Shown here: positions 1 to 64,000 of the stretch, piece by piece
Position numbering within the stretch: the first letter of the stretch is position 1
Layout: the number at the start of each line of letters is the position of its first letter
Assembly (NCBI RefSeq): GCF_007745175.1
Contig: NZ_CP036271.1
Coordinates: 3,050,314 to 3,114,313 of the forward strand
DNA length: 64,000 bases
Direction: 5' to 3'
From: Caulifigura coniformis
GTDB lineage: Bacteria > Planctomycetota > Planctomycetia > Planctomycetales > Planctomycetaceae
Program-made: the position numbers and the translations under genes
Notes under the pieces: model-generated
Database searches by the model: none
The model's input: the letters and a program-made list of their open reading frames with translations, nothing else
Told to the model about the DNA's origin: nothing

Positions 1-725
1 GCCAGGGCTTCACCCAGGCGGTCATCCTCGAGGACCATCCCGATGCGCCGCCGGGAAGCCAGTTCCTGTTCGACGTCGCAGGAAGCCTGCTCGCGTCGCG
101 TCCCGCCGGGCTGCCTCCGGAAAGCGTCGGCGAGAACCTCAGGTCGATTTCCTCCCGTCCCCGCCCCTATGTCGTCTCCGGGGTGACCTATCTCCCGTCG
201 CTTCCTCGTTGCCGCCTGATCATCGTCGGGGCCGGGCATGTGGGCCAGAAGACGGCCGAACTCGCGGCCGATGTCGATTTCGACGTCTGGGTCATTGATG
301 ACCGTGAGGAATACTGTTCGCCGGAGCGGTTTCCCCGCGCGCAGCAGCTCATCGCCGGGCCGATCGGCAGAGAGCTGAAAGCGCTCGAAACGACTCCGGA
401 CGATTTCCTCGTGATCGTCACCCGGGGACACAACCACGATGAAGAGGCGCTTTACCGGCTGATTGGCAAGCCCTTCAGATACCTGGGGATGATCGGCAGC
501 CGCCGCAAGATCCGCATGATCTTCGATGACCTTCGGAAGGAAGGCGTCTCCCCATCGGCTCTGGAGCGAGTTCACGCGCCGCTCGGGTTCGATATCGGAT
601 CGCAGACCGTGCCGGAAATCGCAGTGAGTATCGTGTCCCAGCTCATTGCAGTCCGGAACCGCGGCGAATCCGTCTCGACGGTTCACGCCCTGCGTGACAC
701 AGTGCGGGCTGCCAGCGGAACCTAG
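1..725 (+). CDS. XdhC/CoxF-family protein, 5' end outside the window
   Basis: The frame is open from base 3 to the TAG at 723-725, so the start lies upstream of the window. A GTG at 183 is possible but cuts off in-frame coding sequence that reads like the end of the family's N-terminal domain. The visible C-terminal part holds a Rossmann nucleotide-binding motif (LIIVGAGHVGQ), then DRXEYCSPERFP, TRGHNHDEEAL and YLGMIGSRRK, the signature blocks of the XdhC C-terminal domain. Family members help insert or sulfurate the molybdenum cofactor of xanthine dehydrogenase-type enzymes. No such enzyme is visible here, so the client is unknown. The next gene, a nucleotidyltransferase, is on the same strand 58 bases downstream. 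Confidence 0.85.
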   Translation, partial: QGFTQAVILEDHPDAPPGSQFLFDVAGSLLASRPAGLPPESVGENLRSISSRPRPYVVSGVTYLPSLPRCRLIIVGAGHVGQKTAELAADVDFDVWVIDDREEYCSPERFPRAQQLIAGPIGRELKALETTPDDFLVIVTRGHNHDEEALYRLIGKPFRYLGMIGSRRKIRMIFDDLRKEGVSPSALERVHAPLGFDIGSQTVPEIAVSIVSQLIAVRNRGESVSTVHALRDTVRAASGT

Positions 726-783
726 CCCGCAATTTCCCTCCTGCCGCCCCCCCGCGGCCGATGCCATTCGAAAGGATCTCGAA

Positions 784-1524
784 ATGTCTCCCGTGGCCGT
801 CATTCTCGCCGCCGGCAAGAGCAAGCGGATGCAGTCGGACACCCCGAAAGTGCTGCACGAGGCCTGCGGCCGGCCAATGGTCGAGTATGTTCTCGACGCC
901 GCCCGGGCAGCGGGCTGCGGAAAGCTCGTCGTCGTTGTGGGCCACAAGGCCGAAGTCGTCCGCGCCGCCCTGGAGCACCATCCCGACGTGGAGTTCGCGC
1001 TCCAGTCGGAACAACTCGGAACGGGCCACGCTGTGATGATGGCCAGGGATCTGCTGAAGGATCACACCGGTTCCGTCCTCGTCCTCACCGGCGACACGCC
1101 GCTCCTGCGGGCGGCGTCCCTGAAAGGCCTGCTCGATGAGCAGGCCGCCCATCACGCCGCTTGTGTTGTCGGAACGGCGAAGACGCAGCAGAACGAAGGT
1201 CTCGGCCGGATCGTTCGCAACGCGTCGGACGAATTCCTGAGGATCGTCGAACACAAGGACGCCTCCCCTGAGGAACGCGCCATCACCGAGATCAACACGG
1301 GTTGCTTCGCATTCGACGGGCCGGCGCTGTTCGAGGCTCTCGACAAGGTCCGGCCCAACAACTCGCAGGCCGAATACTATCTGACCGATTGCGCCGAGAT
1401 CCTGAAGCAGTCGGGCAGGGCCGTCCGGGCCGCCTGCCTGTTCGACATCGTGGAAGCGATGGGAGTCAACACGCAGGAGCAGCTGGCGGAAGTCGAGCGG
1501 GTGATGCGCTCCCATATGGGCTGA
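784..1524 (+). CDS. GlmU-type sugar nucleotidyltransferase, N-terminal domain only
   Basis: This 246-residue protein opens with the nucleotidyltransferase signature VILAAGKSKRMQSDTPKVLH, followed by LVLTGDTPLL and NTGCFAFDG, and ends with EYYLTDCAEILKQSG and VNTQEQLAEVERVM. This matches the uridylyltransferase half of GlmU (UDP-N-acetylglucosamine pyrophosphorylase). The left-handed beta-helix acetyltransferase half is absent: the frame stops right after the first domain. Full GlmU is about 450 residues, so this enzyme probably only transfers UMP or another NMP to a sugar phosphate. The ATG at 784 was chosen because the signature starts there and AAGGA lies upstream; an ATG at 646 would add residues unlike the family. 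It could also be a MobA-like cytidylyl or molybdopterin nucleotidyltransferase, given the XdhC neighbour, but the D-T-P-L and EYYLTD blocks favour GlmU. Confidence 0.8.
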   Translation: MSPVAVILAAGKSKRMQSDTPKVLHEACGRPMVEYVLDAARAAGCGKLVVVVGHKAEVVRAALEHHPDVEFALQSEQLGTGHAVMMARDLLKDHTGSVLVLTGDTPLLRAASLKGLLDEQAAHHAACVVGTAKTQQNEGLGRIVRNASDEFLRIVEHKDASPEERAITEINTGCFAFDGPALFEALDKVRPNNSQAEYYLTDCAEILKQSGRAVRAACLFDIVEAMGVNTQEQLAEVERVMRSHMG

Positions 1525-1891
1525 AGGCCGCCGTCGGGTCGAGGAAAGCCCGTCGAAAGGTTCTGTGAAAAATTACGACATGGTGAACGGATGTCGACTT
1601 GAATCGTTCCGGGGAAGTCGCAGTTTTTCTGTAGCAGCCCGGTTTTCGGCCATGTATGCTTTTTGGCATGTAGAGGCGGACGGCTCCGTGCGTCTCGGCA
1701 TTCAAGCGGTCGATCCATTCGGGTTTCAGGCTCTCGCCATTATTCCCTAACGTCGTCGCGAGCCTGGTCGGTCGGAGTGGTGAGAAGCGGCGTCGCAAGA
1801 CGTCACGCCGCCGAAGATGTCGCAGATGGTCAGGGCCAACAGGGCCTCTGTGATGTACTCCAATTGATTTTTCGAGTGAGGAAGGGCTGCC
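1525..1891. other. Intergenic region upstream of the cold-shock gene
   Basis: No convincing gene is seen in these 367 bases. Short frames on both strands lack family signatures. The part next to base 1891 should be the 5' untranslated region of the cold-shock gene, which in this family is often long and structured, but no specific motif was identified. Confidence 0.4.
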
Positions 1892-2095
1892 ATGCAGCAA
1901 GGCACGATTAAAAAGCTGGTGTCGGATAAAGGATTCGGCTTCATCGCCGGCGCTGACCGCGGGAAGGACTTGTTCTTCCACCTCTCGGCGATCAAGGAAG
2001 CGACGTTCGAATCCCTCTACGAGGGACAGACCGTCGAGTACGAAGCAGAGATGGGCCCCAAGGGAATGCGGGCCTCCATCGTCAGGCCGAGCTAA
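1892..2095 (+). CDS. Cold-shock domain protein
   Basis: A 67-residue single cold-shock domain. The RNP1 motif KGFGFI (residues 13-18) and the RNP2 motif LFFHLSAI are both present, with the typical N-terminus MQQGTIKKLVSDKGFGFI. These small OB-fold proteins bind single-stranded RNA or DNA and act as RNA chaperones, in the cold or constitutively. The ATG is preceded by a strong GAGGAAGG ribosome-binding site. It is monocistronic and ends before a hairpin terminator at 2202-2232. Confidence 0.95.
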   Translation: MQQGTIKKLVSDKGFGFIAGADRGKDLFFHLSAIKEATFESLYEGQTVEYEAEMGPKGMRASIVRPS

Positions 2096-2201
2096 CTCCT
2101 GAAGAAAGGTCGGCCTCCGCAACGTCCTCGCTCGATTCACGCAACGTCCCGAGCCTGTCTGCGGCAAGTCCCTTCCCCAGAACAAAGCAACCCAATTGGC
2201 C

Positions 2202-2232
2202 AACGCCCGCCCCTCACAAGGCGGGCGTTTTC
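2202..2232. terminator. Rho-independent terminator between convergent genes
   Basis: The arms AACGCCCGCC and GGCGGGCGTT form a perfect 10-bp stem around an 8-base loop, followed on the plus strand by TTTTCATT. It sits after the cold-shock gene and overlaps the last codons of the convergent helix-hairpin-helix gene, so it may serve both strands. Confidence 0.75.
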
Positions 2233-2732
2233 ATTGTGCTCCCTTCTTCAGCGGCCTCCGCCGCGTGAGACTCATGTCGGAGCCATGGCCGGATTTTCTC
2301 CAGCGTCGCCGGGCCAATCCCCTTCACGCGCGCCACGTCGTCGACCGATCGGAACGGCCCGTTCGCGTCCCGCTCCGCAACAATCTTTCTGGCCGTCGCT
2401 TCGCCGATTCCCTCCAGCTGCATCCACTCCACCCAGGTGGCTCCGTTCACCTCCAGCTGAAACTCATACTTCCGACTTTCCGGTCGCGCGAACTCCAGCG
2501 GTTTCAGCCCCCAGCCTCCCAGCCGCGCAAAGTGGATGCCCAGTAGGACCACGATCGCGAGTGCAAGCACTGCCAGGAACCACCGATCCTGACGCGTCCA
2601 CTGCAGGAAAGTGTCTTCGTCGTCTGAGAGCGAGGCCGGCGCATCGAGTTCCGACGCGGCCGCAGGAGCGTCAGGGTCCTGCGGCCGTCTCGGTGGCATT
2701 GGTGTCGACGAGCCCGCTCCCGCGTCGTTCAC
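2214..2732 (-). CDS. ComEA-like helix-hairpin-helix membrane protein
   Basis: A 172-residue protein with a hydrophilic acidic N-terminus, one transmembrane segment at about residues 50-68 ([17 protein letters not shown]) and a C-terminal pair of helix-hairpin-helix motifs ([20 protein letters not shown] and [19 protein letters not shown]). The HhH pair is typical of ComEA-type DNA-binding proteins of DNA uptake, with the DNA-binding part outside the membrane. It starts at a GTG whose GTGA overlaps the lysA stop, so the two are translationally coupled. The last codons run into the terminator hairpin. Confidence 0.75.
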
Positions 2733-4003
2733 ACACGCTCCGCTGCGATCAGGTCTTCCAGAGTTTCGCGTTTCCGGATCAGCCTGGCCTTGTTGCCGTC
2801 CACCAGAACTTCCGCCCCCCGCGGCCGGGAATTGTAGTTCGAGCTCATGACCGTGCCATAGGCGCCGGCGCTGAATGTGGCCAGCAGGTCCCCTCGCTCC
2901 ACGGGCGGCAGCGCCCGCCCCGTCGCGAAGGTGTCACCGCTTTCGCAGATCGGCCCCACGACGTCCGCGGGCTCGCAGCCCGGAATCTCCGCAGCCTCGA
3001 AATCGCTGGGAGCGGCCACGGTCGGCTTCACCGGCCAGATCTTGTGGAACGATCCGTACATCGCCGGCCGAACGAGGTCGTTCATGGCGGCATCCTGGAT
3101 GATGAACCGCTTGCCACCTTCACGCTTGGTGAAGATCACGCGGCCCAGCAGGACCCCCGCGTTGCCACAGATCGACCGCCCGGGCTCCAGCGCCAGCCGG
3201 CACTTCGCTTCCTGGATGTAGGGCAGGATCACCTTGGCGTACTCCGATGCCGGCGGCGCTTCGCTTCCGCGGTAAGACAGTCCGAATCCTCCGCCGAGAT
3301 TCACCCAGTTCGTCTGGTGCCCCTGCTTTCGGAGTTCGGTGACAACTTCCAGTGCCTTCTTGGCTGCTTCTTCATACGGCTCGGTCGTGAGAATGGGGGA
3401 ACCGAGGTGCATGTGAATGCCCCGCAGTTCGAGGTGGTCGTCCTTGAGCACCTTGGCGGCGAGCGCATTGTGCCGCTCGATATCCATCCCGAACTTGTTG
3501 CCCTTCTTCCCGGTGGTTGTCTTCGAGTGGGTCTTGGCATCGATGTCGGGGTTCAGCCGCAGAGCGACGCGGGCCACTTTTCCCATCGACTTCGCGACGG
3601 CGGAAATCGCATCCAGTTCCGGCTCGCTCTCGACGTTGAACATCAGGATGTCGGCTTCGAGGCCGTAACGGATCTCCGCATCCGTCTTGCCGACGCCCGC
3701 GAAAATCACCTTCGACGTCTCCGCCCCCGCCTGCTGAACGCGGAACAGTTCGCCGCCGGAAACGACGTCAAAGCTGCTGCCCGCATCGCCCAGCAGCTTC
3801 AGCAGGCTGATGTTCGAATTCGATTTGACGGAGTAACAGATCACCGGATCGAGCGCCGCGAAGGCGTCACGAATCGCGTTGAACTCCGAGAGAAACTTCG
3901 CCTGCGAGTAGACCCACAGCGGAGTTCCGAATTCTTCCGCCAGCCGGGCCACCGGAACGTCTTCGCAGAAAAGTTCGTTGCCCTTGTATTGAAAAGCTTC
4001 CAT
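2729..4003 (-). CDS. lysA: Diaminopimelate decarboxylase
   Basis: A 424-residue PLP enzyme that decarboxylates meso-diaminopimelate to L-lysine, the last step of lysine synthesis. It shows the PLP-lysine region [15 protein letters not shown], the glycine-rich phosphate-binding loop [24 protein letters not shown], the catalytic cysteine block [13 protein letters not shown] and [16 protein letters not shown] near the C-terminus. Length agrees with the family (about 415-430). It is the first gene of a two-gene unit with the HhH membrane protein, overlapping by 4 bases. Confidence 0.95.
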
Positions 4004-4359
4004 CGAGAGCTGCTTCTATTGAACGTTGAAGATGCGACGGCCCAACGTAGCCGATTCCTTGTGCGAAGTGGAGCATCCTGCCAATCGCCCGTCAAAAGGC
4101 GTCTGGCACGCGTCAGGACCGCGTGGCGACAGGGAGACAGACCCTCCGGCCGACTCCTTTGATCCCCGGAATCGCGCGCATGGGGGATTTCCCTCGCGCG
4201 GGCCGCAGCACGCATCAGGCGCACGACTTCCCTTGCGATGGGGGCCTACAATCGCGGGTTGGTTTCGCGGATGCCGGCGCGGTCCGCAGCTCGCAGCGAG
4301 TTGGCATTCTTCAGCCATCGACACCACGCCACACAACAAGACACCTCGGAAAGTCGGCC
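4004..4359. other. Divergent intergenic region lysA / gdhA
   Basis: These 356 bases separate the divergent lysA and gdhA start codons and must hold both promoters. The plus-strand frame is open across much of it, but the upstream residues do not resemble glutamate dehydrogenase. A GGAAAG sequence at 4348-4353 is the probable gdhA ribosome-binding site. No clear hairpin or operator was found. Confidence 0.4.
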
Positions 4360-5703
4360 TTGCGCTACGGTCACCTCGAAGAATTCCTCGCCTATGTGGC
4401 CAACCGAAATCCCGGACAGCCGGAATACCTGCAGGCCGTCGGCGAAGTGATGGACAGCCTGTGGCCCTTCATCGACGCTCATCGGCGTTACGCCGACCAT
4501 GGGCTGCTCGATCGGCTCCTCGAGCCTGAACGGATCGTGATGTTCCGCGTCTGCTGGGTTGATGATCGGGGAGAGGTCCGCGTCAATCGCGGCTTCCGCG
4601 TCCAGCACAATTCGGCCCTTGGGCCCTACAAGGGCGGGCTTCGCTTTCACCCTTCGGTGAACCTGTCGATCCTCAAGTTTCTGGCATTCGAGCAGACATT
4701 CAAGAATGCGCTCACGACGCTGCCCATGGGAGGCGGTAAGGGAGGAGCCGACTTCGATCCGAAGGGGAAAAGCCCGGGCGAAATCATGCGTTTCTGCCAG
4801 GCGTTTATCAGCGAACTGTTCCGGCATGTCGGCGCCGAAACGGACGTCCCGGCAGGCGATATCGGCGTCGGAGCCCGCGAAGTGGGGTTCATGACGGGCA
4901 TGATGAAGAAGTTGACCAACCGCTCGGACTGCGTCTTTACCGGCAAGGGACTGGCTTATGGCGGTTCGCTGCTCCGGCCGGAGGCGACTGGCTACGGCAC
5001 GGTCTATTTCGTCCAGGAGATGCTCCGTCGTGTGAACCGCACGATCAGCGGGTTGAAGGTCTCCATTTCGGGCTCGGGCAACGTTGCGCAGTTCGCCATT
5101 GAAAAGGCACTCGATCTTGGCGCCAGGGTTGTGACGGCGTCGGATTCCAGTGGCACGGTGATCGACGACGATGGTTTCAATCTCGAAAAGCTCGAGGTCC
5201 TGAAGGAGGTCAAGAATCACCAGCATGGCCGTGTCAGCGACTACGCGGCCAGGGTCGGCGCGCGGTTCGAGCCCGGCCTTCGTCCGTGGATTATTCCCGT
5301 CGACGTGGCCTTGCCCTGCGCCACGCAGAATGAACTGAATGAGAACGACGCTCGCGCCCTCATTGCAAACGGAGTCCAGTGTGTGGCCGAGGGAGCGAAT
5401 ATGCCATGCACAATCGAAGCCGTCCGGCTGTTCGAAAAGAAGGGGGTTCTTTATGCCCCGGGAAAGGCCAGCAACGCCGGCGGAGTCACGACGTCCGGGC
5501 TCGAGATGAGCCAGAACGCGATGCGACTCTCCTGGACCCGTGAGGAAGTCGAAATCCGCCTGCACGAGATCGTCAAAGGCATTCACGACATGTGTGTGCG
5601 CTATGGCGAACGCCCCGATGGCTCCGTGAGTTATGCCGCCGGCGCCAATGTCGCCGGATTCGTGAAAGTCGCAGACGCCATGTTCGCGCAGGGCGTCATC
5701 TGA
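4360..5703 (+). CDS. gdhA: NADP-type glutamate dehydrogenase
   Basis: Catalyses reductive amination of 2-oxoglutarate with ammonia to glutamate. Visible family blocks are PYKGGLRFHPSVNLSILKFL, TTLPMGGGKGGADFDPKGKS (substrate-binding and catalytic lysines), DVPAGDIGVGAREVGFM, the Rossmann motif SGSGNVAQFAIEKAL, and the C-terminal NVAGFVKVADAMFAQGVI. The frame is open upstream, but a TTG at 4360 preceded by GGAAAG gives 447 residues, the same length as the E. coli hexameric enzyme, and the first residues (HLEEFLAYVANRNPGQPEY) align with its N-terminus. The longer ATG start at 4123 is therefore unlikely. Confidence 0.93.
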   Translation: MRYGHLEEFLAYVANRNPGQPEYLQAVGEVMDSLWPFIDAHRRYADHGLLDRLLEPERIVMFRVCWVDDRGEVRVNRGFRVQHNSALGPYKGGLRFHPSVNLSILKFLAFEQTFKNALTTLPMGGGKGGADFDPKGKSPGEIMRFCQAFISELFRHVGAETDVPAGDIGVGAREVGFMTGMMKKLTNRSDCVFTGKGLAYGGSLLRPEATGYGTVYFVQEMLRRVNRTISGLKVSISGSGNVAQFAIEKALDLGARVVTASDSSGTVIDDDGFNLEKLEVLKEVKNHQHGRVSDYAARVGARFEPGLRPWIIPVDVALPCATQNELNENDARALIANGVQCVAEGANMPCTIEAVRLFEKKGVLYAPGKASNAGGVTTSGLEMSQNAMRLSWTREEVEIRLHEIVKGIHDMCVRYGERPDGSVSYAAGANVAGFVKVADAMFAQGVI

Positions 5704-5856
5704 GCGCCGGGACATGTCGACCTCGAACCAGGCTCGTGATCGTTTGAGGCTGGTGACACGCCACTGTCGTAGTCGGGCCAGCGAACGTTTCCTACGCTGA
5801 ACCGAAATAGGCGGCGCCCGCCGCTCCGCTCAGCAGTCGGAAGGGTCACGAACGTC

Positions 5857-6633
5857 ATGAAAGCTCTGTTGGTGTTGGCGGCACTCATCCAGGTGGGCGA
5901 AGCACAACTCGGCGCCGCAGAGTTCAAGCCCGTCGCCTGTGAAGGATCCTGTCCCCAGCACCTGCAGGGGATCGCGGCCGATGACTCCGCCCTCTATTGG
6001 TCGTTCACGACGGAACTGGTGAAGACCGACCTCCACGGCAAGCGGCTGAAAACTATCAAGGTCGTCACCCACCACGGCGATCTCTGCGTGAATGCCGGCA
6101 AGCTCTACGTCGCCGTGAATCTCGGCAAGTTCAACGACCCCAAAGGCAAGGGCGACTCCTGGATCTACGTCTATCAGGCCGATGGCTTCGAGTTCGTCGA
6201 GCGGCATCCCGTCCAGGAAGTCTTTCACGGAGCAGGCGGCGTCGAATTCAAGGACGGCCGGTTCTTCGTCGTCGGTGGACTCCCGGCCGACCTGCAGGAG
6301 AACTACGTCTATGAGTACGACGCAACATTCCGTTTTCTGAAGAAGCACACCATTCCCAGCGGCCAGACGCACCTCGGCATTCAGACGGTTGCTTTCGCGA
6401 ATGGCCGCTGGTGGTTTGGCTGCTATGGGCAACCCGCCATCCTCCTCGTGACCGATGCCGACTTCAGGATGCTCGGACGCTACGAGTACAACTGCTCCCT
6501 CGGAATCGCCGGGCTTCCCGATGGCCGCTTCCTCAGCGCCACGGGATGCACCGACAAGGTCAATGGCTGCACCGGGAAGATCCGCATCGCCGAAGTGGAC
6601 GAAAAGGCCGGCCTGCGAATCGTCGCGGAATAG
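5857..6633 (+). CDS. Secreted hypothetical protein with beta-propeller-like repeats
   Basis: A 258-residue protein with a short signal peptide (MKALLVLAALIQVGEAQLGA). The body repeats blocks of the kind GIAADDSALYWSF, DLCVNAGKLYVAVNLG, GVEFKDGRFFVVGGLP and GIAGLPDGRFLSATG, spaced about 40-60 residues, as in beta-propeller folds. No catalytic motif is recognised. It is probably exported to the periplasm. It is monocistronic between gdhA and the convergent DUF2239 gene, only 17 bases from the end of the latter. Confidence 0.7.
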   Translation: MKALLVLAALIQVGEAQLGAAEFKPVACEGSCPQHLQGIAADDSALYWSFTTELVKTDLHGKRLKTIKVVTHHGDLCVNAGKLYVAVNLGKFNDPKGKGDSWIYVYQADGFEFVERHPVQEVFHGAGGVEFKDGRFFVVGGLPADLQENYVYEYDATFRFLKKHTIPSGQTHLGIQTVAFANGRWWFGCYGQPAILLVTDADFRMLGRYEYNCSLGIAGLPDGRFLSATGCTDKVNGCTGKIRIAEVDEKAGLRIVAE

Positions 6634-6650
6634 CCCTTGGGCCGGTTTGT

Positions 6651-7244
6651 TCAGAGTGCTGCGGAGGCGAGTGCCCGAGCGTGGTCGCGGACGTCCTTCG
6701 GCCAATTCGTCGTCTGCGTCTTGAATGCCGCAGCGTCCCCTTTGAAGAACGCCCGGAGCGCCTCTTCATAGCCGGGAAGATCTCCGGCCATCGTTGTCAT
6801 GAAGCGGTAGGCGGCGTCCTGCGCGCGACGTTTCCGATCCACGTCGACATGATCGCGGCTGGCCGCTTCCACCAGCTTGCGCAGCGCCACTGAAGCCCCG
6901 CCTGGTTGTGACCCCAGCCACTCCCAGTGCTTGGGAAGCAGCGTGACTTCCCGGGCGACAACGCCCAGTTTCGGCCGCCCAGGGCCTCGCGGTGCGTCAG
7001 GCGCGGACTGGCTCGCGCCTCCTGTCAAGGCCGCCTGTATCCGCACCCGGACGTCGTCTTCCGAGCCGCGCCAGTCGATTTCGATCACCTCGCTCGTGAC
7101 CTCATCGAAAACGACCACCTGCGTGGCGTCGCCGCTGTCGATGGCTCGTTTCGCCGCCGCGGCCGCGTCGGGAACAGGTCCCGCCGCGATCAATCGGAGT
7201 CCGTCGAATGCCACGCAACGAGGGATGGAAGCAGAGGCCGTCAT
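6651..7244 (-). CDS. DUF2239 family protein
   Basis: A 197-residue soluble protein. The central block GPGRPKLGVVAREVTLLPKHWEWLGSQ is the DUF2239 signature, followed by a helical C-terminus (YRFMTTMAGDLPGYEEALRAFFKGD). The function of the family is unknown. The ATG at 7244 begins MTASASIPRCVAFDG; an in-frame start 12 codons upstream is possible but would lie closer to the operator-like palindromes at 7283-7321, which probably control this gene. Confidence 0.8.
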   Translation of the reverse strand: MTASASIPRCVAFDGLRLIAAGPVPDAAAAAKRAIDSGDATQVVVFDEVTSEVIEIDWRGSEDDVRVRIQAALTGGASQSAPDAPRGPGRPKLGVVAREVTLLPKHWEWLGSQPGGASVALRKLVEAASRDHVDVDRKRRAQDAAYRFMTTMAGDLPGYEEALRAFFKGDAAAFKTQTTNWPKDVRDHARALASAAL

Positions 7245-7282
7245 GTCGAAGTTTTCCCGGATGAATCGCCAGTCACACAATT

Positions 7283-7321
7283 ATTACCCGGGTGTAATCT
7301 TCGTCAATATTACCCGGGTAA
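7283..7321. promoter_or_regulatory. Paired palindromic operator-like sites TTACCCGGGTAA
   Basis: The 12-bp perfect palindrome TTACCCGGGTAA lies at 7310-7321, and a related copy ATTACCCGGGTGTAAT at 7283-7298. Their ACCCGGGT cores are 26 bp apart, about two and a half helical turns. They sit 40-80 bp upstream of the DUF2239 start and in an A/T-rich patch that stands out from its GC-rich surroundings. This looks like a dimeric repressor operator. No regulator gene is adjacent. Confidence 0.6.
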
Positions 7322-7354
7322 ATTGAGTGGCTTCTCCGGAAATTGTCGTCGTCT

Positions 7355-8140
7355 TCACTTCGAGCGGCGGAACATCGAGCCCTGCAATGCGAAGCCCGGC
7401 GACCTCGACGTCGGAATCGCCTCCGCAGACGGGCTTGTGGCCACGTTGTAGCTCAACGCGGTCGACGTCATCACGAAAACGGCCGGGACAAACAGCGCCA
7501 GATAGTGGAACTGCAACGAGATCGGGACCGACAGGCCAGCGCCCGTGGCGAACCCCATGATCTTCGCTGCCCGCAGCCCCGCGCCGCGCAGGGCCGACCG
7601 CCGCTCCTTGCCGTTCTCGAGCATGGCCGTGCCGAGGCTGATTCCCAGGTCCGTCGCCGGCCCGGTCAGGTGCGTCGTCCGAACCGCCAGTCCCGTCGTT
7701 GAGGCCACGGCCGCGTTCTGCAGCCCCATCGCGAATGCCAGAAGCGACAGCAGCGCCACGGGCGGATCGGCCAGGTCGGACGATCCGCCGAATTGACCGA
7801 ACATGCCTGCCTGGCCTGCGACGGCAATCGCGATCAGCAGCATCGCGACGATAATCAGCGGAGTTGCCCAACGCGGCTGGTCGCCCCGCTTCGGATGGGC
7901 ATGGATGACGAGGACTGAGGCGAACGCGCCCCCGATAAAGCTTGCCACAATGGCCGCAGAATCGAGAACGACTCCCGCCCGGCCGATCTCCGTGAACAGT
8001 CCGCTCAGATGCGTGACGAACTGCTCGCACGTCATGAACGCGAAGCCGTTCACCGCACCTGCAGCGGCAGCCAGCAGCATCCAGCTGACGAGATGACGCG
8101 GAGCGTAAATGGTTTCGGGAGTGTGAAGCGTGGTGACCAT
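7355..8140 (-). CDS. DUF1275 (YoaK-type) membrane protein
   Basis: A 261-residue integral membrane protein with about six hydrophobic segments. AAAAGAVNGFAFMTCEQFVTHLSG matches the conserved first transmembrane region of the family (G-x-V-D/N-x-x-x-F followed by a T/S-H-x-T/S-G motif), and AMGLQNAAV plus RTTHLTGPATDLG give the second set of signatures. Its substrate is unknown. The ATG at 8140 was preferred over a TTG at 8149. Confidence 0.8.
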   Translation of the reverse strand: MVTTLHTPETIYAPRHLVSWMLLAAAAGAVNGFAFMTCEQFVTHLSGLFTEIGRAGVVLDSAAIVASFIGGAFASVLVIHAHPKRGDQPRWATPLIIVAMLLIAIAVAGQAGMFGQFGGSSDLADPPVALLSLLAFAMGLQNAAVASTTGLAVRTTHLTGPATDLGISLGTAMLENGKERRSALRGAGLRAAKIMGFATGAGLSVPISLQFHYLALFVPAVFVMTSTALSYNVATSPSAEAIPTSRSPGFALQGSMFRRSK

Positions 8141-8224
8141 GGTCGCCAATGCGTTATCAGATTCTGAAGGATCGAATGGACCGCGAAGTCATTCGCGAAC
8201 CGTCGAATGTGGCCGCGACGGCGA

Positions 8225-8842
8225 TCAACAGGTTGCCGGAAGCGGCTCAGTGGACCGGCTCGCGGCGGGAGTCGCGGCGCGGCCACTTTCTTCCGGCCAG
8301 ATCGCAAGCACCCGTTTCCCAAGCTGTTGAAGCTTGCGTCGCAACTTCGTTGGGAACATCGGAATCCACCCCTGCAGGAGGTCGCCCGACAGGACGACCA
8401 GGTCGACTCCCTGCGTTTCGGCGAAGCGCGACACCTCGTCGCTGAACTCTCCCATCCGGGCGACGAAGTTCGGTTGCGTCTTCGCCAGAATCGATGGTGT
8501 CAGCAGGGGGCTGAAGTAAGTCTGGAGCGATTCCGTTGTCACTTCTCGACGGACTGGCGCCAGGCCTCCGTCAAGTCGTGCATGCAACTGGTCGATCGCA
8601 TCGAGCCAGTTTCGCGAATGGTTCTCCGGTTCCTCTTCGGCAACATGCAGCAGCGTGAGGCGGGCCTGTGTTCCCGCGGCCATTTGCAGTCCCATGCGGA
8701 CCGATGCAAAGTCGCGTTCGGCCAGCGTGACGGGAACCAGGATGTGCACTGCTTCGCCGCCAGGGGCGTCCGCTCCGTCAAACGGCTGGGGCCGGACGGA
8801 GCTGGCCGGAAGAGCACGGTGGGAATTCGTGAAATCAATCAT
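8225..8842 (-). CDS. Universal stress protein (UspA family)
   Basis: A 205-residue protein with one Usp domain: HILVPVTLAERDFASVRMGL as first strand and helix, ARLTLLHVAEEEPE, and VDLVVLSGDLLQGWIPMFPT near the end. The classical ATP-binding G-2x-G-9x-G-S/T motif is not clear, so it may belong to the non-nucleotide-binding type. The ATG at 8842 was chosen because GAGGCG lies 4 bases upstream. It lies downstream of the MpsC/DUF2294 gene, with a terminator-like hairpin between them. Confidence 0.75.
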   Translation of the reverse strand: MIDFTNSHRALPASSVRPQPFDGADAPGGEAVHILVPVTLAERDFASVRMGLQMAAGTQARLTLLHVAEEEPENHSRNWLDAIDQLHARLDGGLAPVRREVTTESLQTYFSPLLTPSILAKTQPNFVARMGEFSDEVSRFAETQGVDLVVLSGDLLQGWIPMFPTKLRRKLQQLGKRVLAIWPEESGRAATPAASRSTEPLPATC

Positions 8843-8904
8843 CGTTCGCCTCATGTCGAGGAGACACACGCCATCGACCGCGACCGTGTGTCGAACGGGG
8901 AAAC

Positions 8905-8943
8905 AAAAAAGGCCGTCTCGCTGCCACGGGCAGCAAGGCGGCC
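8905..8943 (-). terminator. Terminator-like hairpin between the MpsC-like gene and the usp gene
   Basis: On the minus strand a 5-bp outer stem (GGCCG/CGGCC) and a 6-bp inner stem (GCTGCC/GGCAGC, loop of 3) are followed directly by six T. It lies 139 bases after the stop of the DUF2294 gene and 62 bases before the usp start, so it either ends the upstream transcript or attenuates usp. Confidence 0.65.
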
Positions 8944-9081
8944 TGATCCTGAGGGCTTGGCAATCCCTGCAAGGCTTTGGCACAAGTTCGACTGGCTTCA
9001 GGTCTGCCTTCGACTCCCGCTCCTCGGCGGGTTCGACAGGCCGACCAGCATCACGTCGGCGGCGTCCACTGAGGCTGGTCC

Positions 9082-9486
9082 TCAGGCGACGCGGCCTTCA
9101 TCACAATCTCCGAAACGCAACCGCTCTTTCAGCGTGACGACAATGATCCGTTCACCCGTCCGCGTGCTGAGATCGGTATGCACGCTCTGCACGTCCACAC
9201 CGGTAATATCCCGCACCACGGCCTCCAGCATCGGTCGGGCCGCCGCCAGGAGTTCATTCCGCGACTGTTTCACCAGGTAGGCGCTTCGGTCCCGCTGGGT
9301 CTCGATCAGCTTCCTTTCAGCCAGCGTCAGCACGTCCTTCAGTCGGATGACGACCAGGTCGTCAATCACGTACGTCTTCGTCTCGAGCGGGCCGCGGCCC
9401 ATGTACTCCTTCTCGAACCGAATGATGGCCCGGCTGATCTCGATTTCCAGACTGCTTCGACTCTTCAAAACAGCGGTAGCTGGCAT
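9082..9486 (-). CDS. DUF2294 / MpsC-family protein
   Basis: A 134-residue soluble protein. SLEIEISRAIIRFEKEYMGRGP, ETKTYVIDDLVVIRLKDVLT and LTLAERKLIETQ are the hallmark blocks of DUF2294. Family members include MpsC of the staphylococcal sodium-translocating membrane-potential system; in other bacteria they stand alone. No MpsA/MpsB partner is next to it. Its upstream region on the minus strand carries a good promoter and a structured segment ending in a terminator hairpin (9625-9785), suggesting transcript-level control. Confidence 0.8.
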   Translation of the reverse strand: MPATAVLKSRSSLEIEISRAIIRFEKEYMGRGPLETKTYVIDDLVVIRLKDVLTLAERKLIETQRDRSAYLVKQSRNELLAAARPMLEAVVRDITGVDVQSVHTDLSTRTGERIIVVTLKERLRFGDCDEGRVA

Positions 9487-9624
9487 CCAACCTCCGACGA
9501 CAATCTATCCCGTCACGCCGCCGCGAAGCGTCGTGTCGAGCGAGGGATGTGGCCGCACGGCGACGCCGCGTGCCGATCTGCCGGACATGACTGCCGCGCG
9601 ATCGCGCGGCCGACCGGGCTCACC

Positions 9625-9668
9625 AAAAAACGGGGCCGGACAATCTCGCACCGCGAGATTCCCCGGCC
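9625..9668 (-). terminator. Intrinsic terminator in the leader of the DUF2294 gene
   Basis: On the minus strand GGCCGG/CCGGCC (6 bp) encloses a GG/GT internal loop and an 8-bp stem AATCTCGC/GCGAGATT with a 3-base loop. It is followed by CCG and six T. It lies about 140 bases before the DUF2294 start codon, with no gene between the promoter and the hairpin. Confidence 0.7.
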
Positions 9669-9751
9669 TGATTTCGTCAGACTTGAATTCCGACGAACAT
9701 CGTCCTGGTGACTGTCAACGACTCACGCTCACTGTCGCCCATCGTTGACAC
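9625..9751 (-). ncRNA. Candidate structured leader RNA or small RNA
   Basis: The predicted transcript from the promoter at 9758-9785 would start near 9751. It immediately forms a perfect 9-bp stem (TGTCAACGA at 9742-9750 with TCGTTGACA at 9713-9721 on the minus strand) enclosing 20 bases. A GACGA-TGT-TCGTC hairpin (9692-9704) follows, then the strong terminator at 9625-9668. Promoter, structured body and terminator within about 130 bases is the layout of a riboswitch-type attenuator or an independent small RNA. No known riboswitch consensus was recognised. Confidence 0.4.
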
Positions 9752-9757
9752 CTCGCA

Positions 9758-9785
9758 TTTATAGGTCTCGGGTGATGGGCGTCAA
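9758..9785 (-). promoter_or_regulatory. Sigma-70-like promoter for the DUF2294 leader
   Basis: On the minus strand TTGACG (9780-9785) and TATAAA (9758-9763) are separated by 16 bases, close to the housekeeping consensus and unusual in this GC-rich sequence. It points toward the structured leader and the DUF2294 gene. Confidence 0.6.
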
Positions 9786-10151
9786 GTCCTTTAGCAGAAA
9801 CAACTTGCTAAGATATTCCTTATGTGAAGTGAGCGTGATGTGGATGTGAAATGCGGCTCATTTTGGGGCCTGGATCGGTGCGTTCTGTGCCTGTGTGAAT
9901 GCCATCCCCGCCGCGTCCTGACGGCTCTCCTTCCGTTGTCCCCATGCGGACTTAGGGGCGAACTGCCGCTTCAGGAACCCGTCGCCAGGTGACCTTCAGA
10001 AGTTTGATCGCTGTCGGCTCCTTCGCGTGAGCGCCTCGGCCGGATCTGCCGAAAGATTTGCTCCTCTTCCGATGTGTTACTCTTCTCCCCTGACCGTCCC
10101 GGTGAGTCGACGGAGTTGCCCGCCGCCTCTGTTCGTCTCTCCGGATTCGCA

Positions 10152-10865
10152 ATGCATGGAAGCTTCAGCCCGATGACCGCAGGTCCGTTCGCCCCCGGCC
10201 CCTCCGAAAGAACTGTTCGCGACTCCGCAGGTCGCATTCACGAAGTCCCCGCGGGATGGATCCTGCTTCCTCCGGGAGACGCCGTTCTCACGCGCCGCGC
10301 CAAAGCTGCCGGCGACCACTGGATCGTCCAGGAGAAGAAAGGGCGAAAGGTCTTTTCGCGCGGCCTGTGGACAGCGCAGGCCACGATCGAACGCATTCGC
10401 AACGACCTCGAAGCCGAACGCTCGACCGAAACGTTCGCCCGCCGCAAGGCCGCCGCCGCCCAGCGCCGCGAGACCGCCCAGGCCGACTACGTCGAAGACT
10501 TCACCGCCGCCATCGTGACCTACCTGGCCTTTCATCCGGCTCACGAGGATCTGGCTCGTCAGTTGGCAAAGGCAGTCTCCGATCACGCGACCCCTGTCGG
10601 CAGCGGCACGGTCGCGCGCACGAAGCGTATTCCCATCGAACGTCGCGCCCAGGCGGCCGTCATCGCCTGGATGCGTCATCAGACGACCGCCTACGACTCC
10701 ATGCCGATTCCCAGGGTCAAAGGCAAGCGGCGTGAAGTCCGGAGAATGCTGGCCCAGCGGTCGAAGGAATTACTTTCCCGTTACCGTCGCAACGTCGCAG
10801 ACGCCCACGATTGTCCGCTTCGGAACGCGCTCCTCGATCGCTCCTCCTCCGAATCCGGCAGCTGA
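10152..10865 (+). CDS. DUF2293 family protein
   Basis: A 237-residue soluble basic protein of unknown function. The C-terminal half carries the DUF2293 block RIPIERRAQAAVIAWMRHQT, then TAYDSMPIPRVKGKRREVRRMLAQRSKELL. The N-terminal part has GWILLPPGDAVLTRRAKAAGDHW, also seen in family members. ATGs at 10152 and 10173 are both plausible. The 665 bases upstream (9487-10151) hold only the minus-strand DUF2294 leader and this gene's promoter region. Confidence 0.75.
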   Translation: MHGSFSPMTAGPFAPGPSERTVRDSAGRIHEVPAGWILLPPGDAVLTRRAKAAGDHWIVQEKKGRKVFSRGLWTAQATIERIRNDLEAERSTETFARRKAAAAQRRETAQADYVEDFTAAIVTYLAFHPAHEDLARQLAKAVSDHATPVGSGTVARTKRIPIERRAQAAVIAWMRHQTTAYDSMPIPRVKGKRREVRRMLAQRSKELLSRYRRNVADAHDCPLRNALLDRSSSESGS

Positions 10866-10872
10866 GAGCCGT

Positions 10873-11199
10873 TCATTCGCCCTGGTCCCGGCAGCAGGCC
10901 TTCACATGCTCGATGGCCATTCGCTGAAACTGCAGCCGGTCGTAACGAAACGCATTCAGCCAGACTTTCAGGACCGTTCCATCCGTGTCGCCGACGAGCT
11001 CCATCGCCTCTTCGCGGATCCCGGCATGCAGGATCTGCCCGACCCGGCCGCGCATCTTGGCCTCGCCATACGCCACCCCCTGGAACAGGTCGTGCAGCAT
11101 TCCCACGGCCGCGGATTCCAGACGCAGCGAGATCAGCTGATTCCAGAGCGGCGGCAACCCGTTCGGCCGCGCGACAGCATCATCGAGGTTCAGCGACAT
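10873..11199 (-). CDS. Small hypothetical protein
   Basis: A 108-residue, mostly helical protein (MSLNLDDAVARPNGLPPLWNQ, AVGMLHDLFQGVAYGEAKMRG, NAFRYDRLQFQRMAIEHVK). No known family is recognised. The frame is open further upstream, but those residues look like non-coding translation. The ATG at 11199 has no obvious ribosome-binding site. It converges with the DUF2293 gene, ending 7 bases from it. Confidence 0.5.
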   Translation of the reverse strand: MSLNLDDAVARPNGLPPLWNQLISLRLESAAVGMLHDLFQGVAYGEAKMRGRVGQILHAGIREEAMELVGDTDGTVLKVWLNAFRYDRLQFQRMAIEHVKACCRDQGE

Positions 11200-11459
11200 G
11201 TGTCGAAAAGCAACGGGGTGTGACGGGGTGGGATCACTCGATCCCGCCCGATTCCAGCATTGCCAACTCCTTTGCGGGAAGCAATATCCCGGGAATCCCG
11301 CCCCGTCTCGGCCGCACACGTGGCAATGGCCCTTCCGCCGGGGGATATGATCGCGTCGCGGTGCGAACCGCAGCACTTCGACCGTGTCACCCGGCCGAAG
11401 CCGTCCCTGGATGCAGCAGGCATCTCTTTCGCGGTTCGGGTTGCAGAGTTTCAACGATC

Positions 11460-12980
11460 ATGGACAAGACACTTCTCGACTATCTCCAGCGAATCCTGAA
11501 TGCGCGAGTCTATGACGTCGCGGTCGAGACCCCGCTGGAGATGGCCCGCAAACTCTCCGCCAGGCTGAATAATCATGTCTGGCTGAAACGCGAAGACACC
11601 CAGCCCGTCTTCAGTTTCAAGCTCCGCGGCGCCTACAACAAGATGGCCCGGCTTTCACCCGAAGAACTCGAGCGCGGAGTTGTCTGCGCCTCCGCCGGCA
11701 ATCACGCGCAGGGCGTCGCCCTCAGCGCCCGCCGGCTCGGTTGCCGGGCCGTCGTCGTCATGCCGGTCACCTCGCCCCGGCTGAAGTCCGATGCTGTCCG
11801 CTCTCTCGGCGGAGAGGTGATCCTTTTCGGCGACAGCTATTCCGATGCCTACGCGCATGCCATGGAGTTGCAGCGTCAGCATGGATTCGTCTTCGTGCAC
11901 CCGTTCGACGATCCCGACGTCATCGCTGGCCAGGGCACTGTCGGCATGGAGATTCTCAGGCAGCATCAGCATCCGCTGCATGCGATCTTTGTCGCTATTG
12001 GCGGCGGCGGGCTGATCTCGGGGGTGGCCGCCTACGTCAAAGCCGTCCGTCCGGAAATCAGGGTCATCGGAGTTCAAACGGTCGATTCCAATGCGATGAT
12101 CCAGTCCGTCGGGGCCGGCCGCGCGTTGACACTCGAGGATGTCGGCCTGTTCTCCGATGGCACGGCCGTCAAGCAGGTGGGCGACGAGACGCTCCGCATC
12201 ACCCGGGCCCTCGTCGACGACTTCGTCACCGTCGATACCGACGCCGTGTGCGCCGCCATCAAGGATGCGTTCGACGATACACGCAGCATTCTCGAGCCGG
12301 CGGGGGCGCTCGGAATCGCCGGCATGAAGAAGTATGCGGCGGAGCAGGGGCTCGCTGGTCAGAACCTGGTCGCAATCACCTGCGGCGCCAATATGAACTT
12401 CGACCGGCTCCGGTTCGTCGCCGAACGGGCCGAGGCCGGAGAGGGACGGGAAGCCCTGTTCGCCGTCACGATTCCCGAGCAGCGGGGAAGCTTGAAACGG
12501 CTCTGCGAACTGGTCGGCCAGCGAAGCGTCACCGAATTCAGCTACCGCATCTCCGGTCAGAATGAAGCGCATGTCCTGATCGGTCTCGCAACGAATGATC
12601 ACGCCGACAGCGAACGGATTCGATCGGCCTTCTCGGCCCAGGGATTTGAAACCCTGGATCTTGGGGACGATGACCTCGCCAAGGAGCACGTCCGCTATAT
12701 GGTCGGCGGCCGAAGCCGGCTTGCCGCCAACGAACGCCTGTATCGCTTCGAGTTCCCGGAACGTCCCGGCGCGCTCATGCGGTTCCTTTCCCGGATGCGT
12801 CCCGATTGGAACATCAGCCTGTTTCATTATCGCAGCCAGGGCGCCGATTACGGCCGCGTGCTCATTGGAATGCAGGTCGTCCAGGAGGAACGGACCGCCC
12901 TCAGGAGTTTCTTCGATACGCTGGGCTACCGCTGCATCGACGAAACCGACAACCGGGCATACCACCTGTTCCTGAGATGA
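11460..12980 (+). CDS. ilvA: Threonine dehydratase (biosynthetic)
   Basis: A 506-residue PLP enzyme that converts threonine to 2-oxobutanoate for isoleucine synthesis. PVFSFKLRGAYNKM holds the PLP lysine; CASAGNHAQGVAL, the glycine-rich AIGGGGLISGVAAYVK and ITCGANMNFDRLRFV follow. Two ACT-like regulatory regions occupy the last 160 residues (LFAVTIPEQRGSLKRLCELV and RLYRFEFPERPGALMRFLSRM). The length matches the long, isoleucine-inhibited type (about 514 residues). The ATG at 11460 was chosen because the family N-terminus starts there. Confidence 0.93.
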   Translation: MDKTLLDYLQRILNARVYDVAVETPLEMARKLSARLNNHVWLKREDTQPVFSFKLRGAYNKMARLSPEELERGVVCASAGNHAQGVALSARRLGCRAVVVMPVTSPRLKSDAVRSLGGEVILFGDSYSDAYAHAMELQRQHGFVFVHPFDDPDVIAGQGTVGMEILRQHQHPLHAIFVAIGGGGLISGVAAYVKAVRPEIRVIGVQTVDSNAMIQSVGAGRALTLEDVGLFSDGTAVKQVGDETLRITRALVDDFVTVDTDAVCAAIKDAFDDTRSILEPAGALGIAGMKKYAAEQGLAGQNLVAITCGANMNFDRLRFVAERAEAGEGREALFAVTIPEQRGSLKRLCELVGQRSVTEFSYRISGQNEAHVLIGLATNDHADSERIRSAFSAQGFETLDLGDDDLAKEHVRYMVGGRSRLAANERLYRFEFPERPGALMRFLSRMRPDWNISLFHYRSQGADYGRVLIGMQVVQEERTALRSFFDTLGYRCIDETDNRAYHLFLR

Positions 12981-13131
12981 ATAGTTCGTCCGATCACTGA
13001 TGGACCAGGTTCAGTTGCAGCATGCCCTGTTCGTGAGACTGACTGGCCCGCTGCAATCCGCTCGTCGGCGCAGTACACTCGAACTGCTTCTTCCGGGCTG
13101 ACCGACAACTCGACATCGAAAGGGTCCTTCG

Positions 13132-13440
13132 ATGAGTTCTGTGGTGACCGCTGCGTGCCCTGGCTGCCAGCAACCTGTCTCGGTCGAGGAAATCCAGGCG
13201 CCCTTCCCGGTGACCTGCTCCAAATGCCAGACCGACTTCATCCCGGCGCAGGTCATCGCCGAGTCGAACAGGAAGTTCGAAATGATGATGTACGTCGGCA
13301 TGCTCGTCATTGGCCTGGCGCTCGTCGGGTACATGGCCATCACGAACCGTATGAAGCCCAAGGGCGGCGAGGCCCCGCCGCCCGCCCCCGCCGCAACAGA
13401 ACCGGCCCCGCCGGCGAGTGAACCTGCACCCCCCAAATAG
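13132..13440 (+). CDS. Zinc-ribbon single-pass membrane protein
   Basis: A 102-residue protein with a C-x2-C ... C-x2-C zinc ribbon at the N-terminus (ACPGCQQPV, VTCSKCQTDF), one transmembrane segment (MYVGMLVIGLALVGYMAI) and a proline/alanine-rich tail (about 30 residues). Probable inner-membrane protein of unknown function. The next gene, 35 bases downstream, also carries cysteine pairs and membrane segments, so the two may act together. Confidence 0.65.
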   Translation: MSSVVTAACPGCQQPVSVEEIQAPFPVTCSKCQTDFIPAQVIAESNRKFEMMMYVGMLVIGLALVGYMAITNRMKPKGGEAPPPAPAATEPAPPASEPAPPK

Positions 13441-13475
13441 TTCACCGGGCCCGAGAGTTCACACGGAGGTCGTCC

Positions 13476-13946
13476 ATGCCGGCGGATCAGGTTCCCCAGT
13501 TCCGAACCTATCGCCACGCGCGATGCCAGCAGGAGACCATCGTCGCCGGGCAGTCGTTCGAAGTCGTGTCCAATCCCATGTCGAGCATGGAACGCACGTT
13601 CTGCACTCCCTGCGGCGCGATGTTCCCGATCGAGGAATTCGCGTGGGTCGATTCGGGAGAAACAATCAGCGACTACTACGCACGGCACTCCGCCAGCGCC
13701 ACGCCGCTTCAGCGGACCCTCTGCTCGAAATCCTTCATGGTCGCCCTGATCGCCGTTGCGGCCGTTGCGACATCGATCGGAACCTCCACACTCGTTGCGA
13801 ACAACGACCTCTTCACCCGGATCATGATCGCGGCCGGAGGCTTCCTGATCGGCGCGTTCATCGGAATGGCCATTTTCCTGTCCGGTTTCGCCAACCCGAT
13901 CAAGCGGCAGGTCTGCGGCGTTGAGGACACTCGTCGACTGACGTGA
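13476..13946 (+). CDS. Two-pass membrane protein, hypothetical
   Basis: A 156-residue protein with a cysteine pair (RTFCTPCGAMFPIEEFAW) and two hydrophobic segments (SFMVALIAVAAVATSIGTST and IMIAAGGFLIGAFIGMAIFL). No family is recognised. It follows the zinc-ribbon gene at 13132 and is probably co-transcribed with it. Confidence 0.6.
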   Translation: MPADQVPQFRTYRHARCQQETIVAGQSFEVVSNPMSSMERTFCTPCGAMFPIEEFAWVDSGETISDYYARHSASATPLQRTLCSKSFMVALIAVAAVATSIGTSTLVANNDLFTRIMIAAGGFLIGAFIGMAIFLSGFANPIKRQVCGVEDTRRLT

Positions 13947-14016
13947 AGCATCTGCCGGCCGGAATCCCAGGCCTCCGGACTGCCATCGGGGACCTGGGGT
14001 CAGCTCGCCGCCCGAC

Positions 14017-16140
14017 TCACTTCTTCTGCCACTGCACCGCGTCAATGACCACGTAACCGTCCGAGTTGCCATTCGAGACTTTCACGGTCGCCGGCTTTCC
14101 GGCCGCGAATTCGAAGACACCCAGCGACTGGAACGTCTCATTGTTTCCGGGCGACTTGCGCTGGTTGACGTAAACGACGTGGTTCCCGTCCGCCGCCCGC
14201 ACTTCCACGGCCACCTTCGAGGACCGGTTCGTGTTCGGCGGCGACGAGATCCGCACTTCGTAACGCCCTGCAGACGGCAGCTTCGCAGCAAATTCGGCAG
14301 ACGCCTGACCGTCCTTCGCCGCGTTGTCATGCCGGTAGCCGCTCCCCACATAGCGTGCCCCGGCGCTGCTCGACTTCCACTCGCCCGTCAGCGTCGCCTG
14401 TTCGTCGTCCACAACGACGCCCGGCAGGCTCTCCGGAGAAATGAACACCTTCTCCGCCTTCGGCTTGGCCGAGTCGGCGTGTTCCAGCACCTGCCCGTCC
14501 TTGAGCAGCCGCTCGCGCAGCGCTGTGTAAGCCACGTCCTGCACCGGGATGTTCCCGTCAATCGCCAGCGCCGCCGCCGTCGCGCCGCTCTGTCCCAGGA
14601 TCATGAACACCGGTTCCATCCGGATGCTTCCGAACGCGATATGGGTGCTGCTCACGCAGACCGTCACCACCAGGTTCTCGCATTGCCCCTTCTTCGGGAC
14701 CAGTGATCCATACGCGATGGAGTACGGTGAAATTCCGACGCCGATGTCCCCCTCGTTCTGGACGTACCCTTCCGGAGTGATGTACCGCTGCACGTTGTGC
14801 GAATCGATCGTGTAACTCCCCATGCCGACCGAATCGGGCGTTGGCTTCTTCTTCATCAGTTCGTTCTCGGTCATCACGAACTGCCCGATCATCCGCCGTG
14901 CTTCGCGAACGTAGATCTGGTGCGGCCAGTTCCCGTTGTCCTTGAATTCATCCTTCGGCAGGCCCCACTTCCGCATCTCGTCCTGGACGACCTTCGGCAC
15001 GCGCGGATCATTCGCCACGAAGTACAGCCAGCCCTGCTGGTACTGACGATGCTCGTCGAGAATCTCCTTGCGTCGCTCATAGCTCGCTTCGGGATAGTCG
15101 TAGTTCATCCCGATGTTGTCGGTGCTGAATGGGCCGTGGTTGTTCGTGTCGGTTTTCCGGTTCGGAATGTCGTCGAACTTCTCGAACGTCTCGCGCCAGC
15201 CGGCCTCGAAGATCCGCACGAGCAGCTCGTACTGCTTCGGGTCGTAGCCGTCCGGCTTCGGGAACGGGATGCGGTTCTCCGGATGGTTCGAAGCGCACCA
15301 CCGGTAGCAGTACGCCTGCACCCGCTTGTCAGCCGTGCCGTATTCGCCCGGAGGATCGGTGCTGATGCGCGGCAGCACCCCCGACTTTGGATCGCCCGGA
15401 ACGACGTACGGGCTGATCTTCGATTTCACGGCCCCGAAATGGTGTTTGTGGTGCAGCACTCCCACCTGCACACCGTTCCATTTCTCGCCGTATTCCGAGT
15501 TGGCCTCACGGCCGACGTGGTAGTTCACGCCCGCCGCCGCCATCAGGTCTCCTTCGTAGGTTGCATCGATGAACATCTTCCCGGTGTAGGTCTTCCCCGA
15601 GAGCATCGTGATGCTGCGGATCCGTTCCCCCTCCTTCTTGACTCCCTTCGATCGGTCCAGCCATTCGTCCCGGTGAACCGGAATCTGGAACTCCTTCACG
15701 TAGTCTTCGAACACCTGCTCGGCGACATGCGGTTCGAAGATCCACATCGTGCGGTTCTCGCCGTCGATCGCCGGCGTCCCCTGGCCTTTGTTTCCGTACT
15801 CCGACTTCTTCTGCCACCGCCAGGCGTCCGGGGACTGATACTGCTTCCAGATCCGGTGATAGAAATCGCGGGACAGTCCTCCGATCACGGCCTTGTTCCC
15901 CGTGTCGGTGTAACCCAGTCCGCCGCTGCTCAGCCCTCCCAGGTGCTTGTCCGGTCCGACGACGATGACCGACTTGCCCATCTGCTTCGCCTGCACGGCC
16001 GCGATCACCCCCGACGACGTTCCTCCGTAGACGATGAGGTCCGCCTCGAAGTTCTCCGCGCCACGCGCTGCCGGCGACAGCGCCGACAACAGGAACAGCA
16101 GGGAACCGATCACACGCCGAATGCCAGGCCGAAGTGACAT
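14017..16140 (-). CDS. Secreted FAD-dependent oxidoreductase with C-terminal golvesin-like domain
   Basis: A 707-residue protein with an N-terminal signal peptide (VIGSLLFLLSALSPAARGAE). The dinucleotide-binding region LIVYGGTSSGVIAAVQAKQMG, then GGLSSGGLGYTDTGNK and MFIDATYEGDLMAAAGV, are hallmarks of the FAD_oxidored family common in planctomycetes. Residues from about 580 on (DDEQATLTGEWKSSSAGARY ... GYVVIDAVQWQKK) resemble the golvesin/xanthan-lyase carbohydrate-associated beta-sandwich. The substrate is unknown; a role in polysaccharide breakdown is inferred from the family. It is divergent from the DUF202 gene. Confidence 0.85.
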   Translation of the reverse strand: MSLRPGIRRVIGSLLFLLSALSPAARGAENFEADLIVYGGTSSGVIAAVQAKQMGKSVIVVGPDKHLGGLSSGGLGYTDTGNKAVIGGLSRDFYHRIWKQYQSPDAWRWQKKSEYGNKGQGTPAIDGENRTMWIFEPHVAEQVFEDYVKEFQIPVHRDEWLDRSKGVKKEGERIRSITMLSGKTYTGKMFIDATYEGDLMAAAGVNYHVGREANSEYGEKWNGVQVGVLHHKHHFGAVKSKISPYVVPGDPKSGVLPRISTDPPGEYGTADKRVQAYCYRWCASNHPENRIPFPKPDGYDPKQYELLVRIFEAGWRETFEKFDDIPNRKTDTNNHGPFSTDNIGMNYDYPEASYERRKEILDEHRQYQQGWLYFVANDPRVPKVVQDEMRKWGLPKDEFKDNGNWPHQIYVREARRMIGQFVMTENELMKKKPTPDSVGMGSYTIDSHNVQRYITPEGYVQNEGDIGVGISPYSIAYGSLVPKKGQCENLVVTVCVSSTHIAFGSIRMEPVFMILGQSGATAAALAIDGNIPVQDVAYTALRERLLKDGQVLEHADSAKPKAEKVFISPESLPGVVVDDEQATLTGEWKSSSAGARYVGSGYRHDNAAKDGQASAEFAAKLPSAGRYEVRISSPPNTNRSSKVAVEVRAADGNHVVYVNQRKSPGNNETFQSLGVFEFAAGKPATVKVSNGNSDGYVVIDAVQWQKK

Positions 16141-16262
16141 GTTGGAGCTTTCAGGTCACAGTGGAAAAGAAGGACGCGATCAGTCTACGGAACGAACCGC
16201 CCGACGCCACTCGCCTGGCCGGTCTCCGAATTCCAGCAGAGGCAGACACAGGAGGAAACGTG

Positions 16263-16652
16263 ATGAGTCAGTCGCCGCCGGGAGGATTCGATGCCCGAAC
16301 CCAGTTCGCCGCCGAGCGCACTCTGCTGGCATGGATTCGCACTGGACTGGCCCTGATGGGCTTCGGTTTCGTCGTTGCCCGATTCGGGCTTTTTCTTCGC
16401 GAACTCGCCGCCACCCAGCACACCACTCCGCTCCATTCTTCCGGAATGTCGTTCTGGATCGGCGTCCTGCTCATCATCCTGGGCGTCGGCGTGATGCTGG
16501 CGGCCGCCAGCGGCCACTCCCGCGTGATCCGCAGGCTGCAGGAAGGATCGCTCGACCGCTTTCGGGTTTCGCCGCTCGGAATCGCCGTCACGCTCGCGCT
16601 CGCAGCCATCGGCCTCGGGCTGACGATCTACTTTGTTGTGACGGTCCCGTGA
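16263..16652 (+). CDS. DUF202 (YidH-type) membrane protein
   Basis: A 129-residue protein with the N-terminal DUF202 block ARTQFAAERTLLAWIRTGLALMGFGFVVARFG and three transmembrane segments. The function of the family is not established. The start at 16263 is fixed by AGGAGG at 16250-16255; an overlapping GTG at 16260 is the alternative. The longer upstream frame reads into the divergent gene and is unlikely. Confidence 0.85.
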   Translation: MSQSPPGGFDARTQFAAERTLLAWIRTGLALMGFGFVVARFGLFLRELAATQHTTPLHSSGMSFWIGVLLIILGVGVMLAAASGHSRVIRRLQEGSLDRFRVSPLGIAVTLALAAIGLGLTIYFVVTVP

Positions 16653-16733
16653 GGCAACTGGCGTCCGGCTCATGGTGCGGCCCTGGTCACCCTGCGATAC
16701 TCGGCTCCTCAACAGTCTTCGGGATTCATTGCC

Positions 16734-17603
16734 ATGAACGTTTCACGACGACAATTCTGCGCCGCGCTCGGCGCCGCAGCCGTCACAACGACGGCGTCTC
16801 ACTCACTCTTGGCAGACGGGCCGAATGTGCCCCCGCTCCGCGTCATCGCCTACAACGTCTACGTCTGCAAAGGCTGGCCCGATGACCGTTCGCTTGCAAG
16901 AAAGGCTGTCCAGCACGGGCAGATGGCCCGTCGATTGGCGAACGAACTGGCCCTCTACGACCCCGATATCGTCAACTTCTCCGAGTCGCCCGGCGAGGCC
17001 ATCGCCAAAGAAGTTGCCGGATATCTGGGGATGAATCATGTCCGGTTCCCGAGCGGCGGCAACTGGCCCGGCACGATCCTCAGCCGGTTCGAAATTCTCG
17101 AATCGGTCAATGTCCCGCTCGGAACCGAAAGGCCAAAGGAACTCTTCACCCGGCACTGGGGAAGAGCTGTCCTCAAGCTCCCGAATGGCGATCCGCTGAT
17201 CGTTCATTCAGCCCATCTCTATCCGGGGCCCGATCCTGTACGACGTCTCAAGGAAATCCCCGCCATGCTGGCGACGATGAAGCCCGACCTTCAGGCGGGC
17301 CGATCGATGCTGCTGATTGGCGACCTCAACCACGGTCCCGACACCGAGGAACACAAACTCTGGCTCGACGCCGGCTGGGTCGATACGTTCGACAGGGTCG
17401 GACAGGGGAACGGATTCACCATCAAGGCCGATGATCCCGCGGGCCGCATCGACTACGTCATGGCCGCCGGCCCGATTGCCGCGCGCATTCGTGAATCGCG
17501 TCCTCTCTTCGAGGGGGCATTCCGCGTCAACACCGCAGACGGCCAGTCGTTCGCCCTCAGCGACCATCTTCCGCAACTGGCGGTCTTCGACGGCAGCCCC
17601 TGA
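16734..17603 (+). CDS. Tat-exported endonuclease/exonuclease/phosphatase family protein
   Basis: A 289-residue protein with a twin-arginine signal (MNVSRRQFCAALGAAAVTTT). The mature part has the EEP-fold motifs LRVIAYNVYVCKGW (N ligand), HSAHLYPGPD, LLIGDLNHGPD (D-x-N) and the terminal SDHLPQLAVF (catalytic SDH). Such enzymes cleave phosphodiester or phosphomonoester bonds with a metal ion. The second metal-ligand glutamate is probably in VNFSESPGEA. Exported, so the substrate is periplasmic or extracellular; its identity is not evident. Confidence 0.85.
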   Translation: MNVSRRQFCAALGAAAVTTTASHSLLADGPNVPPLRVIAYNVYVCKGWPDDRSLARKAVQHGQMARRLANELALYDPDIVNFSESPGEAIAKEVAGYLGMNHVRFPSGGNWPGTILSRFEILESVNVPLGTERPKELFTRHWGRAVLKLPNGDPLIVHSAHLYPGPDPVRRLKEIPAMLATMKPDLQAGRSMLLIGDLNHGPDTEEHKLWLDAGWVDTFDRVGQGNGFTIKADDPAGRIDYVMAAGPIAARIRESRPLFEGAFRVNTADGQSFALSDHLPQLAVFDGSP

Positions 17604-17971
17604 ACGGCGCACGGCGACGCCTCCGCAGAATCGCCGGTCTCCGAAGCGGTCGAAACAGCTGGCGTCTCGATCGGCTGAGGCCAATCGTCTTCCGTCCACG
17701 ACCGGGACACGATCCAGTCGCGACTCTGCCCAGGCGCGACCCAGCGGGCCCCGGTGGTCCGATCGTCCGTGAACCTGGAGGGAACGACCCTGAATTTTTG
17801 AAGAATTCGCCCGGTAAATTCTGTGGGTCGGCGATGAATGTATGTGTCCGACCCGGGTGGTGACACAGGTGCGAGGGTGCGCCTTGTGGTTGAGCCGCCC
17901 TGCTCGGCCGGCGGCGATGCGGTTGGCGTGGCGTATCAGGTTCTCCCTGGTTTCTTTTCAGGAGTGAGCGC
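17604..17971. other. Intergenic region upstream of the first DUF1559 gene
   Basis: These 368 bases contain no recognisable gene. The part near 17790-17860 is A/T-richer (GAATTTTTGAAGAATTC, then GGTAAATTCTGTG) and likely holds the promoter of the DUF1559 gene. No clear operator or terminator was identified. Confidence 0.35.
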
Positions 17972-19015
17972 ATGGCCCGATGCTGCACAAGGAAAACTCG
18001 TGCCTTTACGCTGATCGAACTCCTGGTGGTGATCGCGATCATTGCGATCCTGATTGCCCTGCTGCTTCCCGCAGTGCAGCAGGCCCGCGAAGCCGCCCGG
18101 CGGACCCAGTGCAAGAACAACCTGAAGCAGTTCGGGCTGGCCATGCACAACTACCTCGACGTCTTCGGGACGTTTCCGATCGGCTGCCCTCGTGACTACG
18201 ACGCCGGCATCCTCGGGCTCGTCTGGGGGACCGAAGGCAAAAACGGAATGTGGAGCTGGGGCGCGGCGGTCTTGCCATACATCGAGCAGAAGGCGATCTA
18301 CGACCGAGCCGACATTGGGCGTTTGCTCTCATTTCAGGCCGCTGCAGATCCCGCGATTCTGAGCATCCTGCAGCAACCGCTCTCCGTCTTTCGCTGCCCC
18401 TCCGATCCTGGTCCGGCTCTCAATGCCTTCCGACAGGTTGGAAACGGCGGCAGCGGAAATGCCAACTGCACCACCGGCTGCGTCCAGATTGCGACGTCGA
18501 ATTACGTCGGGACGAACGACAGCTACGACCTCCAGCGGACCCACGGCGCCAATCCCGCAACCGCGACCGGCCGCCCATGGAATGGCATGTTCGGATCATC
18601 GATCAAGGTTGCGCCGCGGCGCATCGCCGAACTGACAGATGGCACCAGCAACACCTTCCTCATCGGAGAGCGTGCCTACACGCTCGGCGGCCGCACTGGA
18701 GCCTTCACCGCCGGCGCGGGCGTGATTTACATGATGAACGGCGACTCAGAACGGGCCAACCAGCAGGGACTCGTCTACACGATGGGCGCCGGCCGATTCC
18801 CGCTCAATTGCTCGCATACGGCCGATTGCTCCCGCGGCTTCAGCAGCACCCACGTCGGTGGCGCGCACTTCACGTTCGGCGACGGCTCCGTGAGGTTTAT
18901 TGCCGAAAGCATCGATCACGAACCGAGCACCGACCTCATCGAACTCCCGACCCTGGACAGCGTCTACGAGCGGCTCATCGCCATCTCCGATGGCCAGCCC
19001 GTCGGTCAGTTCTAG
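17972..19015 (+). CDS. DUF1559 domain pseudopilin-like protein
   Basis: A 347-residue protein with a type IV pilin-like N-terminus ([20 protein letters not shown]), where prepilin peptidase would cut before the F of [23 protein letters not shown] follows, the start of DUF1559. Near the C-terminus [12 protein letters not shown] fits the planctomycete H-X9-DG motif. Planctomycete genomes carry many such paralogues; they are thought to be pseudopilins of secretion or surface systems. A terminator hairpin at 19127-19160 and a lipoprotein gene follow, the same order as the second pair at 52744-54252. Confidence 0.92.
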
Positions 19016-19126
19016 AGCCGCTTCAGTTCTGGTCTTCCGGGTTCCGCAGGAAATGAACGGACGATTGCGATTCGAGAACCGTTCAATCGACTGCACAGAA
19101 TCCATGGCAATGGCCTGGTGAACGGA

Positions 19127-19160
19127 AAACGCTGGCATCCGGTCCGGGTGGCCAGCGTTT
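19127..19160 (+). terminator. Hairpin terminator after the DUF1559 gene
   Basis: AAACGCTGGC and GCCAGCGTTT form a perfect 10-bp stem around a 14-base loop, with the closing T run inside the stem and TTGG after it. It separates the DUF1559 gene from the lipoprotein gene. Confidence 0.6.
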
Positions 19161-19218
19161 GGATTCGTCGAGATGGTCGCCTGTGCCTGTGAGACGCGCC
19201 TGATCGAGAGACGATGCA

Positions 19219-19674
19219 ATGCCGCTTCCCGCAATTCTCCCGTTCGTCCTGAACGCTGGCCGCCGTCTGCCAGCGTCCCTGCTGATCCTCGTCGTCGCCT
19301 TCGCGGGATGTGGAAGGTCCGGGCCCGAAATCGGACGGGTGGCAGGGCTCGTCACTCTCGATGGACGCCCCCTGCCGGAGGCCTTCGTCTACTTTCGTCA
19401 CGAGGGGGGCGGTCGGAATTCACAGGCGATGACCGATGACACCGGGCATTACGAACTGAATTACAGCGGTTCCGAGGCCGGAGCTATCGTCGGTCCCAAC
19501 ACGGTGAGAATTACGACCTTTGTCGCGCCGAACTACGACGACTCAGGCAAGCTGATCAAGGGGACCGGCAAAAAAGAAGTGGTTCCCACCCGGTATAACA
19601 AGCAGTCGGAGTTGAAGGTCGAGGTCAAGCCGGGCAGTAACGACCTCGAGTTCAAACTCCTCACTTCAGGCTGA
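19219..19674 (+). CDS. Lipoprotein with carboxypeptidase-regulatory-like domain
   Basis: A 151-residue protein with a signal peptide ending in a lipobox (LVVAFAGC), so the mature protein is probably anchored by the cysteine. The rest (VAGLVTLDGRPLPEAFVYFR, SQAMTDDTGHYELNY) is a single transthyretin-like/CarboxypepD_reg domain of about 100 residues. Such lipoproteins regularly accompany DUF1559 genes in planctomycetes, as here. Confidence 0.8.
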   Translation: MPLPAILPFVLNAGRRLPASLLILVVAFAGCGRSGPEIGRVAGLVTLDGRPLPEAFVYFRHEGGGRNSQAMTDDTGHYELNYSGSEAGAIVGPNTVRITTFVAPNYDDSGKLIKGTGKKEVVPTRYNKQSELKVEVKPGSNDLEFKLLTSG

Positions 19675-19935
19675 ACCGCTTTTGCGGACTCCCGAAGCAA
19701 GGCGGCCGGGCGGCCCGGGGCGCGACTGACCGGAGCGAAGGATGCCCCGGCAAACGGTCCCGAGCCCATGCTCGCCCCCCCCGTCCCTTCCCTTCGTTGG
19801 CTTCTGTTCTCTCCTGGCCCCTCGGAGACACCTTCTCCCGGGCCATTTCTGCGAGCCCGCTGCTCCACGCCCGTCACTCGCGACGCTTCGCGTGAGACGG
19901 CCTCCCGATTTCGCCGGGCGATTCTCTCAGGGCTG

Positions 19936-20453
19936 GTCACTTTCTCAAGATGGACCAATTCGTCGTTGGCGTGCGTCGTTGCAGCAAAATGACCTGCGGT
20001 GACGAAAGACGACCGACTGTGAAAAAGTGACGCGTCCGGCCCCAATCCCCACCCGCCAACGCACTTCCGACTTCCGACTTCCGACTTCCGAGTACCGAGT
20101 ACCGACCCCCCCCCGCGCAACCGCCCCCGTCATAGTGGAGGATCCCATGAACACAACCACCACCAACCCGTCGTCACACACCCCGGCCCGGCCGGCTCCC
20201 TGTCCGCACCACCCACGCTCTCCCGATCCTTCCACTGAACTTTCGCAGGAAAAGAGGGCGAGGAGTACAGGACCACCCACACAACGCGCCCTCCTTGCTC
20301 CCCTCGGTGTCAAACACCTCCGCAGTGTTCCCGATCCCTGCCCGTGCCTGAGAGTTGCGCGCAAGGCTGGTCACTTTTTTCAAGATGGACCAGTTCGTCG
20401 TTGCCGCAAAATGACTTGCAGTGACAACAGACGACCTATTGTGAAAAAGTGAC
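19936..20453 (+). repeat. Composite repeat, copy A (518 bp)
   Basis: Two units (19936-20031, 96 bp; 20370-20453, 84 bp) flank a spacer. Each unit begins GTCACTTT(T/C)TCA and ends TGAAAAAGTGAC, a 12-bp terminal inverted repeat. The 84-bp unit lacks an internal segment of about 12 bases. The spacer carries a 7-bp microsatellite (CTTCCGA then GTACCGA units, about 20070-20105) and a small ORF with a GGAGG ribosome-binding site. Copies B (51999-52500) and C (62255-62814) are the same composite on the opposite strand. It lies 260 bases after the lipoprotein gene and about 100 bases before the interrupted nfo. The 19675-19935 stretch before it shows no gene. Confidence 0.85.
20147..20452 (+). CDS. 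Small ORF inside composite repeat copy A
   Basis: A possible 101-residue protein beginning MNTTTTNPSSHTPARPAPCP, preceded by GTGGAGGATCCC, a strong ribosome-binding sequence 6 bases from the ATG. The first 50 or so residues recur in copies B and C; the C-terminus differs through frameshifts and runs into the right-hand repeat unit. The composition is rich in P, S, T and R and resembles no known family. The conservation may be only that of the repeat DNA, so coding is uncertain. Confidence 0.25.
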   Translation: MNTTTTNPSSHTPARPAPCPHHPRSPDPSTELSQEKRARSTGPPTQRALLAPLGVKHLRSVPDPCPCLRVARKAGHFFQDGPVRRCRKMTCSDNRRPIVKK

Positions 20454-20552
20454 TCGCCCTGGGGATTCTCTCGTGACCGCGACATCACGGCGCGACATCC
20501 CTATCGTGAGAGTTCCGGCCTTCTTCACGTCCAGACCCGTTTCCACGTCACT

Positions 20553-20660
20553 ATGCCACTTCTCGGCGCCCACATGTCCATCGCCGGCGGCTACTACAAA
20601 GCCGTCGACGCTGCCGCGGCACTCGGAATGGACACCGTCCAGATCTTCACCAAGAACTAA
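20553..20660 (+). pseudogene. nfo: Displaced 5' fragment of the endonuclease IV gene
   Basis: The ATG at 20553 opens MPLLGAHMSIAGGYYKAVDA, the N-terminus of endonuclease IV, and continues to VQIFTKN, where an in-frame TAA (20658-20660) follows directly. The rest of the gene is 13.5 kb away at 34143-35027. The break is at the sequence ACCAAGAAC, shared with the right junction. This is the original chromosomal start of nfo, cut off by the integrated element; the native nfo promoter should lie in 20454-20552. Confidence 0.9.
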
Positions 20661-22656
20661 CCAAATTGGACGGTGCAAGAGACCACTCGAATCGTTGGGG
20701 TTGTAGGGTGTAACTGTTTCGTCCTGTGCGTTCGGTCTTACGAGGTCCCTCCGTGGCAGGGTGGAACTTCCGGTCCCAGTACAGGACGACCTGCCGGAAC
20801 ACCCGTCGAAACGCTTCTCCACGTTCCCGGGCATCCAGTTGCGGAAGTTCGGTTTGGAGTTGGTCCAGTTGCTCCTGACGTTCCTGCTCAGCGCGGTAGA
20901 GGGACTCCAGACGAGTGGCCAAAGGGATCATCCGCGACTTCCATGTCTCAATGTCCTTCTCAATCTGATCCATCTTCTGCTTCATGATCGCCGCGGTCAC
21001 GTCGGTGGTCTCTGCCCACTTGAGCGTCAACGTGGTGAGCTGTTTCATCAAGGCGTCGACCTTCTGACGTGCCAGTTCGACACTCCGTTTCTCCGCGGCT
21101 TCGATCATCGTGCGGAGCTTCTGCACCTTGGAGGACCGTTCTTCCGGTTCGCTGGTGTAGAACTCGAAGGCCATCTTCCGCATCTTCTTCAGATCCGGGT
21201 ACTCGTTGTGCTGACCGATCTCATTCAGGTAACCGGCGAATGCATCGACACCTTCCTTGATCCACTTCTCCCAGTTCTGCATCGTCTCTTCGTCGTGATG
21301 ACCAAGGTTGGCTAACCGACGCTCGAGGTTGTCCCGGGCTTTGTCACTCGCAGTGGTGTCCAACCGGGTCCCCATCTCTTCCAACTTGGACAACAACAGT
21401 TTCTCCGCGTCCGCGTGCGTGATCCGGTGGTAACCGCAGTCGACTTTGTTCCCGTTACACCGACCCGCGATGTACGAAGTGCAGACGTAGATGACCGTCT
21501 TCTCCTTGGTCTGCGGATGAGTCTCGGTGCGGCCGGTCATTCCCTTTCCGCAATGGCCGCAGACGAAGATTTGTTTCAGGAAGTATGCGGGGTTCCGCGG
21601 TGCGAAGCTGGTCCGCTCCTGCTCTGACTCAAACTTCCGTTTGGCCATGTCCCAGGTCTTCCGGTCGATGAGTGGTTCGTGCGTGTCCTTGCGGACGATG
21701 CGGTCCGACTCATCCCGTTTCTTGACGACCTTCTTCTTGGAGGTCTTCAACTGCACCACCAAACCGTCTCCGTCGAACGTGTGCAGTTCTCCGGATTGCA
21801 TCTTCCCGAAGTGTGTTTCCCCGATGTACGCGGGGTTCGTCAGCACCTGAGTGACGAACGTGTGCGTCCACGGCCGTGAGTAGAACTTGCGTCCTTCGTC
21901 ATTCAGGCGGGCTGATATCTGGCGACGGGACAAACCAACACGGGTGTAGAGGTCGAAGACCAGACGGACAGAATCGACGAAGTCCCCGTTCCGGTTCGGG
22001 ATCAATTTCACTTGTTGCCCCTTGGACTTCCGGGGGATCTTCTCCTGCCCCGGAGTGAGGTTGAGCTTCCCCTTTGTGTCGGGAATGTAGAGTTCCCCGA
22101 TAGTCCGACTGACTGGATGCCATTCCCATCGCAGTTGACCATCCTCCCCGTAGCACGCTTTGGCATACCCGAAGGGGTGCGGACCGGTGGGCCACGACCC
22201 GCTGTCCTTGAAGTTGTTCACGCGGGTTCGCAGGGACCGGTAGGAGATGTCCTGCAACTCCTTCTCGGATTTGATGCTGCCGACGAAGACGTTGAGCTCC
22301 GTCCCAATGTCGCGTCCAGTGAGATCACGATTCTCCCGGAGGTCGATGAGCTGGGTTTCGTGCCACCGCAGCGTTCCGATCAAACCGAACAGTTCACACC
22401 GGTCTGCGGTTCCCCACCGGTCCTGAGACTCAACGTAGATCGTCCCGACACGGTCATTTTCGACGAGCTCCAGCAGACGGGCGAACCCCGGATCACTTTT
22501 GACATTCCGGCGCTTGATGGTCCCGACCATCCAGTGTTCGGGGTCGACGGTGACCCCGCGCTCCTTCAGCAGTGCCCGGACATTGTCGATCTGGCCCTGT
22601 TCATCCTGCTTGTCACTGCTCTTGCGGATGAACACCACGTCGAAGCGCTTCGCCAC
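20647..22656 (-). CDS. Large serine integrase
   Basis: About 669 residues. The resolvase catalytic domain opens KRFDVVFIRKSSDKQDEQGQ with the nucleophilic serine at about residue 13-14, and VESQDRWGTADRCELF holds a catalytic arginine. A recombinase domain (PFGYA ... RRQISARLNDEGRKFYSRPWT, then LTNPAYIGETHFGK) follows, then a zinc ribbon (CGHCGKGM ... CNGNKVDCGY) and a long C-terminal coiled coil. This is the phage-integrase type of serine recombinase. The frame is open to 22842, but a GTG at 22656 preceded by AAGGGG starts just before the catalytic domain. The stop codon lies inside the attL junction, so integration sets the C-terminus. Confidence 0.93.
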   Translation of the reverse strand: MAKRFDVVFIRKSSDKQDEQGQIDNVRALLKERGVTVDPEHWMVGTIKRRNVKSDPGFARLLELVENDRVGTIYVESQDRWGTADRCELFGLIGTLRWHETQLIDLRENRDLTGRDIGTELNVFVGSIKSEKELQDISYRSLRTRVNNFKDSGSWPTGPHPFGYAKACYGEDGQLRWEWHPVSRTIGELYIPDTKGKLNLTPGQEKIPRKSKGQQVKLIPNRNGDFVDSVRLVFDLYTRVGLSRRQISARLNDEGRKFYSRPWTHTFVTQVLTNPAYIGETHFGKMQSGELHTFDGDGLVVQLKTSKKKVVKKRDESDRIVRKDTHEPLIDRKTWDMAKRKFESEQERTSFAPRNPAYFLKQIFVCGHCGKGMTGRTETHPQTKEKTVIYVCTSYIAGRCNGNKVDCGYHRITHADAEKLLLSKLEEMGTRLDTTASDKARDNLERRLANLGHHDEETMQNWEKWIKEGVDAFAGYLNEIGQHNEYPDLKKMRKMAFEFYTSEPEERSSKVQKLRTMIEAAEKRSVELARQKVDALMKQLTTLTLKWAETTDVTAAIMKQKMDQIEKDIETWKSRMIPLATRLESLYRAEQERQEQLDQLQTELPQLDARERGEAFRRVFRQVVLYWDRKFHPATEGPRKTERTGRNSYTLQPQRFEWSLAPSNLVSSW
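20649..20657 (+). other. Left attachment junction (attL core)
   Basis: The core ACCAAGAAC is preceded by chromosomal nfo sequence (CAGATCTTC) and followed by element sequence (TAACCAAATTGG). The inferred empty site reads CTTC-core-AACAACC and the inferred circular junction reads TGGG-core-TAACC. Confidence 0.8.
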
Positions 22657-22706
22657 GTCCCACCCCTTGCCCACTGCTGTCGTCACGGTTGTATCAGGGG
22701 GCGGCG

Positions 22707-22745
22707 GCAGCGTCTCCGGCAGAGTGGGATGACCGGAGACGCTGC
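22707..22745. promoter_or_regulatory. 13-bp inverted repeat upstream of the integrase
   Basis: GCAGCGTCTCCGG and CCGGAGACGCTGC form a perfect 13-bp dyad around a 13-base loop, 50 bases upstream of the integrase GTG. It could be an operator, or a hairpin that stops read-through from the packaging-type operon. Confidence 0.5.
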
Positions 22746-22856
22746 GGTTCGGGGCATGAATCCGAACCTGCCGTTCCCTATGGACCCAAATGGTCACGTA
22801 GCCACCGGGTTGATCACAACGAAACGGACCGGGGAGAGGCACGTGTTACCTTCACC

Positions 22857-22894
22857 ACGACACGCGTCAACCACTGGACCGCGTGTCGTCTTTT
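22857..22894 (+). terminator. Hairpin between the packaging-type operon and the integrase
   Basis: ACGACACGCG and CGCGTGTCGT pair perfectly (10 bp) around a 13-base loop, followed on the plus strand by CTTTTC. No plus-strand gene ends here; on the minus strand it follows the last gene of the operon (22915) but lacks a T run, so its direction is uncertain. Confidence 0.5.
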
Positions 22895-22914
22895 CTCCCC
22901 GGTCCGCTGCCGGA

Positions 22915-23106
22915 TCACCTGCGATGCAGGAGAGGTTGGAACAGGGTCTCCAACTGCTTCATCATCATCTGTTCGGCACGCATCGCCTCTGATGCAAGTT
23001 CTTCAAAGGGCACGTCGTCTTCCCCGAACGGGTTCGGACCGATATCCAAGTCCGAGAAGTCCAGCGGGGGTGGGACCGGTGGCTTCTTACGCGACCGCTT
23101 GGGCAT
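22915..23106 (-). CDS. Small acidic hypothetical protein, last gene of the operon
   Basis: A 63-residue protein: a basic start (MPKRSRKKPPVPPPL), an acidic middle (DFSDLDIGPNPFGEDDVPFEEL) and a methionine-rich helix (AMRAEQMMMKQLETLFQPLL). It starts 20 bases inside the preceding gene and has GGAG upstream, so it is translationally coupled. No family recognised. Confidence 0.55.
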   Translation of the reverse strand: MPKRSRKKPPVPPPLDFSDLDIGPNPFGEDDVPFEELASEAMRAEQMMMKQLETLFQPLLHRR

Positions 23107-23707
23107 GATCCGGCTCCGGTTCATACATGCTGTTAAGGAACGGGAAGCTCGTGGACAGCTCGTCGAACTGATCCAGTTCCCGGTTCTCCGAGTTCCGCAG
23201 CAACCCGCATCCGGCGGCGAGCGAACATGCCCCGCGTTGGTCGGGCAGAATTGCCAAGTGGTCAGGTCGATGTTGGCGGGCAACGTGCGTGTAGCCCGAT
23301 CCGTTGAGCGTTTCCGACACGGGCTCATTGGATGTGTAGAGACCGGTGCTCACTTCAACCGGTTCTGATCGGTTCAACCGCACCCACAACGGATAGTCCA
23401 GGACTTTGACCCTCTCCTCATCGAACCACGCTTCACCCGTGAGGCGACGGCCGTCGAAAGCGACGTTGAACACCGATCCGAGCCATTGCTTGCTCAGGAC
23501 TTCGGGCGTCGTCGCGGAGTACGGGTATTGATCAGGATGCCGCAGAACGATTGGTCGTCCGTTCCAGAGAGGGACGGACTTTTCCATCTCCTCCGGCGGA
23601 TAGAACAGAGGACCACCCGATCCGTTATGGACCCCGACGGTCAGCATCACCACGGGGGCTACGAGGTAGTCCCGTCCGAGCCAAGTGCGTCGTTGAATGC
23701 GACTCAT
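23087..23707 (-). CDS. DUF2213-like phage prohead protease
   Basis: A 206-residue protein. APVVMLTVGVHNGSGGPLFY, SVPLWNGRPIVLRHPDQ, LTGEAWFDEERVK, EPVEVSTGLYTSNEP and DHLAILPDQRGACSLAAGCG match the block order of DUF2213 proteins, which are found in phage head-maturation positions. This is assigned from pattern memory; the putative catalytic residues are the H of DHLA and the S of GACS. The ATG at 23707 overlaps the upstream stop by 4 bases. In tailed phages this gene sits between portal and major capsid, but neither is present here. Confidence 0.65.
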   Translation of the reverse strand: MSRIQRRTWLGRDYLVAPVVMLTVGVHNGSGGPLFYPPEEMEKSVPLWNGRPIVLRHPDQYPYSATTPEVLSKQWLGSVFNVAFDGRRLTGEAWFDEERVKVLDYPLWVRLNRSEPVEVSTGLYTSNEPVSETLNGSGYTHVARQHRPDHLAILPDQRGACSLAAGCGLLRNSENRELDQFDELSTSFPFLNSMYEPEPDHAQAVA

Positions 23708-24018
23708 TTGAATTCCATCACAGGAACGGACAGGGGAGTCATGGCATGGTTGCGGGTGGGCTGGTGACCACCGCAACCACACCCCGTTTCCCGCGAGTCG
23801 CTGGGGGCGTCCTCGCGTTCAAAGTTCATAACTGGGAGGGGAAGGGGTTCCAGCGTGCCCGCGTTGGACACGGGGACCGTCTGGTTGTGGAGATACGAAG
23901 CGAAGTTCCGAACCGCGGCATGCACGTGATTCGGGTTGTTCGCCTGCAGGACGTAATCCGGGACGAAGTCGTTCGACCTGGGCTGCTCGGCGTTGTGAAT
24001 CATCTGGAACGTGGACAT
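23704..24018 (-). CDS. Hypothetical protein of the packaging-type operon
   Basis: A 104-residue protein (MSTFQMIHNAEQPRSNDFVP) with a cysteine/glycine patch (RETGCGCGGHQ) and two similar short motifs (LPLPVMNFE, LSVPVMEFK). AGGAG lies 8 bases before the ATG. The stop overlaps the protease-like gene's start by 4 bases. No family recognised. Confidence 0.6.
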   Translation of the reverse strand: MSTFQMIHNAEQPRSNDFVPDYVLQANNPNHVHAAVRNFASYLHNQTVPVSNAGTLEPLPLPVMNFEREDAPSDSRETGCGCGGHQPTRNHAMTPLSVPVMEFK

Positions 24019-24058
24019 CGGGAGTCTCCTGAAAGGATGTGAGAAACGGGTGAGGGGA

Positions 24059-24541
24059 CTATCGGATTGCCTGCAGAGCCATCAGGTACGCGGAAGACTC
24101 CTGTTTCTGTGCATGGATCCCGGCTTCAGCCCGACGCTGTTCCCGCACTTCGGGGAGTTGTTCGTACTGACGTTCCACTTCGTCGTAGCGACTCTTCCGG
24201 TCTTGGTAGATTTCCTTGAGCTCTTCAAGCTGCTTGTAGGCTTTGCTTGCCGGTGTCTCCGGAGGCATTCCGGTACTGACGGAATTGCGAGCCTGCTGTA
24301 TGAACTTGCTTTTGAGGTCGTGGAAGTTGCTGTAGGCGAGCTGGGTCCGCGTCCGTTCGTACATCAGCTGGTTGCCCATCCGTTCCAGAACCTTCTGAGG
24401 GCGATACATGATTGCCTGATGAGACGGATTCGAGTTGGACCGGATATTCCCGGTGGGGAAGTAGAGCCAACCGTTGTGCAGAATGGCCTCGTCCAATCCA
24501 CCGTTGTCGATGTCGAACTGTTTCACGGACTCGTGCATCAC
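24059..24541 (-). CDS. Hypothetical protein, tandem paralogue 2
   Basis: A 160-residue protein. Its N-terminal part (FDIDNGGLDEAILHNGWLYF then PTGNIRSNSNPS) resembles that of the preceding gene, and the rest is a long charged helix likely to coil (KAYKQLEELKEIYQDRKSRY). It starts inside the upstream stop codon (ATGA overlap at 24538-24541). Position after the terminase suggests a structural or packaging role; no family is recognised. Confidence 0.6.
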   Translation of the reverse strand: MMHESVKQFDIDNGGLDEAILHNGWLYFPTGNIRSNSNPSHQAIMYRPQKVLERMGNQLMYERTRTQLAYSNFHDLKSKFIQQARNSVSTGMPPETPASKAYKQLEELKEIYQDRKSRYDEVERQYEQLPEVREQRRAEAGIHAQKQESSAYLMALQAIR

Positions 24542-25020
24542 TCGTCTCCGTCAGGTTCAGGGGTCAGGATGGATTCGATGTTCGCACCACGGCGGGCTTG
24601 CCGTTCCCGGATCAGGACGTTGATGGGAAGGTTGTGAAGTTCGGCAACTGCTTCCGCGTGGAGACGCTTCCAGTGTTCGAACTGGTCCTGGGTCTGACGG
24701 AACAGACGGGACGTTTCGAGGCACACCTTGTCGCCCACGACCGTCACGAACTCGCTGGCAACACGTTTCCGGGCTTCGGTGTGTGCGGCCGCAGATCGTT
24801 CGGCCATCTTGGAATGGTGCTGGATGCGGTTCTGCAGGCGCTGGATATCAGTGAACGACTCCGGTTCCCGCAGGACGACAGCCGTGGCGTGCCGGTTAGC
24901 AGACCGGACGGCCCCCGTCTCGAAGTACAGGTCACCACCGAACCGGACGGCGGTGTCGAGATGGTGACGACGGTCGAAGTCCTGAAGTGGTGTGAGCGGA
25001 GGTTGTACGATGGTGCTCAT
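24538..25020 (-). CDS. Hypothetical protein, tandem paralogue 1
   Basis: A 160-residue protein (MSTIVQPPLTPLQDFDRRHH). The block LDTAVRFGGDLYFETGAVRS aligns with the next gene's LDEAILHNGWLYFPTGNIRS, and both continue into a charged helical region, so the pair arose by duplication. It overlaps the terminase stop by 4 bases (25017-25020). Function unknown. Confidence 0.6.
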   Translation of the reverse strand: MSTIVQPPLTPLQDFDRRHHLDTAVRFGGDLYFETGAVRSANRHATAVVLREPESFTDIQRLQNRIQHHSKMAERSAAAHTEARKRVASEFVTVVGDKVCLETSRLFRQTQDQFEHWKRLHAEAVAELHNLPINVLIRERQARRGANIESILTPEPDGDE

Positions 25021-26465
25021 GTCAGGCTCCATTCCGAAGCGGGGGCGTCGTCTACTTCGAATCCACCGAGGGTCACTCCAGTTACGGCGCGGACGAGAGC
25101 ACCGCATGCCGCGTTGCTTGCGTCGTCATGACAGCGTGGAGGATGGTCCACGACATCGCGTCCTCCCGACCTGACGCGGCGCTCAAGACTTGCCAGCTGG
25201 GAAATCAAAAGATCGCTGTCCAGAAGCTCTACCTCGCCCGATAAGGCTTTCGGGAGAAACTCAAGGTAAATCTCGGACTTCGATAGTTCGCTCCGCTGAT
25301 ACCAGATGTTGTTCTGTTTGAACGACGACGCGGTGAACTCCGCGGAATAATTATCACCGCAAACTGAGTCGATGCGCCAGCGACGCAGTTCGCGGCACAT
25401 TTCTAGGATGCTGTGGAAGGGGTTGCAGGGAGCCGGCCACACCCGCAACAGGTCAAGGATGGCTTTTCGTCCTTCCTTGTGTGCGATCGCCAGGGCGCTC
25501 GAGTCCGATCTCCCGCCGCCGATGTCGCAAAATGCGATGTGCTTACCCCGAGTGGTTGGAAAAGACTCCTGCTTCCCTTTCACCACAAGCGACTCAATCA
25601 CGCTTCGTGGTAAAAACTGGCTGACATCCGACCTCCATTCCGCGTAATACTCAGCACGTGCAGCGTCTGGATCGTCCTGCATTGCACTGTCGATGATCGA
25701 CTGCGATAGGGTCGAATTCATCACCTTCGAAGGTGCTTGTAGAACTAGCGTGGATCCACTGTCGTTCGCGTAGTTCTTCTGCCATGTGGAATGAGCCCAA
25801 CCCCTCTGAGCGTAGGGCGAGCTGATCGCAATTAGGCGCCCATGCGTCGACGCAAGCGTCGGTTTCAATGCACGAACCAGTTCGGTGTCGGACTTGATGC
25901 GGCTATCTTCTTCGACGCCTAGAAAGCAGACCTCGTCCAGGACAACACAGATTCCGGTTGCTCCCCGGACACTGCGAAAATCCCCTGTCATGATCTCGAT
26001 CGAGACGTTGTGCTTTAGCTCGATGGAATCGCGTCCACGAGACACCACCTCTTTAGCGAAGAGTGGGATTTCGAAGATTGCATCAGCATAGTCGCGGATC
26101 AGCTTGCTCTGACGGCGTGTTGGTGAACATATGATTACTACTCCGCGTTCACCTGGGCTGAGCTTCCGCTTGTCGAAACCGACAGTGGCCTCGAACGCGG
26201 CGATGACGCTTGCGATCCGAGACTTGCCCGAGCGTCGTCCGGTCAGGAACAGTGCAGTGTCAAATCCGTTCGCTGGAAGCTTGGCAGGGTCACGACCGGT
26301 ATAGGTGCGGATGAACTTTTGCGAGCGCTCGCTCTGAATCGGCAAGCCATAAAGTGCTCTCAGCGTTGGACCCCAACTGCAGAGCCACGAGTTGATGTCA
26401 TCGTCACTGTTGGCGATGAACGATCTCAGGAGTCGCGCGTCCTTAAGGCACTCAATGATGTTCAT
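25017..26465 (-). CDS. Terminase large subunit
   Basis: A 482-residue phage DNA-packaging motor. The ATPase has Walker A (LTGRRSGKS, about residues 74-82), an adenine-side motif (ICSPTRRQSKLI) and Walker B (GICVVLDEVCF, about 171-181). The nuclease half shows acidic residues in FCDIGGGRSDSSALAIA, VCGDNYSAEF and HDDASNAACGALV. Length agrees with terL (450-550). The ATG at 26465 overlaps the upstream stop by 4 bases. All expected motifs are present, so the protein appears intact. Confidence 0.88.
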   Translation of the reverse strand: MNIIECLKDARLLRSFIANSDDDINSWLCSWGPTLRALYGLPIQSERSQKFIRTYTGRDPAKLPANGFDTALFLTGRRSGKSRIASVIAAFEATVGFDKRKLSPGERGVVIICSPTRRQSKLIRDYADAIFEIPLFAKEVVSRGRDSIELKHNVSIEIMTGDFRSVRGATGICVVLDEVCFLGVEEDSRIKSDTELVRALKPTLASTHGRLIAISSPYAQRGWAHSTWQKNYANDSGSTLVLQAPSKVMNSTLSQSIIDSAMQDDPDAARAEYYAEWRSDVSQFLPRSVIESLVVKGKQESFPTTRGKHIAFCDIGGGRSDSSALAIAHKEGRKAILDLLRVWPAPCNPFHSILEMCRELRRWRIDSVCGDNYSAEFTASSFKQNNIWYQRSELSKSEIYLEFLPKALSGEVELLDSDLLISQLASLERRVRSGGRDVVDHPPRCHDDASNAACGALVRAVTGVTLGGFEVDDAPASEWSLT

Positions 26466-26833
26466 GCGGACCGCTCCCGCAGGTAGTCCTGCAACGAACC
26501 GGCCGCTTTGACCTGCTGGTCGAGTCCGAGAGTTTTCAAAATTCCGACCAGCGAGTTGACCAAGCAAACATAGGGACCGGGTTGAAAGTCCTCAGTCCCA
26601 TTGGCTGCGTTGATCTCCATCGTCTCGATACGGATGCTCAGGAAGACGCATCGGTCACAAAGTAGACGACGCTGGGGGGATTCCTCGGCACCGGTGGCTT
26701 CGATGAGCTCATTGCGGCGACGGCGGATCTCCTGCGACAGGACGGTTCGGGAGTCGAGGTCACTGAAGAACTTCGCCTCAAACCGAACCGGCAGCTTGTT
26801 GAGATCAGAATTCCTCTTCGTCTTGTGCGACAT
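26462..26833 (-). CDS. Possible terminase small subunit
   Basis: A 123-residue protein immediately upstream of, and overlapping by 4 bases, the terminase large subunit: the usual position of terS. The sequence (LSQEIRRRRNELIEATGAEE, LLCDRCVFLSIRIETMEINA) is mainly helical, without a clear helix-turn-helix. GGTGGAGAG precedes the ATG. It is the first gene of a seven-gene operon. The assignment is from position only. Confidence 0.5.
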   Translation of the reverse strand: MSHKTKRNSDLNKLPVRFEAKFFSDLDSRTVLSQEIRRRRNELIEATGAEESPQRRLLCDRCVFLSIRIETMEINAANGTEDFQPGPYVCLVNSLVGILKTLGLDQQVKAAGSLQDYLRERSA

Positions 26834-26879
26834 CTCTCCACCCCGTTGTCATCCCACGAGGTGGCCACAATAGGCCCCT

Positions 26880-27491
26880 TTATTTTTGATGGCTCGTGTA
26901 AATAGAGAGATCAATTTGTTCGCGCTTCAGGCAGTCGTAGACGGCCTGTCGAGACTTCTTGAGATGCTTAGCCGCACCGGACAGGGACATTCCTTTCTCC
27001 AACAGCGGGACGATGTCCTTGGCGAACAACGACGGACGCTTGCCGATCCGTGCACCACGCAGCCGGGCGTCGTACATGCCCCGTTTGGTGTTCTCCCGGA
27101 GGTTCTCCCGTTCCATCTGAGCCAGGGCAAAGAACACTGTTGCGATCAGCTGACCAACAGTCCCCGAGAAGTCGAGCTGCTGAGCGACGGCGACGACCCG
27201 GACATCCTTTTCGATCCAGTCGGTGAGGACATTGATCCCGTCCTTTAGGCTTCGCGAAATCCTGTCGAGCTTCCAGCAGACAATGCACTTCACACGGCCG
27301 GAGAAGACCTCCTTCTGTAGCTTTTCGAACTCCGGGCGCTTCGTGGTCGCCCCGGACATCCTGTCGGTGTACCACCTTGCTTCCCCCATGCCGTGGGCTT
27401 CGAGGTATTCGCGTAGCACCGTCTTCTGTGACTCGATTCCCTTCTCTTGGTCGAACGTGCTTACCCGGACGTAAACGGCGATCTTGGACAT
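26880..27491 (-). CDS. Small serine recombinase (resolvase/invertase)
   Basis: A 203-residue protein of standard resolvase length. The catalytic domain begins MSKIAVYVRVSTFDQEKGIE, with the nucleophile at Ser11; VCWKLDRISRSLKDGINVL and LIATVFFALAQMERENLREN are conserved. A short C-terminal helix-turn-helix (GMSLSGAAKHLKKSRQAVYDCL) binds DNA. AAAGGAAAG precedes the ATG. It may resolve multimers or invert a segment of the element. Confidence 0.9.
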   Translation of the reverse strand: MSKIAVYVRVSTFDQEKGIESQKTVLREYLEAHGMGEARWYTDRMSGATTKRPEFEKLQKEVFSGRVKCIVCWKLDRISRSLKDGINVLTDWIEKDVRVVAVAQQLDFSGTVGQLIATVFFALAQMERENLRENTKRGMYDARLRGARIGKRPSLFAKDIVPLLEKGMSLSGAAKHLKKSRQAVYDCLKREQIDLSIYTSHQK

Positions 27492-27581
27492 GCGTCTTTC
27501 CTTTGATGCAAGGTGCAGTCGGTAAATAGAGACGGCCCGAGGTGCATCCTCGGGCAGGTCACTGGTTCGCCGCGTGGTCGA

Positions 27582-27872
27582 CTACTTCTTGATGTAGAAG
27601 CCGTCGTCGGTCTTCACCACGTTGATGCCGCGTTCCTTCGACATCCGTCCCGGCACCTGACACTGCGTGGTCCGGGTAAGCGCCGTCACCTCCCTGTCCG
27701 GGAACCGTTTGGCGAGGCGTTCCACAATGCCCTCCTTGGTGATGGGCTTCTCCTTCGTAGCCTTCGAAAGGAACTCCTCGATGCTGGCGATCACCCCCGG
27801 CGTCTTCTTGGCGGGGGCATCTTGCTTGGCAGGGGCAGGGGTCTTCTTCGGTGCGGTCTTGGTGGTAGCCAT
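27582..27872 (-). CDS. Histone-H1-like basic protein with winged-helix-like C-terminus
   Basis: A 96-residue protein. Residues 1-27 are a lysine/alanine/proline-rich tail (MATTKTAPKKTPAPAKQDAP) like H1-type nucleoid proteins. Residues 28-96 (IASIEEFLSKATKEKPITKE ... RTTQCQVPGRMSKERGINVV) look like a small DNA-binding winged helix. A GCCCGAGG/CCTCGGGC hairpin at 27535-27555 follows its stop. It may compact element DNA or regulate transcription. Confidence 0.6.
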   Translation of the reverse strand: MATTKTAPKKTPAPAKQDAPAKKTPGVIASIEEFLSKATKEKPITKEGIVERLAKRFPDREVTALTRTTQCQVPGRMSKERGINVVKTDDGFYIKK

Positions 27873-28370
27873 CGGGTTTGGTCTCGGTGTGGTGGTTTGG
27901 TTCGATGCAACGGCGCATCGCTGCCCATTGTCCAAACGCCCGTTGGCCCTGGCTCCCCAAGGTCCCCTAACCCGTACACCGCTTCCGGACCCCACAGACC
28001 CCGGGAAACGTGGGGTTTACGGGGGTGGGTTGTGCGACCCCTAAACTGGACACCCCACAGCCCACCGTGTCCTGCGTTGGCGTTGGTCCGGGTACAGGAA
28101 CCCGCCCTGGGCTGTTTGGTCGCGCCCTACGCGAATCCCGGGGGTTAGAACCGCACGTAACCCGTGGTGGTGGGCCGGGCCAACGGGGGAGTAGAAGCAG
28201 GTGACACGGATGGCGTTTCCCTCGACCGGCTCAGGATCGGGCAGCCCACCCGTCCCCCTGCTAATCGTGCGGATGCGATTTGTAGCTGAAGTCGTTGGCA
28301 TGAGTCCTCGTCAGTCTTACGATGGTTGATCATCTAGATTGGCACCACGTTCGACTCGAGAGGGCTGCTC
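27873..28370. other. Non-coding spacer inside the element
   Basis: These 498 bases separate the minus-strand block from the plus-strand two-gene cassette. Repeated GGGGT/ACCCC-type words occur (around 28000-28050), but no reading frame has coding character. Promoters for both directions should lie here. No clear operator was identified. Confidence 0.35.
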
Positions 28371-28832
28371 ATGGGTACTGGGAAAATTGAGTTCTCCTTT
28401 GGTGGCTTCGATTTCAAAGGCGAGGGAGACGAACAATGGGTCTCCAAGCAACTGCTGCTTGTTCTCGACAAGGTCCCTGAATTACTGAAGCACGTACCTG
28501 CGGCCTCCAAACCGGGATTCAATGGAGGTGACAAAACGCCACAGGAGAATCCCGGAGTCGTGGGGACGCTTGCGAAGTTCCTGAACGACCACACAGCGAC
28601 CAAGAGTCAGAACAAGAAGTTCTTGGCCACTGCCGCTTGGTTGACGTTGAAAGGATCGAGTCGGTTGACAACTGCCGATGTGACGGGCGCGCTTAGGAAC
28701 CACCACCAGACTAAGATCAACAACCCTTCGGAAACGCTGAATCAGAATGCCAGCAAGGGGTATTGTCAGAAAGAATCGAAACAGTTCTTTGTCACTCCAG
28801 AGGGTTTTGAGTATCTCGGAATTGAGCGATGA
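28371..28832 (+). CDS. Hypothetical protein of two-gene cassette, winged-helix-like
   Basis: A 153-residue protein. The N-terminus (GKIEFSFGGFDFKGEGDEQW) looks like a beta-hairpin element; the C-terminus (LTTADVTGALRNHHQTKINN ... KQFFVTPEGFEYLGIER) resembles a winged helix. GAGAGGG precedes the ATG. Its stop overlaps the next start (ATGA, 28829-28832). Codons are more A/T-rich than in host genes, which fits acquired cargo. No family recognised. Confidence 0.55.
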   Translation: MGTGKIEFSFGGFDFKGEGDEQWVSKQLLLVLDKVPELLKHVPAASKPGFNGGDKTPQENPGVVGTLAKFLNDHTATKSQNKKFLATAAWLTLKGSSRLTTADVTGALRNHHQTKINNPSETLNQNASKGYCQKESKQFFVTPEGFEYLGIER

Positions 28833-29587
28833 GCGTCACTCCAGCGGACGCACTCAAGTCCATACCTGTAGGTCTCCGGAACTCATTGCTGCATGAATAC
28901 CAGCAGATCGTGGAACACTTTCAAGCTAGGAAGTGGCTGCCAACAGAACTGAGCGGCGGGCGTTTCTGCGAAGTCGTTTATACCATTCTAGATGGTCGAG
29001 CTAAGGGGACGTACCCCGCGAAGCCCTCCAAGCCAAACGGCTTTCCCGACGCGTGCAAACGACTCGAAAACAATGTTAACGAGCCAAGAAGCTTTCGCAT
29101 CCTCGTTCCGAGGGTTCTGGTGGCCCTCTACGAGATTCGGAACAATCGCGGCGTAGGACATGTGGGCGGCGACGTTGATCCTAATCACATGGATTCAGTT
29201 GTCGTCGTTGGCATGGTCGATTGGGTCATGGCCGAACTGATTCGAGTGTTTCACACGCTCACTACTGGCGAAGCACAACGTGTCGTTGATCAGATCGTCG
29301 AGCGGAAGATTCCTTTGGTCTGGAAAGGAAGCGGCGACGTTCGGCGTGTGCTGAATACGAAACTGAAGGCGGCAGATCAGGTTCTGGTACTCGTCTACTC
29401 GAATGGAAATCGGTCTACTCTGAAAGAGCTTTTGGTGTGGACCGAATACTCTAACCCTCACAACTTCCGCCAGATTCTCCGCAATCTGCATAGATCTAGG
29501 CATCTCGAACTCTCAGCGAGTGGGGACGTTGAATTGTTGCCACCGGGCATTCAGGCAGCTGAGGATTTGATCTTGGACAACAAATAA
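28829..29587 (+). CDS. HEPN-type protein of two-gene cassette, possible defence or toxin gene
   Basis: A 252-residue protein. EIRNNRGVGHVGGDVDPNHM contains R-N-x5-H, the RNase-type motif of HEPN domains, within a helical context (FCEVVYTILDG ... MVDWVMAELIRVFHTL) like that of abortive-infection C-terminal domains. The last 80 residues (LKAADQVLVLVYSNGNRSTL ... GDVELLPPGIQAAEDLIL) resemble a winged helix. It is coupled to the upstream gene by a 4-base overlap. HEPN proteins often cleave RNA in anti-phage or toxin-antitoxin systems; that role here is inferred. Confidence 0.55.
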   Translation: MSVTPADALKSIPVGLRNSLLHEYQQIVEHFQARKWLPTELSGGRFCEVVYTILDGRAKGTYPAKPSKPNGFPDACKRLENNVNEPRSFRILVPRVLVALYEIRNNRGVGHVGGDVDPNHMDSVVVVGMVDWVMAELIRVFHTLTTGEAQRVVDQIVERKIPLVWKGSGDVRRVLNTKLKAADQVLVLVYSNGNRSTLKELLVWTEYSNPHNFRQILRNLHRSRHLELSASGDVELLPPGIQAAEDLILDNK

Positions 29588-29639
29588 TGTGACCCGGGGT
29601 AGGCCAGCTTTCGCTCTCCGGGCCTGATGCCTACCGAAC

Positions 29640-29936
29640 TCAGTTCTTCCAAGCCATCCGTTCCTCGGCTGTTGGTGGTGACAAGATCAGATTGAGATGG
29701 TCTTCGAACGACATCTCATCAGCTTCATTGTCGCGTGCAGATGCTTCGTCCTGCTGCGCCTGCACGTGATCTATTGCGAGGATTTCGTTGGTACGCAATT
29801 CTGTGCATGTGCCGTAGTCGGCTTTCTTCCACAGTTGGGCTACTCGGCTCACGATGGGCTCTGGGTCCAACGACGCATTCTCGAATGCTGTCTTGAGGAG
29901 CGTTCTCAAGTACAACTGAAATGCGGGCATCCCAAC
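29640..29936 (-). pseudogene. 3' part of a gene split by the IS3-family insertion
   Basis: This is the C-terminal piece (VGMPAFQLYLRTLLKTAFEN ... SPPTAEERMAWKN) of a hypothetical gene whose 5' part lies on the other side of the insertion sequence (31228-31480, same strand). Removing the IS and one copy of the 4-base target repeat joins AAS to VGMPAF in frame. An ATG at 29930 could still allow a shortened product. Confidence 0.75.
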
Positions 29937-30017
29937 TGACCTGCCCCCCTTCAACGAGTCCACAGTTCGGGTAGATTCTGCCTCGAACGTGGACCTTCAC
30001 CGGGAGGAGGCAAGGTC

Positions 30018-30296
30018 ATGGCGAGGAAACGATTTGGCGCTGAGCAGATCATCCCCAAGCTTCGAGAAGCCGAGGTCGAGATCGCTCAGGGAGCGACGGT
30101 CGCCGTCGCCGCCAAGAAGATTGGCGTCACCGAGCAGACGTACTACCGCTGGAAGAAGGAGTACGGTGGACTGAAGATGGATCAGGCCAAGCGGCTCAAG
30201 GAGCTCGAGAAGGAAAACGCCCGGCTCAAGCGGCTCCTGGCCGATGCGGAGCTCGACAAGGCCATCCTGCGGGAGGCCGCCTCGGGAAACTTCTGA
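30018..30296 (+). CDS. IS3-family transposase OrfA
   Basis: A 92-residue DNA-binding protein. The helix-turn-helix (RFGAEQIIPKLREAEVEIAQ ... AAKKIGVTEQTYYRWKKEYG) is followed by a leucine-zipper region (AKRLKELEKENARLKRLLAD) for oligomerisation. GGAGG precedes the ATG. The full transposase is normally made by a -1 frameshift into orfB. Confidence 0.9.
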   Translation: MARKRFGAEQIIPKLREAEVEIAQGATVAVAAKKIGVTEQTYYRWKKEYGGLKMDQAKRLKELEKENARLKRLLADAELDKAILREAASGNF

Positions 30297-30319
30297 GCCC
30301 GGCGAAGCGGCGCCAGGCC

Positions 30320-31198
30320 GTGGCGTACGTCCGCAATTCGCTGGGCATCGAACACGTCTCAGAGCGTCGAGCCTGTCGTGTGCTGGGGCAGATGAGATCC
30401 ACCCAACGCCGCCAGGCCCACGTTCCGAATGAGGAACCTCGCCTGATCCGGGACATGGTCGCTCTGGCGACGCAGTACGGCCGGTACGGCTATCGCCGGG
30501 TCACGGCCCTGCTGCGGCGGGATGGCTGGAAGGTCAATCACAAGCGGGTGGAACGCCTGTGGCGACAGGAAGGCCTGAAGGTTCCCAAACGTCAGCCGAA
30601 ACGGAAGCGGCTGTGCTTCAACGACGGATCCTGCGTCCGGCTGCGGCCAGCGCACCGGGATCACGTCTGGAGCTATGACTTCGTGCAGACCCGGACGCAC
30701 GATGGTCGGCCGGTCCGGATGCTGACCGTCATCGACGAGTTCACGAGGGAGTGCCTGGCGATCGACGTGGCCAGAAAGCTGACCAGCGAAGACGTCCTGG
30801 AGCGACTCAGCGGCCTGTTCGTCTGCCGAGGCGTTCCGCAGCACATTCGTTCCGACAACGGTCCTGAGTTCACAGCCACTGCCGTTCAGGACTGGCTGAG
30901 GAGGGTTCGCGTGAAGACGTTGTTCATCGAGCCCGGCAGTCCGTGGGAGAACGGCTATGTGGAGTCGTTCAACGGGAAGCTGCGTGACGAGCTGCTCGAT
31001 CGGGAAGTGTTCGAGACCCTGCTGGAGGCGAAGGTGCTGATCGAGCGGTGGCGTGTGGAATACAACACCATCAGGCCGCATAGCTCACTGGGGTATCGTC
31101 CCCCGGCCCCGGAGGTGCGCCCGCTGCAGAGGCCTGCTTCCGCTGCGCTCCAGCAGGCCTCTGCAGCGGATCCTTTGACAAGCGGGTCTTTAAGTTAG
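30320..31198 (+). CDS. IS3-family transposase OrfB (DDE integrase)
   Basis: About 292 residues from a GTG at 30320; the frame is open further upstream into orfA (LSPAKRRQAV), so the natural product is probably an OrfAB fusion by frameshift. The catalytic triad is visible: D in VWSYDFVQTRTHDGRP, D in IRSDNGPEFTA, and E in ENGYVESFNGKLRDELL. LGIEHVSERRACRVLGQMRS is typical of the IS407/IS51-like groups. The frame appears intact, so the IS may be active. Confidence 0.9.
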   Translation: MAYVRNSLGIEHVSERRACRVLGQMRSTQRRQAHVPNEEPRLIRDMVALATQYGRYGYRRVTALLRRDGWKVNHKRVERLWRQEGLKVPKRQPKRKRLCFNDGSCVRLRPAHRDHVWSYDFVQTRTHDGRPVRMLTVIDEFTRECLAIDVARKLTSEDVLERLSGLFVCRGVPQHIRSDNGPEFTATAVQDWLRRVRVKTLFIEPGSPWENGYVESFNGKLRDELLDREVFETLLEAKVLIERWRVEYNTIRPHSSLGYRPPAPEVRPLQRPASAALQQASAADPLTSGSLS

Positions 31199-31227
31199 AG
31201 GTTGGTAGCGTCCGTGGGGGCAGGTCA

Positions 31228-31480
31228 CGACTGACGCGGCCAGCACACTTCCCGGTAAGTTGCAGATCGCATCACCTGCTCGATGCGTCCCGTTCACCCA
31301 TGACGCAAGAAACGTCTCCGCATCCTTGCGTGCAGTGAGCGTGATCGCACAGTAAAGCATGTCCTTTGGTCCTGAGATTGAGGCGACGTCCCAGAACCCT
31401 GCATCACGCGGGATGAATGACTTCAGAGAAGCCTGCTCAGACAGCTCTTTCGCGAACTCTTCGACAAACACGTTCGACAT
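31228..31480 (-). pseudogene. 5' part of the gene split by the IS3-family insertion
   Basis: It begins MSNVFVEEFAKELSEQASLK and continues to CNLPGSVLAASV, where the IS starts; read-through adds a few IS-derived residues before a stop at 31190. With the part at 29640-29936 the original protein was about 180 residues. No family recognised. Confidence 0.7.
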
Positions 31481-31581
31481 CGCACTCTCCTAGTGAAACT
31501 GTGATGCGGACCGACCCGAAATGAGTCGTTTGCGCGGGGCGACTTGTAACGATGGCTCTGCAACCTGCGAAGCTTTGCGAG

Positions 31582-31884
31582 GGGAGATTCTTGCAAGAAT
31601 CTCCCAAGATCATTGCCCTTGTCCTTGCACGGAGTTTCCTGGGGTTCCTTGACCCCTCATGGAACTTTTGAGCTCAGGACAAGGCCATTCTCGGCGAAGT
31701 GAGAGAATGCCGTTTTGACAGACGCCGGCGTCTGAAGGAAATTGGGAGACCGCATCGACCCTCCGGGAAAAGAATTTTCCCGTGGTGGACCTCGAAACAG
31801 GGTCAGAGGTGGCCGACCGGGCGAAGAGAGAGTGCGGTCAGGAGAGGTGGAGAAGACGACCCGTAGAAGGGGACAGGACTGTCC
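31582..31884. other. Cluster of palindromes in a non-coding region of the element
   Basis: Within the 514 bases without a gene (31481-31994) six dyads are packed. They are: a perfect 24-bp palindrome at 31582-31605 (half-site GGGAGATTCTTG); a 9-bp stem CCTTGTCCT/AGGACAAGG at 31617-31684 enclosing GGGGT/ACCCC; CATTCTC/GAGAATG at 31686-31709; the perfect palindrome CAGACGCCGGCGTCTG at 31719-31734; CGGGAAAA-GAA-TTTTCCCG at 31764-31782; and GGACAG-GA-CTGTCC at 31871-31884. Candidates are a recombination site, a replication or transfer origin, or a packaging site. No gene is visible on either strand. Confidence 0.6.
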
Positions 31885-31976
31885 TAGGGTTTCGGCCCCC
31901 ACGAACAGGGGCACAACAACCCTTGGCGTCCAGTGTTTCACCTCACCAATGGGCAATCGGCGGACGAGCCTCCGGC

Positions 31977-32015
31977 AAAAAATGGTACACCCCTTCAATG
32001 GGTGAATTCGTACCA
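31977..32015 (-). terminator. Terminator of the 239-residue recombinase gene
   Basis: On the minus strand GGTAC and a CACCC/GGGTG stem around ATTGAAG are followed by TACCATTTTTTG. The recombinase stop codon (31995-31997) lies inside the hairpin. Confidence 0.6.
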
Positions 32016-32714
32016 CTCTTCGAGTGTCAAATCCTGCCACCTCTGAACGGTGCTAACCGGGACCCTGAGAATGGCGGCTTTTCGACGCAGTGGGATCTGG
32101 AGAATGCACATCCAGCGAAGCTGGTCGTAGACGAGTCGGCCCTTGTGGCGATCACGTAGGGCACCGGCTTTTCGCTTCTTGGGCCGACCAGTGTTCGGAT
32201 TCCACTTCGTCTGTTCTTTGGCGATTTCCGCAGGAGTGGCGTCAGGGTGCATGCACGTCGCGAGGCGAACCGAACCGGCTTCTCTCAACAGCTGCTGGAA
32301 GTCCGCGACGGCAGGGAGGAAGTTTTCATCCCGGTCACTGTTGTAGTCCGCGTGGCGAACGAATCGGTCCATTGACGCGGCGACGACAACGGCACCATGT
32401 TCCCGAGCAAATGTGATCGCATTGGCAAGCTGAGGGCGTTCGTTCTTCCACCCGGACCCTACCTCAGTAAACTCGGCGATGTTTTCGACGTTCAGACCCC
32501 GCAGCCTGTTGCGGAGGTACTGCAGGCGATGTTCGAGGTTGTCTCCGCGGGCTTGATTCCGACCGGAGACGCGCACGTAGAGGACAATCCGCAGGACTGC
32601 GGTGAGCGATAGCAGGGCGGGAAGATGATGGAGGAAGTCGCTCGGTTTACCCGGCGTCTGATATTCCTGACTCCTCCGTGGAGGAGTTCCATAGTCCGCT
32701 TCGAGAACGTCCAT
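31995..32714 (-). CDS. Atypical small serine recombinase
   Basis: A 239-residue protein. LRIVLYVRVSGRNQARGDNL carries the serine nucleophile at about residue 52, and VVVAASMDRFVRHADYNS the D-R motif. About 40 residues precede the catalytic domain, which is unusual. The C-terminus (LQIPLRRKAAILRVPVSTVQ) ends in a helix-turn-helix. The start at the ATG 32714 is a choice; a TTG at 32723 is in frame. An inverted-motif site lies directly upstream (32726-32784) and a palindrome cluster downstream. Confidence 0.75.
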   Translation of the reverse strand: MDVLEADYGTPPRRSQEYQTPGKPSDFLHHLPALLSLTAVLRIVLYVRVSGRNQARGDNLEHRLQYLRNRLRGLNVENIAEFTEVGSGWKNERPQLANAITFAREHGAVVVAASMDRFVRHADYNSDRDENFLPAVADFQQLLREAGSVRLATCMHPDATPAEIAKEQTKWNPNTGRPKKRKAGALRDRHKGRLVYDQLRWMCILQIPLRRKAAILRVPVSTVQRWQDLTLEEWYEFTH

Positions 32715-32725
32715 GATGTCCAATC

Positions 32726-32784
32726 TTCGGGAGACCCCCTCCCGAACACTATGGCGATTGGACGGACCACAGTATTCGGGAGGG
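32726..32784. promoter_or_regulatory. Three inverted copies of TTCGGGAG: recombinase site or operator
   Basis: Two 18-base arms (32737-32754 and 32767-32784), matching at 16 of 18 positions as an inverted repeat, are 12 bases apart. A third TTCGGGAG lies at 32726-32733. The site starts 12 bases before the recombinase ATG. This resembles the multi-subsite res/operator regions next to resolvase genes. Confidence 0.6.
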
Positions 32785-32906
32785 ATCGTGTCGGGCGGTA
32801 GCTACTCCGCCTTACCCGTACGCTAAATGTCGTGATTACCTTGGGGATGATCCCGCGATCATCTCCGGCAGTCGATGACAAACATCCCATCTGCAATGGA
32901 CGATGG

Positions 32907-33944
32907 CTACCCCGTAGCCATGATCCTCAACAGGGTCTGGACGTAGAGGGCATCATTCTTGTCCCCGATCTCCTGCGCGACCTTACGGCACCTCTCCCGC
33001 AGTGACCGACCCCGTATCGTCAGTTGGTGGGCGAGGAACAGCGTCGTCCTCGCGATATCTCGCGGGTCACTGGGGTTGGCACACCATTCCTGCGGGGCCC
33101 ATTGGACAGCGGGACTGCACACAACAGGCACGCCTCTCCCGGCCGCTTCCCATGCGTTGAAGCAGAACGTCTCCGTGAAGCTGGCGTGCAGCAGGATGTC
33201 GACGCGGGTCTCCAGCGTGCGGATGTAATCCTTCCACGGTTGGATACCGATCGGTTCCGCGTCGAGGTCCATGCTTGCCGCGAGGTCCAGCAACGTCTTG
33301 ACCTGGGCTGGTGTCCCTCCCACTCCAAGCAGCAACCGGAACGGACGGACCCGGTTGGCGATGGCGAGGGCCGAAATCTGATCGGGGATATTCTTGATGG
33401 CATCCCTGCGGCAGATGATCGCCGCAGACATCACCTCCGGTATGGGGCGGACAGGGGGCGCCGGTCTGAGGTGCATGCATGTGTTCGGGAGACACACGAT
33501 CCGGGGATGACCGTGAGCGGCCGGAAAGTTCCGCGGGTCCGGTGAAGCCAACCAGCAGTTGGACAAGTCCTTGGAGAGCTGGACAAAGTCGAGGTGCTTC
33601 TGCAGCAGTCCCTCCGCGAGGATGCAGTGAGACAGGGCGCTGTGATTGACGGCGACAAAGTGCGTCTGCGGATATCGCTGGGCAAGGTCCCGAACGACTT
33701 CGGGTTTGAGGCACAGCATCCCAATCAAAAGGATGCGGGGTTGGAACTTCTCCAGATACGCGGCGGGGTCTTCGGGAACTTGCCGGACCTGCATCGTCAC
33801 TCCCGCCTTGGCGAGCCGGAGGATCGGCACCTTTGACTTCTGCGGCTGATCGTGGTGCTGACCACGCATCAGCAATAGGACATCACATTGGGATGGTGAC
33901 TTGGTGGAGGGGGACTCCGCGGATACCGTTTCAAGCAGTTGCAT
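32907..33944 (-). CDS. GT-B type glycosyltransferase (cargo gene)
   Basis: A 345-residue protein. The C-terminal half has the GT4-like block DILLHASFTETFCFNAWEAA followed by GRGVPVVCSPAVQWAP, with the E-x7-E type nucleotide-sugar site, and LLLGVGGTPAQVKTLLDLAA at the start of that domain. The N-terminal half (PILRLAKAGVTMQVRQVPED ... ILLIGMLCLKPEVVRDLAQR) is Rossmann-like. AAGGAGTG precedes the ATG. It is the last gene of the element and its start is only 24 bases from the divergent chimeric nfo start. It may modify a surface sugar. Confidence 0.75.
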   Translation of the reverse strand: MQLLETVSAESPSTKSPSQCDVLLLMRGQHHDQPQKSKVPILRLAKAGVTMQVRQVPEDPAAYLEKFQPRILLIGMLCLKPEVVRDLAQRYPQTHFVAVNHSALSHCILAEGLLQKHLDFVQLSKDLSNCWLASPDPRNFPAAHGHPRIVCLPNTCMHLRPAPPVRPIPEVMSAAIICRRDAIKNIPDQISALAIANRVRPFRLLLGVGGTPAQVKTLLDLAASMDLDAEPIGIQPWKDYIRTLETRVDILLHASFTETFCFNAWEAAGRGVPVVCSPAVQWAPQEWCANPSDPRDIARTTLFLAHQLTIRGRSLRERCRKVAQEIGDKNDALYVQTLLRIMATG

Positions 33945-33968
33945 GCTTTCACTCCTTCAGGTTGGTTG

Positions 33969-35027
33969 ATGCCTCTTCTCGGTGCTCACATGTCGATTGC
34001 GGGCGGTCTCCACAAAGCCGTGGAAGCCGCTGCACGTCTGGGGATGGACACGGTTCAGGTGTTCACAAAGTCCCCCTCGCAATGGGGACTGACCCCGATA
34101 GCCCCAGGAGTCGGAACAGGCGTCCAATCTGGTGTGTCTGGGACCAAGAACAACAACCAGTGGCGCGGCAAACCACTGGTCGAGCACGACATTCGCCTCT
34201 TCCGCGAGGCGCTCGACCGCACGGGCCTCCAGCATCCCTGCGCCCACAACAGCTATCTCATCAACGTCGGCAGCGCGGATCAGACGCTCTGGCAGAAATC
34301 GGTGGACGCCCTCGTCGATGAAGTCGAACGGGCCGAAGCCTTCGGCCTCGATGGGATCGTCATGCACCCTGGTGCTGCCGTGGGGGCGACGGAGGAAGAG
34401 GCGCTGGCCCGCATTGTTCTGGGCATCGATGAAACGCACCGTCGCACTCCAGAAGCCCGTGCAGAGCTCTGGCTGGAAGCGACGGCCGGGCAGGGATCGT
34501 GCCTCGGCTGCCGCTTCGAGCACCTCGCCTTCATCATCGACAACGTCGAGCAGCCCGAACGACTCGGCGTCTGCATCGACACCTGCCACATCTTCGCCGC
34601 CGGCTATCCGATCGGTACACCGGACGAGTTCAACGCGACGTTCCGGCAACTGGATGACCTGGTCGGCCTCGATCGTGTTCGGGCCTTTCACGTCAACGAC
34701 AGCAAGAAGCCCCTTGGAAGCCGGGTCGACCGACACGACCACATCGGCGAAGGCTGCCTCGGCCTGGAACCCTTCCGCCTGCTGCTGAATGACGAGCGCT
34801 TCGCACGCCTGCCGATGTACCTCGAAACGAAGAAGGAACAACGTGACGGCGAAGAGATGGATGCCGTTAACCTGCGGACGCTGCGGGCCCTGATGGCGGG
34901 AGCGCCATCGGCGAACAGGCCCTCGGGACAGACGAAGGTCCAGGCGAAACCGTCGGAGGGCGGGGTTCCCGCCGAGCCGCCTCCGGCCAGGAAACCGGCC
35001 ACCCGCGCCCGATCCCGCCGGCCTTGA
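33969..35027 (+). CDS. nfo: Endonuclease IV, chimeric after integration
   Basis: A 352-residue AP endonuclease. The metal ligands are all present: H in CAHNSYLINV, H in IVMHPGAAVG, E in LWLEATAGQGS, D and H in CIDTCHIFAAGY, H in AFHVNDSKKPLGSR, D and H in VDRHDHIGEG, and E in YLETKKEQ. Residues 1-60 come from the element, the rest from the chromosome. Compared with the reconstructed ancestral gene (326 residues) it has a 26-residue insertion after FTK (SPSQWGLTPIAPG ... VSGTK). The ATG at 33969 has no good ribosome-binding site and only 24 bases separate it from the divergent gene, so expression is doubtful. Confidence 0.92.
   Translation: MPLLGAHMSIAGGLHKAVEAAARLGMDTVQVFTKSPSQWGLTPIAPGVGTGVQSGVSGTKNNNQWRGKPLVEHDIRLFREALDRTGLQHPCAHNSYLINVGSADQTLWQKSVDALVDEVERAEAFGLDGIVMHPGAAVGATEEEALARIVLGIDETHRRTPEARAELWLEATAGQGSCLGCRFEHLAFIIDNVEQPERLGVCIDTCHIFAAGYPIGTPDEFNATFRQLDDLVGLDRVRAFHVNDSKKPLGSRVDRHDHIGEGCLGLEPFRLLLNDERFARLPMYLETKKEQRDGEEMDAVNLRTLRALMAGAPSANRPSGQTKVQAKPSEGGVPAEPPPARKPATRARSRRP
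34143..34151 (+). other. Right attachment junction (attR core)
   Basis: The core ACCAAGAAC is preceded by element sequence (GTGTCTGGG) and followed by chromosomal nfo sequence (AACAACCAGTGG). It lies in frame inside the chimeric nfo. Confidence 0.8.
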
Positions 35028-35044
35028 CTGTTCGGGACCTCGTC

Positions 35045-36334
35045 ATGAACGCCCCTTCGCGACAATCCGGCGGCCTGTTGCTCATTGTGCTCGTGGCGAT
35101 CGTCGCCCGTGTCGCGGCCTGCCTTGCCTTTCCGGCAAACCTGTCCGACGATCGCGACGTCTATCTCGCAATGGCGACCGGAATCCGTGAGGGCAGGGGA
35201 CTCTCTTCTCCCGGAACCACGATCCCCACCGCGTTCCGCCCCCCCCTCTACCCGCTGCTCCTGGTTCCCGTCAGCGACTCGCCCTTTGGCCGCGCGGCGC
35301 TTCACTGCGGCATCGCCGCCGGCATGGTCCTGGCCGTGTATTGGCTCGCTGGACTAAGCACCCTGTCCCCGGGAAGGAAGCTGTTCGCCGCGCTGGTCGT
35401 CGCCGTTGATCCGCTGCTCGTCTACTACTCGACGCTCCCGATGACAGAGACGCTCGCCGCGGCCGGCAGTGCATTGCTGCTCGCCGCCGCCGCCGCCGCC
35501 TGCAAGTCGGCCTCCGTCCACCGCCGGACCGTCTACTGTGCAATGGGCGCGGTGGCGTTTGGCGTCTGCGTGATGACCCGTCCAACTTACTGGGCTTTCA
35601 CCGCGTGCGTTGTGGCCTTCGGGCTCTGGCAGGTGATTCGCGGGACGCGCGATCCCGGGAAACACGAGCCGCGGACGCGCGACTGGGTCCTCGGCGGCCT
35701 CCTCACGGTTGCGATCGTTGCTCCCTGGGTCATCCGCAACGGGAAGGTGATGGGCCGACCGATCCTGACCACGACCCACGGCGGCTATACGCTCCTGCTG
35801 GGTAATAACGACGCCTACTACGACGAAGTCGTCCGCCAGCCGCTTGGTACGGTCTGGGATGGCTCCCACGGTCCGGGGCAGCAGGCGTGGGTCGCACATC
35901 TCGCCGACCAGATGCGCGAAGCGGGTGTCGAGGGGGAAATCGCGACCGACCAGTGGATGAAGGACCGGGCGTGGGAAACGATTCGCGCCCGGCCGGGCAC
36001 ATTTCTCGAGGCCTGCATCCGCAGGTTTCTGTCGTTCTGGGCCGTCCGCCCGCATGCTGAGTCCGCCAGCGCGGCTGGCCGAGCCCTCAGCCTGTTCTCG
36101 GCCGTCTGGTACAGCGCACTCTGGGTGGCCCTCACCCTCGGAGTGTGGAATGCTATCCGGACTGGGGGCTGCGCCGTCGAACTCAGCCTCCTCCTGATCG
36201 TCGCCTTCGTACTCGTCCACCTCGTCTACTGGACCGACGCCCGCATGCGGGCCCCCATCATGCCCGCGATCGCCATCCTGGCCGCTGGCGCTGGTTTCAA
36301 ACGCTCAGCGAATTTTGCCCGCAAGTCTGATTGA
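35045..36334 (+). CDS. GT39-type integral membrane glycosyltransferase
   Basis: A 429-residue protein with about nine transmembrane segments. DRDVYLAMATGIREGRGLSS, FRPPLYPLLLVPV, VVAVDPLLVYYSTLPMTETL and ILTTTHGGYTLLLGNNDAYY are in the order seen in ArnT/PMT-like transferases, with an acidic residue in the first periplasmic loop. Such enzymes move sugars from a polyprenyl-phosphate carrier. A TTG at 35024 overlaps the nfo stop; the ATG at 35045 is preferred. The next small membrane gene overlaps its stop by 1 base. Confidence 0.8.
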   Translation: MNAPSRQSGGLLLIVLVAIVARVAACLAFPANLSDDRDVYLAMATGIREGRGLSSPGTTIPTAFRPPLYPLLLVPVSDSPFGRAALHCGIAAGMVLAVYWLAGLSTLSPGRKLFAALVVAVDPLLVYYSTLPMTETLAAAGSALLLAAAAAACKSASVHRRTVYCAMGAVAFGVCVMTRPTYWAFTACVVAFGLWQVIRGTRDPGKHEPRTRDWVLGGLLTVAIVAPWVIRNGKVMGRPILTTTHGGYTLLLGNNDAYYDEVVRQPLGTVWDGSHGPGQQAWVAHLADQMREAGVEGEIATDQWMKDRAWETIRARPGTFLEACIRRFLSFWAVRPHAESASAAGRALSLFSAVWYSALWVALTLGVWNAIRTGGCAVELSLLLIVAFVLVHLVYWTDARMRAPIMPAIAILAAGAGFKRSANFARKSD

Positions 36335-36657
36335 TGGTCAGTGCCGATTCACGATCGCAACGGCTTCGAAACAGTGTGGCGGCCTTGTTTGTCGCCGCCT
36401 ACGTCATCGTATTTGCGTTCGTTCATTCCAGTGCAGTACGACGCAGCCACGCGTACGGCGTCGACTGTCTCTGGCTGTGCGACGTCTCTGACGAGGCGAC
36501 GTGGCGGACGCATCTCGTCCTGTCGGCCGCTTTCGCTCCGGTCTATTGGCTCCGCCAGATGCTCACAGGTGTTCCCGGGCCCTGTCTGCATGTCCCTCTC
36601 TTCGAGCTCTCGAGCAGCCCATCGGGACGCTGCAGGGATTGCCGGGCCACGGGCTGA
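36334..36657 (+). CDS. Small membrane protein coupled to the glycosyltransferase
   Basis: A 107-residue protein with two hydrophobic segments (SVAALFVAAYVIVFAFVHS and THLVLSAAFAPVYWLRQML) and a cysteine pair (LWLCDV ... RCRDCRATG). Its ATG shares one base with the preceding stop, so it is translationally coupled. No family is recognised. The stretch from its end to 36783 shows no gene. Confidence 0.5.
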   Translation: MVSADSRSQRLRNSVAALFVAAYVIVFAFVHSSAVRRSHAYGVDCLWLCDVSDEATWRTHLVLSAAFAPVYWLRQMLTGVPGPCLHVPLFELSSSPSGRCRDCRATG

Positions 36658-36783
36658 AGCCGCTGGCGAAGTCCGCCGAAAGCTCTGGCCGTGCGGATCG
36701 CCATTGCCGCATCCCGTCCTGCCGGAAACAATCCGGGTGCAACTCAACACCGCTGAATCGAGTCCACCGAGGAGCCTGCTGCG

Positions 36784-37893
36784 ATGATTGTCGGCCTGCC
36801 CAAAGAGATCAAAACGGACGAGTACCGCGTCGCGATGATTCCCTCTGGGGCCGAGGAACTCACTCGAGCCGGGCACACCGTTCTGGTGCAGGAAGGGGCG
36901 GGCGTCGGCTCCGGCATCGCCGATACCGAATACGCCGAAGTGGGCGCGACCATCGTTCCCACGGCTGCTGACGTCTTCGCGAAGGCCGATCTCGTCGTCA
37001 AGGTGAAAGAGCCGCTTGAGCCCGAATGGGCTCTCCTCCGGTCCGGGCAGATGCTCTTCACCTACATGCACTTTGCCGCCGACGAGAAGCTGACAAAGAA
37101 CACGCTCGCCACCGGCTGTACGGCCCTGGCTTACGAAACTCTCCGTGGGCGGGCGGGAGACCTGCCGCTGCTCACGCCGATGAGCGAAGTGGCCGGTCGC
37201 ATGAGCATCCAGCAGGGTGCGAAATACCTCGAGCGCCCGCAGGAAGGTCGAGGAATTCTCCTCGGCGGCGTCCCCGGCGTCCCTCCCGCGCATATCCTCA
37301 TCCTGGGCGGCGGTGTCGTCGGCAAGAACGCGGCCCGGATCGCGGCCGGGTTCCAGGCCGACGTTGTCATCGCCGACGTCAACATGGAGCGCCTGCGGTA
37401 TCTCGACGACATCATGCCGCCGAACGTGAACACCGTCTTCAGCGACCGCCACAATATTCGCGAAGAGCTGAAACTGGCCGATCTCGTGATCGGCGCTGTG
37501 CTGATCCCCGGCGCCCGGGCTCCGCGCCTCGTCACCCGCGAGGACTTGAAGCTCATGAAACCGGGAGCGGTGATGATCGACGTCGCCATCGACCAGGGGG
37601 GCTGCATGGAGACGAGCCACGCCACGACTCATTCGCATCCGACCTACAAGGTCGATGGCATCGTGCACTACTGCGTCGCCAACATGCCCGGGGCGGTCGG
37701 CCGGACAAGTACCTATGCGCTCTGCAACGTCACGTTTCCCTACGTCCTCGACCTCGCCAACCTTGGATTGATGGGAGCCTGTGCCAAGGCCCCCGGGCTC
37801 GTGGAAGCCGTCAACATGCACGCGGGCAAAGTCACGAACCGGGCCGTCGCCGAAACCTTCGGCCTGCCGTACACGGTGTTTCAGGCGAAATAG
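36784..37893 (+). CDS. ald: Alanine dehydrogenase
   Basis: A 369-residue enzyme that interconverts L-alanine and pyruvate with NAD. The family start MIVGLPKEIKTDEYRVAMIP, the DLVVKVKEPLEPEW block, TYMHFAADEKLT (substrate-binding H) and the NAD-binding ILILGGGVVGKNAARIAAGF are visible, followed by IDVAIDQGGCMETSHATTHS. Length equals the family norm (about 370). Monocistronic. Confidence 0.95.
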   Translation: MIVGLPKEIKTDEYRVAMIPSGAEELTRAGHTVLVQEGAGVGSGIADTEYAEVGATIVPTAADVFAKADLVVKVKEPLEPEWALLRSGQMLFTYMHFAADEKLTKNTLATGCTALAYETLRGRAGDLPLLTPMSEVAGRMSIQQGAKYLERPQEGRGILLGGVPGVPPAHILILGGGVVGKNAARIAAGFQADVVIADVNMERLRYLDDIMPPNVNTVFSDRHNIREELKLADLVIGAVLIPGARAPRLVTREDLKLMKPGAVMIDVAIDQGGCMETSHATTHSHPTYKVDGIVHYCVANMPGAVGRTSTYALCNVTFPYVLDLANLGLMGACAKAPGLVEAVNMHAGKVTNRAVAETFGLPYTVFQAK

Positions 37894-38013
37894 CAGTCGC
37901 GCGCGAAGGGGACGCAGGTCATTCTTCCCGTCGCGGCTACGACTGCATTCACAGATCTGAAACAGTCTCCTGGCTGGAAGAAAAGGGAGGCCCTTTGAGA
38001 CCGCCCGAGCCGC

Positions 38014-38277
38014 TCATTCGGCCTCCTGAACCTCGCTTCCACGAGACTTCACCGCCGCGACCAGCCAGCCCACGCAGATGAGTTCGGCGACGCCTCCCAG
38101 CGCCAGTGAACCGGTTTTGCCCAGGTTGCGTCCGAGGTGGGAGATCAGCATTGCGACGCCCGCGCGTCGGCCACGGAACTTTTCTTCCGGTTCACCTTTC
38201 TCCGCTTTGACCGCGGCGCCAAACATGGCCAGTGTGAAAACTCCCACCAGAAAGATCGCCAACAATGGCTTGCCCAT
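38014..38277 (-). CDS. Small two-pass membrane protein
   Basis: An 87-residue protein with hydrophobic segments at the N-terminus (LLAIFLVGVFTLAMFGAAV) and the C-terminus (LALGGVAELICVGWLVAAV), separated by a basic stretch. The ATG at 38277 was chosen; the upstream frame lacks coding character. Function unknown. Confidence 0.5.
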   Translation of the reverse strand: MGKPLLAIFLVGVFTLAMFGAAVKAEKGEPEEKFRGRRAGVAMLISHLGRNLGKTGSLALGGVAELICVGWLVAAVKSRGSEVQEAE

Positions 38278-38447
38278 TTTGTGGTTCCTCGATTCAGACT
38301 GAGAAGCCGAACGCACCTCACTCGCTGCGTGACACCCGCGTTTCATCAAGCCCGCGAACTCTGAGATGCCCTGATCGACACCATACGCGGGCCGCGGCAC
38401 GGAAGCCAATCGCAAACTCCGCTGAAAGCGTGGCCGGACAGCCCGGA

Positions 38448-39584
38448 TCAGATGACCATCGCCGTCACGGAAAACCCGATGACGGCCGCCAGCTCGATCG
38501 TGGTCAGGTCGTCCAGGGGGCGGTCGGCCTGAGGCGTGGCGACGCGATCTCGCAGTGGCTCGGGGAAGAGGGGAGAGCGGGGGAGGCCTACGAGCAGGTC
38601 ACGAAGCAGAAGCAACCAACCCCAGACAGCCATGACGAATGGCACATAGACAGGCCAGGCGTCGCCCACCAGCCGCCCGATGGAAATTTCCTCCCGACCG
38701 GAAATGGCGATGTCGAGGAGCGTGCGACAGCCGGGCAGGGCGGCGCTTCCGACAAGCCAGAACGCCGCGGCGGTGAGTGCAAGAGAAAGACGCGGCAGTC
38801 GGCGGGCCAGCCCTCCAAGCTCGGAGACCTCGCGCGTCCCGGAGTTGCGTTCCAGTTTGGAGATGAGCAGGACAACGAGCATCAGCGGAGCCGTCAGGGA
38901 GCCTGCGACGGCCATGGCGGACTTTGCCCCCGAGACCGCTGCGAACGCCACCTGTCCCGCAGCGAACAGAAACGTCGCGCTACAGATGCGGGGAAGGTCA
39001 CCCCGCGCGAGCATGAGGAGCGCGCCGACCCACAATGTCAGGATCGGCAGCGTGGCCCCAATGCTCCCGGCTGACTGGGCCGGTAGCCATCGAGCCAGCG
39101 AGATCCAGAGGCCCGGACCGAGCATCAGGAGGGCCGGAGCGCGGATGTCGGCCGGAGCCGCACGGAGACACTCCGTCGACGGCCTGTGAAATGGAAGAAT
39201 GCCCGCGACCAGGGCCGCTCCCGTCAGCGCCGCTGCGGCTCCCCAAGGCGATCGTTCAGACAGGGCGGAGACATTCACACCCAGCGCCAGGAGAAACGCT
39301 CCGATGATCGCAATCACGACGCGGCTACGCGCGGCCGGAATTTCCTGTGTCTGGGATCCGGCACGGTGCCTGCGAATCACCGCCAGCGGTGTTGCTGCCG
39401 CCGCGAGAGGAAGAGCGATCACCAGCGCGGCCCGGTGAGTCAACGTCATCAGGCAGACGGTCGCGAAGAACGCAATCACAAGGGCCGTCCACGCCGCGCG
39501 GCCGGCAGTGGAGTTCGGCGGACTGACGATCCAGCTGCATGCCAGACCGGCCGCGGCGGTGGCCAACCACGACAGCTCGGTCAT
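38448..39584 (-). CDS. NuoL/NuoM-like membrane protein, partner of the next gene
   Basis: A 378-residue protein with about ten to eleven transmembrane segments. LWISLARWLPAQSAGSIGAT is in the position of the conserved loop and broken helix of proton-conducting transporter subunits. The key charged residues are only partly recognisable, so it is a divergent relative. The ATG overlaps the upstream stop by 4 bases. It may work with the other protein in proton or sodium transport; no NuoA or NuoK-like partner is nearby. Confidence 0.45.
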   Translation of the reverse strand: MTELSWLATAAAGLACSWIVSPPNSTAGRAAWTALVIAFFATVCLMTLTHRAALVIALPLAAAATPLAVIRRHRAGSQTQEIPAARSRVVIAIIGAFLLALGVNVSALSERSPWGAAAALTGAALVAGILPFHRPSTECLRAAPADIRAPALLMLGPGLWISLARWLPAQSAGSIGATLPILTLWVGALLMLARGDLPRICSATFLFAAGQVAFAAVSGAKSAMAVAGSLTAPLMLVVLLISKLERNSGTREVSELGGLARRLPRLSLALTAAAFWLVGSAALPGCRTLLDIAISGREEISIGRLVGDAWPVYVPFVMAVWGWLLLLRDLLVGLPRSPLFPEPLRDRVATPQADRPLDDLTTIELAAVIGFSVTAMVI

Positions 39585-40687
39585 CGGAACGCCAACACAA
39601 GAAGAACCAGGAAGGCCGCAAGCACGAGCAACGATGTCAGCAATCGGCCGAGAGTTCCGGGAACCGCCTGTCGGATGGGGCTCGCCGCGTTCTCGAACTT
39701 CCTGAACAGCTGGCTGGGCAGTTGTTCGAACACGAAACCATCGACGAACCTCGTGACCTGCGATGCCCCACGAACGGGCAAAGCCACCGCGAACTTCCAG
39801 ACGTTCGGCAGGTTCCACTCTCGCGAAGCGGCCGACTCCAGCCTCCCGAGAAAATCGTTCGTCGGCGAGTCCGCGCGACGCGGACGTGCAGCGCTCGGCA
39901 GCCTGAGGCCCGCGACGACAAGAGCCGTGGCCGCGATCATCCAGACGATCCGACCAGACCAGGCAGGAACCATCAGCGAGACCGCGGCGATGCCCGCAAG
40001 CACTGCCGAAAGCCGCCAAGCCATCTCGCGGATCGCGGTTTGCTGCCTGAGCGACGTCAGTGCCGCCGCAATGGCCACCGCGGCGAGGAACTGACTGATG
40101 CCCAGTCGCGCGGCCGGATCCGCCTCGAGCAGTTCGATCAGCCGCAGGCCGAGAATTGTCGCCGGTGGGAGACAGGACAACAGCATCCAGCTGATGGCAG
40201 GCCTCACGGCACGATCATTCCACACGGCATGGGCGCCGACTGGAAACGCGGCGACCCGGTTGGCAAGCGACAGCCCGAATCCCCAGGCGAGAACTGACGT
40301 CATGACAGGCAGGCGCTCGGGCGTCGCGTTCCCGGCAATCGCCACCGCACCCACGATCAGAACGGAGTCGAAGATCCAGCCGGAAATCAGAAGCCGGCCG
40401 GTCCATAACTGAACGTCGTCGTCCCCGAAGAAGAGGCTCAGCCCCCATGCCAGAAACCAATGCGCCTGCCAGATCGCCAGGAACTCGATCGGTCCAGCTG
40501 CGCATCCCAGGAGAGCTGTGGTGGCGAAGAGCGCGGCGGCCAACGCCACCGAGGCGCGCGACCGTCCCAGACAGCCGCGCGCGAATACGACCACGACAAC
40601 CGCGGACACCAGCAGGCCGACCGCAGCCACGACGTCGAACCGGAATCCGGTCGCCACGGCGGGGCCGCTGATCTCCACGAGCGGCAT
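39581..40687 (-). CDS. NuoL-like membrane protein
   Basis: A 368-residue protein with about ten transmembrane segments. VAAFPVGAHAVWNDRAVRPA aligns in position with the F-P-L-H-x-W-L-P block of NuoL/MrpA subunits, and the C-terminal FVDGFVFEQLPSQLFRKFEN resembles the amphipathic helix of NuoL. It is probably a divergent proton-conducting subunit. It is translationally coupled to the downstream partner (38448-39584). Confidence 0.5.
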   Translation of the reverse strand: MPLVEISGPAVATGFRFDVVAAVGLLVSAVVVVVFARGCLGRSRASVALAAALFATTALLGCAAGPIEFLAIWQAHWFLAWGLSLFFGDDDVQLWTGRLLISGWIFDSVLIVGAVAIAGNATPERLPVMTSVLAWGFGLSLANRVAAFPVGAHAVWNDRAVRPAISWMLLSCLPPATILGLRLIELLEADPAARLGISQFLAAVAIAAALTSLRQQTAIREMAWRLSAVLAGIAAVSLMVPAWSGRIVWMIAATALVVAGLRLPSAARPRRADSPTNDFLGRLESAASREWNLPNVWKFAVALPVRGASQVTRFVDGFVFEQLPSQLFRKFENAASPIRQAVPGTLGRLLTSLLVLAAFLVLLVLAFR

Positions 40688-40694
40688 TTCGCCG

Positions 40695-41807
40695 TTACTC
40701 CGCCGACAGGCCGAACACGGCCGCGTGCCTGTACGTGTCGCCCGGCTTCAGGATGGCATTCGGGAAGTTCGGATGATTCACCGAATCGGGGAAGTGCTGG
40801 GTTTCGAGGCACATCGCGCTCCGGTGAGCGTACGTCTTGCCCCCTTTTCCCTTCTGCCCCTTGAGGAAATTTCCCGAGTAGAACTGCACACCCGGCTCCG
40901 TCGTCGACACCTTCAGCACGCGGCCCGAGGCCGGGTCCTTCAGCGTGGCGATGTGCCGCAACTTGCCGGCCTCTCCATCGCAGACGACGTTGTGGTCATA
41001 GCCGATGTTGGCCGTCTTCGTGAGCTGATCGATGCGGTCGCCGATGCGGGTCGGCTTCCGGAAATCGAGCGGCGTCCCTTCCACCGGGGCGATCTTGCCG
41101 GTCGGGATGAGGGTGTCATCGGTCGGTGTGTATTTCGAGGCGTTCAGCAGCAGCACGTGGTCGAGCACCGTCGGCGAACCGGCTCCACCGAGATTGAAGT
41201 AGCTGTGATTCGTGAGGTTGATTGGCGTGTCCGCGTCGGTCGTCGCCTCGTAGTCGATCCGCAGCTCGTTCGAATCGCTCAGGCTGTAAGTGACCGTCGC
41301 CGACAGGTTGCCCGGGTACCCTTCTTCGCCGTCCGGGCTCGTGTAGGTGAACCGCACGCCGGGGCCGTTCTTCGTTTCGATCCCCTGGGCTTTCCAGACG
41401 ACCTTGTCGAAGCTGCGCGGCCCGCCGCCGTGGAGGTGATTCGGGCCGTTGTTGACCAGCAGCTGGTAGTCCTTGCCGTTGAGCTTGAACTTCCCTTCCT
41501 TGATGCGGTTGCCGACGCGGCCGACGGTGCAGCCGAAGTACTGGTTGTCGTCCGATTCATAACCGGCGACGTTGTCGAACCCGAGGACGACGTCCGCCGC
41601 CTTGCCCGATTTGTCCGGCATGTGCAGCTCGGTGAGCGTGGCGCCGCGGGTCATGATCTTCGCAGTCACGCCGTTCGCGTTTTTCAGCGTATAGCGTTCA
41701 ACGGCGACGCCGTCGGCGGTTTTTCCGAACGGTTCAGGAGCGGGAGGCGCGGCGATGGTCATTTGAGCGGCCGAGAGAAACAGAGCGAGCGCGGCAATGC
41801 GAATCAT
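40695..41807 (-). CDS. galM: Secreted aldose 1-epimerase (galactose mutarotase)
   Basis: A 370-residue protein with an N-terminal signal peptide (MIRIAALALFLSAAQMTIAA). The mature part has the mutarotase blocks MTRGATLTELHMPDKSGK, TVGRVGNRIKEGKF, NNGPNHLHGGGPRSFDKVVW, NLTNHSYFNLGG (catalytic H) and TEPGVQFYSGNFL (catalytic E). It interconverts alpha and beta anomers of aldoses in the periplasm. The ATG at 41807 puts the signal at the N-terminus. Confidence 0.92.
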   Translation of the reverse strand: MIRIAALALFLSAAQMTIAAPPAPEPFGKTADGVAVERYTLKNANGVTAKIMTRGATLTELHMPDKSGKAADVVLGFDNVAGYESDDNQYFGCTVGRVGNRIKEGKFKLNGKDYQLLVNNGPNHLHGGGPRSFDKVVWKAQGIETKNGPGVRFTYTSPDGEEGYPGNLSATVTYSLSDSNELRIDYEATTDADTPINLTNHSYFNLGGAGSPTVLDHVLLLNASKYTPTDDTLIPTGKIAPVEGTPLDFRKPTRIGDRIDQLTKTANIGYDHNVVCDGEAGKLRHIATLKDPASGRVLKVSTTEPGVQFYSGNFLKGQKGKGGKTYAHRSAMCLETQHFPDSVNHPNFPNAILKPGDTYRHAAVFGLSAE

Positions 41808-41922
41808 GAACGAACCGGTGAGCAAGCGGGTTTCACGAACTTCGTCGCAGCCCTAGCTGCGCAGGGCGATTATGAAGCAGCCGCTTTGATCCCGTCCAGC
41901 GAGCCAGCGACGACTCCCGCCG

Positions 41923-43389
41923 TTACAGCAGCCCCATGATCGGCAGCCCGTTGTAGATATGGAACGGCCGGCCCGTTTCGTCGTGCCAGGCGGCCGTCTC
42001 CGGAATGCCCAGCTGCCGGTAAATCGTGGCCGCCATGTTCTCCGGCGTCTGCGGATCCCGGATCGGATACCCGCCGATCTTGTCGGACGCGCCTACGACC
42101 TGGCCGCCTTTGATGCCGCCGCCGGCGAAGAACACGCTCTGCACGGCCCCCCAGTGATCGCGGCCCGCCTCGACGTACGCAGACGAAAGCTTGGAAAGCT
42201 TCGGCGTTCGCCCGAACTCACTCCCCATGACCACCAGCGTGGTATCGAGCAGCCCGGTGGAATTGAGGTCATCGAGGAAAGCCGACAGCGCGCGGTCGAG
42301 CGGCGGGAACAGCTTCTCGCGGAGTCGCCAGAAGATCTCGCCGTGGTTGTCCCACGTCTCGTTGTTGCCGAGGTTCACCTGCACGAGGTTCACGCCGGCC
42401 TGGGCCAGCCGGAGCGCCATCAAGAGCGACCACCCGAAGGCGTTCTTTCCGTACCGCCGCTGCTCAGCCTCATCTGCGTTCGTCACATCGAAGGCCTGGC
42501 GCACTTCCGGCGCCGAGAGCATCGAAATGGCCGATTGCCGCTGGTGGTCGTACTGCTCGATGCTCGCCGAACGTTCCAGGGCGCCGCGCTGACGGTCGAG
42601 TTCGTCGAGCAGCAGGTTCCGGCCGGAGGAACGATCGGACGTCAGTCCCGGCGCCAGTTGGATGCTGGGCGCCTGGAATACGCGGGCGTCCGGCTCCTTC
42701 GGCGGATCCTTCGTCGTGTTCGGGAACGTGTATTCGGGAAACGCTCCCTTCCAGAACGGATTGCCATAGGGAGAGGCCTCGATAAAGAACGGATCGTGCT
42801 TCCGCCCCATCAGCCCGCCGTAGTTGCCCGGGATCACTCCACCCGACCAGTGAACGATCCGGTCCGGGAGCACGATCGCCGGCGGAAGGTTGTTATTCCG
42901 GATCGGAACTGCGTCGCCGACGATCGAGGCAATCGAGGGCCAGTCGGTGGGACGCGGCTTACGGTCGTTCCTGAACCCGACCGACGGAGCGGTTCGCCCC
43001 GTGAGCATGTAGTAGTGGCCAGCCGTGTGATCGTTCGTGCTGTGCGTCAGCGACCGGACGACGCTCCACAGCTTGCTCCGCTTCGCCAGTTCCGGGAGGT
43101 GCTCGCACACATCCAGGCCGGGGGTGGCCGTCGCGATCGGCGCGAAATCGCTGCGGATGCCGTCCGGAGCTTCCGGCTTCAGATCGAAACTCTCATGTTG
43201 CGACAGGCCGCCGGAAAGGAAGATGTAGATGCACCGCTTGGCTGGTGCATTGGCGGCGACCTTCTCCTCGGTCGACGCCCGCAGCGCGTTGAGATGATTC
43301 GTTCCGAGCCCGAGCAGGCCGACAGCACCGGCCTGTACGGCCGTGCGCCGCGACATGAGTGGGTGAAAGAGTCGGCCGCTCCCGCTCAT
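41923..43389 (-). CDS. DUF1501 family Tat-exported protein
   Basis: A 488-residue protein with a twin-arginine signal (LMSRRTAVQAGAVGLLGLGT). CIYIFLSGGLSQHESFDLKP, MLTGRTAPSVG, NLGNNETWDNHGEIF and VVMGSEFGRTPKLS are DUF1501 signatures; these proteins have an alkaline-phosphatase/sulfatase-like fold. They are numerous in planctomycetes, often next to DUF1553/cytochrome genes, which are absent here. A start at 43356 is also possible. Confidence 0.92.
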   Translation of the reverse strand: MSGSGRLFHPLMSRRTAVQAGAVGLLGLGTNHLNALRASTEEKVAANAPAKRCIYIFLSGGLSQHESFDLKPEAPDGIRSDFAPIATATPGLDVCEHLPELAKRSKLWSVVRSLTHSTNDHTAGHYYMLTGRTAPSVGFRNDRKPRPTDWPSIASIVGDAVPIRNNNLPPAIVLPDRIVHWSGGVIPGNYGGLMGRKHDPFFIEASPYGNPFWKGAFPEYTFPNTTKDPPKEPDARVFQAPSIQLAPGLTSDRSSGRNLLLDELDRQRGALERSASIEQYDHQRQSAISMLSAPEVRQAFDVTNADEAEQRRYGKNAFGWSLLMALRLAQAGVNLVQVNLGNNETWDNHGEIFWRLREKLFPPLDRALSAFLDDLNSTGLLDTTLVVMGSEFGRTPKLSKLSSAYVEAGRDHWGAVQSVFFAGGGIKGGQVVGASDKIGGYPIRDPQTPENMAATIYRQLGIPETAAWHDETGRPFHIYNGLPIMGLL

Positions 43390-43454
43390 CAGCCAGCTCC
43401 ACGTTGCCTGAACCCGGAAAACCGCCGCTCCGTGCGAGCGACGGCATCACCAGC

Positions 43455-44876
43455 TTACCCAACCGAACCTTCCATCTGCAGTTCGATCAGCTTGTTCATC
43501 TCCACCGCGTATTCCATCGGCAGTTCTTTGACGAGCGGCTCGATGAATCCCGTCACGATCATGCTCGAAGCCTCGGCCTCCGTCAAACCGCGGCTCATCA
43601 GGTACAGAACCTGTTCTTCCGCGATCTTCGAGACGCTGGCCTCGTGCTCGATGGCGACGTCGTCTTCATCGACTTCGATGTACGGGTAGGTGTCGCTGCG
43701 GCTGGCCGGGTCCAGGATCAGCGCGTCGCAGACCACGTTGCTCTTGCAGTCGGTGGCGCCGTTCTGAACCTTCACAAGTCCACGGTAGCTCGAGCGTCCG
43801 CCGTTCTTCGAAATCGACTTCGAGATGATGCGGCTGGAGGTATGCGGAGCGCAGTGGACCATCTTGGCTCCGGCGTCCTGATGCTGGCCGTTGCCGGCGA
43901 AGGCGATCGACAGCGTCTCGCCCCGGGCGCCCGGCTCCATGAGCCAGATGGCCGGATACTTCATCGTCAGCTTCGAACCGAGGTTTCCGTCGATCCACTC
44001 CATGAGCGAATCGCCATACGCCATCGCGCGCTTGGTGACGAGGTTGTACACGTTATTCGACCAGTTCTGGATCGTCGTGTACCGGCACCGGGCCCCGCGC
44101 TTCACGATGATCTCCACGACGGCCGAGTGTAGCGAGTCGCTGGAATACGTCGGCGCGGTGCAGCCTTCGACATAATGCACGCTCGCCCCCTCATCGACGA
44201 TGATGAGCGTTCGTTCGAACTGCCCCATGTTCATCGTGTTGATTCGGAAATAGGCCTGCAGCGGGAAGTCGATCTTCACCCCCTTGGGGACGTAGATGAA
44301 CGATCCTCCCGACCACACGGCCGAGTTCAGCGCGGCGAACTTGTTGTCGTTCGGCGGAATGACCGTGCCGAAGTATTCGCGGAAAATCTCCGGATGGTCG
44401 CGAAGCGCGGAGTCCGTATCGGTGAACAGCACGCCTTTCTTCGCGAGGTCTTCCTGGAGCGATCCGTAGATCACTTCGGATTCGTACTGGGCCTTCACGC
44501 CGGCGAGATGCTTCTTCTCGGCCTCCGGGATACCCAGTCGGTCGTAGGTTCGACGGATGTCTTCCGGCACTTCGTCCCACGTCTTCCCCTGGCGGTCGGA
44601 CGCTTTGACGTAATAGAACATCTCCTGGAAGTTCAGGTCCGTCATGTCCCCGCCCCAATTGGGCATGGGCTTGGCGAAGAACTGCTCCAGCGACTTAAGG
44701 CGGAACTCGCGCATCCACGCGGGCTCGTTCTTCATCTCCGAGATCTGCTCGACGATCTCGCGATCGAGCCCACGGCGGGAGGTGAAGGTGTAGTTGTCGG
44801 TGCGGTCGTGAAAACCGTACTGGTAATCGCCGACGCCAACTTCAGGTTGTTCAAGGACTTCAGCAGACATTTCCAA
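43455..44876 (-). CDS. sufB: Fe-S cluster assembly scaffold SufB
   Basis: A 473-residue subunit of the SufBCD Fe-S assembly scaffold. [20 protein letters not shown], the long beta-helix core with [20 protein letters not shown] and [20 protein letters not shown] (cluster-site cysteine), the [20 protein letters not shown] block and the C-terminal [20 protein letters not shown] match SufB. AGGAG precedes the ATG. It follows sufC on the minus strand; sufD and sufS are not in the window. Confidence 0.95.
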
Positions 44877-44942
44877 AACTCCTGACGCGGTGGAAAGCCG
44901 CGTTTGATTCGTATTTCTTAATCGCGCTGACTGACAAAAAAC

Positions 44943-45776
44943 TCAGACAGCGGCTCCATCCTGAACCTTCGCTGCTTGCTCCTCCGCGGCCGCTGCGGGA
45001 TGTCGTTCGCGAACGCCGGCGTAGCCATTGGCATGCAGATCATGAGCCAGCGAAGCGTCACCGGTCTCCACGATCCGGCCAGCCAGCATCACGTGCGTAT
45101 GCTGCGGAACGTTGTATTCCAGCAGGCGCTCGTGGTGCGTGATGATGAGAACGCCCATGTGCGGGCCGGAAAGCTTGGAAAGCCCTTCGCTCACGACGCG
45201 GACCGCATCGCTGTCGAGACCCGAGTCGGTCTCGTCCAGGATGGCGAACTTGGGCTTCAGCATGGCGAGCTGGAGGATCTCCATCCGCTTCTTCTCGCCG
45301 CCGGAGAACCCTTCGTTCAGATAACGCCGGGCGAACTCTTCGTCGATGTTGAGTTCCTTCATCGTGTCCCGGAGTTCCTTGCGGAAGTCCTTCATCTTCA
45401 TCAGCTCTTCCCCTTCCTTGCGGCCGGGGTTGCGGATGTTCGAGACAGCATGACGCAGGAAGTCGGCCACGCGGACGCCGGGAATCGTCACCGGGTACTG
45501 GAACGCCAGGAAGAGGCCCAGTCGCGCCCGCTCGCTCGGATCGAGTTCGTTGATCTCCGTCCCGTTGATCAGGATGCGACCTTCGGTCACCTCATACTTC
45601 GGGTGGCCGACGAGCGTGTAGGCGAGCGTGCTCTTGCCGGAGCCGTTCGGCCCCATCAGGGCGTGGACTTCTCCCTGCCGGATCTCAAGGTTCACGCCCT
45701 TGAGAATCTCGACGCCTTCGACGCCGACATGCAGGTTCTCGATCTTCAAACTGGCAGGCTGACTCATCTCACTCAC
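44943..45776 (-). CDS. sufC: Fe-S cluster assembly ATPase SufC
   Basis: A 277-residue ABC-type ATPase that drives SufBCD. Walker A (LMGPNGSGKSTLAYTL), the Q-loop (LAFQYPVTIPGV), the ABC signature (NEGFSGGEKKRMEILQ) and Walker B (FAILDETDSGLDSDAV) are intact. Start is a GTG at 45776 or an ATG at 45767. It is 66 bases upstream of sufB. Confidence 0.95.
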   Translation of the reverse strand: MSEMSQPASLKIENLHVGVEGVEILKGVNLEIRQGEVHALMGPNGSGKSTLAYTLVGHPKYEVTEGRILINGTEINELDPSERARLGLFLAFQYPVTIPGVRVADFLRHAVSNIRNPGRKEGEELMKMKDFRKELRDTMKELNIDEEFARRYLNEGFSGGEKKRMEILQLAMLKPKFAILDETDSGLDSDAVRVVSEGLSKLSGPHMGVLIITHHERLLEYNVPQHTHVMLAGRIVETGDASLAHDLHANGYAGVRERHPAAAAEEQAAKVQDGAAV

Positions 45777-45826
45777 AAATCGTTGGAACTCAACTTCGGG
45801 GCTGACGAAACTCGATCAGCCGTGTT

Positions 45827-46378
45827 TCAAACCGTCACAAGCTCAGGATCCTGCACGTAACCGCTGTGATGCGGCACGGGCAAAACGCTGGGCGTGCCCT
45901 TCGTCAACTTCTGGGCCTTGATCTTGTCCTGGATCCGCATCAGGCCTTCGAGCAGGGCTTCCGGCCGCGGTGGGCACCCAGGAACGTACACATCGACAGG
46001 GACGACCAGGTCGACCCCCTTCACCACGTGATATCCGTACTTGAAATACGGGCCCCCGCCGATCGTGCAGGCACCCATCGCAATCACGTACTTCGGATCG
46101 GGCATCTGTTCCCACAAACGGCGGACACGGCTCGCCATCTTGTGGGTCACCGTTCCCGCAACAATCATCAGGTCGGCCTGCCGCGGCGTGGCGCGGAAGG
46201 CGCCAGCGCCGAAACGGTCGATATCGAACCGGCTCGCACCGGTCGCCATCATTTCGATCGCACAGCACGCCAGGCCGAACGTCATCGGCCAGATGCTGGA
46301 CTGCTTGGCCCAATTGATGGCCTGTTCCAGTGACGTGGTGACGACGTTCTCTTCAAACCGTCCTTCAATCCAGGTCAT
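45827..46378 (-). CDS. nuoB: NADH-quinone oxidoreductase subunit B, isolated
   Basis: A 183-residue protein with the four N2-cluster cysteines: tandem CC in [22 protein letters not shown] and [15 protein letters not shown]. This is the peripheral complex I subunit carrying the terminal cluster. AGGACGA precedes the ATG at 46378. It stands alone, without nuoA, nuoC or nuoD, inserted between sufR and sufC on the same strand. Confidence 0.92.
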
Positions 46379-46491
46379 GATTCGTCCTGTGTGTCGCGGT
46401 CCAGCCGGTGAGGGAAAACCCAACGCAGAGCCGACTGTAACGCGGTGAAATCCGAAACTCGAACACCCGGACGGGGCCGGGCAGGGCACTC

Positions 46492-47130
46492 TCAAACGTG
46501 GGACACCGCCTCGAACTCGCAGGCACAGTCCCCTCGCTGGCGACAACGGGTCAATTCCAGCGGCGAACCGACCAGTTCCCCGAATACCTGCTGCTCCAGT
46601 TCACAGATCGAACTGTCGCGCTCCGCAATCTCCTGGTACGGGCAGGCATGTCCTCTCAGGATCGGCAGATCGGACGCCATTCCCGGGCGGGAGCTCAGGT
46701 CGACCTCGAATCCCCGGTTCTTCAGGACCGCCGCCAACTCGCGCATCCGTTCTTCCGGCGAGGCTCCGGCCATCTGCGGCCGGAATTGCCCCACCATGGT
46801 CTCTTTCAGGCGGCCCAGCAGCTTTTCCCGGACCGCGACATCATCAATTCCCTGGATCCCCTCCCACAGAAGCACCGCAAAATCCGAATTGTCGCGTGCC
46901 AGCGACCGGCGGCCCGCTTCCGTGACTTCATAAACGTGGTGCGGACGGCCGCGATCCGCCCGGACCGCCTTCCGCTCCACAAGGCCGGTGGACTGCAATC
47001 GAGTCAGCCGCTGACGGACAGCCGTCGCCGTGACCTCGGCGGCCTGGCATAACTCGGTGATGCCACTGGCCCCGAGACGCAGCATGAGGGAGAGAAACTC
47101 TCGATCCCCCGGCGGGATTCCACCGTTCAT
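46492..47130 (-). CDS. sufR: SufR-type Fe-S-sensing transcriptional repressor
   Basis: A 212-residue protein. The N-terminal winged helix ([20 protein letters not shown] ... [20 protein letters not shown]) is of the SufR/ArsR-like type. The C-terminus has four or more conserved cysteines ([20 protein letters not shown] ... [12 protein letters not shown]) that bind a 4Fe-4S cluster in SufR. It probably represses the nuoB-sufC-sufB genes downstream when clusters are sufficient. The ATG at 47130 is preferred over the long upstream frame. Confidence 0.85.
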
Positions 47131-47173
47131 AACTGCCTCAAACAAAGAACCTTCGGCCAACCAGACTCCGTAG

Positions 47174-47202
47174 AGTGTAGGCAGGCAGAAGGTTTTTGAC
47201 AA
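47174..47202 (-). promoter_or_regulatory. Promoter of the sufR-nuoB-sufCB run
   Basis: On the minus strand TTGTCA (47197-47202) and TACACT (47174-47179) are 17 bases apart. The start of sufR is 44 bases downstream of the -10 box. Confidence 0.55.
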
Positions 47203-47275
47203 CGCGCTATGCGAAAACTGTCTGGATCGCGTTCGGGGGCTTCGCACGGCCCACCTCGGCGCTCTCAAATCTTGC

Positions 47276-47449
47276 TCAACGGGATCCTCGACGGACCCAG
47301 AAAAGGACGACGAACAACAACCCCGTGATGGCCATGAGATCCGACGGCAGAAGCATGCGCAGCCACGGTGCCGCACTATGCCGCAAGGCCAAAACCATGA
47401 CGACCAGTACTGCAATCAGCCAGGCCGAACGAGCATATTGCGAACTCAC
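47276..47449 (-). CDS. Possible 57-residue membrane protein
   Basis: From a GTG at 47449: SSQYARSAWLIAVLVVMVLA, RHSAAPWLRMLLPSDLM, then AITGLLFVVLFWVRRGSR and a stop. Two clean hydrophobic segments separated by a short loop support a real small membrane protein upstream of sufR. No strong ribosome-binding site is seen, so this is tentative. Confidence 0.4.
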   Translation of the reverse strand: MSSQYARSAWLIAVLVVMVLALRHSAAPWLRMLLPSDLMAITGLLFVVLFWVRRGSR

Positions 47450-47505
47450 GCCTCAGCTCTCGATTTACCACTCACAGAAGTGAACCCGGCATTTAGCATG
47501 ACGGG

Positions 47506-48591
47506 TCACTTTCTGTTCTGCGACTCGAACTCCTTCATCGCCGCGATCAACGCATCAACCCCCGCCTCGGGGAATGCGTTGTAAATGCTCGCCCGCATCC
47601 CCCCGACGCTGCGGTGACCCTTCAGACCGTCCATCTTCCGTTCCTTCGTGAACGCGATGAACTGCTCGTCCAGCTTCTCGTCCCCCGTCACGAACGTGAC
47701 GTTCATCAGCGACCGGCTGTCCCCGGCGGCCGTCGCCTTGAACAGGCTGCTCTGGTCGAGGTAGTCGTACAGTTTCCCGGCTTTCGCCTCGTTCTTCGCC
47801 GCGATCCCTTCCAGCCCGCCATTCTTCAACAGCCACTTGAAGACCTGGCCGACGGCATAGATCGGGAAGCTCGGCGGCGTGTTGTAGCAGCTGTCTTCCT
47901 TGGCGTGCGTGCGGTACTGCAGCATCACCGGCAGATCCTTCGAGCCCCGCTCGACGAGGTCCTTGCGGATGATCACCAGCGTGACGCCCGCCGGGCCAAG
48001 GTTCTTCTGCGAACCCGCGTAGATCATCCCATACTTCGTGACGTCGATCGGCCGGCTGAAAATATCGCTCGAAGCGTCGCAGATCAGAGGAACGCCCGCC
48101 GGCGGCGTCGGCTCCGTCTTGAACTGCGTGCCGAAAATCGTGTTGTTCGACGTGAAATGGCCGTAAACCGCCGACTTGCTCCAGGTCACCTCCGCCGGAA
48201 TGTACGAGCAGTTCTTGTCTTCGCTCGAGCACGCGACATGCACATTGCCATACCGCTTCGCATCGCCGATGGCCTTCTTCGACCACGCGCCCGTCATCAG
48301 GTAGTCGGCCGTCTGGTCCTTACCCAGGAAGTTCATCGGAATCATGAAGAACTGGCTCGACGCCCCGCCCGTCAGGAACAGGATGTCGTAGTCATCCGGG
48401 ATCTTCGCCAGAGCGCGGCAGTCGGCAATCGTCTGCAGCAGCACCGCCGAAAACGCCTTGCCGCGATGCGAGTGCTCCATCACGCCGATCCCCGTCTTGC
48501 CCAGAGACCACATGTCTTCCTGGCACTGCTTGAGGACTTCTTCCGGCATGACGGCCGGTCCGGCGGAGAAATTGAAGATGCGATCGGACAT
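47506..48591 (-). CDS. serC: Phosphoserine aminotransferase
   Basis: A 361-residue PLP enzyme of serine (and possibly pyridoxine) synthesis. It starts [52 protein letters not shown], the PLP-lysine block [20 protein letters not shown] and [19 protein letters not shown] are family hallmarks. The ATG at 48591 aligns with the family start. Monocistronic. Confidence 0.95.
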
Positions 48592-49601
48592 CAGAAGCAG
48601 GCTTTCGACTCGAAGTTCAGAATTGAGACGCGACGGAGCACACGGATTTCCCGCGCCGTTCGCGGCGGCGTACGTCAGGCGACAGAACGCTCCACGGGAG
48701 TCGCACGCGACACGTGGTTCTGCGCCGTTTCCGCGTCCGTCAGTGATCGGACGGCGCAAATCTTGTCCCGGGTTCGCGCTCCGGTCAATGACCTCCGGCC
48801 GGCGGGAATCCCGTTCCGGTGCGTGAGAAGCCCCCTGTCGGGAGAAACCCCCGCAGCCGCCTGAGGATGCGCTCCGTCAGCGCCCCGTCGACACGATTCA
48901 TCCCGAATCCTGCGACGACCCTCCCCGGCTTCGCGTCCGATACGAGAATCAGGCTTTGCCCGATCGGTCGGTTTGTCGTCCACGGATCGTTGTTGCATTG
49001 CTTGTGACGGAGAGGCCCGTCTCTCCAACCGCGCCGGCGACGATCATGCTCCCGATCAGCGGGCCGGATCACATGTTTCCGGCTGGATGAGGAACTCCAG
49101 TCTTGGCGCGCGGGACGGCGTCATTCGTCTCCCGCCGGGCCGACGCCCGGAAATGGTCACTGCCGTAGTCCGTCGCGGCCGACATCACACAGCGGTCGCA
49201 GCGAACGCCGATCCCTCGACAGGGATCCCGGTCCTCCGACCCGCGTCACTGTTCAGGCCGGTCAGTCGGCCTGTGACCGGTGAACCGGGAGCGACGTGCG
49301 CCATCAACGCGAGGGTTTGCGGCGTCTCAGGCGCCGCCCGTCCCCGTCGCCCGTCTCGACATCTTCCCGAGGCTCCGGCCTCCCCGATCACGACATCGTG
49401 AAACCACCCGGGTGACGCGGCGGACCGCTTGCGGCGGACACGCTGACTGTCAACTCACACGAAGCGTCTTGCGACGAATGTCGAGGATTGCCATTTGAGG
49501 TCGTTCTGGCGGTCGCGGCGAGACTGTCGACGCAGGACACTCCCCTACCCAGTCGACCGTGAACCGTTCACGGGGCCGGCTCGGATCGATAGTCCTCACG
49601 G
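48592..49601. other. 1-kb region without a recognisable gene
   Basis: Frames on both strands lack family motifs and look like random translation of GC-rich sequence; one minus frame (LILVSDAKPGRVVAGFGMNR at about 48880-48960) is slightly protein-like but without support. Two hairpins occur: GATCCCT-CGAC-AGGGATC at 49210-49227 and CAGGCCG-GTCAGT-CGGCCTG at 49254-49273. The region may hold a decayed gene. Confidence 0.4.
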
Positions 49602-50558
49602 ATGAATGGATTGATGAATTTCAAAAGTGCTGCGCGTTTGTTTCTTGTTGGCGCCCTCGCTTCGTCCACGCTCGCCCACGGCGATGAACCGACGAATGCG
49701 GCGCCTGAGTCGGCCCCCGGCTCTGCCGCTTCTGCCGACTCCCCCATGACGGAGAATGCGGAGGAGGAGAAAGCGGACGAAGAAGAAAACAAGGAGGAGC
49801 AGGAAGAGAAGAGTCCGAAGGAAGAACGTGCCGAACGGCGCGCCATGCGGCGGTCGGCCCGTCGCCCCTCCTTCACCGCCGTCACCCGCGATCAGGTGGT
49901 CGACCAGATCAACAACTTCCGTCAGCGGTCGGCCCGGCCCCCCGTCGTCGTGAATCCCGAACTCCAGGCGGCCGCCCAGAGCTTCGCAGAGCACATGGCC
50001 CGTACGGCCGTCTTCTCTCACACCGCCGACGGTCGCCAGCCGTCGCACCGCGCCATGCAGGCCGGTTACGAATCAATGATGGTCACCGAGAACATCGCCT
50101 ACCAGGGATCGAGCGGGAATCTCGCACAGCAGCTGGTCAACATGTGGATTGGCTCCCCCGGCCACTACGCCAACCTCATGCGCCACGACCTCACCGAAAC
50201 CGGCGTCGGCGTCGCCCAGGGGTACAACGGCCAGTTCTACGCCTGTCAGCTTTTCGGACGCCCGGCGTCCGGCCGGTTCCAGGTGCAGGTGAAGAACACC
50301 ACGCCTGAGTCGCAGAGCTACAAGCTCGGCCATCACGAATACTCGGTCGCCCCGAATGCAACCCGCACGCACAGCCTGGGACGGAAGTCCGACCTGACGC
50401 TGGCGGTCGCCGAGAAGCCGGCGGCCGATGCTGTGGTCACGCCTGCGAAGAGCGAGAAGTACGAAATCCGGACGGCGGATGCCGAGACGAAAGAAGTCGA
50501 ACTCGTGCGGTTCGAGGTTCCGAATATCGAGGATGCGAAGAACGACGCTCAGAAGTAA
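49602..50558 (+). CDS. Secreted CAP (SCP/PR1-like) domain protein
   Basis: A 318-residue protein with a signal peptide (AARLFLVGALASSTLAHG), a glutamate/lysine-rich linker (residues about 50-80) and a CAP domain (VVDQINNFRQRSARPPVVVN, ELQAAAQSFAEHMARTAVFS, HTADGRQPSHRAMQAGY, MVTENIAYQGSSGNLAQQLV, NMWIGSPGHYANLM). The H, E and H of the CAP tetrad are present. A further 90-residue C-terminal extension follows. A second, broken copy of the central region lies at 51910-51989. Confidence 0.85.
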   Translation: MNGLMNFKSAARLFLVGALASSTLAHGDEPTNAAPESAPGSAASADSPMTENAEEEKADEEENKEEQEEKSPKEERAERRAMRRSARRPSFTAVTRDQVVDQINNFRQRSARPPVVVNPELQAAAQSFAEHMARTAVFSHTADGRQPSHRAMQAGYESMMVTENIAYQGSSGNLAQQLVNMWIGSPGHYANLMRHDLTETGVGVAQGYNGQFYACQLFGRPASGRFQVQVKNTTPESQSYKLGHHEYSVAPNATRTHSLGRKSDLTLAVAEKPAADAVVTPAKSEKYEIRTADAETKEVELVRFEVPNIEDAKNDAQK

Positions 50559-50663
50559 GGTGGCGTCGAGGCATTCAGCATGCCTCCAGGCCATGAAAGA
50601 CGTGAACGGCCGGCCCGGGATTCGCCTGGGCCGGCCGTTCTGTCGTTGAGCAGACGTGTGCAA

Positions 50664-51605
50664 TTACGTGATGCGTTCGAACTCCTTGAGGTCGCGCTTC
50701 TGGCCGCCGACGATGCCGTTGTCGTCGAGGGTGTCGAATTCATCGCCGCCCAGGAATTCGAGGTCGTACTGGGCGCGAACCTTGGTGCCAATGACGGTAT
50801 CGCGTCCGCCATCCGCCACGACCTTGATGTTCTTCTTCGACGTCAGGTTCACGAGCTGGATCCGGTCGTCGTCCTTGCCAGCCTCGACGTTGAAGTCCTC
50901 GTCAGTCGTCACCCTGGACACCAGAATGGAGTCGCGTCCTTCGTCGGTTGTGATTGTCGCAGTGAGTCCGATTTCAAGAGTCTTCAGGTTGACGACGTCG
51001 TCCCCCTTGCCGGTATTGATCTTCAGATCCTTGTCGGCACGGGTGGTGTCGACCGTCACCTGATCGCGGGCATCCTTGCCGAGGATCGTGAGCGATCCTC
51101 CGACCGTGGACCCCTTCACCGAGACATTGGAGGTTCCTTCTTCGGTCTCGATGTTGAAATCGCTGCCGGTGCGGACGTTCTTGGCCGTCACCGTGTCGTT
51201 GCCTGCGTCCGTCTTCACTGTGAGATTGACGCCGGCCGAGACGCCGGTGAGCAACACCTGGTCGTTCCCCTGGTCCATCTCAATGTTGTGGTCCACGGAG
51301 GCCTTCAGGTTTCTGATGTCGAGCTTGTCGTTGCCGCCGAAGAGTCTCAGGTCGGTCGACTTCAGGCCGGCTCCGTTCAGTTTGATCGATGTCTTTCCAT
51401 TGATCCTGGTGCCGGACAGTCCCTTGATCTCGATGGTGCCATTGGCGAGCTGATTGATGACGACGGAATTGTCGGCCTCATCGCCTCGCATGGAGAGGAC
51501 TTCACTGGAAATGCTGACGGTGACGTTGCCGGCTGGCATGGTGCGCTGCTCGAGCAGCTGCACCTGTGCGGGTGTGGTTGGAATCGACTGCGTTCGGCGA
51601 ATCAT
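50664..51605 (-). CDS. Extracellular RTX-like beta-solenoid protein
   Basis: A 313-residue protein with no classical signal peptide but with LLEQRTMPAG near the N-terminus, like the LEPR/LEDR motif of planctomycete extracellular proteins. Repeats of about 22 residues (LFGGNDKLDIRNLKAS, MDQGNDQVLLTGV, TDAGNDTVTAKNV, TGKGDDVVNLKTL, AGKDDDRIQLVNL) with G-x-D/N-D suggest a calcium-binding solenoid. Function unknown; probably surface-exposed or secreted. Confidence 0.75.
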   Translation of the reverse strand: MIRRTQSIPTTPAQVQLLEQRTMPAGNVTVSISSEVLSMRGDEADNSVVINQLANGTIEIKGLSGTRINGKTSIKLNGAGLKSTDLRLFGGNDKLDIRNLKASVDHNIEMDQGNDQVLLTGVSAGVNLTVKTDAGNDTVTAKNVRTGSDFNIETEEGTSNVSVKGSTVGGSLTILGKDARDQVTVDTTRADKDLKINTGKGDDVVNLKTLEIGLTATITTDEGRDSILVSRVTTDEDFNVEAGKDDDRIQLVNLTSKKNIKVVADGGRDTVIGTKVRAQYDLEFLGGDEFDTLDDNGIVGGQKRDLKEFERIT

Positions 51606-51909
51606 CTGAAAAGTTCCCTGTGACAGACCAGGATGGGATCAGGGACGGTGCGACTCCACATGCCCGATCGCACCGTCCACGGCGCCTGGTTCGCCACAAC
51701 CAGACATGGCCCGAATTTAGAGCTTCGATCACGCCTGCCTATGGACGCATGAGCAGGAATTCACACGATCTTCATCGCTCGCGAGAGATATAAGGAAACC
51801 TTCAGCGAGTTTGCGCCGGGCCGAATCAGAATGCGACGGTGAATGAACTGTGGTTCATTCTTCGGTCGATGAAACGTGTCGCTCAGTGACCTTCTTCGGG
51901 CGGGCAAGC

Positions 51910-51989
51910 CGTCGCACCACGTCATGCAGGCTGGCTACGAATCGATGATGGTCACCGAGAACATCGCCGACCAGGGATCGAGCGGAAAC
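51910..51989 (+). pseudogene. Fragment of a second CAP-domain gene
   Basis: About 80 bases nearly identical to 50038-50117 of the CAP gene, encoding PSHHVMQAGYESMMVTENIA then DQGSSGN. Homology stops where composite repeat copy B begins (51999), so the copy is broken at the repeat. The upstream 51606-51909 contains no other gene. Confidence 0.75.
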
Positions 51990-51998
51990 CCAGGGCGA

Positions 51999-52500
51999 GT
52001 CGCTTTTTCACAATCGCTCGTCTCTCGTCACCGCATGTCATTTTGCGGCAACGGCGCAACCCAGCGATGGAACTGGCCCATCTTGAAACCGCGACCAGCT
52101 GTGCGCGGAAGTCGCAGGCACGGGCAGGGATCGGGAACACTGCGGAGTGTTCGACGCCGAGGGGAGCAAGGAGGGCGCGTTGTGTGGGTGGTACTGTACT
52201 CCTCGCCCTCTTTCTTCCCCCTGAAGTCTTGCGGAGGGATCGGGAGTGCGTGGGCGGTGCGGACAGGGATCCGGCCGGGCCGGGGTGTGTGACGACTGGT
52301 TGACGGTGGTTGTGTTCATAGGTCCTCCACCATCACGGGGGCGGTTGCGCGGGAGGGCCCGGAAGTCGGAAGTGCTTGGGCAGGTGCGGATTGGGGCGGG
52401 GCGAGTCACTCTTTCAAAGTCGGTCGTCTCTCGTCACCGCGGGTCATTTTGCGGCCACGACGCAGTGCGACGACGAATTGGCCCATCTTGAAAAAGTGAC
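51999..52500 (-). repeat. Composite repeat, copy B (502 bp)
   Basis: Units at 51999-52095 (97 bp) and 52405-52500 (96 bp) with the same 12-base terminal inverted repeats as copy A, on the opposite strand. The left unit has decayed ends (GTCGCTTTTTCA ... TGAAACCGCGAC). The microsatellite in the spacer is short. It lies between the CAP fragment and the second lipoprotein gene, in the same orientation relative to that gene pair as copy A. Confidence 0.85.
52038..52319 (-). CDS. Small ORF inside composite repeat copy B
   Basis: A possible 93-residue protein (MNTTTVNQSSHTPARPDPCP), preceded by GGTGGAGGACCT. Its N-terminus matches copies A and C; the C-terminus differs by frameshifts. Coding is uncertain. 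Confidence 0.22.
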   Translation of the reverse strand: MNTTTVNQSSHTPARPDPCPHRPRTPDPSARLQGEERGRGVQYHPHNAPSLLPSASNTPQCSRSLPVPATSAHSWSRFQDGPVPSLGCAVAAK

Positions 52501-52651
52501 CGGCCCTGAGCCGTCCTCCTTCGCATTCGCTCACGAGTGGCACGCTCCCCGGGCGGATTGCGGTGATCAATCTTCCAGAACGGCGTGGCGACGGTGAACC
52601 ATCGTCTTGGGCGACCATTGCGCGCACCGCTCGCTCGATCCTTCCGAAATG

Positions 52652-52686
52652 AAAAAGCGGCGTCGATCTCCAGGATCGACGCCGCT
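52652..52686 (-). terminator. Terminator of the second lipoprotein gene
   Basis: A perfect 13-bp stem (AGCGGCGTCGATC / GATCGACGCCGCT) around a 5-base loop. On the minus strand it is followed by five T (the first within the stem end). It lies 58 bases after the lipoprotein stop. Confidence 0.85.
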
Positions 52687-52743
52687 GAGTTTCTGTCGGG
52701 AATCGACGCCCGTTCCTGAGCGTTGCGAGTGTGCTGCATCCCG

Positions 52744-53142
52744 TTACTTCGACTTCAACTCGAATGGGATCGTGTTGTCGCTGGATGGCTTCACTTCCGC
52801 TTCCAGCGTTGTTTTCGAGTTGTATTGCGCGGGGACGATCATCTCCATCACCGGTTCGGGAGTTCCGTTCGGGCTGTGGAACTTCCCCGGCACCGGTCGC
52901 GCCGCGGTGATCTCGATCTTCACTTTGCCCGCTTCACTGTTCAGCGAGTACTTCCCGTCCTTGATCTCGGCGCCGAAGCCGCGGTCGCCGTCGCCGATCT
53001 TCCGGAAGAGAATTCGTCCTTCGGCAATCGGAGCGCCGTCCAGGGTGACGGTTCCCGTCACCGGGTATTCCTCCGGGCCGGTTGCCGCAGGCGTGCAGCC
53101 CAGGCCGAACAGGAGGCAGCACGACAGGAGTTGCAGACGCAT
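52744..53142 (-). CDS. Lipoprotein with carboxypeptidase-regulatory-like domain
   Basis: A 132-residue lipoprotein (signal [12 protein letters not shown], lipobox cysteine) with one transthyretin-like domain ([20 protein letters not shown] ... [20 protein letters not shown]). It is the partner of the DUF1559 gene upstream, as in the first pair at 17972-19674. The ATG at 53142 was chosen because the signal peptide begins there. Confidence 0.8.
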
Positions 53143-53262
53143 TTCAATCCTCAATGGGACAGGGATCCAGAACGAATTGCGGATCAAACTTGGGGGATAA
53201 GTGCGGCAAGCCGGCGTCAGGAGAGGCCGGCTTGCCGTGAAACGGGTTCCGTCAAACTCGAC

Positions 53263-54252
53263 TCAGAATTCCCCGATCGGGATGCCGTCCTGTCGCATGC
53301 CGAGCTTGATCCAAGTCTGCTTGTCGATGTTGTCCGAAACGAACCGCACCGCGCCGTCCGCCATCGCGACCGTCACGCCGCCCGTGTGGAAGCTGCGGGC
53401 AAAGGCGTACCGGCCAGGCAGTGCGCCAGCGTTGCCGTTCTCACAAGGAGCATTCTTCGGAGCACCGTTATAAGTCGTCGCTTTGCAGGAGTAGACGCGG
53501 TCTGGAACCGAGGAGTTCGGCGGTTCACCGACAGAGAAGCCGTAGGCGCCGTGCGGGGCGCCGCCCCAGTAGCCGCCCAATTCACCCCAGGTCGCCGTAC
53601 CGGTATTACCGCGGATGATGCCTTCGCTTCCCAGCATGGTGTTGGACGTGCCGTCCTTCGCGGAAGCGATCGTCATCTTCGTGTTTCGGCAGAACAGGCC
53701 GCCCGCATCTGCTGCCTGGCCGACATCGGGGTTGGTGATCGTGATGATGTTGTTGGCAATCGTCGTCCCCGCGCCAGGGCCGGCGCACACCACGTAATTC
53801 CCCTGGAACGACGTCGTGGAACCGCCCGCGCCGAAGCCGGGCAGCGTTCCATCCGAAGGACAGCTGAGCATCGCAATCGGCGTACGAGCGATGTACGCAA
53901 CCGCCGCGACGCCCGTGATCTGGTGGATGTATTCGGTCTTGTCCGTCTCGTAGGCGTTGTACAGCGGAGCCTGTTCGATGTAAGGAAGGATCCGTTGGAA
54001 CCAGCAGTCCCGGCGATGGCTTGCGCCAGCGACTTCGAGCTGCCACCCGTACGGGAAGCAGCCGACGGCGTCGTGGTAGTTGTGCATCGCCAGCCCGAAC
54101 TGCTTCAGGTTGTTTTTGCACTGGGTGCGGCGGGCGGCCTCGCGCGCCTGCTGGACTGCGGGCAGCAGCAGCGCAATGAGAATGGCGATGATTGCGATCA
54201 CCACCAGTAGCTCAATGAGCGTAAAAGCCATTCTGCGTTTCTTGGACATCAC
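53263..54252 (-). CDS. DUF1559 domain pseudopilin-like protein
   Basis: A 329-residue paralogue of the gene at 17972: [40 protein letters not shown] and the C-terminal H-X9-DG motif [17 protein letters not shown] are present. The N-terminus should be processed by prepilin peptidase. The lipoprotein gene follows 120 bases downstream. Confidence 0.92.
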
Positions 54253-54588
54253 TGCGGTTCCTTTGAAATGAACAAACGTCAGCGGAAAGAAAAAACGACA
54301 TGCAGAAGAGATTCAGCGGATGAACACGCTTGAAAGGGCAGATCTGACTTCATGAATACTCAGGCACGCCGAGACTTGCCATTGAGAACGAACACAAAGT
54401 TCATGTGATTTTTATCAGCAGGCCCCCGAAATCGTGAAAAGCGGAGCAAAATGCTCCACTTTGCGGGCTCGGAACGGGTTTCCCCGTTCACTCCCCAGAC
54501 GCGTCAGGGCTTCCGTCAAACAAGAGATCCTCTTCACCAGACACGCTGGTGAAGAGGATCAATTCTGTTCCAGGACTCGCGCGGCGAT
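54253..54588. other. Intergenic region upstream of the second DUF1559 gene
   Basis: These 336 bases carry the promoter region of the DUF1559 gene (A/T-richer around 54290-54420) and a terminator hairpin at 54526-54560. No gene is seen. Confidence 0.4.
54526..54560 (-). terminator. Hairpin terminator after the isomerase gene
   Basis: A perfect 15-bp stem (GATCCTCTTCACCAG / CTGGTGAAGAGGATC) around a 5-base loop; on the minus strand TCTTGTTTG follows. It lies 29 bases after the isomerase stop. Confidence 0.75.
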
Positions 54589-55590
54589 TCAGTCTCCGAA
54601 CGCCGCATCAAACGCCCGGCCCGACGGCCGGAAATCGATGTTCTTGCAGAACTGGGCTGCCTCAGCGGCGCCTGCCTCGCGATCCATGCCCGAGTCTTCC
54701 CATTCCACCGACAGAGGTGAGTCCCCCGGGTAACCCGCGGCGTTCAGTGCCCGGATGATTTCTTCGAACCGCACGCCGCCGCGACCCACGCTCCGGAAAT
54801 CCCACCCGCGACGCGCGTCGCCGAACGACAGATGGCTGGAAAGGATGCCGGTCCGGCCGTTCAGCGTCACCGATGCGTCCTTCATGTGGACGTGGTAGAT
54901 CCGCTTCGGAAACGCCCGGATGAACTCGACCGGGTCGACCCCCTGCCAGATCAGGTGGCTCGGGTCGAAGTTGAACCCGAACTCTTCCCGGTGATCGATC
55001 GCTTCCAGTGCCCGTTCGGCCGAGTAGATGTCGAAGGCGATTTCGGTCGGATGCACTTCCAGAGCGAACTTCACGCCGCATTCCTGGAACACGTCCAGGA
55101 TTGGGTTCCAGCGATCGGCAAACTGCTGGTAGCCCGCGTCGTACATCTTCTTTGGCGTCGGCGGGAAGTCGTAGATCAGATGCCAGATGCTCGATCCGGT
55201 GAACCCGTTCACCACGCCCACGCCCAGCTTCTTGGCGGCCTTCGCCGTGTTCTTCATCTCGGCGGCTGCCCGCTCGTTGACCTTCTCAGGCTTGCCATCG
55301 CCCCACACGTATTCCGGCAGGATGACCTTGTGGCGCGCATCGATGATGTCGCACACCGCCTGACCGACGAGGTGGTTGGAGATCGCGAACAGTTTGAGGT
55401 CGTACTTCTCGAGCAGGTCCCGCTTGCGGGCGCAGTACGTGTCGTCGGAGAGCGCCTTGTCGACTTCGAAGTGATCGCCCCAGCACGCGAGCTCCAGCCC
55501 GTCGTAGCCGAATTCACGCGCCTTTTTGCAGAGCGTTTCGAGGGGCAGGTCGGCCCACTGGCCGGTGAAGAGCGTGACGGGACGTCCCAT
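54589..55590 (-). CDS. Sugar phosphate isomerase/epimerase (TIM barrel)
   Basis: A 333-residue protein of the xylose isomerase-like TIM-barrel family. [88 protein letters not shown] and [16 protein letters not shown] hold the metal ligands E, D, H and H. The ATG at 55590 was chosen. The substrate is unknown. It is divergent from a Gfo/Idh/MocA oxidoreductase, a common pairing in sugar metabolism. Confidence 0.88.
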
Positions 55591-55921
55591 GAGCGGCGGT
55601 CTTTCGCGGAAAGAAAATGGGCGACCGGGCGAACGCGCGTCGTCGCGCATGCCCGCAGGAGAAGGACAGAAGGATCCGACGCCGCGAAACTACCCGAACC
55701 GCCGGATCGCAGCAACTTTGGCGAGGACGCGGCATCGCCAGCGAAAACGCGACAGTCGGCCCCGCGCCGCGCACCGACGTGGTTGACGCTGGGACCGGGA
55801 CAGCCTTATGACATAGAGGTCGATTGGAACCCTGCCGCCACACCCAGTCACCGCGCCACATTGCCCGGGACGTTCCAATCCCAGTTCCTGCCTGTTGGCC
55901 TCGTCTTCCCGAGAATGTTGC
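55591..55921. other. Divergent intergenic region isomerase / oxidoreductase
   Basis: These 331 bases separate two divergent start codons. No gene or clear operator is seen; promoters for both should lie here. Confidence 0.35.
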
Positions 55922-57232
55922 ATGTCGAGCAAAGAATCCCCCGCTTCCCCGTCACGCCGCGATTTCCTGAAGACGTCGGGGGCCGTTTCCGCCGGGTCTC
56001 TCACCGCCAACTTTGCCGCTGCCCCCGGCCTCTATGCGCAGGACAGCCAGAAGATCCTGAAGGTCGGCCTCGTCGGCTGCGGCGGGCGCGGCAGCGGAGC
56101 CGCCCAGAATGCACTCACGGCCGACAAGTACACGAGGATCGTCGCCCTCGCCGACATCGTCCCCGAGAACATGGAGATCTGCCTGCGGGGCCTCAAGAAC
56201 AATAAAGAGGTCGCCGCCCAGGTCGACGTCGCCGACGAGAAGAAGTTTCTCGGCCTCGATGCTTACAAGAAGGTCATCGACGAAGTCGACGTGATCCTGC
56301 TGGCGTCCCCGCCGGGGTTCCGGCCGTATCACCTCCGTGCCGCCGTCGAGGCCGGAAAGCACATCTTCTGCGAAAAGCCGATGGCGACGGACGCCGTCGG
56401 CGTGCGGCATGCCATGGAATCCATGCGGATGGCGAAGGAGAAGAAGCTGTCGGTCGTCGCCGGATTCTGCTGGCGGTATCACCCCGAGAAAATGGAGCTG
56501 TTCAAGCGGGTTCACGAAGGTCAGATCGGTGACGTGCTCGCCGTCTATGGCTGCTATCTCACCAATCCCGTGAAGCCCATGCCCCCGGCCGACACCCGTC
56601 CCGCCGGCATGACGGACCTCGAGTGGATGGTTCGCAACTGGTACAACTTCACCTTCCTCTCCGGCGACGGGCTCGTCGAGCAGGCCGTCCATACCGTCGA
56701 CTGGATCGCCTGGGCCATGAAAGACCAGATGCCCGTGAGCTGCACGGCCGTCGGCGGCCGGCAGATTCCCGCGAACGGCGGCAACATCTTCGACCACATC
56801 GAGGTCAACTATCTCTGGGACAACGGCGCCCGCGGATTCATGGCTCAGCGCCAGATGAATGGCTGCTTCGGCGAGACGGCCCTCCGCATCCTCGGCACGA
56901 AGGGCATCGCCGAGATCACGGGGCGCGGCTCGTCCATCACCGGCGAAAACGCCTGGCGGTTCAAGCCGACGAAGAAGTACGACATGTACGACCTCGAGCA
57001 CGAGGAACTGTTCCTGTCGATCCGCGACGGCAAGGCGCTGAACGACGGCGACCGCATGATGAAGAGCACCATGATGGCCATCATGGGACGGATGGCCGGC
57101 TACACAGGGCAGCAGATCACCTGGGACCAGGCGCTCAACTCGAAAGAGAACCTGATGCCGGACGTCACCGGCTGGGACACGCCTGTCGTCGTCCCCCCGC
57201 TCGCCCGGCCTGGAATTACCCAGTTCGTCTAA
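55922..57232 (+). CDS. Tat-exported Gfo/Idh/MocA oxidoreductase
   Basis: A 436-residue protein with a twin-arginine signal (SRRDFLKTSGAVSAGSLTAN). The Rossmann motif LKVGLVGCGGRGSGAAQNAL, ASPPGFRPYHLRAAVEAGKH and the signature FCEKPMATD (catalytic-region lysine) follow, then the second-domain block GLVEQAVHTVDWIAWAMKDQ with the conserved D and H. The family oxidises sugars or cyclitols with NAD(P). The ATG at 55922 puts the Tat motif in its usual place. Confidence 0.92.
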   Translation: MSSKESPASPSRRDFLKTSGAVSAGSLTANFAAAPGLYAQDSQKILKVGLVGCGGRGSGAAQNALTADKYTRIVALADIVPENMEICLRGLKNNKEVAAQVDVADEKKFLGLDAYKKVIDEVDVILLASPPGFRPYHLRAAVEAGKHIFCEKPMATDAVGVRHAMESMRMAKEKKLSVVAGFCWRYHPEKMELFKRVHEGQIGDVLAVYGCYLTNPVKPMPPADTRPAGMTDLEWMVRNWYNFTFLSGDGLVEQAVHTVDWIAWAMKDQMPVSCTAVGGRQIPANGGNIFDHIEVNYLWDNGARGFMAQRQMNGCFGETALRILGTKGIAEITGRGSSITGENAWRFKPTKKYDMYDLEHEELFLSIRDGKALNDGDRMMKSTMMAIMGRMAGYTGQQITWDQALNSKENLMPDVTGWDTPVVVPPLARPGITQFV

Positions 57233-57239
57233 GAACACG

Positions 57240-57290
57240 CTCAACCAGCGCCCCGGCCGCTCCAAAGCAGCCGGGGTGCTTTGCGTTGAG
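57240..57290 (+). terminator. Hairpin terminator after the oxidoreductase gene
   Basis: CTCAAC/GTTGAG (outer arms) enclose AGCGCCCCGGC/GCCGGGGTGCT-type inner arms with a loop of about 12 bases. It has no strong T run, so its strength is uncertain. Confidence 0.55.
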
Positions 57291-57347
57291 TGACTCCGCG
57301 TTGAATTCACGACGTGCCGCTGTCCACGTAGGTCGCCCGCGCACTCC

Positions 57348-57824
57348 CTACAGCGGCGTCCACTCCGAAAACGTCGCCGCCTGACCGGCGTGCAGCCCGG
57401 CTCCGTCGACGAGGTTCCACACGATCGCCCGTTCGATCCGGAACCGCTTCCCCGCCGCCGAGATCCGCACGCCCCGATAGTCGTCGATGTATCCCTGCTC
57501 CCGAGTCGTCTGGAGCATCTTCGCCCGTTCATCACGGTGCATCGGCTCGGCCGTCTTGCGCGACGGCATCGACAGCAGCGTTTCCAGGTCGGTGTCCCAC
57601 AGCGTGAGCGCCGTCTCGTTGGCGTAGTTCAGGATCGGATCATCTTCGACGCCATGAGCCACAACCACGAACGGAGCCTCGTAAAGCAGCCGGGCCGTCT
57701 CGGCGAGACTCGATCCGCGGGGAATGAGGTCCCGTCCGACGAATCGCTCGAACGAGTCGAGGAGAACGCGTGTCCGCTCAATCCAGGCGTCGTTCGACCA
57801 GGGGGTTTGTGGCTTTCGGGACAT
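57348..57824 (-). CDS. MEKHLA domain protein
   Basis: A 158-residue soluble protein. ARLLYEAPFVVVAHGVEDDP, ILNYANETALTLWDTDLETL, MPSRKTAEPMHRDERAKML and GYIDDYRGVRISAAGKRFRI are blocks of the MEKHLA domain, a PAS-like fold. Members occur in bacteria, algae and plant proteins; the ligand is unknown. Confidence 0.85.
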   Translation of the reverse strand: MSRKPQTPWSNDAWIERTRVLLDSFERFVGRDLIPRGSSLAETARLLYEAPFVVVAHGVEDDPILNYANETALTLWDTDLETLLSMPSRKTAEPMHRDERAKMLQTTREQGYIDDYRGVRISAAGKRFRIERAIVWNLVDGAGLHAGQAATFSEWTPL

Positions 57825-57907
57825 GAGGGATGTCTGTCGTTCCGCGCCGCTCCGGGGTGGGCGGCTAAACTTTGTTTCAGGAACAGGTATTATGGTCAGA
57901 TCACTCC

Positions 57908-58714
57908 ATGATTTCTGCTGACTCCCCCATGACTTCGCCGCAGACTTTGGCCGAACTGACTTTCTCCCCGGATGAACTCGCGGCGTTCGAGCGAGACGGC
58001 TTCATCATCGTTCGCAAACTTGCCAGTGAAGACCTGCTCAGGCGGATGCGGGACGTCACGCTTGATGGACTGCACCGCCGCGTCGAGCCCCTCGAGCTCG
58101 AAGCCGACGTTCATTATCCAGGCGCCCCCCAGGACCGTGAGTCTCGCGGCGGAGCCACGATCCGTCGCCTCAAGCAGGCCCATTCCCGCGACTACGTCTT
58201 CACCGAATGGCTCACCTCGCCCGGACTGCTCGGCCGCCTGCGGCAGCTGCTCGGTCCGGAGGTCGTCTGTCCGCTGGCCCACCATAACTGCGTCATGACC
58301 AAGGAGCCGCAGTATTCCAGCGACACCGGCTGGCACCAGGACATCCGCTACTGGTCCTTCCACCGCCCGGACCTCGTGAACGCCTGGCTCGCCCTGGGCC
58401 ACGAAAAGCCGGAGAACGGCTGCCTGAAGGTGATTCCCGGATCGCACCGGATCGCCTACTCGCCTGAACAGTTTGACCAGGCCATTTTCCTTCGCGACGA
58501 CCTTCCGCAGAACCAGCCGCTGATCCAGTCGCAGCGGTTCGCGGTCCTCGAGCCCGGCGACGTGCTGTTCTTCCACTGCCTCACCTTCCACGCCGCCAGC
58601 CGCAATCACACGACCGAATCGAAGCATTCGGTGGTGTTCACGTTTCGCGGGGCCGACAATCTGGCGACGCCCGGCTCGCGCTCGGCGCAGTCCCCGGAAC
58701 TGTTGCTTCACTGA
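57908..58714 (+). CDS. Phytanoyl-CoA dioxygenase (PhyH) family protein
   Basis: About 268 residues of an Fe(II)/2-oxoglutarate-type double-stranded beta-helix. [20 protein letters not shown] is the usual PhyH start; [11 protein letters not shown] carries the H-x-D metal ligands, [15 protein letters not shown] is the conserved loop and [16 protein letters not shown] the distal histidine. The substrate is unknown. Starts at 57872, 57908 and 57929 are all possible. Confidence 0.85.
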
Positions 58715-58773
58715 TCTTTCCCGGCGTTCCCTCAACTCGTCGCCGGGCCCTGCTTGCTCAAGAACAATCATCC

Positions 58774-59748
58774 ATGAAGATTCTGTCTGGCATTCAGCCC
58801 ACCGGGCGACCGCACTGGGGCAACTACTTCGGCGCGATCCGCCAGTACATCGCGCTCCAGGACAATGAGCAGGCGTTCTATTTCATCGCCGACCTCCACG
58901 CGCTGACGACCATCCGCGACGCCGCAGTGCTGCGGGAGAATTCCTTTGCCGCGGCCCTCGATCTCCTGGCGCTCGGCCTCGACCCGGCGAAGGCGACGCT
59001 GTTCATCCAGTCGGAAGTCCCGGAGATCCCGGAACTGACGTGGCTGCTCATGACCGTGACACAGATGCACCTCCTCGAGAAGTGCCACGCCTACAAGGAC
59101 AAAAAGGAGAAAGGTCTCGCCGCTGATGCGGGGCTGTTTACTTATCCGGTGCTGATGGCGGCCGACATCATCGGCTACGACAGCCAGATCGTGCCGGTCG
59201 GCGTCGACCAGGTGCAGCACGTGGAAGTCACCCGCGACCTCGCGCAGCGATTCAACAACATCTACAGGCAGGACGTGTTCGTCCTGCCCGAATACCGCGT
59301 GCTCGACACGACGGCCAAGGTCCCCGGCCTCGACGGTGAGAAGATGTCCAAGAGCTACGGCAACACGGTCGAGATCTTCGAGGAGCCGAAGAAACTTCGA
59401 AAGAAGATCATGTCGATCAAGACCGACTCTACCCCCGTCGAAGCGCCGAAGAACCCCGACACCTGTCCCGTTTTCACGCTCTATAAGCTCTTCAGTACCC
59501 AGGCCGAGCAGGACGCCCTCGCCGCCCGCTACCGGGAGGGAGGGATGGGATACGGCGAAGCCAAGCAGTCGCTGTATGAGAAGGCCGATGCCTGGTTCGC
59601 TCCCGCACGCGAGCGACGCGCCGATCTCGCCTCACGCCCGGACGATGTCCACGCCATCCTCAGCGACGGCGCGGCCAGGGCCCGAAGCAAAGTACGCGAC
59701 GTTCTCGCCCGCGCTCAGGCCGCCTGCGGCGTCGGACCCCGTCGCTGA
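58774..59748 (+). CDS. trpS: Tryptophanyl-tRNA synthetase
   Basis: A 324-residue class I aminoacyl-tRNA synthetase that charges tRNA-Trp. The HIGH-like motif is in [20 protein letters not shown], and [15 protein letters not shown] holds [25 protein letters not shown] and [16 protein letters not shown] are typical. Length agrees with the family. No good ribosome-binding site is seen before the ATG. Confidence 0.96.
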
Positions 59749-59770
59749 ACTCCCTCCTACCTCCCTCGGC

Positions 59771-60271
59771 TCATTCCAGCCCGGGCTGCGGTGGCGGCGG
59801 AACCGGCGTCGGCTCGGGAGTATCCGCCGGAATCGGGGGCGGAGTCGTGGCTGGCGGCGCCAGGGTCGGACCCGGTGTCACCGGCATCGGAGGTGTTGCG
59901 ATCGGATTGACCCCGCTCGAGGGCGTCCCCTGGACCGGAACCCCATAAGAGTTCAGCCCGGGAGTCGGTGCGGCCGTGTGGTAGACCGTTTCGTTGTAGT
60001 GCGGCCCGTAGCCCCACGGCGTGTTCGCATACGACTGCGGCGTGAAGTAGTACGGCCGGTAGTTCGAGCTCCAGCCGTACAGCGGGCGGTTCCAGCCGTG
60101 GTAGGGAGGGCAGGGGCGCTGGAGGAAGCGGTTGTTGAAATGGGCGTCGTGCCGTCGCCCGATGTAGTGCGCCTCGCCGGAGAACCAGCCGGCCGAGACG
60201 CTGCTCGCCGAGAAGGCCATGCTGGCGGTCAGCACAAACAGAGAGTGTCCGGCTTTCATCGTTCGCTCCAT
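59771..60271 (-). CDS. Secreted proline-rich hypothetical protein
   Basis: A 166-residue protein with a signal peptide (AGHSLFVLTASMAFSASSVS), a tyrosine/proline/glycine-rich middle (YGWSSNYRPYYFTPQSYANT) and a long proline-rich tail (TPPPIPADTPEPTPVPPPPQ). Probably exported and surface-associated. ATGs at 60271 and 60259 are both possible. No family recognised. Confidence 0.6.
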   Translation of the reverse strand: MERTMKAGHSLFVLTASMAFSASSVSAGWFSGEAHYIGRRHDAHFNNRFLQRPCPPYHGWNRPLYGWSSNYRPYYFTPQSYANTPWGYGPHYNETVYHTAAPTPGLNSYGVPVQGTPSSGVNPIATPPMPVTPGPTLAPPATTPPPIPADTPEPTPVPPPPQPGLE

Positions 60272-60466
60272 GAACTGATCGAAGTCGGCCATCCGCTACC
60301 GCTTCACTTCATTCATCGCCCATGCGGATCACGGGATCGTGGCTGAAAAGCGTCCGGCGGGCCTGTCGTGCTTCTTCAAACGATGGAAACGCCGGAGGTA
60401 GGGGATGTGCGGGAGACGACCGCGCGGACGTCGCCACGATCACCGGCAATGATCGCCGGACCAACG

Positions 60467-60493
60467 AAAAAAGGCGGCGTGGGTCACGCCGCC
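60467..60493 (-). terminator. Terminator of the Gly/Tyr-rich gene
   Basis: A perfect 9-bp stem (GGCGGCGTG / CACGCCGCC) with a 3-base loop, followed on the minus strand by six T. It lies 23 bases after the stop. Confidence 0.9.
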
Positions 60494-60515
60494 TGTTCTG
60501 CGCTGAAATCAGCCG

Positions 60516-60782
60516 TTACCAGCCGATATAAACGCCGCCTCCACGCCGGCCGAAGCCACCGTAAAAGCCGCTGCGACCCCAGCCGCGGTTCCAGCCGCCG
60601 CGGTAGTAGCTGCGATACGGCGCGCGGTAGCCATAGTTGTAGTAACCGCCGCCACGATACGGCGTGTGATAGCCATATCCGCCGTAGTAGCCGCCGCGAT
60701 AGCGCCAGCCGGCATCGGCATCGTTCGCTGCGACCGTTCCAAGACCGCACACCATTGCCGCGAGAATCAGAAAGCGTTTCAT
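60516..60782 (-). CDS. Secreted Gly/Tyr/Arg-rich small protein
   Basis: An 88-residue protein with a clear signal peptide (MKRFLILAAMVCGLGTVAAN) and a mature part built of G, Y, R and W (YRGGYYGGYGYHTPYRGGGY). Such proteins can be structural or nucleic-acid-binding; the role is unknown. A strong terminator follows. Confidence 0.7.
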   Translation of the reverse strand: MKRFLILAAMVCGLGTVAANDADAGWRYRGGYYGGYGYHTPYRGGGYYNYGYRAPYRSYYRGGWNRGWGRSGFYGGFGRRGGGVYIGW

Positions 60783-61097
60783 GACATCCTCCAGTTTCGT
60801 TTGGTCCGAGGCATCTGCGTCCGCGGGAGCACCTCGGAGCTGAGTTGTTCGCCTCTACGAAACTGGGGTAATGCAGGCTGCTTGCCAAAGCGGGCCGTTT
60901 TTGGCCGACGTACCGAAGTGATGCGTTGAAAGCGACTTAGAGCTCCTCTCCAGGCCCGTCCTACGTCATTCGGCGAGCGAATGCGTCGCACCTGGAATGT
61001 TCGCCGATTGAACCTCGTGGTTCCTGAGAGTGCAGCCGGGCGATCAGCCGCCGTTCAAGCGGCCACGCCTCAAGAAGATAAAGTCCCGGTGAGGGCG
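60783..61097. other. Intergenic region
   Basis: These 315 bases carry the promoter region of the minus-strand Gly/Tyr-rich gene. No gene is seen on either strand with coding character. Confidence 0.4.
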
Positions 61098-61400
61098 TCA
61101 CTCGTCTTCGGCGATGCCGACGTTGTTCTCGATCGAGCGGGCTTTGTTCGAGAGGAAGTACTGTCGAAGATGAAGCGGATCGTTGGATTTCTCCGCCTTC
61201 TGGTCCTGCCGTCCCTCACCTGCGGCTGCCGCGATCCACGGATCCCCCGGGTCATCAGCCGGGTGTTCCTCGTCGAGGCTTTCCGGCGTGAAATCCTTCA
61301 CGAGCTGCCGCGTCCCTTCGCGCATCGTTTGAAACACGGTGCAGCCCTGCAGCGACAGGCCGCAGATGCCGAGCAGGGCGAAGGTTCGGAGATTGACCAT
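61098..61400 (-). CDS. Small lipoprotein, hypothetical
   Basis: A 100-residue lipoprotein (signal FALLGICGLSLQGC, lipobox cysteine). The mature part is hydrophilic and charged (LVKDFTPESLDEEHPADDPG). The ATG at 61400 was preferred, with one at 61412 as alternative. No family recognised. Confidence 0.6.
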   Translation of the reverse strand: MVNLRTFALLGICGLSLQGCTVFQTMREGTRQLVKDFTPESLDEEHPADDPGDPWIAAAAGEGRQDQKAEKSNDPLHLRQYFLSNKARSIENNVGIAEDE

Positions 61401-61624
61401 GATCCACGTCACCAGGCAGAAGGAATCCAGGGCGCATGCCGTTTGTCACATCCGCGGCCCGCTGTCGAGTCGGGTCACCGCTTCCACGCGCCCGGGAACG
61501 CACGACCGGCGGATTCCGCTGGTGACCGATCCCGCAGGAGCGTGAGTCGCCAGGCTAGATGGCCAGGCATTGGTCGGCCAGACGCCCGTGCGCGAACCCG
61601 CCCCATCTCGGAATCAGTCTGTGC

Positions 61625-62176
61625 TCAGAGACCCAGATCCGGAGCGATGGCTTCCAAGGCCGCGATGACGAAGGTGATGTGCTCGTTCAGCTCGACACCC
61701 AGGTCGTCCGCCCCTCGCTGAATGTCCTCGCGGCTGACGGCGGCCGCGAATGTCGCCTGTTTCATCTTCTTGCGGACGCTCGAAGCCGCCATGCCGGCCA
61801 GACGTTCCGGCCTCACCCGCGCGCACGCCACGATGAAGCCGCTCAGTTCATCGCAGGCGTAGAGCGCCTTGTCCATCTGCGAGACGCGGGGGCAATCCGT
61901 GAGATAATCCGCGTGAGATTTGATCGCGTAGATCACATCGTCCGCATAGCCCTTTGCCTGCAGGATCTCGGCTCCCTTGAGCGGATGGTCGGGAGGCGTC
62001 GGCCAGCGTTCGTAGTCGAAATCGTGAAGCAGCCCGACCTGCCCCCACTTCTCGACGTCCTCACCAAACTTTGCGGCATAGGCCCGCATGGCCGCTTCCA
62101 CCGCGAACATGTGTCGCACGAGGGCCTCGTTGGACGTGAATTCACGGACGAGGGCGACGTCATCGGCTCGGGACAT
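61625..62176 (-). CDS. HD-domain hydrolase-like protein
   Basis: A 183-residue HD-superfamily protein. ALVRHMFAVEAAMRAYA gives the first H, GLLHDFDYERWPTPPDHPLK the H-D pair and following H, and YAIKSHADYLTDCPRVSQMD a further H. The members are metal-dependent phosphohydrolases. The ATG at 62176 was chosen. Confidence 0.8.
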   Translation of the reverse strand: MSRADDVALVREFTSNEALVRHMFAVEAAMRAYAAKFGEDVEKWGQVGLLHDFDYERWPTPPDHPLKGAEILQAKGYADDVIYAIKSHADYLTDCPRVSQMDKALYACDELSGFIVACARVRPERLAGMAASSVRKKMKQATFAAAVSREDIQRGADDLGVELNEHITFVIAALEAIAPDLGL

Positions 62177-62254
62177 TGATGGTCTCGCTCTGCGGAAGAG
62201 AACTGGACGAGAGGTTATCACAGACTCGCAGGGCCGGTCCCGGCAGCAGGGCGA

Positions 62255-62814
62255 GTCACTTTTTCACAACAGGTCGTCGGTCGTCACCGCAGATCATGTT
62301 GCGGCAACGACGAACTGGCCCATCCTGAAAAAAGCGACCAGCCTTGCGCGCAACTCTCAGGCACGGACAGGGATTGGGAACAGTGCGGAGGTGTTCGACG
62401 CTGAGGGGGCAAGGAGGGCGCGTTGTGTGGGTGGTCCTGTACTCCTCGCCCTCTTTTCCTGCGGAAGTTCAGTGGAAGGATCGTGAGAGCGTGGGTGGTG
62501 CGGACAGGGAGCCGGCCGGGCCGGGGTGTGTGACGACGGGTTGATGGTGGTTGTGTTCATGGGATCCTCCACCATGACGGGGGCGGTTGCGCGGGGGGGG
62601 GGCCGGTACTCGGTACTCGGTACTCGGTACTCGGTACTCGGGAGTCGGTACTCGGTACTCGGGAGTCGGGAGTCGGGAGTCGGGAGTGCGTTGGCGGGTG
62701 GGGATTGGGGCGGGGCGCGTCACTTTTTCACCGTCGGTCGACTTTCGTCACCGCAAGTCATTTTGCGGCAATGGCGCAACCCAACGATGAATCGGCCCAT
62801 CTTGAAGAAGTGAC
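62255..62814 (-). repeat. Composite repeat, copy C (560 bp)
   Basis: Units at 62255-62338 (84 bp) and 62719-62814 (96 bp) with the 12-base terminal inverted repeats. The spacer is close to copy A in its small-ORF part and carries an expanded 7-bp microsatellite (GGTACTC and GGGAGTC units, 62606-62690, about a dozen copies). It lies between the HD gene and the esterase; the rest of 62177-62921 holds the esterase promoter region. Confidence 0.85.
62357..62560 (-). CDS. Small ORF inside composite repeat copy C
   Basis: A possible 67-residue protein (MNTTTINPSSHTPARPAPCP), preceded by GGTGGAGGATCCC. The first 52 residues match copy A almost completely; the C-terminus is shorter. Coding is uncertain. 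Confidence 0.25.
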   Translation of the reverse strand: MNTTTINPSSHTPARPAPCPHHPRSHDPSTELPQEKRARSTGPPTQRALLAPSASNTSALFPIPVRA

Positions 62815-62921
62815 CAGTCCTGGTCCCGGCAGCCACCCGCGTGATTCCCGTCGTCTCGCCGGGTAGACTCCTCGGTCCAGCAGTGCCTGCGTTCGTCTTC
62901 CTGTTTGAGGTCACACCTTCG

Positions 62922-64000
62922 ATGCCGAGGCTCCTCCGGTCGCTCGCGGTTTGCGTCATCACGGCTTTCGGATCGACTGCATTGGTTGCGGCCGATCCGG
63001 TCTCTCCCGAACCGATCCTGCTCTATCCCGATGGCGCGCCCGGCGCGATGGGCTCGGAAGAGAAGGATAAGCCCTCAATCCGCATCTACGCCCCCGAGGC
63101 CGCGAAGCGGAATGGAACGGCGATCGTCGTTTGCCCCGGCGGTGGATACAGCGGGCTCGCCATCGATCACGAGGGACAGCAGGTCGGGGAATTCCTCAGG
63201 TCCCATGGGATCACCGCGTTCGTGCTGAAGTACCGCCTTTCTCCCTATCGACACCCGATTCCGCTCAACGACGTTTCCCGGGCCATCCGGCATGTCCGGG
63301 CGCACGCCGGCGAGTGGAACATCGCGCCGAATCGAATTGGTGTGATGGGCTTCTCTGCGGGCGGTCACCTGGCGTCGACGGTGTCGACCCATTTCGATGC
63401 CGGCAAGCCGGACTCTGCGGACCAGATCGAGCGGCAGTCGAGCCGGCCCGACTTCTCGATTCTCTGTTACCCGGTCATCAGTTTTCAGGCCCCGTTTTCT
63501 CACAAGGGGTCGGCGAGGAACCTGCTCGGCGAGAATCCCGATCCCGAACTGCTCAAGTCCCTCTCGAATGACACCCAGGTGACGGAGAAAACCCCGCCGA
63601 CCTTCATCTTCCACACCCAGGAAGATCCCGGCGTTCCCCCGCAGAACGCACTTGCCTACTACTCGGCGCTCGTCGAGAAAAAGGTCCCGGCCGAACTTCA
63701 CATTTATCAGTATGGCGCCCATGGCGTCGGTCTGGCGATTGGCGACCCGGTCCTCACGACCTGGAAGGAACGCCTCATCGGCTGGTTGCAGACAAGCGGC
63801 CTCCTGAGTGACGTCAAACGGGCGGAAGTGAAGGGCAAGGTGACCATCGACGGCGAGCCGCTGTCGTGGGGCACCGTCACCTTCACCTCGGACATTCCCG
63901 GGGCGCCGGTCGCCGGGGCGATCGCCCGCCGCGGCGCGTATTCGATTCCCGCGTCCCGCGGCCCCGTCCTGGGAGTCAACCGGGTTACGATCAAGACGAT
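62922..64000 (+). CDS. Secreted alpha/beta-hydrolase esterase with regulatory-like C-terminus, 3' end outside the window
   Basis: The frame is open from the ATG at 62922 to the right edge. A signal peptide (LAVCVITAFGSTALVAADPV) is followed by an alpha/beta hydrolase of the acetyl-xylan-esterase/BD-FAE type: oxyanion block CPGGGYSGLAIDHEG, nucleophile elbow GVMGFSAGGHLAST, acid HTQEDPGVPP and histidine YQYGAHGVGL. After about residue 300 the chain continues into VKGKVTIDGEPLSWGTVTFT, a carboxypeptidase-regulatory-like domain as in the small lipoproteins of this window. It probably deacetylates polysaccharides. Confidence 0.88.
   Translation, partial: MPRLLRSLAVCVITAFGSTALVAADPVSPEPILLYPDGAPGAMGSEEKDKPSIRIYAPEAAKRNGTAIVVCPGGGYSGLAIDHEGQQVGEFLRSHGITAFVLKYRLSPYRHPIPLNDVSRAIRHVRAHAGEWNIAPNRIGVMGFSAGGHLASTVSTHFDAGKPDSADQIERQSSRPDFSILCYPVISFQAPFSHKGSARNLLGENPDPELLKSLSNDTQVTEKTPPTFIFHTQEDPGVPPQNALAYYSALVEKKVPAELHIYQYGAHGVGLAIGDPVLTTWKERLIGWLQTSGLLSDVKRAEVKGKVTIDGEPLSWGTVTFTSDIPGAPVAGAIARRGAYSIPASRGPVLGVNRVTIKT

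Follow-up and report, generated by a model that had tools for sequence, protein, structure and literature searches.

Probable integration of a satellite-like element into the nfo gene of Caulifigura coniformis, with replacement of the gene's 5' end and inferred trimming of the integrase

The genome of Caulifigura coniformis, of which a stretch of 64,000 nucleotides (the window) was analysed, probably carries a satellite-like element that has used a large serine integrase to enter the endonuclease IV gene, nfo, at the codons for the conserved FTKNNNQW motif, replacing the 5' end of the gene and trimming its own integrase. In the proposed mechanism, the integrase would insert the element by crossover at A^CCAAGA, and integration would exchange the first 34 codons of nfo and add 26 residues rather than destroy the gene; it would also remove a C-terminal tail from the integrase, a host Phe codon completing the stop. 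The hybrid Nfo would be produced and active, the tail would be translated in the circular form, and its trimming may influence the direction of recombination.

Integration site in nfo

The first 35 codons of the native gene (20553..20657, plus strand) are separated from the nfo remainder, which starts at 34143, by 13,494 bp, and the coordinates that a sequence-only reading had given for this split were confirmed. Its claim of one short core at both junctions also held: direct copies of ACCAAGAAC at 20649-20657 (attL) and 34143-34151 (attR, from where the remainder runs on) bracket the element, with crossover predicted between 20649 (A) and 20650 (C). The native remnant ends at an element-derived TAA (20658-20660). 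A second nfo start (ATG 33969) reads in frame across the right junction as far as 35027, where the host gene stops, within an ORF spanning 33939-35027, and forms a hybrid gene of 352 aa (33969..35027, plus strand); nfo has thus received a new 5' end rather than merely being broken. The replacement end itself (33969..34142, plus strand), the matching 5' end that the element had been said to carry, consists of about 45 nfo-like codons and a linker to the junction. It accounts for a 102-nt direct repeat, 75% identical, between the host nfo 5' end (20553-20654) and the element's copy (33969-34070), the largest direct-repeat family within 20300-34600.

An empty site, predicted for relatives, was found in a genome of the same genus (G005, loci L117 and L173), where nfo is uninterrupted, with FTKNNNQW intact, and is followed by an orthologue (57.5% identity) of the window gene at 35024-36334. 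The host remnant shares 31 of 35 residues with this Nfo and the element's copy 27 of 35, which identifies the left fragment as the native nfo start. The short core repeated identically at the two ends, together with a relative whose site is empty, marks site-specific integration by a large serine integrase, and such an enzyme is encoded at the left end, as first read (20647..22842, minus strand). Resolvase, Recombinase and zinc-ribbon domains occur together in it, each above its Pfam cut-off; its true start is uncertain, the first ~64 aa being 98% shared with a second element of the same genome. No tRNA gene was detected in the window by ARAGORN, which ruled out a tRNA as the target, and no Rfam family matched 20000-35100 at curated thresholds. 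The G+C content of 1-kb bins is 0.54-0.64 inside the element, the 0.64 bin containing an IS3 copy, and 0.585-0.677 outside, so composition on its own is only suggestive.

Distribution among planctomycetes

Screens for nfo starts gave matches in 109 of 170 genomes of the family and in at least 325 of 397 genomes of the class. Ten genomes were followed: nine with at least two nfo starts among the matches listed and one, G371, with none. G140 was examined apart from these ten. The expected integrase homologue beside a split nfo was found in a genome of another family (G302, locus L210): its integrase gene, whose product shares 51% identity over 669 aa with that of the window, is convergent with a fragment of the host nfo; the hybrid gene, which reads FTHSPSQW-linker-TKNNNQW, lies on a separate contig. 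In G424, a different serine integrase (26% identity), partial at a contig end, adjoins the host nfo fragment; here too, the hybrid lies on a contig other than that of the integrase.

Comparable inserts ahead of an intact TKNNNQW are present in four nfo genes besides those of the window and G302. Hybrids with no left end seen occur in G442, L097 and L074; serine-recombinase-like genes lie upstream of the first two, the resolvase of L097 being 45.5% identical to that of the window, and in L074 just 404 bp separate the hybrid from the end of the contig. The nfo-start screen was the source of the hybrids of G302, G424 and G442, while those of L074 and L097 came from nfo loci preselected by protein similarity and open frames and are therefore biased to open frames. 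At E <= 1e-40, the integrase has matches in 7 of the 397 class genomes, including the host genome, and among the six others it is nfo-adjacent in G302 only. On these sequence comparisons, nfo is a recurrent integration site in planctomycetes.

The idea that all serine integrases of the broad group target nfo was rejected: 34 distant integrase loci (L005-L033 and L218-L222, with flanks mostly of <=1.5 kb per side) are without an nfo start, the single pattern match, in L219, being spurious. In L222, the frame beside the integrase is, by eye, comM.

Loop inserts in other nfo genes

The fused gene of C. coniformis contains a 26-codon insert within the FTK..QW loop. Among 112 nfo sequences, a set in which some genomes are present twice because two collections were used, this loop is short in 99 and carries inserts in 12; one (L042) was misread by the pattern, and its duplicate, G067, is normal. 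Six inserts are of exactly 26 residues (window, G302, G134, G138, G144 and G073), and the other six range from 9 to 22 residues. In G134, G138, G144 and G073 the screen of the family found a single nfo start each, and their nfo neighbourhoods (L164-L166 and L169) gave no tblastn match to 11 element proteins. Their inserts are probably scars of lost elements, and those of G134 and G144 may represent one event.

A doubtful reading, though one to be taken seriously, is that these four inserts belong to a vertically inherited loop variant that was the source of the 5' ends now found on elements. It would agree with the occurrence of FTNSPSQW without a long insert in L072, with the mutual proximity of G134 and G144 in both parts of the gene and with the existence of further insert lengths (18 in G074, 9 in G071). 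However, the length shared by the four is exactly that of two present elements, and the C-terminal part of G138 is nearest to those of the insert-free G140 and G142. The replacement ends of the window and G302 are mutually nearest (0.91), followed by insert-free genes (0.88), and the C-terminal Nfo parts of both are nearest to insert-free genes (0.69 and 0.61). Between the two replacement ends, dN is 0.105 and dS 2.9 over 34 codons, indicating that they diverged as coding sequence, whether before their capture or once carried by elements.

Attachment sites and the 3' end of the integrase

The putative attP contains an inverted repeat with arms ACCAAATTGGAC (20660..20671) and GTCCAATCTGGT (34122..34133), which match at 11 of 12 positions and each lie 10 nt from the centre. 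When the ends of the window, G302 and G424 elements are joined, the arms are best centred after the first base of ACCAAGA, with best 12-base arm matches of 11, 8 and 11, respectively; this common centre makes AC the predicted crossover dinucleotide. None of 5000 shuffles, made for the window only, reached 11 matches. The symmetry of attB is weak (best 6/12).

In their integrated state, the integrases of the window, G302 and G424 end in Ser-Trp, and the stop codon that follows joins the A of the core to two bases from a host Phe codon (TTC giving TGA, TTT giving TAA); in the window this is the TGA at 20649-20647. In a circle, the frame would instead continue without a stop in the right end, on the strand complementary to that of the Nfo linker, for 28 residues counted from the core-coded Ser in the window (34059..34142, minus strand), 19 in G302 and 17 in G424. 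This putative tail is conserved in four of six right ends (window, G302, L097 and G442, the frame in the last two, where the integrase itself was not seen, being assumed from the junction), and the tails of G424 and L074 differ from it. Over 14 tail codons of the four right ends, the BLOSUM sum is 185, against -52 and 45 for the other antisense frames and -3 for the Nfo sense frame, a score matched by none of 20000 shuffles, and 63 of 125 differences fall at third positions. Because the shuffles take no account of common descent, the excess of third-position differences carries more weight. We infer that the 3' end of the integrase gene contains attP and that the tail would be gained in the circle. 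A tail common to distant integrases was dismissed: inspection by eye of the C-terminal 75 residues of nine of them showed none, a tenth locus, L217, being that of G302.

The antisense peptide might alternatively stem from conservation of attP as DNA, rather than being a tail of the integrase, as CAGATTGG, within the arm, is common to three of the four right ends as DNA. This is unlikely, since the peptide is also kept beyond the arm, where differences over seven codons number 19, 11 and 35 by codon position (0/20000 shuffles), and since the tail pattern persists in G302, whose arm DNA differs. With the tail read as part of the integrase, it is possible, and is suggested here tentatively, that attP is dual-coding, with the integrase tail on one strand and the Nfo loop on the other, that each integration trims the integrase and lengthens the loop, and that the inserts outlast the element.

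The hybrid endonuclease IV

With 282.9 bits, the hybrid Nfo is above the TIGR00587 cut-off of 129.65. It aligns twice to the FTK..QW loop of E. coli endonuclease IV, so the element's copy reaches about ten codons beyond the crossover; the stop-free 24-codon linker was dismissed as evidence by itself, 50% of shuffles being open. AlphaFold2 modelled a confident barrel with an element-borne strand-helix-strand at its start, and assigned pLDDT < 50 to residues 35-63, so that the insert is predicted to be disordered; the model of the same-genus Nfo has no such low-confidence gap. The hybrid model matches the fold of E. coli endonuclease IV best (TM by target length 0.93-0.94), and the endonuclease IV fold is thus predicted to be retained except in the insert. 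The FTK..QW loop contacts DNA, and for this reason the activity of the hybrid is not assured.

These features touch on a quite improbable reading, in which the loop insert inactivates Nfo on integration and excision restores it. The insert does interrupt a conserved loop and is predicted to be disordered, and a scan for sigma-70-like promoters, the one type scanned, gave no match in 33600-34200, upstream of 33969 included. There is also a precedent in a repair gene: according to the excerpted text of PMC3430984, SpyCI islands integrate at the 5' end of mutL and silence it until excision. The SpyCI and nfo elements are alike, on that text, as phage-like islands at the 5' end of a repair gene, but SpyCI silences mutL, whereas the nfo element supplies an in-frame replacement end, in which dN is far below dS. 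Comparable in-frame hybrids recur, the catalytic-core residues of Nfo are conserved throughout the alignment, and xth (TIGR00633) had no match in the host genome, while 9 of 14 control genomes were positive; all of this argues against a switch and agrees better with an element that replaces the nfo start.

Genes of the element

Next to the integrase, on the minus strand, are genes for a DUF2213 or head-maturation-protease-like protein (23087..23782; Pfam score below cut-off) and a terminase large subunit-like protein, TerL (25017..26567; phrog_2, E 6.7e-26). These two are packaging-type phage genes. A small protein (26462..26833, minus strand), which has no family match and stands, by position alone, where the small terminase subunit is expected, has a counterpart in the second element that is 43.5% identical. 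It is followed by a small serine resolvase (26880..27491, minus strand), sequence-identical over 203 aa to the resolvase of the second element, an IS3-family insertion sequence with two transposase ORFs (30018..31198, plus strand), a second small resolvase-like protein (31995..32723, minus strand) and a glycosyltransferase-like cargo ORF (32907..33944, minus strand; Pfam scores below cut-offs), which diverges from the nfo replacement with 24 bp between the starts. No capsid or tail family was matched among the element proteins scanned, PADLOC matched no defence system in the five element proteins tested, and viral contigs yielded no relative of the integrase or TerL; seven phage records had distant TerL matches (<=29% identity). 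It is proposed that the element is phage-derived and satellite-like.

The second element lies at ~293.2-305.6 kb of the same genome and is 73-98% identical to the nfo element in patches, with a different integrase. The gene that it splits is, by eye, yjbQ/UPF0047, and no replacement start was seen, which would fit the retention of replacement ends where the target matters. Relatives of TerL were found in 6 of 169 other genomes of the family, some accompanied by serine and some by tyrosine integrases, as seen by eye in gene lists, suggesting that integrase modules are exchanged. That the whole structure is an assembly artefact or a dead passenger element is barely credible: a copy of IS3 does lie inside it, but the host genome is a single contig of 6.76 Mb, and another genome has this structure too, with a homologous integrase.

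Comparison with known systems

The integrases of dusA islands belong to the tyrosine family, and SXT provides a new 5' end for prfC. The sequence-only reading had regarded the choice of target as undescribed. This stood in part: in open-licence PMC text, neither nfo as an integration site nor such an arrangement of a serine integrase was found among the matches listed, but replacement of a 5' end is known, since the dusA island replaces that of its target with its own sequence (excerpts of PMC4482086). In these excerpts, the dusA and dusB islands and prophages resemble the nfo element in that the TIM-barrel product is thought to be still functional, and differ from it in that no fixed-length coding scar or integrase trimming is described. 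The SXT/R391 ICEs, which integrate at the 5' end of prfC, are conjugative and use a tyrosine recombinase in the excerpted text of PMC2791158, unlike the nfo element with its serine integrase and its different target. A catalogue of large serine recombinases (PMC10083194) resembles the nfo case, in the part considered, in site specificity and in the use of one conserved gene by diverse enzymes, but there the targets are described as disrupted; 'endonuclease' and 'planctomyc' do not occur in its main text. New here are nfo as the target, the use of a serine recombinase, the insert of coding sequence and the proposed trimming of the integrase.

Self-interrupting tyrosine integrases of the SSV1 type are stated to be exclusive to archaea in the excerpted text of PMC8371274. 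As is proposed for the nfo integrase, such suicidal integrases, as presented there, have the recombination site within their own gene, which integration alters; they are, however, tyrosine enzymes split in two, whereas the serine integrase of this bacterium would be shortened by no more than a small tail. Being a serine recombinase whose Pfam-recognised domains stay intact, the nfo integrase is not a suicidal integrase, but may work partly like one. If the tail is translated, it would represent an integration-dependent change of an integrase, of the kind that PMC8371274, in the same excerpts, calls archaea-only.

The element thus offers a serine-integrase example of the replacement, and not the breaking, of the start of a repair gene, and its hybrid loop allows a direct test of how coding sequence from an element is accommodated by an enzyme. 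The conserved attB in nfo is a possible landing site for planctomycete genetics. If the inserts do outlast the elements, endonuclease IV of planctomycetes would have been remodelled repeatedly by mobile elements.

Mosaicism of the element and a second element in the same genome

Over its initial 64 aa (window positions 22651-22842), the integrase ORF is 98% identical to the start of the integrase ORF (locus L145) of a second element in the same genome, and past these residues the two integrases differ, which marks a mosaic boundary at this point of the ORF. An IS3-family copy at positions 30018-31198 has a higher G+C content (0.64 bin) than the remainder of the element.

The second element (contig C1, about 293.2-305.6 kb; L144/L145), which has a backbone related to that of the nfo element and carries another serine integrase, splits a gene that is yjbQ-like by eye, with no replacement start seen.

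In genome G424, where a different serine integrase adjoins a host nfo fragment, the C-terminal tail predicted for this integrase in the circular form, read into the right end (L209), terminates in VVVAA, an ending with a speculative similarity to protease degrons.

Additional nfo 5' fragments in other planctomycetes

At L216 (genome G428, with two such fragments), L081 and L161/L172 (G077), an intact nfo is preceded at a distance of about 0.4-0.7 kb by extra nfo 5' fragments, and small ORFs, immunity-like by eye, lie between the fragments and the intact gene. The intact nfo of these loci carries no insert.

Solitary decayed fragments distant from the intact nfo were seen at L162 (G140, contig C61), where the fragment is similar to the SPSQW-type start, and at L163 (G142, contig C161). 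In G190 (contig C11, 46-152 kb; L214, L215), about 105 kb separates an nfo 5' fragment from an intact nfo on the same strand, and a serine recombinase, identified by eye, is located near the fragment; this region may be a large island whose replacement start lacks an insert.
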